This document shows, piece by piece, positions 1 to 25,577 of a stretch of 25,577 nucleotides of DNA. A program made the position numbers and the translations under genes. This DNA is from a virus. The DNA lies in the IMG/VR virus record IMGVR_UViG_3300046002_003572, positions 1-25,577 of that record. One strand, written 5' to 3'. The notes below the pieces were generated by a model. The model saw only the letters and a program-made list of their open reading frames with translations, searched no databases and was not told the origin of the DNA. Numbering within the stretch: position 1 is the stretch's first letter; each line of letters begins with the position of its first letter.

Positions 1-1017
1 ATAAAGTATATCACCGTCATTGTAACCACTTGTATTAATGCCGTTTACAATACCAAATGTGGTAACAAATCCTGTTCCATTATGTGCTATATTTTCAGTC
101 GCTATACCAACGACCTCACTTGTTGTCACACTGTCAGCATTAGCTAACGCAATAGTAGGGTTGTTGCCCTGTGCATCGTTTATATACACTACTTGACCGT
201 CATTTATTTGCACCCCTGTATTATTCCTTGCCCTTATATGCTCCTCTTGACCTATCTGTAGTGTTACATTTGCATTTAGTGGGATTGCTGGTGTAACATT
301 GGTAGCATCGAAGTATAACTGACCTACATTTGTTAGTGTGCCTGTGGGTGTTGCCGATAGTCGTACGCTGTTGGGTAGTATATTATGTGTGCCTAAATTT
401 ACATCGGTTGTTGCGCCTGTGTATGGTACGTCTCTTGCCTTAATAACCTGTAAGCTATCGTTAAGCATTGCAGTATCTACATAGTTTGGTAGTGTATCAT
501 ATAGAGTAGATATAGCACCAAATGCAACTCCTAACGCACTGTCAATTAATGGCACATCTGATTGCAGTTCTGCAATTTGGTAGTAAAAAACATCGCTTGT
601 ACTATCTATTCTTGCTATCGAACCGTATATTATTGTATTGTTGCTGTCTACGTAATCCCTTAATGAATGTAAACTATCGGATAGTCTTGTAACAGTGCTG
701 TATATGCTACTATCTACGCTACCTGCCTCAATACTAGCCGCTATGCTATCAACATACGGTACACTTGCCAATCTAAGCCTTACAGTGCCATTATGATAGA
801 ATAAGCCCCTTGTTTGCGCACTATCAACCCATATAGTCCCTAACGTATCGAATGTAGGGAATGGGTAAAAGCCTCTCGGTATGTACTGCAACCTTAATGC
901 ACCCACTGACCCACGATTATAACTCATTTGGGTGTAACTACCTGTATAAGTTGGGGTAGGTTGTGCAATCGCTTGTACTGCAAATAATGTGATTAGTATT
1001 GTTAATATGTATCTCAT
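1..1017 (-). CDS. Tail fibre / receptor-binding-like protein with signal peptide (partial, 3' end missing)
   Basis: An open frame of 339 codons runs from an ATG at 1017 off the left edge of the window, so the C-terminus is missing. Residues 1-19 form a typical Sec signal peptide (positive start, hydrophobic core, ending AIA before Gln20), a cleavage style common in Bacteroidota. Residues 85-190 are rich in D, S and small hydrophobics and look like a fibrous shaft. Around residues 197-210 is a DVPYTGATTDVNLG-type segment, and residues 260-339 resemble a module seen in many phage tail fibres (VGIATENIAHNGTGFVTTFG). The gene starts 5 bp after the stop of the preceding tail gene and ends the visible late operon, where fibres usually lie. 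A fibre role is inferred from these motifs and from position. The signal peptide is odd for a virion protein, so a surface-exported protein is the alternative. Confidence 0.7.
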   Translation of the reverse strand, partial: MRYILTILITLFAVQAIAQPTPTYTGSYTQMSYNRGSVGALRLQYIPRGFYPFPTFDTLGTIWVDSAQTRGLFYHNGTVRLRLASVPYVDSIAASIEAGSVDSSIYSTVTRLSDSLHSLRDYVDSNNTIIYGSIARIDSTSDVFYYQIAELQSDVPLIDSALGVAFGAISTLYDTLPNYVDTAMLNDSLQVIKARDVPYTGATTDVNLGTHNILPNSVRLSATPTGTLTNVGQLYFDATNVTPAIPLNANVTLQIGQEEHIRARNNTGVQINDGQVVYINDAQGNNPTIALANADSVTTSEVVGIATENIAHNGTGFVTTFGIVNGINTSGYNDGDILY

Positions 1018-1022
1018 TTTTT

Positions 1023-2966
1023 TTATGGGTTGAACGTTAGCGACCATGCTGGGGTAGCTGCCAAAAGTAAGTTCCTATTTGTTAGTGACGCTGCCGTAGG
1101 TGCGCCCGATGTGCCACCATTTATTGCAATAGTGCCACCGCCTACAGTACCGTTCCAACTATCAACCGCAAAATCATTAACAAATGTATCAACATTAGTA
1201 CTTGTAAATGCGCAATTAACTGCATATAAGAACCTCAATGATGGCTGTGGTGCTGGGAATAATAATGCAGTATCAACGCCCAATAATACTGTACAATTTA
1301 TAAATTGTATGTAATATATTAATGGGCAGTTTGTTAGGTCTATCTGCGCAATATTACTATTGTCTATTCCTAACGCCAAACAGTTTCCTACAATAATAGT
1401 GTTCACACCGTCTGGCAAATCGCCTAAAATGCTAACAATTTTGGTAACTGCTGGGTAGAAAAAACCGCTTTCATCAAATTGCAAAGTACCTATATCGTTG
1501 TTATGGAATACCGTTGCAGTTCTATACCCAACCATTGCAGTATATGTGTGCGTTTGATAGTTTGTTACTCCTGTAAAGTATTCGTATTGTTCAAATGCCG
1601 AACTATCACCCCAGTCTATAACCTGTAAACTACCGCTACCTGCAACCCCAAAACCTGCACCACCTGTTATTTGTGGTCTATATTTCAACTCCATATAAGT
1701 AGTCAACACTCTAGGTGCAACCCCAAATATACTTGGTGTTTCGCTTGGTGCTGGTACGTAATACATCACACCACTAACTCTACTTAGTGACCCACCTAAT
1801 GACGGATATAGTGCGGCAAATGCTGCTATATATGTGTCTTCATCAGTGCTATTATAGAATACCATTCTAGCAATAGGCACACTCATACTGCCTGTATTAA
1901 TTACATAATCTGCAACTGCATACGGTGTAGCTGGTGAAGGTATTACCCATAATTCTAAATCAGGTGTAGGTGTAACGGTAACAAATACATGCTGATTACT
2001 GTAACGTTCCCGAATTGGTGTACTTGCCCAACGATTAATACTTAGCTTTGGGTCGTTCGTTTCCCATAACTTACTAACTCCATCGCTGTCGCTTTTATTT
2101 AGCTGAAACGGTTTGCCGTCAATAGTCCAATAATCAGTACTTAACGCCTCATTTACTTTCTCATGTACTTGCGCTGGCACACCTTCAGTGTTAGTGCCTA
2201 ATGAAAATATCCATGTACGAAAATTAATAGCGTTTTGTTGTAGGTATAAATATTGCTGTTGTAGATAGCCTGTATATACTCCATTAGGGTCATAATCCCA
2301 AATACAACCTTCTACTCTATGTTGAAATGTGGGTACATTGCCATCACTCCAACCACCTGCTACTACACCCTGACTACTACGATTAGTTAAATCACGCCCT
2401 TCAATTAAAACAGTGCCTAAAAACTTATCGTAAAGAAATATAGCATCTGATTTGTAATCTCTGTAAATACTTGTATCGGGGCTGTAAACTCTTGCATTAA
2501 GGTAGTATATTCCGTTACCTATTGTAAGGCTTGTAATTGGGTCTTCTATCTGATTAAATTTGAATTGCCAACGGTGTGAACGCATAGCATAATCGTTACT
2601 TGCTAATGTTACTGGGTCAACATAGGTCATTGTACCTGCTGGCACGTTACCAAAGTATAAAAAACCACCACCCCCGCCAATAGTCTGTATAAATCTACCT
2701 GTACTATCTGTTATCCATAATGAAGGTTCAACAACTGGCGATAAGTCTTCAGTATTAATTATAACCGTACACGTATCGGTGTAAGTCCTTTTAAAGTAGT
2801 ATTCTTTAGGGGTCATAAACCACATACTACTTTCATTGATAGGCTTTTGGTCAAATTGAATAAAGCCCCCTTGATTGGTATAAAAGCCGTTAGTAGGGTC
2901 GTTAACTTCCGTAAATCGGAAATCTGCAACCTTCGGGAAATCGGCTATAACTGCATAACTTGGCAT
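1023..2966 (-). CDS. Distal tail / baseplate-like protein with C-terminal PKD-like and leucine-rich segments
   Basis: This 647-residue protein is encoded after the tape measure and a first distal-tail gene, which suggests a baseplate or adsorption role. The N-terminal two thirds are not recognised but are beta-rich, with many aromatic residues. Residues about 446-490 resemble a PKD domain: a VIDWGDSS strand-turn followed by a THTY strand and a GYRTATV strand. Residues about 508-600 look like irregular leucine-rich repeats (NIAQIDLTNCPLIYYIQF and following). The tail end (GGTIAINGGTSGAPTA onward) resembles the cap seen after such repeats in Bacteroidota phage proteins. The ATG at 2966 has an exact TAAATTTG box only 4 nt upstream on its strand, so a leaderless transcript is possible. 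Domain calls are by eye; binding of a surface ligand is inference. Confidence 0.65.
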   Translation of the reverse strand: MPSYAVIADFPKVADFRFTEVNDPTNGFYTNQGGFIQFDQKPINESSMWFMTPKEYYFKRTYTDTCTVIINTEDLSPVVEPSLWITDSTGRFIQTIGGGGGFLYFGNVPAGTMTYVDPVTLASNDYAMRSHRWQFKFNQIEDPITSLTIGNGIYYLNARVYSPDTSIYRDYKSDAIFLYDKFLGTVLIEGRDLTNRSSQGVVAGGWSDGNVPTFQHRVEGCIWDYDPNGVYTGYLQQQYLYLQQNAINFRTWIFSLGTNTEGVPAQVHEKVNEALSTDYWTIDGKPFQLNKSDSDGVSKLWETNDPKLSINRWASTPIRERYSNQHVFVTVTPTPDLELWVIPSPATPYAVADYVINTGSMSVPIARMVFYNSTDEDTYIAAFAALYPSLGGSLSRVSGVMYYVPAPSETPSIFGVAPRVLTTYMELKYRPQITGGAGFGVAGSGSLQVIDWGDSSAFEQYEYFTGVTNYQTHTYTAMVGYRTATVFHNNDIGTLQFDESGFFYPAVTKIVSILGDLPDGVNTIIVGNCLALGIDNSNIAQIDLTNCPLIYYIQFINCTVLLGVDTALLFPAPQPSLRFLYAVNCAFTSTNVDTFVNDFAVDSWNGTVGGGTIAINGGTSGAPTAASLTNRNLLLAATPAWSLTFNP

Positions 2967-2989
2967 ATTGCAAATTTAGTGTACTTTTG
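2960..2989 (+). promoter_or_regulatory. Bacteroidota-type promoter of the lipoprotein gene
   Basis: TTG at 2960-2962, a 19-nt spacer, then TACTTTTG at 2982-2989. This matches the -33 TTG / -7 TAnnTTTG consensus exactly. The ATG of the plus-strand lipoprotein gene begins only 4 nt after the box, so the mRNA would be leaderless or nearly so. Confidence 0.7.
2971..2978 (-). promoter_or_regulatory. Possible -7 box of the minus-strand tail gene
   Basis: On the minus strand 2978-2971 reads TAAATTTG, an exact TAnnTTTG, 4 nt before the ATG at 2966. No clear TTG lies 17-23 nt upstream, so only the -7 element is supported. It overlaps the spacer of the divergent lipoprotein promoter. Confidence 0.35.
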
Positions 2990-2993
2990 TGAA

Positions 2994-3236
2994 ATGAAAC
3001 ACATAATCATAATACTATCTTCGGCTTTATTGTTGACATCTTGTAGTAAAGTTCCTAAATGCTGGGAATGTACTAGAACAATAACAAGACAAAATAATAC
3101 AAGCGCACCAAAGGTAACTACAACAACACATCAACTTTGCGATAACACACGAAAGGAAATGGAATACTACGAAAAGGTAAATACTACTTACGTAGCTACT
3201 GCAAATACCGTATCTGTAGTTACCGAATGTCATTAG
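2994..3236 (+). CDS. Small secreted lipoprotein inserted among tail genes (moron-like)
   Basis: This 80-residue protein begins with a lipoprotein signal peptide: K2, H3, an Ile/Leu-rich core, and the lipobox LTSC with the lipidated Cys17. The mature part is short and polar, with a CxxC pair (C23, C26) and further cysteines at 49 and 79, so it is probably disulfide-bonded outside the cytoplasmic membrane. The frame stays open upstream to 2847, but that would run through the start of the oppositely oriented tail gene. The ATG at 2994 sits just after an exact promoter and starts a canonical signal peptide, so I chose it. It is the only plus-strand gene in about 20 kb of late genes. Its stop overlaps the stop of the convergent gene at 3233 (TTAG). 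A lysogeny or superinfection-exclusion role is a guess; the family is not recognised. Confidence 0.75.
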   Translation: MKHIIIILSSALLLTSCSKVPKCWECTRTITRQNNTSAPKVTTTTHQLCDNTRKEMEYYEKVNTTYVATANTVSVVTECH

Positions 3237-5770
3237 TTTTTCTTTAGTGCTGCATCGGTTGTACTTGGGTGTGCTAACAGTTTAAACACTGTGGCTTTGT
3301 TATTTGCTGCCGATTGTTTAACCTCTAGTAAAAACCCTTTGTACTCTGTATCTGTAAAGTCTTCGCCTCTCCATTTAAAGCTAACATATCCGTATGGATT
3401 AGCGTTTATTATGCTAAACATATTTACTGGATATTCGCTTGTAACTTGGAAAATATAAGGTCTAAACAACTTACTGGTAATGGTAAGCGGTATATCCTCA
3501 ACTTCGTTTATTACTGTACCATAGTTTAAATACTTTGACATACCTGCACGCTCTAAAGCTGGTGTAGTTGGGTCATTATATTGCTGTTGGTATATCTTTC
3601 TAAATGACATAACACTACCGAAATCATCTTGACCGTCACACAATGACCTTATCATTTTACTATTTCTGTAAATGTTACTAGCTGGGTCTAAGCCTAAATT
3701 ATATGCAGTATCGGGGTAATACATGCCTTTAATGTAAGGTGAAGTGGCTGGGTTAGTACTTTGCGCTGTTGGGTACTGGTCTAATCCGTATGCACTTACG
3801 CCCACTAATACGCCTGCTGGGTTAGTAATATCGGGAAATGCTACTACATCTTCTGTAATTTGTATTAATACACTACCATTACTAGCTGATGGGCTACTAT
3901 TTTCACTATTGTTTTGCGCTCTAGCTTTCTCAATATAGTAAATGTCTGCATTAACTTCATTTACTTGGTAGTCTAGTGATTTTGGTGTTTTGTTTAGTGG
4001 TAATTCCCATTTCATAGGCATACAAAAACTATCAACTGCAAAGTTTTTATTTGTCTGTAATGGCTCATACCCTGCATTTAGCACATTACCCATTGCCTCT
4101 GTAAATGGCATTATCTCAAAGTCTGCAACATTGCTACCCAAATTAAGTATCAATGTGCTATCATCAAAAAAATAATCAAAAGGCTCAATTTTTATCTTAT
4201 CATCGCCTATTATACCTAACCCCAAACCACATATTTTGCTCCATTGTTGGTAAAATGCTGCTAATGATTTTGTCATGTATGGAAAGCCAATTATACCCCT
4301 TACTGCATTCTCACTTGTTTCAATAGTGCGATATGGTATAAGGTCTATGTTTGTTGCTAATGATAGTGTTTGGTCTGCTAAATACACACTTTCACCAATA
4401 TATCCGCTACCTGTCTGTACTGGAAATCCGTAAGCATCAGTAGTAGTACTATCTAAGCAATCTACTATTTCCTGTAGTAGTCTATGTGGTCTAAATCCTA
4501 TTATAGTACTTTCGGGAAATATAGGTGCGTCAACTGGTGTAGATGTGCCACTATTGTAGTTGCTATAAACTGTAGCTTCAAGTTTAGAAAATCCATTAAA
4601 GGTTACAACCGAAGATGTTGATAATCCAATAGTTACACCGTCATAAATTACACCTATTATGGCACATTTTTTAAATGGTAAAGTTATAGGTACTGTAACA
4701 TCAAAAGTAGGTGTAGGTGGCGTATATGGTGCTAATGTCTGCGGTAAAAGTTGCGTATATAGCGTAGTATATTGATAGTTGCCAGGGCTACCTATTATTA
4801 TTGGAAAGTCATCTTCGTCTATTTCAAACAATACTATTCTTACATATTGGTCTTGAAATATTGCATTACTATATACAAATGCACCATCAAACTCACCTAC
4901 AACACGTACAAGTAAATCAACAGTACCTGCCGCATTATCAATTAAATTCTTTACTAAACATTGGTTTCTGCTATACGCCTGTATGTCAGCAGAGCCGTTA
5001 AAATCTCTATTGTAATTCGCTGGTTGGTTATTTGCTGGCAATACTACTTCAAGTATATCGTTTCCTATAAAAGTAGTAGTACCGTTATTTTGTGCAACAT
5101 TAAATTTATTCATTGCTGGTATCCAGTGCCTACTATCAGTTCTTGAGCCTCTATTCCAACCAGCTAAATCACCAGCAGCAGGTGGGACTAGTAAATTCGT
5201 TGCCGTTGCAGCACTTACATATTGTGTCTGCCACCTTAATTTAATCCCTGTATGCTGTAGGAATACCGCACTTGCGTTAACTAACCATGAACCACCACTA
5301 TATACCCAAAAAGGTATATTAAACTCGCTTTGTGCTTTAGATTTTAGCAGTTCATAAAGTTCACTATCTAAAGTAGCAACTACCATTAATTGAGTGCGCT
5401 TACTATCCTTAGCCCCCGACAAATCAATTTGCGAAGTGTAAAAAGTTTCAAATAGTAATGTACTTTCATTGTATATGTCTATGGTCATTCGGCAATAACC
5501 GTTAACACCTTTATCAGCAAGTATAGATAATAATATAGCCCTTGCATCTTCGCTAAATTGGAACTTTTGCGTCTGTGAACGAAACACACCATAATAGGTC
5601 ATGTTACGTTCCCACGTTATATCCGTTTCATCCCAACCTTTAGGCAAATATTTTATATATGCAGCACTAACGCCATTTGTTACAGTCCATGTGTTATCAG
5701 TTGCCTGTACTGCACTATAATAGTTGCCGTTTGCCGCCCTTAATGATATTCTAAATCTATCGTTATACAT
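3233..5770 (-). CDS. Large distal-tail / tail-tip protein
   Basis: This 845-residue protein is encoded directly after the tape measure gene (2 bp gap), the usual place for the distal tail or tail-associated protein of siphophages. The start (MYNDRFRISLRAANGNYY) suggests a beta-sheet domain. The rest is rich in beta-prone, aromatic and Asn/Thr residues, without any catalytic motif I can name. Residues around 640-655 are low complexity (NNSENSSPSASNGS), probably a linker. No signal peptide or membrane segment is visible. The assignment rests on position and size; it could combine the distal-tail ring and tail-tip roles that other phages split between two proteins. The 3' end overlaps the convergent lipoprotein gene by 4 bp. 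Confidence 0.6.
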   Translation of the reverse strand: MYNDRFRISLRAANGNYYSAVQATDNTWTVTNGVSAAYIKYLPKGWDETDITWERNMTYYGVFRSQTQKFQFSEDARAILLSILADKGVNGYCRMTIDIYNESTLLFETFYTSQIDLSGAKDSKRTQLMVVATLDSELYELLKSKAQSEFNIPFWVYSGGSWLVNASAVFLQHTGIKLRWQTQYVSAATATNLLVPPAAGDLAGWNRGSRTDSRHWIPAMNKFNVAQNNGTTTFIGNDILEVVLPANNQPANYNRDFNGSADIQAYSRNQCLVKNLIDNAAGTVDLLVRVVGEFDGAFVYSNAIFQDQYVRIVLFEIDEDDFPIIIGSPGNYQYTTLYTQLLPQTLAPYTPPTPTFDVTVPITLPFKKCAIIGVIYDGVTIGLSTSSVVTFNGFSKLEATVYSNYNSGTSTPVDAPIFPESTIIGFRPHRLLQEIVDCLDSTTTDAYGFPVQTGSGYIGESVYLADQTLSLATNIDLIPYRTIETSENAVRGIIGFPYMTKSLAAFYQQWSKICGLGLGIIGDDKIKIEPFDYFFDDSTLILNLGSNVADFEIMPFTEAMGNVLNAGYEPLQTNKNFAVDSFCMPMKWELPLNKTPKSLDYQVNEVNADIYYIEKARAQNNSENSSPSASNGSVLIQITEDVVAFPDITNPAGVLVGVSAYGLDQYPTAQSTNPATSPYIKGMYYPDTAYNLGLDPASNIYRNSKMIRSLCDGQDDFGSVMSFRKIYQQQYNDPTTPALERAGMSKYLNYGTVINEVEDIPLTITSKLFRPYIFQVTSEYPVNMFSIINANPYGYVSFKWRGEDFTDTEYKGFLLEVKQSAANNKATVFKLLAHPSTTDAALKKN

Positions 5771-5772
5771 GC

Positions 5773-8700
5773 TTATAGTCCTTGTAGGTTTCTCATTTTA
5801 CGCAATTCATCTGCTACACTTTCGGTCTGATGTTGTTTCGGTTGGCTGTTGACTATTACGGTTGCTAATTTGCGCCCTGTCTTGTCAAATTCCCTACTTA
5901 CTATACTTCCTATCGTTTCTGCAATTATCGCACTGTTACGGGCATCGTATGCGGCTGAAATGTTACCTACGTTGCTAGTAGTGTTAGCCATTGCATACTG
6001 CATAGCTGATTTTGGTATTACTTTAGTTCCTTCCGCCTCATCATAGAGAGTAGAAATACTATTTGACCAATAAGGTGTTTTGTTAGGTGCTATAATCAAC
6101 TCCTTTTCGCCACCATCACCAGCTATGAACTTGCCGCCTTTGTGATATGTTGTACCTTCTTTGTACGCTGGGATAGGTGTGTTAGCTGCTGCCGCTAATT
6201 GTACCGCACCTGCTGCTGCTATTAGCGCCATTATAACTGGTGCGCCTGGTCCATATTGCAATGCACCTGCCATAGCTATAGCTGTATTTTGGATTATAGC
6301 CGCTATTGCTGCCGTTTTCTGTGCTGCCGCTTGCCTACGTGCTACCTCACGTTTTCTATCCTCAATAGTTGATTGTTGCGCCTCTGTTTGTGCTAATAGT
6401 TTCTGCTGTTGATTGTATCTTTCCGTTTCATCTTTTACCGTTGCATCTATTAGGCGTGATTGCTCGGTATAGTTAGCTTCTATCTTACGGGCTTGTTCAT
6501 CTAACCTTGCATTTTCCGCCTCATACTGTCTATTTTTCGCCTCTATTATTGCGTCTGCCGCTTGATTTGCAAGTGCTACCGTTCTGTTGTAGAACTCTTC
6601 CAAGTATTGCTCTTGCTCGGGCATGTCTTCGGGAATAAATAACTTGGCAATCCTATCTGTAGGTCTGCCTTTTCTGTTTTTTATTTCAGGGGCTTTTTCG
6701 CCCTTTGCCATTGCCGCTATTACATTTTTTAATTTCTCTTCATACTTTGCTCTATTTTCAGGGGTTAAAGACTCATTAGCTAATACCTTTTCAATAAATT
6801 CTTTTTCCGCCTGTAAAAATGCTATATGTTGTTTTTTCTGTAGTTCTGTAAGTCTTTTGTTGTATTCACGCCTTGTTATCTCTTTTTTATCTAGTGAACC
6901 TTTAAGTAATTCAATCTCATTTAAGTATAAAAATTCTTCATTAGTAGATAACTTAACAAACAAGTCTTTTTGTGCATCTATAAACTTTTCGTTTGCACTC
7001 TCTATGATTGCAAGCCTACCTTCCGCTTGTTTCTTTTCAATATCTATAAATTCACCTGCGGTTTTTTCTGCCGCCATTGTGATACGTAGATTAGACGCTA
7101 TTAGTTGGTCATTAAGGTTCTCAATCTCTTGACCCTTAGCCGTCTTTAGTTTCTCACGTATCTCCGCTTGTTTCGCTTGTTCTTGCTTTACAATATAATC
7201 ACGTTCCAATACTGCCGCCTGAAATAACTCGGACTGATATTCCATGTAGGCATCTAGTCGCTGATTAAGTGTGTTTTTCTCATTGTCTGCAATCTCTTTA
7301 AGCATTGCTGCATTTTGCTCGGTGCGCTGTTTATTTAGTTCATATTCGGTACGTAGTAAATCGCTTTCTGATTTTGCTGTAGTGTCTTTTACTTTTTTTT
7401 CTTTCCCTTTTTTATCTGTTTCAACCTGAGTATTCATATATTTTACGGCATATTTGTACTGTATTTCTTTTAGTTTTGAAATCTGCCGTTCTATATGCAT
7501 TTCTTGGTCTCTATAGTCAAGATATTTATTTACCTGTTCTTCATCAACCCCTTGCGCTGGGTCAACTACATTTATATGCGTTAATCTGTCTCCTTGCGCT
7601 TTTATGGCTCTTTGTACTGCACTTTTTGATTGTTCAGACATTTCTTTTTCCATGTCTGCCATTAACTTCTTAGTATCTTCTTTTGTTCCTGTAGCAGTTG
7701 TAATTGTTTTGCTTATTTCATCAAGGTGAACTTTAGCTTTAATTACATCATTTATTATTTTTATTTGATTTTGATGTGCTTTACTAAGTTTCCCACTTGC
7801 CTTTTCTTCTTCTGACATAGCAGTTAATACATTCGGAAACATAGAACTTAATTCCCTGTATGCAGCTATTTTGCCATGAATATTTGTATTAGTATCATTG
7901 TAAACATCTACCAATAATTTAGCTTTTTGCGTTTCATTTTCTATACCAGTAGATATATTTACTCCTAAGTCTTGAATATTTTTATTTAAAGACTTTAGGC
8001 TTTCTTCAAATCTTTTAACGGAATTACCAGCTTCATCAACTGATGACTTAAATATATCAGTCTTAGCAGCAAGGAAAGTTATAGCAGTTGTAGCAATGGT
8101 AATAAGTCCCACTGGCGAAGTAATGGAACTCATTAACGTTTTCCATATCGGGATAGCAGTACCACCACTTGCCTTTAGTGCGTCATTTGCTGTTTTTAGT
8201 TTAGCTATTTCATCTACCAATATTGGTATGTTATTAGACATTGCTAAAAAACCTGTAGCGGCACTATATGTAAATGCTGGCATCTCACGTAGTATCTGCG
8301 ACATTGCAACTGCGGCTGTATTATATTGCCCTACTTGCCTTTGTGCCTGACCTACTGACTTTTCAACCGCTAATAGGCTGTTATATAGCTTCATTGCGCT
8401 ACCTGCTGCTGCTGTAGCCCTTGCATCTGTTACCCCAAATTCAGCACCTAATTTCTTAGCCTCATCTGCCGCTTTCTTATATTGTACTTTTAATTGTTCG
8501 TATGCGTTGTTTAGTTTTGCAAGTGCCTTTTCTTCACGTTCTGCATTTTTACGTACTGTTTCAGCATCTAAATCCGCTTGTTTAGCCGCCTTTTCACGTT
8601 CTGCAATTACCTTTTGTATGCCTAATAACTCATTACGTTCTGCTATTTCAATAGCCCTTTGTTTTTTATCAACTGCCGCCTCATATTTCTTTGTAGCCTC

Positions 8701-8907
8701 TGTAATGGTTTGTATATTTTCGGCTTGCTTTGCCATCGCTGCATTTAACTCGCCAATATTCCCAGCCCCCTTAAAATCAATAACAATACCCTTTGCGGCT
8801 GTTGCTACATTGTTAACATTTTTAACCGCTAACTCTAGTTGGGCATTAGCTAACTCTAGTTGGTCTAACGCCCCTTGACTAATTATCTCACTTACTAAAT
8901 CTGCCAT
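5773..8907 (-). CDS. Tape measure protein
   Basis: At 1044 residues this is the longest protein in the window. It has the expected tape measure composition: long Ala/Glu/Lys/Gln-rich helical stretches (about 55-155, 480-740 and 775-870) with coiled-coil character, and hydrophobic segments near 262-286 and 865-908. The C-terminal part (GTTYHKGGKFIAGDGGEKE onward) resembles the end of tape measure proteins of Bacteroidota phages and prophages. Such proteins set tail length and are released during DNA entry, when the hydrophobic segments may insert into the host membrane. It lies between the small tail-assembly-like genes and the distal-tail genes, and its start overlaps the preceding gene's stop by 1 bp. 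No lysozyme or peptidase motif was seen. Confidence 0.9.
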   Translation of the reverse strand: MADLVSEIISQGALDQLELANAQLELAVKNVNNVATAAKGIVIDFKGAGNIGELNAAMAKQAENIQTITEATKKYEAAVDKKQRAIEIAERNELLGIQKVIAEREKAAKQADLDAETVRKNAEREEKALAKLNNAYEQLKVQYKKAADEAKKLGAEFGVTDARATAAAGSAMKLYNSLLAVEKSVGQAQRQVGQYNTAAVAMSQILREMPAFTYSAATGFLAMSNNIPILVDEIAKLKTANDALKASGGTAIPIWKTLMSSITSPVGLITIATTAITFLAAKTDIFKSSVDEAGNSVKRFEESLKSLNKNIQDLGVNISTGIENETQKAKLLVDVYNDTNTNIHGKIAAYRELSSMFPNVLTAMSEEEKASGKLSKAHQNQIKIINDVIKAKVHLDEISKTITTATGTKEDTKKLMADMEKEMSEQSKSAVQRAIKAQGDRLTHINVVDPAQGVDEEQVNKYLDYRDQEMHIERQISKLKEIQYKYAVKYMNTQVETDKKGKEKKVKDTTAKSESDLLRTEYELNKQRTEQNAAMLKEIADNEKNTLNQRLDAYMEYQSELFQAAVLERDYIVKQEQAKQAEIREKLKTAKGQEIENLNDQLIASNLRITMAAEKTAGEFIDIEKKQAEGRLAIIESANEKFIDAQKDLFVKLSTNEEFLYLNEIELLKGSLDKKEITRREYNKRLTELQKKQHIAFLQAEKEFIEKVLANESLTPENRAKYEEKLKNVIAAMAKGEKAPEIKNRKGRPTDRIAKLFIPEDMPEQEQYLEEFYNRTVALANQAADAIIEAKNRQYEAENARLDEQARKIEANYTEQSRLIDATVKDETERYNQQQKLLAQTEAQQSTIEDRKREVARRQAAAQKTAAIAAIIQNTAIAMAGALQYGPGAPVIMALIAAAGAVQLAAAANTPIPAYKEGTTYHKGGKFIAGDGGEKELIIAPNKTPYWSNSISTLYDEAEGTKVIPKSAMQYAMANTTSNVGNISAAYDARNSAIIAETIGSIVSREFDKTGRKLATVIVNSQPKQHQTESVADELRKMRNLQGL

Positions 8908-9470
8908 TACTGTTTATTTTTTTGGGCTTGCGCTTCAAGATATTCAATATGTTTTTCTAACCGTTCCAATGCAATAGCAAAATCGTATGTACTGCTACTA
9001 TCTAAGCTAATACATTGATACTTTGCATTTTCATTTATGTCAAAGATACGTGAAATAAACCCCTTATACTTACTTTCGGGTGTAGCTTCTTTTTCGCTAC
9101 CTTCCATTAACTTGTCTAGCTGCGCTTTTAGCTTGTCAAATTGTATTTTGTTGTTATTCTCAATTCTCGGCACATACTCCAAATCTTGCACATAACTATC
9201 TTCCGTAAATGCGAATTGTGGGTATTCATCTCTCAAAATTTGGGCTAAGTCTTGATGATAGCACACTACTATACAACGGCAAATATTATCTATTATTTGC
9301 GCTCTAAATTGCATAGCCTTCATTGCAGATACTATAAGTACGTACTGCTTACTGTGTGGGTCATTTCGAATGCTGTAATACTCACATACCAAATCATCAA
9401 AGTTTGGCAACTCCGAACCGTAACATACTCCATTGATAAATGTTTTTAGTGGTAAATCTCTAATAGACAA
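8907..9470 (-). CDS. Unknown protein preceding the tape measure (tail-assembly chaperone position), TTG start proposed
   Basis: The frame is open from an ATG at 9650, but the part above 9460 overlaps the 71-residue gene whose own ATG overlaps its upstream neighbour, and the extra N-terminus is a Lys/Leu-rich run that looks out of frame. I therefore propose the TTG at 9470, giving 187 residues beginning (M)SIRDLPLKTFINGVCYGS and overlapping the upstream stop by 11 bp. The protein has a Cys-containing hydrophobic centre and an acidic helical C-terminus (LERLEKHIEYLEAQAQKNKQ). Its place just before the tape measure gene is that of the long tail-assembly chaperone of siphophages, but no sequence match is evident. 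A fusion to the upstream gene would need a +1 or -2 shift and no slippery site is seen. Confidence 0.6.
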   Translation of the reverse strand: MSIRDLPLKTFINGVCYGSELPNFDDLVCEYYSIRNDPHSKQYVLIVSAMKAMQFRAQIIDNICRCIVVCYHQDLAQILRDEYPQFAFTEDSYVQDLEYVPRIENNNKIQFDKLKAQLDKLMEGSEKEATPESKYKGFISRIFDINENAKYQCISLDSSSTYDFAIALERLEKHIEYLEAQAQKNKQ

Positions 9471-9675
9471 TATAGTACCCTTCGACCTTAAGCCTGTTTG
9501 TGTCTTCGTGTCCGATTTCTCTCCATCCGTATTGCGGGTTTTTATTAACCGTTTCAATAACGGCAAATTCCGTAAGCCCTTTATTAGCTGCTTCATTTCT
9601 AAAGCGAGGTAAGAGATTAGTAAGTTTCTGTGCTTTTTCGGCTGCATCATTTTTTATACATTCAGGGCAACTCAT
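9460..9675 (-). CDS. Small protein with N-terminal CxxC (tail-assembly region)
   Basis: This 71-residue protein begins MSCPECIKNDAAEK, with a CxxC at residues 3-6 that could bind metal or form a disulfide. A predicted helix follows, then a beta-prone C-terminus ending KVEGYYIVY. Its ATG overlaps the stop of the gp10-like gene by 4 bp (ATGA), which is good evidence that it is real and translationally coupled. It lies two genes before the tape measure, where the short tail-assembly chaperone is often found. The function is not recognised. Confidence 0.65.
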   Translation of the reverse strand: MSCPECIKNDAAEKAQKLTNLLPRFRNEAANKGLTEFAVIETVNKNPQYGWREIGHEDTNRLKVEGYYIVY

Positions 9676-10088
9676 GTTGTTTGTGTTACTTGTTTAAGGT
9701 AGTATACAAATTCGGGCTGTATTATAACCCATGTTTCTTTTTTACCTAACTCATTCAATCCATAAATAGTAGGTCGTTTCTCTTGCACATACACACTATA
9801 CGGAACACTGCTATTTATTTCGTATTCGTTACCTTCTACACGTAAATTCATGCGTGAATAAAGCCTACCAGTTTGGTATATGTCTACTATGTCTGGATTG
9901 CGCTTTTTCTTGGCGTATTGTGGCGAATAAGGGGGTAATTTCTGCCCATCCTTACCTACACCTCGCTCATACAATTCATCTTGGTTAATGCCTATTATTT
10001 GCTCTTTATTCTCTAACATAGCATCGCCCGTTGCCGCTATTGGGTCAAATGATTGAAACCTTTTAAGCATCTCGGAGAATGTAGCCAT
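9672..10088 (-). CDS. Head-tail joining / tail completion protein, HK97 gp10-like or virion-morphogenesis-like
   Basis: This 138-residue protein carries a pattern common to small neck or virion-morphogenesis proteins: a short helix with GINQDELYERG, then GQKLPPYSPQYAKKK, a D-I-Y-Q-TG-R-LYS segment, and a beta-rich end with SVPYSVYVQEK. In related prophages such proteins cluster near the tail tube and tape measure genes. It overlaps the upstream gene by 1 bp and the downstream gene by 4 bp, so it is part of a coupled operon. Family placement is by eye and tentative. Confidence 0.55.
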   Translation of the reverse strand: MATFSEMLKRFQSFDPIAATGDAMLENKEQIIGINQDELYERGVGKDGQKLPPYSPQYAKKKRNPDIVDIYQTGRLYSRMNLRVEGNEYEINSSVPYSVYVQEKRPTIYGLNELGKKETWVIIQPEFVYYLKQVTQTT

Positions 10089-10510
10089 TACCTTATTCCA
10101 TTTTCATAATCAACTAACACAGTAGGTGGTGCTATTTTTACTTCTGCATCACAAACGCTTTCAAGTTCCCTTAATCCCTTTTCTAGCATTTCTTTAATTT
10201 CTTGCTCTGATGTAAATTTCTTTTCTGTTGGTGTAGCTATTACATTTGGTATATCCAATGGTTTGTATTTTCTATTACACGCCCTTCGTTCTTGTTCCTT
10301 TTCTATTGTAACAAGTGCGTCATTTAACCATTGTAATTTAAGTGTTAATATTGCCTTTTCTTCTTCAATATCTGAGTTGACATAATGTTCTTTTGCGCTT
10401 TTGACTTCATCCATTACCATTGAATACTTATGTTCAATGGGATATAGCCAAAGATTAACCATAAATTGCGCACTAAATGCGTGTTTATTTTCTAGTTCTG
10501 TAAGTTCCAT
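10088..10510 (-). CDS. Unknown helical protein in tail module
   Basis: This 140-residue protein is mainly helical and charged, with a run of Glu/Lys-rich heptads at about 35-75 (NSDIEEEKAILTLKLQWL) and another at about 100-118 (TSEQEIKEMLEKGLRELES). It has no signal peptide, no membrane segment and no catalytic motif that I recognise. It is the first gene after the terminator at 10539-10573, so it may begin a separate transcript together with the gp10-like, chaperone-position and tape measure genes. A -7-like box (TATATTTG) lies 18 nt before the ATG. Confidence 0.6.
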   Translation of the reverse strand: MELTELENKHAFSAQFMVNLWLYPIEHKYSMVMDEVKSAKEHYVNSDIEEEKAILTLKLQWLNDALVTIEKEQERRACNRKYKPLDIPNVIATPTEKKFTSEQEIKEMLEKGLRELESVCDAEVKIAPPTVLVDYENGIR

Positions 10511-10528
10511 GTTTATGTGTTTAGTTTA

Positions 10529-10536
10529 CAAATATA
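10529..10536 (-). promoter_or_regulatory. Possible -7 box for the tape measure operon
   Basis: On the minus strand 10536-10529 reads TATATTTG, an exact TAnnTTTG, with the ATG at 10510 downstream. No TTG lies at the usual 17-23 nt distance; the nearest upstream TTG copies fall inside the terminator stem at 10 and 13 nt. Support is therefore partial. Confidence 0.35.
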
Positions 10537-10538
10537 CA

Positions 10539-10573
10539 AATAACCCCAACAATATTACATCATTGGGGTTATT
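10539..10573 (-). terminator. Hairpin terminator after the tail tube transcript
   Basis: A perfect 11-bp inverted repeat (AATAACCCCAA / TTGGGGTTATT) with a 13-nt loop lies in the 83-bp gap after the gene ending at 10594. The downstream U-tract on the minus strand is weak (TTTGTATATTTG), so termination may be partial or the stem may act as an mRNA-stability element. Confidence 0.6.
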
Positions 10574-10593
10574 GATTACTAAATAAATTGCTG

Positions 10594-10821
10594 CTACTCC
10601 TCGTCTGTACCGAATACTTCCCTTTTAGGGGCTTTAATCGGTGTTGGCACACATGCCTTGTATGCGAGTTTAAGTGCAGCTTTCTTTTGCTCTTTGGTCA
10701 TGTATGGGTAAATGTGGGTATAACCCTCACCACTATACATATCAACAAATTGCTTTTCGGTAAAGGTTTGGTGGACTGATTTAGTCCAACCAAAACCTTC
10801 AATGCTTATTGTATCGCTCAT
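10594..10821 (-). CDS. Unknown small protein after tail tube
   Basis: This 75-residue protein (MSDTISIEGFGWTKSVHQ...) has a central helical part with MTKEQKKAALKLAYKAC and an acidic C-terminus. It lies 3 bp after the tail tube gene and before the terminator, so it is probably co-transcribed with it. No domain is recognised; a small tail-assembly or tube-associated role is only suggested by position. Confidence 0.6.
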   Translation of the reverse strand: MSDTISIEGFGWTKSVHQTFTEKQFVDMYSGEGYTHIYPYMTKEQKKAALKLAYKACVPTPIKAPKREVFGTDEE

Positions 10822-10824
10822 AGA

Positions 10825-11781
10825 TTACGGAGTTGTAATTGTTGCCTTGTTAGCTGTTTCTGTGATTGCAAATACAAAGTAAGGTGATACAGTCAATACA
10901 GACGGTACAGCCAATCCCACTATCAACGCTGTAGCTGGGGTACTTGCAATAGTCAAAGCGTATTCACCTGTAGTAGAGTTGTAAGTAACACCCGATGGAA
11001 CGATAGCAGAACCCCCAGCGGCAGGTACTACACTCCATGCAGCCCCAGCGTTAAGCGTTGCACCATAAGAATCACCGATATTACCACCACCACATGCGAA
11101 TGTACCTTTAACATACAATACTGTAGCTGATGTAGTGCCTACTGTACCCTCTACAAGTACCACATCTAACAAGCCCATTGTTGCTGGGTTTGGTCTGAAA
11201 TTAGACGATACCACCGCACTATTAACGATTACATCTTGATTGTTTTGCAACAAGAAGTTAATCATGTACATCGGGTTAGCACTGTCTGTTTTCTGCGTTG
11301 GGTCAGGTGTGAATATCTGTGCCATTGGAATACCACCAAAGTCAGTACCATTCACCAATGTACCATACACATTACCATTGTCATCAACAAATATGATGTC
11401 AAATTGTGACTGCTTTAAACGTAGCAGATTATACACATTTTTGTATGTGCAATCATCTGTATTCATACGATATGACCAGTTGTAAGGCTTAGACGCTACA
11501 ACGAAGTCAAAGTTACCTTGTGCCTCTGTTACCGCATCGCCTGTATTGTCTGTAACGGCTGTAAATGATGGCAATAGATACGCCCTTGTTGCTCTACTAT
11601 CAGCGGTAAACAGTGCCGTAATAGCGGTGTTAAATGCGCTGTTACTTGACGCTGTTGCGGCTGTTATACTTGTTCCTTTTGGCACTGCTACAGCCCAACG
11701 GAATATACCTCTGTTGCTTACGCATTCTGATAGTCCTATGTTTGTTGAACTATTGCAGTTTGCTAAATTGATTACACTCAT
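10825..11781 (-). CDS. Major tail tube protein (probable), with C-terminal Ig-like region
   Basis: This 318-residue protein sits between neck-type proteins and the genes leading to the tape measure, the expected slot of the major tail protein. Composition fits: rich in Ala, Thr, Val and Asn, low in Lys, predicted beta-sheet, no membrane segment. The C-terminal third (from about residue 225, AWSVVPAAGGSAIVPSG then YNSTTGEYALTIAS) resembles the short Ig-like domains that often decorate tail tubes. The N-terminus (MSVINLANCNSSTNIG) starts without a signal peptide. No neighbour is a better candidate, but the assignment is by position and composition, not by a diagnostic motif. Confidence 0.65.
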   Translation of the reverse strand: MSVINLANCNSSTNIGLSECVSNRGIFRWAVAVPKGTSITAATASSNSAFNTAITALFTADSRATRAYLLPSFTAVTDNTGDAVTEAQGNFDFVVASKPYNWSYRMNTDDCTYKNVYNLLRLKQSQFDIIFVDDNGNVYGTLVNGTDFGGIPMAQIFTPDPTQKTDSANPMYMINFLLQNNQDVIVNSAVVSSNFRPNPATMGLLDVVLVEGTVGTTSATVLYVKGTFACGGGNIGDSYGATLNAGAAWSVVPAAGGSAIVPSGVTYNSTTGEYALTIASTPATALIVGLAVPSVLTVSPYFVFAITETANKATITTP

Positions 11782-11808
11782 TGTTATTAAATTTAAATTG
11801 TTAGTTAA

Positions 11809-12675
11809 TTATTGATTTTCATTGTACTGTATTCGTAATATATCACCGTCTTGAAATCCGAATGTAAATGTACCTGTACTTGCATCATAAGGCAATGATT
11901 GTGGTGTCCAGTTATACAGTTGGTCGGGAAACACATCTCTACCTACCAAATGTGGCACTGTTACACTACTACCTGTAGGATATTCAACCTGTATTTTTAT
12001 ACCGTTCCAAAGGGTTTGTGTAAGTGCTGTATTTGGCACTGTCTTAAACACACACGTTATAGGGGCTGTCATAGCGTAAAAATATTGAGGTCTTGGTATA
12101 CTATTAGCGCAATCATAAAGGTTAATGGCAAATGAATTAGTCATGTCTACCCTAAAACAACATTTTGGCTGGTGGTTATTGTCAACTATAGATTGTCTTT
12201 TTTTACTCCCACTATACTTGCTTAGCACATTATCAATGTCACGTACAATAGAAGTTACTTTAAAGCCATTCCATGCAGGTACTAACAATTTAGCTATGTC
12301 TTGAACTACACGCTCATCCATTCGCTGATTACCGTTAGTAGGTCTTACCCTATTTAGATTAACCATAACATACATACTCATATTGTAAGTATATCTGTCA
12401 CCGTCTATAACCATTGGGTCATTCAAACCAAACCAAATAACAGCCGCCTTTTTGTCATCAAAGAACATATCAATGGCATAATCCCTACCTAAATTGTACC
12501 ACTGCGGTATAAAACCATCTTTATCACTATTCCTGTAACATCTGCCATACACCTCAAAGTTGTCAGCCGTCATGCCACTTTCGCCCCACATAACATAAAG
12601 ACTTTCATAAAGCGTAATCATAAGATTGCTTAATGGGTAGTCTATTCCGTTAGGTTGTGGTACTAAGTTTATCAT
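11809..12675 (-). CDS. Neck / tail-completion-like structural protein
   Basis: This 288-residue protein is encoded between the Big_2-containing connector-like gene (4-bp ATGA overlap) and the tail tube gene. It is beta-rich with many aromatic residues (YESLYVMWGESG, RYTYNMSMYVMVNLNRV), has no signal peptide and ends in an acidic, beta-prone tail (TFGFQDGDILRIQYNENQ). The position between capsid and tail tube suggests a head-tail connector, stopper or tail terminator. No family is recognised with certainty. Confidence 0.55.
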   Translation of the reverse strand: MINLVPQPNGIDYPLSNLMITLYESLYVMWGESGMTADNFEVYGRCYRNSDKDGFIPQWYNLGRDYAIDMFFDDKKAAVIWFGLNDPMVIDGDRYTYNMSMYVMVNLNRVRPTNGNQRMDERVVQDIAKLLVPAWNGFKVTSIVRDIDNVLSKYSGSKKRQSIVDNNHQPKCCFRVDMTNSFAINLYDCANSIPRPQYFYAMTAPITCVFKTVPNTALTQTLWNGIKIQVEYPTGSSVTVPHLVGRDVFPDQLYNWTPQSLPYDASTGTFTFGFQDGDILRIQYNENQ

Positions 12676-14075
12676 GTTGTCCAGTTTCTTGGTGGTAATG
12701 CACGAATGTCAAAGCCTTGATAGTAATTAGCCCATACATCAACTATTCTATTGCCTGTAATCGGTACTGATGTCGCTACTGCTTTTGGTGTAAAAGCCTC
12801 TGTTAGCATTTTCATTTCTTTTGCTAATCTACCTTTAAGCCCTGTTGAATATGGGTGTTCTTTAGTAGGGAAAGCTAAGTCAATGTCTAACTTTAAACCG
12901 TCTAAGTTTACATTTAGCTGCCTTGTTTCACCGTTCGCCCTTGTGCTATTCAGTATCGCTTCACATTGATTAACCGCCATCATTAACCCTCTAGCCTCAT
13001 CAAACATTTGGGCATTCTGTATAGCTACTTGGGTGTAATCCCTGTAACATGAATACTCTATGTTTATGCCGTAACTTCTAAAGTTTACAGATAGGTTAGT
13101 ACGGTTGTATGTAAACGTTCCATCTTGTGCCGCTTGGAATGGGAATGCACCCATAACCTTACCCCTAGTCCATACGTTCAACTGCTCATCTATAGCTTGG
13201 CAATTAGGGTTACTTGCTGCCACTTCATTTTGATTGTAAGCTAAGTACCACACCCCACCAATATTACCGCTTGTATTGCCACCGTTATCGCTACTATCAA
13301 CATAATTCATCAACCAATCTAACTGTATTCTGGTCTGATTGTTTGCCACTGTTGTTACTTGCATAGTATATACAGGCGATAACAGTACATCGTTAAATAG
13401 ATAAATATTGAATGTTGCAACATCGGTAAAGTAAAGCGATATGCTATTCAATACAGCCGCATAGTCACCGCTACCAATCGTAAGCCTATACCCACACCAC
13501 ATATTCTGATTAGGAATGTTAAATGGGGTTATATTGCCGTACCTTGTATAGTTGGGCTTATGCTCAATGAACGTTGGCTTATTAAACACACCTTGCAAAA
13601 CCCTTATCGTACATGCGTCATCCTCTTCGATTAGGAACTCATTAAACTGTGCATCTGTTATTGTTTCAGCCTCTTGTACGTGGTACAAATTGCTAACAGT
13701 TACCGCCTTATGAAATCCCCTATCATAGTATCTGCCTGATACCGACTTAAGATTAGTTGCAGTCAATTCGGGTATTCCATTGTAAGGCTCATGCCATCCG
13801 ATACGCTCCCTAAATGCTGGGAAAATCCTATCTAAGTTAAAGCCATTAGTCAACCTTACGGGGTTAACTGATAGACTTAAAGTAGATGTTTCCACACCTA
13901 AAGTATAAGTGATAGTCACGCTACCAATAGTCACACCAGCAACTATACCGCTATTGGTTACAGTTGCTACTGATGTATTTGAACTACTCCAAGTACCACC
14001 AGTTTCATTAATTGTAAGTGTGGTTTTAAATCCCACACTTACAATATTTGAGCCTACTATTGGATTTAATGGCAT
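12672..14075 (-). CDS. Structural protein with N-terminal Big_2 Ig-like domain (neck/connector region)
   Basis: This protein has 467 residues. Residues about 8-72 match a bacterial Ig-like group 2 (Big_2) domain: a TLTINETGGTWSSSNTSVAT strand pair, then VTNSGIVAGVTIGSVTITYT and a final SLSV strand. The remaining 390 residues are unrecognised, with a beta-rich middle and a helical C-terminus (LKGRLAKEMKMLTEAFTPKAV). Big_2 domains in phages are usually appended to the C-terminus of tail tubes, capsids or decoration proteins and bind carbohydrates weakly. Here the domain is N-terminal and on a protein encoded two genes after the capsid. The start at 14075 is 9 bp after the preceding stop. A connector or decoration role is inferred from position. 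Confidence 0.6.
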   Translation of the reverse strand: MPLNPIVGSNIVSVGFKTTLTINETGGTWSSSNTSVATVTNSGIVAGVTIGSVTITYTLGVETSTLSLSVNPVRLTNGFNLDRIFPAFRERIGWHEPYNGIPELTATNLKSVSGRYYDRGFHKAVTVSNLYHVQEAETITDAQFNEFLIEEDDACTIRVLQGVFNKPTFIEHKPNYTRYGNITPFNIPNQNMWCGYRLTIGSGDYAAVLNSISLYFTDVATFNIYLFNDVLLSPVYTMQVTTVANNQTRIQLDWLMNYVDSSDNGGNTSGNIGGVWYLAYNQNEVAASNPNCQAIDEQLNVWTRGKVMGAFPFQAAQDGTFTYNRTNLSVNFRSYGINIEYSCYRDYTQVAIQNAQMFDEARGLMMAVNQCEAILNSTRANGETRQLNVNLDGLKLDIDLAFPTKEHPYSTGLKGRLAKEMKMLTEAFTPKAVATSVPITGNRIVDVWANYYQGFDIRALPPRNWTT

Positions 14076-14084
14076 ACCGTTTCT

Positions 14085-14600
14085 TTATGGCTTTTGCGTA
14101 AGTATTTTAGCTGTATAAGTAGCCGTAGCTGTACCTGTTTGGATTGTACGAATAAAATAGTTATCGAACAATGAACCAACGTTATTAGGTAGCTGCCAAA
14201 CATACTTTAACGATGCGCCCGGCACTGTTGTACTCGATGCACCTACGCACCCTGCACAATAGGTAGTATTACCTGTTATTGCCTTTGCGCCACCGCTTAC
14301 CGCCAATGCTGCCGCCTGTGCCGCTGTCAATGGTATGCCGTTGTTGTTGTATCCGTAAAGTATATTTGACGTTGTTGCTACCGTACCTGTTAAAGTAGTA
14401 GTCAACATTTCAAATGACTTTTCGAACCCTGTACCAACCCATATAAACGCTACGCCCGTATCGCCATTAGTTAGGGTATCTCTAGTTTTTAGAGTACCGC
14501 TTGGCGTTGTCAACTTCATAGTAGTTGAGGTGTAACCTGTTTGCGCTTCTGTGCTAAATGCTATCAATGCAGCAAATAGAAACATGATTATTCTTTTCAT
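14085..14600 (-). CDS. Small exported protein next to the capsid gene (Sec signal peptide)
   Basis: This 171-residue protein begins MKRIIMFLFAALIAFSTEAQ, a clear Sec signal peptide with probable cleavage before Gln20. The mature part is Thr/Gly/Ala-rich and beta-prone, with a C-A-G-C pair at about residues 115-118 (TYCAGCVGAS). It lies 33 bp after the major capsid gene, where a decoration or head-completion protein would be expected, yet such proteins are normally cytoplasmic. Either this is a non-virion protein carried in the late operon, or a structural protein that keeps an export signal. No homologous family is recognised. Confidence 0.65.
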   Translation of the reverse strand: MKRIIMFLFAALIAFSTEAQTGYTSTTMKLTTPSGTLKTRDTLTNGDTGVAFIWVGTGFEKSFEMLTTTLTGTVATTSNILYGYNNNGIPLTAAQAAALAVSGGAKAITGNTTYCAGCVGASSTTVPGASLKYVWQLPNNVGSLFDNYFIRTIQTGTATATYTAKILTQKP

Positions 14601-14633
14601 TTCTGTTTATGTTTTATTTGTTACGTTATAAGA

Positions 14634-15698
14634 TTAAGCTATTGCAGCGTTTTGACCTATCAATATAATAGGACTGTCATCAGTTGTTGAACTTGGGTCT
14701 GTTACATAACCTATAGTAACAGTCATTTCCATTTGTAGGATAAAATCCTGTGGCGAACCACCTGTAGTATCTGCTACTGTAGATGCACGCTGGAAATAAG
14801 TAGATACATCGGCTGTGATACCTAATCCAAATGGGTCTGTTTGTGTACCCAAAGTACCGATAGAACCACCCATGTCATCATTCAACCCTTGACGGTTTAA
14901 TTGCTCATTCCATGTGAACGCACCGAACGCACCACGTGGCATAAACAAGGTAGAACCTTTGCCGTATGCTGTACTGATTTGTTTTTGCGTCTTGTAGAAG
15001 TTGCAATCAGAAAACTGCCATTGAGTATTTGAAAAGTTACCTGAACCCTGATTCATGTAGTTTTCAAACGTTACAGATGATTGTAGGTCTGTTATTACAT
15101 CATATCCATCTGCATAGCTAAGGAACATAGACTCCATTGCAGACTTAGACTTAGCGATAAACAAGTTAGTATCATCGCTAGATATTGCGATACCCTTGTT
15201 AGTGTCATCCCATGTCAAACCAGCAGCAGCAAGACGGGCATCCATTGTAGTTGCGTCTAGTTGATTACGGAAAGCTACAGCACGTGCAAGTGCGATATCT
15301 TCGTGACGGTCTATAATGTTTTTCCACTTTTGCTCATACAAGTTAGCAAACAATGTAGCATTGCTTAATAGGTTGTTTGCACCTAGTTTCAATGGCATAC
15401 CTATTGTTTCCACTATCTGATAGTAGGTAACGTTTACCTTACCAGTATCACCGTATGTACCTGTGTGGTTGTAGGCTTTAACTGTTGCAGTTCCGTTAGG
15501 TACTGATTTAAAATACACTACATCAACTTGGCGTAGTGGAGATGTTCTCAATTCTGATACTGTAGGTATAGAATATTCTGAGTTATTTAAGCCCATTCTT
15601 AGGACTTTAGGCATTTGCCTACGTTGCTCAAATAGGTTGCGTCTAGCTGCTATTTGTGCTTGTGCGGTATAGAGTACCGATGCTGCGTAATCTGACAT
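14634..15698 (-). CDS. Major capsid protein (probable HK97 fold)
   Basis: This 354-residue protein follows the scaffold-like gene and fits a major capsid protein in size, composition and place. The N-terminal arm is helical and charged (LYTAQAQIAARRNLFEQRRQ). It is followed by strands (VDVVYFKSVPNGTATVKAY), a long helix (ANLYEQKWKNIIDRHEDIALA) and a central domain with MESMFLSYADGYDVITDLQ. No N-terminal prohead-protease-type delta domain is obvious, consistent with a separate scaffold. It has its own upstream gap with a terminator and a probable promoter, which would allow higher expression than the terminase/portal genes. The HK97 fold is assumed from general knowledge of tailed phages. Confidence 0.8.
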   Translation of the reverse strand: MSDYAASVLYTAQAQIAARRNLFEQRRQMPKVLRMGLNNSEYSIPTVSELRTSPLRQVDVVYFKSVPNGTATVKAYNHTGTYGDTGKVNVTYYQIVETIGMPLKLGANNLLSNATLFANLYEQKWKNIIDRHEDIALARAVAFRNQLDATTMDARLAAAGLTWDDTNKGIAISSDDTNLFIAKSKSAMESMFLSYADGYDVITDLQSSVTFENYMNQGSGNFSNTQWQFSDCNFYKTQKQISTAYGKGSTLFMPRGAFGAFTWNEQLNRQGLNDDMGGSIGTLGTQTDPFGLGITADVSTYFQRASTVADTTGGSPQDFILQMEMTVTIGYVTDPSSTTDDSPIILIGQNAAIA

Positions 15699-15754
15699 TG
15701 TTAGTAGATTTTAAACGTTAGTAAATAAAAGATGTTTGAATTTCTTTAGCGTAC

Positions 15755-15820
15755 TTAATTGTCAAATCCCTTGCAATTAACAGCCTTATCAGTTCTTATG
15801 AGTTCCCACTCATTTGCCAT
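15755..15820 (-). CDS. Possible 21-residue leader ORF upstream of the capsid gene
   Basis: Within the capsid gene's leader, an ATG at 15820 opens a 21-codon frame (MANEWELIRTDKAVNCKGFDN, 21 residues, TAA stop at 15755-15757). It starts about 17 nt after a probable promoter -7 box and ends 56 nt before the capsid ATG. It could be a leader peptide or chance. No comparison was possible. Confidence 0.25.
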   Translation of the reverse strand: MANEWELIRTDKAVNCKGFDN

Positions 15821-15836
15821 ACCCTGTATAACTTTG

Positions 15837-15869
15837 TAAAAATACGCAACATTATATCATATTGCCAAA
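15837..15869 (-). promoter_or_regulatory. Probable promoter of the capsid gene
   Basis: On the minus strand TTTG (15869-15866), a 21-nt spacer, then TATTTTTA (15844-15837), one mismatch from TAnnTTTG. It lies just downstream of the terminator and about 140 nt before the capsid ATG, a logical place for a strong late promoter. Confidence 0.45.
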
Positions 15870-15909
15870 TTTATTTTCCAAATTGTGGAATAATTCTATA
15901 AAATGGAAT

Positions 15910-15939
15910 AAAAAAAGCCACTACAGTTAAGTAGTGGCT
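15910..15939 (-). terminator. Intrinsic terminator after the scaffold-like gene
   Basis: A perfect 8-bp stem (AGCCACTA / TAGTGGCT, 15932-15939 and 15916-15923) with an 8-nt loop. On the minus strand it is followed by a run of seven T residues (15916-15910). This is a canonical intrinsic terminator separating the terminase-portal-scaffold transcript from the capsid transcript. Confidence 0.8.
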
Positions 15940-16004
15940 GGTGCAATTAGCACATTTTACCTTTCTTTTTACCTTTTGCCATGTCGCATATTTAAATTGT
16001 GAAC

Positions 16005-16811
16005 TTAACTACCAAAATCAAATGAAGGGTCTGCCTTTGCCGTTTCAGATACAAACGCTTGGAACTCTGTACCCATTACGTTCTTATCAGGGTGCATTTC
16101 CTTAAACTTTGTTTTAGCTTCACTTAAACTTTTAATACTTTTATCTGTTTTGCCTTGAGTGATACCTCTGCCTGCTGGTGGATTGGTTACTGACGGTGCA
16201 AACCCTAGCTGCGCTACCACTTCAAATATCCCTTTATCGTTGGTTAGTGGTGCATGGGTTACTTTGTCTTTAATTGTTTGACCGTCTTTCTCCCATACTA
16301 TCTCACCGCTTTCCAATTCTTTAGGCGAATACCCTCTTATCTTAGCTATTTCTAATACCTCTTTTTGTGTTAATCCATTTTCAGGCTTAGGGATAGATGT
16401 AACTATCTTTGTTTCAAATTCAAATGCTTTGCGGTTATTGCGCTCCGTTTCTGCATCTGTTTTGAACTTGCTTACATCTTGGCTAAGTAACGTGTTTTGC
16501 TCCATTAATGACTTTATCTTGTCATCATTGGTAGCGTTAATCTGTGACTTTATTTCGTTGGCAACATCGCCCCATCTTTCGGCTGTAAATGGCAATCCAA
16601 CCTTTGCCAATTCCTTCTTTGCGATTTCAAACGCTTTACCTTCGCCCTCTTTGGTCTTTGACGCATATAGTTCTGTTATTTGTGTGTCGGTTAAAAATTG
16701 ACCTTCAGGCAAGGTTACTGTTACTTCGTTGGCATCTGCATGTGCTGCTACTAATGCAGCTAAATCAATACCTATACTTTTTAATTGTTCTATTTGTTTC
16801 TGTGGTATCAT
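16005..16811 (-). CDS. Capsid scaffolding-like protein
   Basis: This 268-residue protein is encoded between the portal region and the capsid gene. It is acidic to neutral, Lys/Glu-rich and largely helical, with a coiled-coil stretch at about 88-130 (KSQINATNDDKIKSLMEQNT and following). It has a Gly/Thr/Lys linker near 213-225 and a small C-terminal helical segment ending DPSFDFGS. These traits and the gene order portal - scaffold - capsid match minor structural GP20-type scaffolds of siphophages. No protease motif is visible, so it is more likely a pure scaffold than a protease-scaffold. Diagnostic residues for the family cannot be checked by eye. Confidence 0.65.
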   Translation of the reverse strand: MIPQKQIEQLKSIGIDLAALVAAHADANEVTVTLPEGQFLTDTQITELYASKTKEGEGKAFEIAKKELAKVGLPFTAERWGDVANEIKSQINATNDDKIKSLMEQNTLLSQDVSKFKTDAETERNNRKAFEFETKIVTSIPKPENGLTQKEVLEIAKIRGYSPKELESGEIVWEKDGQTIKDKVTHAPLTNDKGIFEVVAQLGFAPSVTNPPAGRGITQGKTDKSIKSLSEAKTKFKEMHPDKNVMGTEFQAFVSETAKADPSFDFGS

Positions 16812-16817
16812 GTTGTG

Positions 16818-17291
16818 TTATTTTATTTCTTTGTTTTGTGATAGCAAAAAGTACTCAACTGGTATTTGATTAGTACCTGCTGGTAAATTGGCATTAAGTA
16901 ATAATGCAGTGCTTAATTTCATCTTCATACCTTTTCTTACCGCCTTACCGTCTTTCATTACAAATCCCGATACTATTTTAGTGGGTGTAGGATTGGTAGG
17001 GTCTATTGCCTGATACAGTGGAGATACCATGTACAAATCAAAGTAATAATCTTTGTTTACATTTAGTAACCCATTACCTACTCTCAACGATACACCATTA
17101 GCAACATGCTGCTTTACATCGCCTTGTAGTATTTCGTTATACTCCATAAAATCCTCACCTGTAAGATTTGAATAATCAAACTTAGTGTGTGGTTGTCCTT
17201 CTATCTCATCGGGCTTAGTGTACATAGCCGATAGATTAATTTTTGTTAGCTTTGGTTGTTCGTCTGTGAACGTTTTAGATTTTCTGCTCAT
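16818..17291 (-). CDS. Unknown protein between portal and scaffold
   Basis: This 157-residue protein begins with a Lys-rich polar N-terminus (MSRKSKTFTDEQPKLTK), then a mixed alpha/beta body (GVSLRVGNGLLNVNKDYYFD) and ends with NQIPVEYFLLSQNKEIK. It has no signal peptide or membrane segment. Gaps of 5-6 bp on both sides place it firmly in the portal-scaffold operon. A head-morphogenesis role is suggested only by position. Confidence 0.6.
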   Translation of the reverse strand: MSRKSKTFTDEQPKLTKINLSAMYTKPDEIEGQPHTKFDYSNLTGEDFMEYNEILQGDVKQHVANGVSLRVGNGLLNVNKDYYFDLYMVSPLYQAIDPTNPTPTKIVSGFVMKDGKAVRKGMKMKLSTALLLNANLPAGTNQIPVEYFLLSQNKEIK

Positions 17292-17296
17292 ATTGT

Positions 17297-18994
17297 TTAT
17301 GTATTTTGTGTTTGTAAAAGTACGATATTATTTACATATTCCGTTAATAGGTTTCCGAGTTCTGCCTCACTTGATGAATACCATTGCTCATAGCTTATAG
17401 TCTTAGCCCATTCAACATAGTATCTTGCACGTTTTTTGTCTAAGTCACTAACATAAATACTTGCTTCAACCTCTTTAATTCCCATGTGTGGGAACGGCTC
17501 AACATTGTATTTCTTTAACTCAACTGCCTGTTTTTGTGGGCTACCTTTGTATAGTGACTTAATGTATTTTACCATCATTTCATTAAGTGTAGATACTGGG
17601 TCACCGTTCTTTTTCATAGCGTGGTACACTTCAAGTATCTGCTCAGGTGTATTTAATATATAATCCCTACCATACGTAATATATACACTTGGTTCGCTTT
17701 CATCAAATCTATACTCGGCATCTTTATTAGCTATCCACGTTTCAATACCTTCCGCCCAATCTGCAAGATTATTTAACACCATCTGCTTAGGCAATGTATC
17801 CATAAGCGTCTTAGTAGCTGTTTCTGTGGTACTTTGTGTGCCGTTGTATCCTTGCACCGTTGCATTACTCATTGTGCCGTAATGGGTAATATACATCAGT
17901 TGTTCCAATGCTGATAGGTCGCTATTCTGTTGCTGCCATGATGCTATATCAGGGGTAACATATCCAAACAACTTTCTAAAGTCAAACCCACCAGCCTCAT
18001 TAAGTATCTCAATCGGGAAACGAGATACATCGGATATTCTTGTACGTGTTTTATATCCGCTACCTTTATCATGACCTGCCTGTGAACAATCGGGACATGG
18101 CATACCTTGTAACAACCCCTCACCTTCACACGTTGAACATCTTAATAGTGGCTCAACTGCTTTAGCAAATCCATGATATAACTTTTGTAAATCACGTATT
18201 GACCTATCACGTAGGAAACAATCGCCCAATTCCGATAACACCTGTATTCTACTTTCATACCTACCTGTGTCATAGTATTGCACCATGTCAGATATTATGA
18301 TAGCTGGCACGTCATCCCACATATTAGGCAACTCGGCACTATACCCCTCATTCATTGGAGCAAGTATAGCTACATCATTTTGCACATATACAATCCTATC
18401 ATACTCCTCATCTACAAACCTGTAATACTTACAACCTTCATTGCCTTTATTATTAATGCCATATTGCTTTATTTCGCTTGCTGGAATATAGAAACAAACA
18501 TATTCTAACTCCCTACCTTCTGATATGTAGTCATGTATAGATGTAACACGTTTGTATGTTGGGTATGGCTCACCGTCATTGTGTTCCATAAATATCAATC
18601 CCATCGGGTCAGTATCAAATGCTGGCTTTGCATATGTTTCAACCCATTTTCTCAATCCTATACCATCGCCATAATTAGACATGGCATCAATTATAACCTT
18701 CTCTTTACGCTTACTATTAGTATATGATATACTGCCACCTTTAGTAGTAAATACTTGACCTTCCTCTCTTAATAGTCGCTTGAATAGGTCTTTAGTTGAT
18801 ACCGCATATCTGCGTCTAGTAGCTGCTATATCGTCATTCTCAAACGGTTCTAGCGTCTTTAATGCAGCCCCCATACCTTCACCAGTAACGTGCATCATTA
18901 ACTGCCTGTTGACCTCTTTAGCCCAATCAAGGTTAGCCTTATTACGTGGTCTAACTATAATGCTACCTATTTCTTTTAAATCGTAACTACTCAT
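17297..18994 (-). CDS. Portal protein with zinc-ribbon-like insertion
   Basis: This 565-residue protein follows the terminase large subunit. Size, position and the long helical C-terminal half (about 350-560, with DLSALEQLMYITHYGTMSNA near 359-378) suit a portal, the dodecameric ring through which DNA enters and leaves the head. At residues 286-303 there is a CxxC pair, CSTCEGEG followed 10 residues after the first pair by CPDC, and a His at 308. The first half copies the CxxCxGxG pattern of DnaJ zinc fingers, so this is probably a zinc-binding loop in the portal's external region. The ATG at 18994 is only 5 nt from an exact TATATTTG box. No classical portal signature was used, so the call rests on order and architecture. 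Confidence 0.75.
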   Translation of the reverse strand: MSSYDLKEIGSIIVRPRNKANLDWAKEVNRQLMMHVTGEGMGAALKTLEPFENDDIAATRRRYAVSTKDLFKRLLREEGQVFTTKGGSISYTNSKRKEKVIIDAMSNYGDGIGLRKWVETYAKPAFDTDPMGLIFMEHNDGEPYPTYKRVTSIHDYISEGRELEYVCFYIPASEIKQYGINNKGNEGCKYYRFVDEEYDRIVYVQNDVAILAPMNEGYSAELPNMWDDVPAIIISDMVQYYDTGRYESRIQVLSELGDCFLRDRSIRDLQKLYHGFAKAVEPLLRCSTCEGEGLLQGMPCPDCSQAGHDKGSGYKTRTRISDVSRFPIEILNEAGGFDFRKLFGYVTPDIASWQQQNSDLSALEQLMYITHYGTMSNATVQGYNGTQSTTETATKTLMDTLPKQMVLNNLADWAEGIETWIANKDAEYRFDESEPSVYITYGRDYILNTPEQILEVYHAMKKNGDPVSTLNEMMVKYIKSLYKGSPQKQAVELKKYNVEPFPHMGIKEVEASIYVSDLDKKRARYYVEWAKTISYEQWYSSSEAELGNLLTEYVNNIVLLQTQNT

Positions 18995-18999
18995 GAGTG

Positions 19000-19028
19000 C
19001 AAATATAATATTTATTAACTAATCCAAA
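19000..19028 (-). promoter_or_regulatory. Promoter inside the end of the terminase gene, driving portal
   Basis: On the minus strand TTTG (19028-19025), a 17-nt spacer, then TATATTTG (19007-19000), an exact TAnnTTTG. The portal ATG begins 5 nt later, predicting a leaderless transcript. The -33 element lies inside the 3' end of the terminase gene. Confidence 0.55.
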
Positions 19029-20484
19029 GATTATGCTTTTTAGCTGAAAACTTCTTAAACTCATCTTTAAGTACTGTTGTGATAAAATATCGCTTTGTAT
19101 CTGAAAAGTGACCTACAGGCTCATAACTTTGCCCTGTTAGCTTATCTTTTACCTTTGTCTTTAACATTGTACCGTCTTGCGCCTCTTTAGTCGTAAGGTA
19201 GTCATCAATACTTACACCGCAGGTATCTGATATACTTATCCTATATCCGTTATGCTCATTTTCGTATATCTCATTTATAAATGCTGCCGACATACTTACT
19301 GATGGGTGCGCTTTTTGAACTCTGTTCACTATGACAAATCCCATGCCTTTAAGTACATTAATAAACTTATCGAAATAACTTGCACTATTAGCATCTACTA
19401 CACTTCTGTTGTTACCTGATGGGTCACCATAAATATACAATACATCTTCATAGCCGATTGATACAAGGTACTTAGCTAATCGCATAGCAGACTTAGGTGC
19501 GTTGTTATCGGGTTCTTTACATGGTATCTCGTGTACTTGTTTAATGTGTTTGCCGTCTATTTGCCATAAAGACAAAGTAACGTAAGGGCTTACATTTTGG
19601 TCACATGATATGTGTATTGTTTTATCGGAGTCTATCTCTATTGGGTGTACGTGCTTATCCTCGCTAAACTGTTTCCAAAACTCACCACCAGTGCGAATAA
19701 TACCACGCTCACCATTAGCATATATCCTATATAGGTTAGGTTTCTTTATCCGTAAATCCTCAAAGTTTTCTAGTGCGTGTGTGTCTATGTTACCACCGCC
19801 ATTAGGTCTACCTACAACCCAATAGTTGTCCCTGTAGGTAAGTTTAATCCACACACTATCACCTTTGGCATTGATACGCTTAAATGAGTAATCTTCGTTT
19901 AATTGGCTATATTCCCTACCTTCAATATGTAGCGGTAAATCTTGCCATTCCTGTACATCAATTAAATTTTCATACTGCCATAGCTTTGCACTAATCGGAT
20001 TCCAATCACATATAAACTTTTGGTTTTGTCTACCTCTTAAACGTAGTTTAGCTTGCTCAAATAAATGTTCCTCAAACTGATTGAACTCATTAAAGTACAC
20101 TACATTAAATCGCTCAATACCTTTGATGTTTTCCTCATCATCTAAGCCACGAAAACGAATGTTACTTTTATCATCTTTGCCTTTAAATAGATGTTGTTGC
20201 ATTTCGTAGTAATCGAACTCCATGCCATAACTAGCCATCTTAAATGCAGCATATACACTATCATTAACATCAACTAACTGTTTTCTGAATACCATTGATG
20301 AATATTCATTTACAAAGCCATCAATGAGTAATGATTGGCATATAGTGTATGTCTTAGCAGCACTACTACCACCCTCTATAAATATGTACCTTATGTTCTT
20401 ATCCCTTAGCAATGGCATTAAGTGCCAAAACAAAGGATTAAAACCTTTAGGGCTGAATTTATATTGTTTGGTGAAATTACTCAA
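19015..20484 (-). CDS. terL: Terminase large subunit (packaging ATPase-nuclease)
   Basis: This 489-residue protein has the two-domain terminase layout. The N-terminal ATPase has a Walker A (GGSSAAKT, 38-45) and a Walker B region at 127-134 (NVVYFNEF) in which the usual Asp before the catalytic Glu133 is Asn132. The C-terminal RNase H-like nuclease shows the expected acidic residues: D295 (ISCDQNVSP), D354 (IYGDPSGNNR) and D462 (GHFSDTKRY). The enzyme pumps DNA into the prohead through the portal and cuts the concatemer. It overlaps the small subunit gene by 8 bp. The length is within the usual 450-550 range. Confidence 0.93.
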   Translation of the reverse strand: MSNFTKQYKFSPKGFNPLFWHLMPLLRDKNIRYIFIEGGSSAAKTYTICQSLLIDGFVNEYSSMVFRKQLVDVNDSVYAAFKMASYGMEFDYYEMQQHLFKGKDDKSNIRFRGLDDEENIKGIERFNVVYFNEFNQFEEHLFEQAKLRLRGRQNQKFICDWNPISAKLWQYENLIDVQEWQDLPLHIEGREYSQLNEDYSFKRINAKGDSVWIKLTYRDNYWVVGRPNGGGNIDTHALENFEDLRIKKPNLYRIYANGERGIIRTGGEFWKQFSEDKHVHPIEIDSDKTIHISCDQNVSPYVTLSLWQIDGKHIKQVHEIPCKEPDNNAPKSAMRLAKYLVSIGYEDVLYIYGDPSGNNRSVVDANSASYFDKFINVLKGMGFVIVNRVQKAHPSVSMSAAFINEIYENEHNGYRISISDTCGVSIDDYLTTKEAQDGTMLKTKVKDKLTGQSYEPVGHFSDTKRYFITTVLKDEFKKFSAKKHNLWIS

Positions 20485-20881
20485 ATGATACGTTTTTAAC
20501 GCTGGTGGTCACATCTGCTTCAACCTGTATTTTATCACCGTACTCTTTAGGTGCAAGTTTAGAGAGTAACCATTTACGTGAATCAGTTTGCAACTTAGCA
20601 CGATTAACCGCAGCACTATTACCAGTCTTACCCAAATCACCGTCTAATACATCACCGCTTTTATCGTCTGATATTGTAAGTATCTCACCAGCAAGTACCA
20701 TTAATTGTAGTTGTTTCGCGCGCGTGTATTGTTCCATTCTCTCTTGCGAACTCTCTTTAAATCTCCAAAATGTACCAACTGAAATATCAAAGTCCTTTAA
20801 TATTAATTGTACTCCTTTAGATGTGTTTGCTGTTTCGTCACATATTAAAGTAAATATTTCGTCTGTTATTTCAGCAGCCAT
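20477..20881 (-). CDS. terS: Terminase small subunit
   Basis: This 134-residue protein is encoded immediately before and overlapping terL. The N-terminal 45 residues look like a helix-turn-helix DNA-binding domain (SKGVQLILKDFDISVGTFWR). They are followed by helical oligomerisation segments and the SRKWLLSKLAPKEYGDK motif often found near the C-terminus of this family. It recognises packaging sites and presents DNA to the large subunit. A TTG-N20-TACCTTTA promoter lies 16 nt upstream, so it begins the late packaging operon. Confidence 0.85.
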   Translation of the reverse strand: MAAEITDEIFTLICDETANTSKGVQLILKDFDISVGTFWRFKESSQERMEQYTRAKQLQLMVLAGEILTISDDKSGDVLDGDLGKTGNSAAVNRAKLQTDSRKWLLSKLAPKEYGDKIQVEADVTTSVKNVSFE

Positions 20882-20897
20882 AACATTATAATTTGTG

Positions 20898-20928
20898 TAA
20901 AGGTATGTAAAATAGTATTCTGCACCAA
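20898..20928 (-). promoter_or_regulatory. Promoter of the terminase operon
   Basis: On the minus strand TTG (20928-20926), a 20-nt spacer, then TACCTTTA (20905-20898), one mismatch from TAnnTTTG, 16 nt before the terS ATG. The same TACCTTTR box recurs at the early plus-strand promoters. Confidence 0.6.
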
Positions 20929-21161
20929 CCGAACCCCAGAGCCCCTTTGCGAACTGGTATTTTTGCGCCCCGATTTTAAATCATTTGGTGCTAAACTTAC
21001 AGGTACTTTTATTTTGTCAAATTGTAATCAGTTGGTCAGACTGGCAATGTATTGACACTCACATTGCATCTGTTCTATCGCTCAGGTATCAATGCAAAAA
21101 TACTAACTACTTTGCACCCTATGCAGTATTACAATAAAAAATATCTCAAAATAAATGTACA

Positions 21162-21187
21162 TTGTATTACATAGTGGATTACCTTTA
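21162..21187 (+). promoter_or_regulatory. Early promoter P1
   Basis: TTG (21162-21164), 15-nt spacer, TACCTTTA (21180-21187), preceded by TATCTCAAAATAA. The upstream part and spacing recur at P2, so the set looks like a phage-specific promoter family. The spacer is shorter than the usual 17-23. Confidence 0.5.
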
Positions 21188-21206
21188 CAATCTAAACACA
21201 CAAACA

Positions 21207-21404
21207 ATGACAAACACTAACAAAGTACACGTAAAAGAAACTGCAAACGGATATACATTCCTTAACTTTTTTAACTCTACAGAAGTATATAGCCGCAAAG
21301 GTTTTGATACTAAGCGCAAAGCATTAAATTATGCTAAAAAGTACGGCTATACAGTTTATACCGAAATGCCTATCAATGTAGCCTCTGTAAGTATTGATAA
21401 CTAA
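21207..21404 (+). CDS. Early small protein, unknown
   Basis: A 65-residue protein starting at the ATG at 21207 (MTNTNKVHVKETANGYTF). The frame could be read from a TTG at 21162, but that lies on the promoter, so I chose the ATG. The core NSTEVYSRKGFDTKRKALN is followed by a Lys/Tyr-rich helix and a beta end. First gene of the early block and the only one in its promoter unit. Basic overall; nucleic-acid binding is possible but unproven. Confidence 0.6.
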   Translation: MTNTNKVHVKETANGYTFLNFFNSTEVYSRKGFDTKRKALNYAKKYGYTVYTEMPINVASVSIDN

Positions 21405-21447
21405 TACTAAATAAAAATATCTCAAAATAATTCCAAAATAATATACT

Positions 21448-21473
21448 TTGTATTACATTTTGAATTACCTTTA
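21448..21473 (+). promoter_or_regulatory. Early promoter P2
   Basis: TTG (21448-21450), 15-nt spacer, TACCTTTA (21466-21473), preceded by TATCTCAAAATAA as at P1 but with about 10 extra bases. The string TTTGTATTAC at the -33 element is shared with P4. Confidence 0.5.
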
Positions 21474-21512
21474 CATCATCAAAGCAATAACGCAGCGATA
21501 AAAACACACGAA

Positions 21513-21758
21513 ATGGCACAGACTACAACAAAACTTACAAAAGAAAACGCAATGTATGTTTCAACTATAGTTAGCATTGCTCACCCTGAGTGGGGAACAC
21601 AACGTTTTTTCTACAATAGTCAAAATTTAAACGATGGTAAAATGTGCCACACATTTGGCAAAGTTGGAGAATCGGTTTTATTTGATTCTGATATGAAATT
21701 TTGGGCTGTTGCATCATTTAAGTCAAACACTCCAAATTGCATAAATAAAATTAACTAA
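21513..21758 (+). CDS. Early small protein, unknown
   Basis: An 81-residue protein (MAQTTTKLTKENAMYVSTIV...) with a beta-rich centre (EWGTQRFFYNSQNLNDGK) and a C-terminal part containing SDMKFWAVASFKSN. No signal peptide or known motif. It starts about 40 nt after promoter P2, following an A/C-rich leader (AAAACACACGAA), and is followed by a short hairpin (21772-21788). Likely first gene of the unit leading to 22501. Confidence 0.6.
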   Translation: MAQTTTKLTKENAMYVSTIVSIAHPEWGTQRFFYNSQNLNDGKMCHTFGKVGESVLFDSDMKFWAVASFKSNTPNCINKIN

Positions 21759-21771
21759 CCCCACACAGGGC

Positions 21772-21788
21772 GCAGCATCTCACACTGC
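21772..21788 (+). repeat. 3'-UTR hairpin with GGGYGCAGCATC repeat, copy A
   Basis: GCAG (21772-21775) pairs with CTGC (21785-21788) across a 9-nt loop. It lies in the sequence GGGCGCAGCATC (21768-21779), which recurs as GGGGTGCAGCATC after the stop of the gene ending at 22781. Confidence 0.4.
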
Positions 21789-21797
21789 ATTAAGGTT

Positions 21798-22055
21798 ATG
21801 ACACACACAATACAAGCAGGTAACACGTACTATGACCGAAGGTATCAACAATACTTTACTTTAGAAAATACAATACCACCAGCGCGCGATAATGATTGGA
21901 GCAATGAGGAATATCAGTATGTATTAGATGAATGGAGTAAAGATAATGAGAATAGATTTGTAGCGCGCTATGATAGCGGTAAAATAGACTTTATGTTTAT
22001 CAATTGGATTGAACACCACATTAACGGCAAACAATACCTACCTAAAATATTTTAA
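21798..22055 (+). CDS. Early small acidic protein, unknown
   Basis: An 85-residue protein (MTHTIQAGNTYYDRRYQQYF...) with an acidic, aromatic middle (NDWSNEEYQYVLDEWSKDNE) and a C-terminal FINWIEHHINGKQYLPKIF. The opening MTH-x3-G-x-x-Y resembles that of the gene at 23387 and may begin a small SH3-like barrel. It is followed 1 bp later by the next ATG, so translation is coupled. High acidity would suit a DNA mimic or protein-binding inhibitor, but this is speculation. Confidence 0.6.
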   Translation: MTHTIQAGNTYYDRRYQQYFTLENTIPPARDNDWSNEEYQYVLDEWSKDNENRFVARYDSGKIDFMFINWIEHHINGKQYLPKIF

Positions 22056-22056
22056 C

Positions 22057-22278
22057 ATGGAATACACAAACATTATACGTAACGGAAATATTTATTTAAA
22101 CGTATTTAACAACGGTAATTTAGGACTACCAATGATAGCCAACATACCAATGGAAAATGAAGCTAAAGTACTTGCATTGTACGGTAATCAGCCAAATTAT
22201 ACTATTGAGTATTGCGGTTGCAGATACATTATGAACTGGGTAGTAGGTAGAGAACCAAACTATTTTAAATCATGCTAA
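22057..22278 (+). CDS. Early small protein, unknown
   Basis: A 73-residue protein starting at the ATG at 22057 (MEYTNIIRNGNIYLNVFNNG), 1 bp after the preceding stop. The frame is open up to 22009, but that would overlap the upstream gene by 47 bp. The protein is beta-prone with a Cys-x-Cys near residue 53 (TIEYCGCRYIMNWVVG). It is followed 1 bp later by the next gene. Confidence 0.6.
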   Translation: MEYTNIIRNGNIYLNVFNNGNLGLPMIANIPMENEAKVLALYGNQPNYTIEYCGCRYIMNWVVGREPNYFKSC

Positions 22279-22279
22279 G

Positions 22280-22501
22280 ATGAAAACAATAAACAAAATA
22301 CAGTCAATCATAGATTATTGGTACAAGATTAAAACCGATAAGCAATATCAAAAGTTTACCGATATGGTTAAAAATACTCGGTTTGGTACTTACAAAACTA
22401 TTACGGTGCAAAGGTTCTACCATGATAATGAAAGTGAATTTAAACACATGAATGATTGGCATCAAAAACAGTTTAGAAAAGAGTTGGAAAATATTTTTTA
22501 A
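22280..22501 (+). CDS. Early small basic helical protein, unknown
   Basis: A 73-residue protein (MKTINKIQSIIDYWYKIKTD...) that is Lys/Arg/Gln-rich, with helical N- and C-terminal parts (DWHQKQFRKELENIF). It lies 1 bp after the previous stop and ends the P2 unit, followed by a new promoter. Basic helical make-up would suit nucleic-acid binding. Confidence 0.6.
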   Translation: MKTINKIQSIIDYWYKIKTDKQYQKFTDMVKNTRFGTYKTITVQRFYHDNESEFKHMNDWHQKQFRKELENIF

Positions 22502-22517
22502 AATAGTTGTACTTTTA

Positions 22518-22549
22518 TTTGGTTAGTAATACAGACCGCATTATCTTTG
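22518..22549 (+). promoter_or_regulatory. Early promoter P3
   Basis: TTTG (22518-22521), a 20-nt spacer, then TATCTTTG (22542-22549), an exact TAnnTTTG. The ATG at 22572 follows 22 nt later. The best consensus match in the early block. Confidence 0.7.
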
Positions 22550-22571
22550 TATCACAAAAACAAACACACAA

Positions 22572-22781
22572 ATGACACCAGCAATCAACACCACATTTAC
22601 ACTTACAGACCGCAAAGCAGAAACATTCAAAATATACAATGTATGCGGTGACGTTATTTGCGCTTGCTTACTTGGAAAAAACGGTTTAATGTTAAAGCCT
22701 AGCGTTAAAACACTGAAAGCTATTGATTTAGACTTTTGGAACAAATCAATATCAATTGGCTTTATATCGGTAATAGCCTAA
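22572..22781 (+). CDS. Early small protein, unknown
   Basis: A 69-residue protein (MTPAINTTFTLTDRKAETFK...) of mixed alpha/beta character with C-x-x-x-x-x-C-x-C (VCGDVICACLL) in the middle and a hydrophobic end (SISIGFISVIA) that is too short for a confident membrane segment. It is a single-gene unit behind P3, followed by hairpin copy B. No family recognised. Confidence 0.6.
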   Translation: MTPAINTTFTLTDRKAETFKIYNVCGDVICACLLGKNGLMLKPSVKTLKAIDLDFWNKSISIGFISVIA

Positions 22782-22792
22782 CTCATTCGGGG

Positions 22793-22813
22793 TGCAGCAT
22801 CCGAGCAACTGCA
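22793..22813 (+). repeat. 3'-UTR hairpin with GGGYGCAGCATC repeat, copy B
   Basis: TGCAG (22793-22797) pairs with CTGCA (22809-22813) across an 11-nt loop. The motif GGGGTGCAGCATC starts 8 nt after the stop of the preceding gene, as at copy A. Confidence 0.4.
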
Positions 22814-22835
22814 AAACTTTTCAAAATAAATTAGG

Positions 22836-22862
22836 TTGGTAATTTACTTTGTATTACCTTTG
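22836..22862 (+). promoter_or_regulatory. Early promoter P4
   Basis: TTG (22836-22838), a 16-nt spacer, then TACCTTTG (22855-22862), an exact TAnnTTTG, preceded by TCAAAATAA as at P1 and P2. The ATG at 22877 follows 14 nt later. Confidence 0.6.
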
Positions 22863-22876
22863 ATAAAAATAGCACA

Positions 22877-23065
22877 ATGAAACACACACTAAACACACGC
22901 TACAATCCTACGGTACTATCTACAATCGAAGCGGCTGTACGCTTTGTTAATCGCTGCGAAAAGTTGCACATGATTGTTATGGGTGATAATTGTAAGTTTT
23001 GGGTTTGCACTCCATCAGATGCACAAAAATTAGTTAAGTCAGGTTACGAATACGCAAAATATTAA
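22877..23065 (+). CDS. Early small protein, unknown
   Basis: A 62-residue protein (MKHTLNTRYNPTVLSTIEAA...) with an N-terminal helix (STIEAAVRFVNRCEKLHM), a short beta hairpin (GDNCKFWVCTPSDAQKL) and a C-terminal helix. Starts right after P4 and probably shares a transcript with the following genes to 24188. No known motif. Confidence 0.6.
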   Translation: MKHTLNTRYNPTVLSTIEAAVRFVNRCEKLHMIVMGDNCKFWVCTPSDAQKLVKSGYEYAKY

Positions 23066-23088
23066 TCACAAACAAAAAACACATAGTT

Positions 23089-23310
23089 ATGAACACACAA
23101 TACACCGCTACTTTTACGCAAACATCATGCGCTATGCCAATGGGTAAATATACCCCAACCACAGTAGATGAAAATAAGCAAAATGTAGATTTTAGAATTA
23201 TGCAAATGTCGCCTATTTATATCCGTTGGGCTGATGGTAGCGGTGAAATTGTTACACCTGCTAAACTCAAAAAGTTGCAAGCGAAACACACATTTACAAC
23301 TGACTTCTAA
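23089..23310 (+). CDS. Early small protein, unknown
   Basis: A 73-residue protein (MNTQYTATFTQTSCAMPMGK...), beta-prone, with a WADGSGE turn near residue 48. Its leader AACACATAGTTATG is almost identical to that of the gene at 23387, suggesting shared translation initiation or duplication. No catalytic motif. Confidence 0.6.
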   Translation: MNTQYTATFTQTSCAMPMGKYTPTTVDENKQNVDFRIMQMSPIYIRWADGSGEIVTPAKLKKLQAKHTFTTDF

Positions 23311-23333
23311 TCATTACAACATTACCCCCAACA

Positions 23334-23358
23334 AGCCGCTCTGTTAATTCAGGCGGCT
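23334..23358 (+). other. Hairpin in the 76-bp gap between early genes
   Basis: AGCCGC (23334-23339) pairs with GCGGCT (23353-23358) across a 13-nt loop. No U-tract follows, so RNA stability or processing is more likely than termination. Confidence 0.35.
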
Positions 23359-23386
23359 ATTGGCGGCAAAACTAAACACATAGATT

Positions 23387-23806
23387 ATGACACACAATTT
23401 CAAAATAGGGCAAAAAGTAAGAGTAATAACCGCAAGTACGGGAACTGATTTGAATGTTAGCGGTTGGGTAGGTGAGATTATAGAAGTTCAATCTGATAAT
23501 TTTATAGGTATCAGGTTTGAGAATTACCCACTACTTTACTGCTTTTCTGATGACGGTATTACATTGAATGTAGAGATACTGCAAAGCGATAAATTTAGTG
23601 CTACAATCGAGTTCAGAGGTGACATGAGTGTAGGCATACGTTCTTACTACTATACTATGGATTTAGACGCAAATTTGATAGAAGTATTTGCAGACGATAA
23701 AGCATATCGTGAGGAGTTAAGGGCTAAAATACAAGCCCTATACACCGAGATAGACAACGATATGAAATGCCATGTAATATTTTCAGATGAAACAATTCAA
23801 CCATAA
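23387..23806 (+). CDS. Early protein with N-terminal SH3-like region
   Basis: The largest early protein, 139 residues. Residues about 4-48 look like a KOW/SH3-like barrel: FKIGQKVRVITAS, then a GWVGEIIEVQ strand and GIRFENYPLLYCFSDDGI. Such barrels bind RNA, DNA or proteins. The C-terminal half has a strand-rich part (IEFRGDMSVGIRSYYYTMDL) and a helix (KAYREELRAKIQALYTEIDN). It ends 3 bp before a 21-codon membrane peptide ORF, so the following genes are probably translated together. Fold assignment is by pattern only. Confidence 0.6.
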   Translation: MTHNFKIGQKVRVITASTGTDLNVSGWVGEIIEVQSDNFIGIRFENYPLLYCFSDDGITLNVEILQSDKFSATIEFRGDMSVGIRSYYYTMDLDANLIEVFADDKAYREELRAKIQALYTEIDNDMKCHVIFSDETIQP

Positions 23807-23809
23807 AAC

Positions 23810-23875
23810 ATGATACGCAAAATAATAATATTCCTAACGCTGCTGCTACTTGCGGCACTAATCCAAAACTACTAA
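23810..23875 (+). CDS. 21-residue single-pass membrane peptide
   Basis: An ATG-started 21-codon frame fills the space between two early genes exactly: 3 bp after one stop and 1 bp before the next ATG. The product MIRKIIIFLTLLLLAALIQN(Y) has a positive N-terminus and one hydrophobic helix of about 15 residues. The tight fit suggests real, coupled translation. It could be a membrane-acting phage microprotein such as an exclusion or toxin-like peptide, or act only to couple translation of the next gene. Confidence 0.5.
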   Translation: MIRKIIIFLTLLLLAALIQNY

Positions 23876-23876
23876 C

Positions 23877-24188
23877 ATGCCTAGAACAATCATAAGTAAA
23901 GTAAAAGTACTTGAAATTTACCCCGATGCGGAGTGCAAAGAAAGCACTCGTTTTGAAGGTCATTTTTATATAAAAATACCCAATTTTATAATACCATATT
24001 TGCAAACCAGCGAACCCAAAGCATGGGCAAACGCATGGCAGATAATCCGAGCCGAACAACGCAAATCAGAAGGTAACGCACCTAAAGAGATTACCACTAT
24101 CAGAATAAAACCCACCATAAAAGCCGCTATAATCAGCAAACATGGTAGCGTTCAAAAGTGGGTAGATACAATGACCACCACAATATAG
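23877..24188 (+). CDS. Early protein, unknown (last gene of the early block)
   Basis: A 103-residue protein (MPRTIISKVKVLEIYPDAEC...). The N-terminal half is beta-prone with hydrophobic strands (FYIKIPNFIIPYL). Then comes a helix (KAWANAWQIIRAEQRKSEG) and a C-terminal stretch (ITTIRIKPTIKAAIISKHGS) with basic residues. No family recognised. It ends 4 nt before the strong terminator, so it closes the early transcript. Confidence 0.6.
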   Translation: MPRTIISKVKVLEIYPDAECKESTRFEGHFYIKIPNFIIPYLQTSEPKAWANAWQIIRAEQRKSEGNAPKEITTIRIKPTIKAAIISKHGSVQKWVDTMTTTI

Positions 24189-24192
24189 CTTT

Positions 24193-24227
24193 AAACCCCC
24201 CATATCTTTCGATTAGGGGGGTTTTTT
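24193..24227 (+). terminator. Intrinsic terminator between convergent blocks
   Basis: AAACCCCCC (24193-24201) pairs with GGGGGGTTT (24216-24224) across a 14-nt loop, followed on the plus strand by a T-run to 24227. It closes the early plus-strand transcript, and read in reverse it could also stop the minus-strand genes ending at 24242. Confidence 0.85.
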
Positions 24228-24241
24228 ATTGTAGGTAGGTG

Positions 24242-24832
24242 TTATCCCCACTGGTCTGCCATAGCCTTTGCAATGCCTTCAAAAGTCTTAGACCTATTTT
24301 TTTGCCTTTCTTTACCACCTATGTTATACCAATTACCAGCTACTTTTGTTGACTGCCTTTCTTGTAATATGTTTGTTGGTTTTAGTTTTGGCAATCCCTT
24401 TAACCATAAACAAGTAGCTTTTTTATAAGGGTGTCCATATTCATAAGGTTGTATAATTTGGTCATACTTTGGTAATCCATAAATAGTTGACGGTATGGGA
24501 TTTTCTACACAAATCATATCACAATCAGCATTTAATATAGACATAAATAAAGCCTTAGCATCAATACCTTTGTTATATCTTTCAGTATTCAATACGCCTT
24601 TTGGATATAAATGAACTGCGCCAGCATTAGATAAAAATGTGCAGGGTGGGTGTCCTATAATTAAATCCCATTTTCTGCTATTTATCACTTCTAATACGTT
24701 TTTTTGTATGTGCCATTCAGGATAGCCAAACATGCTGCATGGTTGTAAATCACAGCTATATGCCTCATGCCCTTTATCTCTAAATGCTTTACATACTGTT
24801 TGGCTTTCTTCGCAGCCTATTAATACTTTCAT
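24242..24832 (-). CDS. Short cytosine-C5-methyltransferase-like protein
   Basis: This 196-residue protein keeps several marks of C5-cytosine methyltransferases: a nucleotide-binding start (KVLIGCEESQTVCKAFRDKG), the catalytic-type motif IV at 62-64 (GHPPCT), and VENP at 109-112 in place of the usual ENV. The C-terminal NRSKTFEGIAKAMADQWG is typical of a short phage subgroup. It lacks the target-recognition domain and the QRR motif; full enzymes exceed 300 residues. It probably modifies phage DNA, or a nucleotide, to evade restriction, but substrate and activity are unproven. Its start overlaps the HNH-like gene by 4 bp, so it is last in a three-gene operon. Confidence 0.75.
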   Translation of the reverse strand: MKVLIGCEESQTVCKAFRDKGHEAYSCDLQPCSMFGYPEWHIQKNVLEVINSRKWDLIIGHPPCTFLSNAGAVHLYPKGVLNTERYNKGIDAKALFMSILNADCDMICVENPIPSTIYGLPKYDQIIQPYEYGHPYKKATCLWLKGLPKLKPTNILQERQSTKVAGNWYNIGGKERQKNRSKTFEGIAKAMADQWG

Positions 24833-25149
24833 TGTTTATATTTTTCAAAGTGGAAAATTACCTCGTTTGTTACATCTGCTACCATGCCGTAATCTTTACA
24901 CAAACTGTATTTACTATTAAGATATTGTAGCTGCTTATGTACTACCGATATGTGTAGCCTAAACTGCTCAATACTTTTACTCCCTTTACGCCTCTTACAC
25001 CTCATGCAACTAGGGTATATACTATCGGGTGTGCTGTCTAGTTTTAATGTGGCTAGGGTTAGTGCATTACCGCAATATGCACATTTGCAGTTGTACTTGT
25101 TTAGCACCTTATCTCGGTCTTGTCGGCTTATTCTGATTTGTGTTTTCAT
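24829..25149 (-). CDS. HNH-like zinc protein lacking catalytic residues
   Basis: A 106-residue protein with two CxxC pairs, C23/C26 (CKCAYCG) and C48/C51 (SCMRCKRRKGSKS), arranged as in HNH endonucleases, followed by the KRRKGSKSIEQF helix usual in that family. The DH pair expected near residue 38 reads DS, and the Asn expected before the second CxxC is missing, so catalysis of the normal HNH type is unlikely. It may be a structural zinc-finger DNA-binding protein. It overlaps the methyltransferase-like gene by 4 bp and lies 2 bp after the VRR-NUC gene, suggesting joint function in DNA processing. Confidence 0.65.
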   Translation of the reverse strand: MKTQIRISRQDRDKVLNKYNCKCAYCGNALTLATLKLDSTPDSIYPSCMRCKRRKGSKSIEQFRLHISVVHKQLQYLNSKYSLCKDYGMVADVTNEVIFHFEKYKQ

Positions 25150-25151
25150 GC

Positions 25152-25532
25152 CTAGTTGTTGATTAGTTCCTCAATTACATTAATCCAATCACTTGCCGTT
25201 CTGCAAACATGCACGTAATGCCCATTAGTAGCCCAAATAAGGTGTAGTTCTTTCTGTTCCCTACTAAGTACACCATTCGCCCCATTTTTAAGCTCTATTG
25301 CCGTTAATTTGCCACCATATACACAAAGCATATCGGGTACACCTGATGTTAGCCCTGTCGCTTTCATTTTCATTACCTCTATCTTGTTTCTGTACCCACC
25401 ATTTGGAACACTAAATAATGTACCTCTGATTTCAGGATAGGTGTTATGCGCCCATTGGTAACATGCGGCTTGTAGTTTATCCTCTGATGCCCAACCTATT
25501 GCATCTTGTTCGAGTAGTTGTTGTTTTGTCAT
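25152..25532 (-). CDS. VRR-NUC domain nuclease
   Basis: This 126-residue protein covers a full single VRR-NUC domain. Visible are E17 with the following Q21, SVPNGG at 41-46, GVPDM at 64-68 (D67), and AIELKNG at 78-84 (E80, K82), with a C-terminal strand GHYVHVCR. D67, E80 and K82 form the usual PD-(D/E)xK-type active site. Phage VRR-NUC proteins are thought to act on branched DNA in replication or recombination. It begins the minus-strand operon with the HNH-like and methyltransferase-like genes. The 45 bp upstream to the window edge show no clear promoter. Confidence 0.85.
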   Translation of the reverse strand: MTKQQLLEQDAIGWASEDKLQAACYQWAHNTYPEIRGTLFSVPNGGYRNKIEVMKMKATGLTSGVPDMLCVYGGKLTAIELKNGANGVLSREQKELHLIWATNGHYVHVCRTASDWINVIEELINN

Positions 25533-25577
25533 TACGCTGAATTAAAAGTGTGTTAGTTATTTTAGTTTTAATTGTCT

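Follow-up and report, generated by a model that had tools for sequence, protein, structure and literature searches.

A Lipoprotein Gene on the Opposite Strand to the Tail Genes

The stretch of viral DNA analysed here, referred to as the window (25,577 nt; IMG/VR record IMGVR_UViG_3300046002_003572, positions 1 to 25,577), carries structural genes on its minus strand, running from TerL and portal through tail proteins and the tape measure to an 845-aa gene and then a 647-aa gene, and among them lies a lone plus-strand unit encoding a small lipoprotein. The features of the region are as follows, where the names hub and adaptor derive from synteny and weak PHROG matches:

1023-2966, minus strand: next tail gene, 647 aa, candidate receptor-binding or adaptor protein
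2960-2989, plus strand: Bacteroidota-type promoter-like motif TTG-N19-TACTTTTG, exact, 4 nt before the ATG
2967-2993: 27-nt gap separating the 647-aa and lipoprotein genes at their divergent starts, over-conserved
2994-3236, plus strand: lipoprotein gene, ATG at 2994 to TAG at 3236, 80 aa
3027-3233, minus strand: 68-aa ORF antisense to the lipoprotein gene and coupled to the 845-aa gene through TAATG, considered spurious
3233-3236: 4-nt convergent stop overlap (TTAG/CTAA) of the lipoprotein gene and the 845-aa tail gene
3233-5770, minus strand: tail hub/tip-like structural gene, 845 aa (phrog_15220), with homologs in prophages and viral contigs
5773-8907, minus strand: tape-measure-like protein, 1044 aa (phrog_14476, phrog_1107)

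An earlier note on this DNA had described an 80-residue lipoprotein (lipobox LTSC, Cys17) encoded between two opposite-strand tail genes and ending in a stop that overlaps the convergent one. These points were borne out: the gene is flanked by 3233-5770 (-) and 1023-2966 (-), TTAG at 3233-3236 is common to both stops, and its orientation opposite to the tail genes supports the further claim of an independent plus-strand unit. The product, MKHIIIILSSALLLTSCSKVPKCWECTRT...VVTECH, starts with a clean signal and matches Pfam LPAM_1 at 20.1 bits, just above the cut-off of 20, while its mature domain holds four conserved cysteines (C23, C26, C49 and C79). A structure prediction (pLDDT 53) was too poor for use, and profile searches of the PDB gave no significant match. 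Surface-exposed lipoproteins of Bacteroidota bear an acidic export signal at positions +2 to +6 after the lipid-bearing cysteine (PMC5080379). Because the mature N-terminus here, CSKVPKC, lacks any acidic signal at these positions, the 80-aa lipoprotein is predicted to face the periplasm, like Llp of phage T5, and the same feature speaks against the earlier suggestion of a host-surface factor, if that term is taken literally.

The 647-aa protein on one side has no Pfam or PHROG match. Its residues from about 1 to 330 correspond to a product of ~310 aa that is encoded directly after the hub in relatives, with phmmer E values of 1.5e-12 to a 339-aa protein of L173 and 6.8e-8 to a 311-aa protein of L158, and its C-terminal half is extra. 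For the 845-aa protein on the other side the predicted structure (pLDDT 29) was too poor for fold searches. Within its gene we observed a sharply bounded hypervariable segment at about 4503-5222 (-), where DNA identity among three phages falls to 58-82% as compared with 82-98% on either side, and which is a candidate receptor- or glycan-binding insertion.

The Lipoprotein Frame Is under Purifying Selection

Close homologs of the 80-aa protein are encoded in two related viral contigs, L002 (90% identity) and L003 (66% identity), at the same genomic spot, so that close phage copies of the gene number three with that of the window. The frame and lipobox, whose lack of conservation in related phages had been proposed as grounds for dismissing the note's reading, are present in both contigs. 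Relative to L002 the frame shows a dN of 0.07 and a dS of 1.04 (dN/dS about 0.07), with 29 of the 42 changes at third positions; judged by this codon pattern, the ORF at 2994-3236 (+) is a real gene with purifying selection on its frame. The comparison with L003 has a different distribution, residues 1-31 and 73-80 being identical and residues 32-72 matching at only 11 of 41 positions, so this core, lying between identical flanks, was apparently swapped or is fast-evolving.

The 68-aa minus-strand ORF opposite the lipoprotein gene was considered as a true gene and rejected on codon positions, on its dN/dS of about 0.8 (dN 0.22, dS 0.27 between the window and L002) and on the loss of its stop in L002. 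What makes it attractive is a TAATG in which the stop codon of the 845-aa gene and the start codon of the ORF overlap; the composition of the ORF, rich in Cys and Ser, is antisense-like.

The claim of an exact promoter upstream of the lipoprotein gene fared less evenly. The motif is indeed exact, and three genomes agree at all of its fixed bases, but its frequency is near chance, with two matches in the window against 0.96 expected and 25 of 100 shuffles reaching two, and taken alone it is weak. Its placement directly upstream of the lipoprotein gene has a shuffle p of about 0.01-0.02. At the usual distance from the motif, transcription would begin on the ATG or right next to it, and since only 4 nt separate motif and ATG, an mRNA begun near 2994 would have almost no leader or none at all. 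The 27-nt gap differs from that of L002 at 2 of 27 sites, as against 36% of third positions changed in the lipoprotein gene (binomial P 0.0008); this constraint is not proof of a promoter, because the leader of the 647-aa gene lies in the gap as well. A consensus scan of positions 2700-3600 found no terminator-like site or hairpin 3' of the lipoprotein gene. A promoter common to lipoproteins at this site in other phages was also considered and set aside, the motifs upstream in L117, L157 and L173 being no more frequent than in shuffles.

The Site behind the Hub Gene Is Filled by Lipoproteins or Empty

Among the bacterial genomes searched, G178 has a homolog in the same slot of a distant prophage (E 1.5e-19, 37% identity). 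This gene converges, with a 4-nt stop overlap, on a hub homolog whose 742-aa product is 24% identical to the 845-aa protein with motifs in common along its length; tape-measure-like, head, terminase-like and early genes follow, and the contig also has an integrase match at a distance of about 8 kb. In G103 and L171, which are identical over 9.5 kb, the hub homolog (36% identity in G103) is met by the convergent gene of a 143-aa lipoprotein unrelated in sequence, and in L173 by that of a 155-aa lipoprotein, which resembles the 143-aa protein in the signal peptide only; the stops overlap by 4 nt in each of these cases. G686 encodes a 208-aa lipoprotein directly 3' of the hub in the codirectional orientation. 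Independently occupied slots are few, comprising the window type, G178, the G103 type, L173 and possibly G686. The 4-nt stop overlap recurs in L002, L003, L117, L157 and L173, and at the junctions of the last three it is kept with differing sequences (TTAG, CTAA, TTAA) and unrelated lipoproteins.

The slot is empty in L158, L160, L164, L172 and Pan5, where the hub overlaps or abuts the next tail gene. The product of that gene measures about 310 aa (595 aa in L172) and, where a match is seen, is related to the first half of the 647-aa protein of the window. A strict lipoprotein scan of 20 loci, covering 373 ORFs in 340 kb of sequence from phages, prophages and their flanks, returned four matches, all of them in the slot; the scan is conservative, because the 143-aa lipoprotein was missed through its short signal peptide. 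A lipoprotein encoded between tape measure and hub in L169 (G704) matches the family weakly (E 1.3e-6) and was not counted as the same slot. From this comparison of loci we read the site as a moron-type insertion, flanked by the hub gene and the tail gene that follows it, and reserved for lipoproteins. The term moron, used in the earlier note, holds as far as insertion between genes that adjoin in relatives is concerned; the gene falls short of a full textbook moron, because no terminator of its own was found. A literature search on lipoprotein morons in Bacteroidota, covering open-licence papers, returned nothing relevant.

Comparison with the related phage G003 places the lipoprotein gene in a wider pattern of exchange. 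The portal and other head genes of G003 are 27-31% identical to those of the window, while its tail genes are mostly 77-98% identical, with the tape-measure gene at 59%, and by this pattern the lipoprotein gene travels with the tail module. The change from head genes at 27-31% to tail genes mostly at 77-98% identity forms a sharp mosaic boundary within window positions 12672-20484 (L058 in G003), and therefore head and tail modules appear to recombine in this phage group. The window groups with G002 against G003 (n=3) in two segments, the lipoprotein core and the 647-aa gene's C-terminal part. We make no claim of co-variation between core and tail segment, as the same three are grouped differently by the N-terminal part of the 647-aa gene.

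The Lipoprotein Belongs to a Mostly Chromosomal Family

A pattern search of bacterial genomes identified a 44%-identical relative, L021, in a Sphingobacteriales MAG (E 5.9e-15). Profile searches then placed members in 16 of 296 genomes of the same bacterial family (E 1e-4), with up to seven copies per genome, and, in a sample of 395 genomes from the whole phylum, in few; a tblastn search of annotated phages gave no relatives. Five cysteines are invariant in 13 members (the lipid-bearing Cys17 together with C23, C26, C49 and C79), and W24, T52 and E60 are near-invariant. The 80-aa protein has all of these, and it shares with its Bacteroidota homologs (L021, L037-L041, L051-L055) the lipobox, C-W-x-C, the C-D-x-T-x-x-E region and the C-terminal cysteine. 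The family is covered by no Pfam family and differs from the window's gene in being mostly chromosomal and adjoining ordinary cellular genes: among eight neighbourhoods read, seven had no recognisable phage genes nearby, as judged by the translated neighbours, and the eighth is a prophage. On sequence grounds the 80-aa protein is accordingly a member of a mostly chromosomal Bacteroidota lipoprotein family. One chromosomal relative (G001, L062 6797-9631) lies near an FRG-domain gene that matches the PADLOC candidate defence models PDC-S15.

Likeness to Known Exclusion Systems

The arrangement resembles the oad/llp locus of phage T5 (AY543070). Llp is likewise a small lipoprotein (77 aa, against 80 aa here), and llp is encoded on the strand opposite to the receptor-binding gene oad, with an annotated promoter of its own, as the gene described here lies opposite to the 647-aa gene; the two divergent starts are 79 nt apart in T5 and 27 nt apart in the window. 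The loci differ in that oad is the receptor-binding gene of T5, whereas the 647-aa neighbour is only a candidate for this function, and in that one intramolecular disulphide has been reported for Llp (PMC9586334), in comparison with four mature cysteines in the 80-aa protein. Homology between the two was not detected, hhalign aligning only the signal-peptide end (probability 19%) and BLASTP giving no match. Llp binds FhuA from the periplasm and alters its outer loops so that binding of the receptor-binding protein is prevented (PMC9586334), and Rtp45, which has a disulphide, works from the periplasmic side as well, its target being LptD (PMC12685063). Cognate exclusion proteins have been suggested to be part of the receptor-binding loci that lie directly downstream of gpJ in small coliphages (PMC8594841). 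Lipoproteins of the Rtp45 type, at the gpJ-receptor-binding loci of Drexlerviridae, likewise adjoin tail-tip or receptor-binding genes (PMC12685063, PMC8594841), although they belong to phages of another host phylum and are likened here by description rather than sequence, and the lipoprotein gene of the window is convergent with the hub. The gene in the window is itself encoded beside tail-tip or receptor-binding genes, as far as hub and adaptor are assigned by synteny and PHROG matches. The Cor family of T1 and phi80 (phrog_1119) also consists of small phage lipoproteins, linked in the literature to FhuA-dependent exclusion. Identity with Cor was rejected, as the weak phrog_1119 match (E 1.3e-4) covers residues 1-43 and is gone when the signal peptide is removed. 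The likeness of the 80-aa protein to Llp and Cor would accordingly be one of function and architecture rather than of demonstrated family membership.

Discussion

Starting from the observed gene, its lipobox and family, the slot, the convergence, the empty slots and the replacement by unrelated lipoproteins, we favour on architectural grounds, at about an even chance, a periplasmic receptor-jamming lipoprotein that resembles Llp in function and mediates superinfection exclusion. This preference follows from the match in organisation to the T5 and coliphage loci together with the predicted periplasmic facing. Also in its favour are the dN/dS of about 0.07 at one conserved locus, the movement of the gene with the tail module, the confinement of the scanned lipoproteins to the slot, and the core exchanged between the window and L003. 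As to promoter use and timing, the gene would have a promoter of its own and would not depend on the minus-strand late operon for its transcription; as to localisation and receptor, its disulphide-stabilised mature domain would bind the phage's outer-membrane receptor, perhaps a TonB-dependent transporter; and exclusion would result as the receptor-bound lipoprotein keeps new virions out, just as Llp of T5 does by jamming FhuA. The reading is weakened by the mostly chromosomal distribution of the family, whose ancestral role may be unrelated to exclusion. The small number of close phage copies (three), the lack of homology to Llp or Cor outside the signal peptide, the near-chance frequency of the promoter motif and the missing terminator also count against it.

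The chromosomal distribution is what a host-derived lipoprotein moron would predict, in which the protein confers some other benefit, in envelope or stress functions or in excluding other phages or predators, without acting on the phage's own receptor, and the gene merely occupies a tolerated site. The family is mainly chromosomal and multi-copy, as the survey of 296 genomes at E 1e-4 indicates, and tail-gene neighbourhoods are common moron sites. Against this stand the repeated filling of the slot almost only by lipoproteins, unlike a neutral insertion point, and the movement of the gene with the tail module, and we consider this explanation rather unlikely. The gene might instead be cargo, selfish or neutral, that recent transfer has maintained and that brings the phage no benefit. 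This would agree with the few copies known and with the mosaic core between the window and L003, but it fits poorly with a dN/dS of 0.07 and with a slot, orientation and overlap kept across distant lineages, and appears improbable.

Two further readings have very little in their favour by our estimate. The protein might be a lysis lipoprotein, that is, an Rz1-like o-spanin serving as the outer-membrane partner of an inner-membrane spanin: it is a small lipoprotein, its homolog L021 weakly matches Pfam LysC (E 0.13) and two phage copies match Rz-like spanin PHROGs (E 0.03-0.05). These E values are far above significance, however, and the PHROG matches cover the signal-peptide end; moreover, the homologs are chromosomal, a proline-rich linker is missing, and an M15 peptidase with neighbouring small membrane-type candidate lysis genes is found elsewhere in G003, all of which makes a spanin highly unlikely. 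It is equally far-fetched that an antisense transcript damping the late tail operon is the main role, with the protein secondary, even though the gene lies on the opposite strand, no terminator was found and the convergent overlap is kept in several lineages, since the protein sequence is strongly constrained and the slot is elsewhere filled by unrelated lipoproteins, so that the common feature is a lipoprotein product. Antisense effects on late transcription as such are possible.

Extending the receptor-jamming reading beyond the window, we put forward, tentatively and with more doubt than belief, that Bacteroidota siphophages maintain a dedicated exclusion slot, in which a convergent, stop-overlapping lipoprotein cassette behind the hub would carry unrelated receptor-jamming lipoproteins, one of them recruited from a host lipoprotein family, that are swapped to match the receptor, and that would represent an independent invention of the Llp/Cor strategy. 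If this is true, receptor-blocking exclusion lipoproteins are a general strategy of tailed phages, reinvented in Bacteroidota; new exclusion genes, and by way of them the receptors of these phages, would be predictable from position alone; and the Cys-rich host lipoprotein family would gain its first testable role.

Other Features of the Window

Neither the window nor its two close relatives, records that may be fragments, yielded a tyrosine integrase. The tape-measure gene contains a segment at 7383-8102 (-) with 20-70% DNA identity among three phages, unlike the gene ends. Between convergent early genes, a hairpin-like C-rich/G-rich stretch at 24188-24242 resembles, by eye, a bidirectional terminator. 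Sec-type signal peptides start several structural-operon proteins, among them a 171-aa protein (14085-14600, minus strand; MKRIIMFLFAALIAFSTEAQ) and a tail-fibre-like protein that is open at the window end (1-1014, minus strand; MRYILTILITLFAVQAIAQ), and such signal peptides are also seen in the structural operons of distant prophages (L117 9636-10118; L158, L159, L160 and L162).
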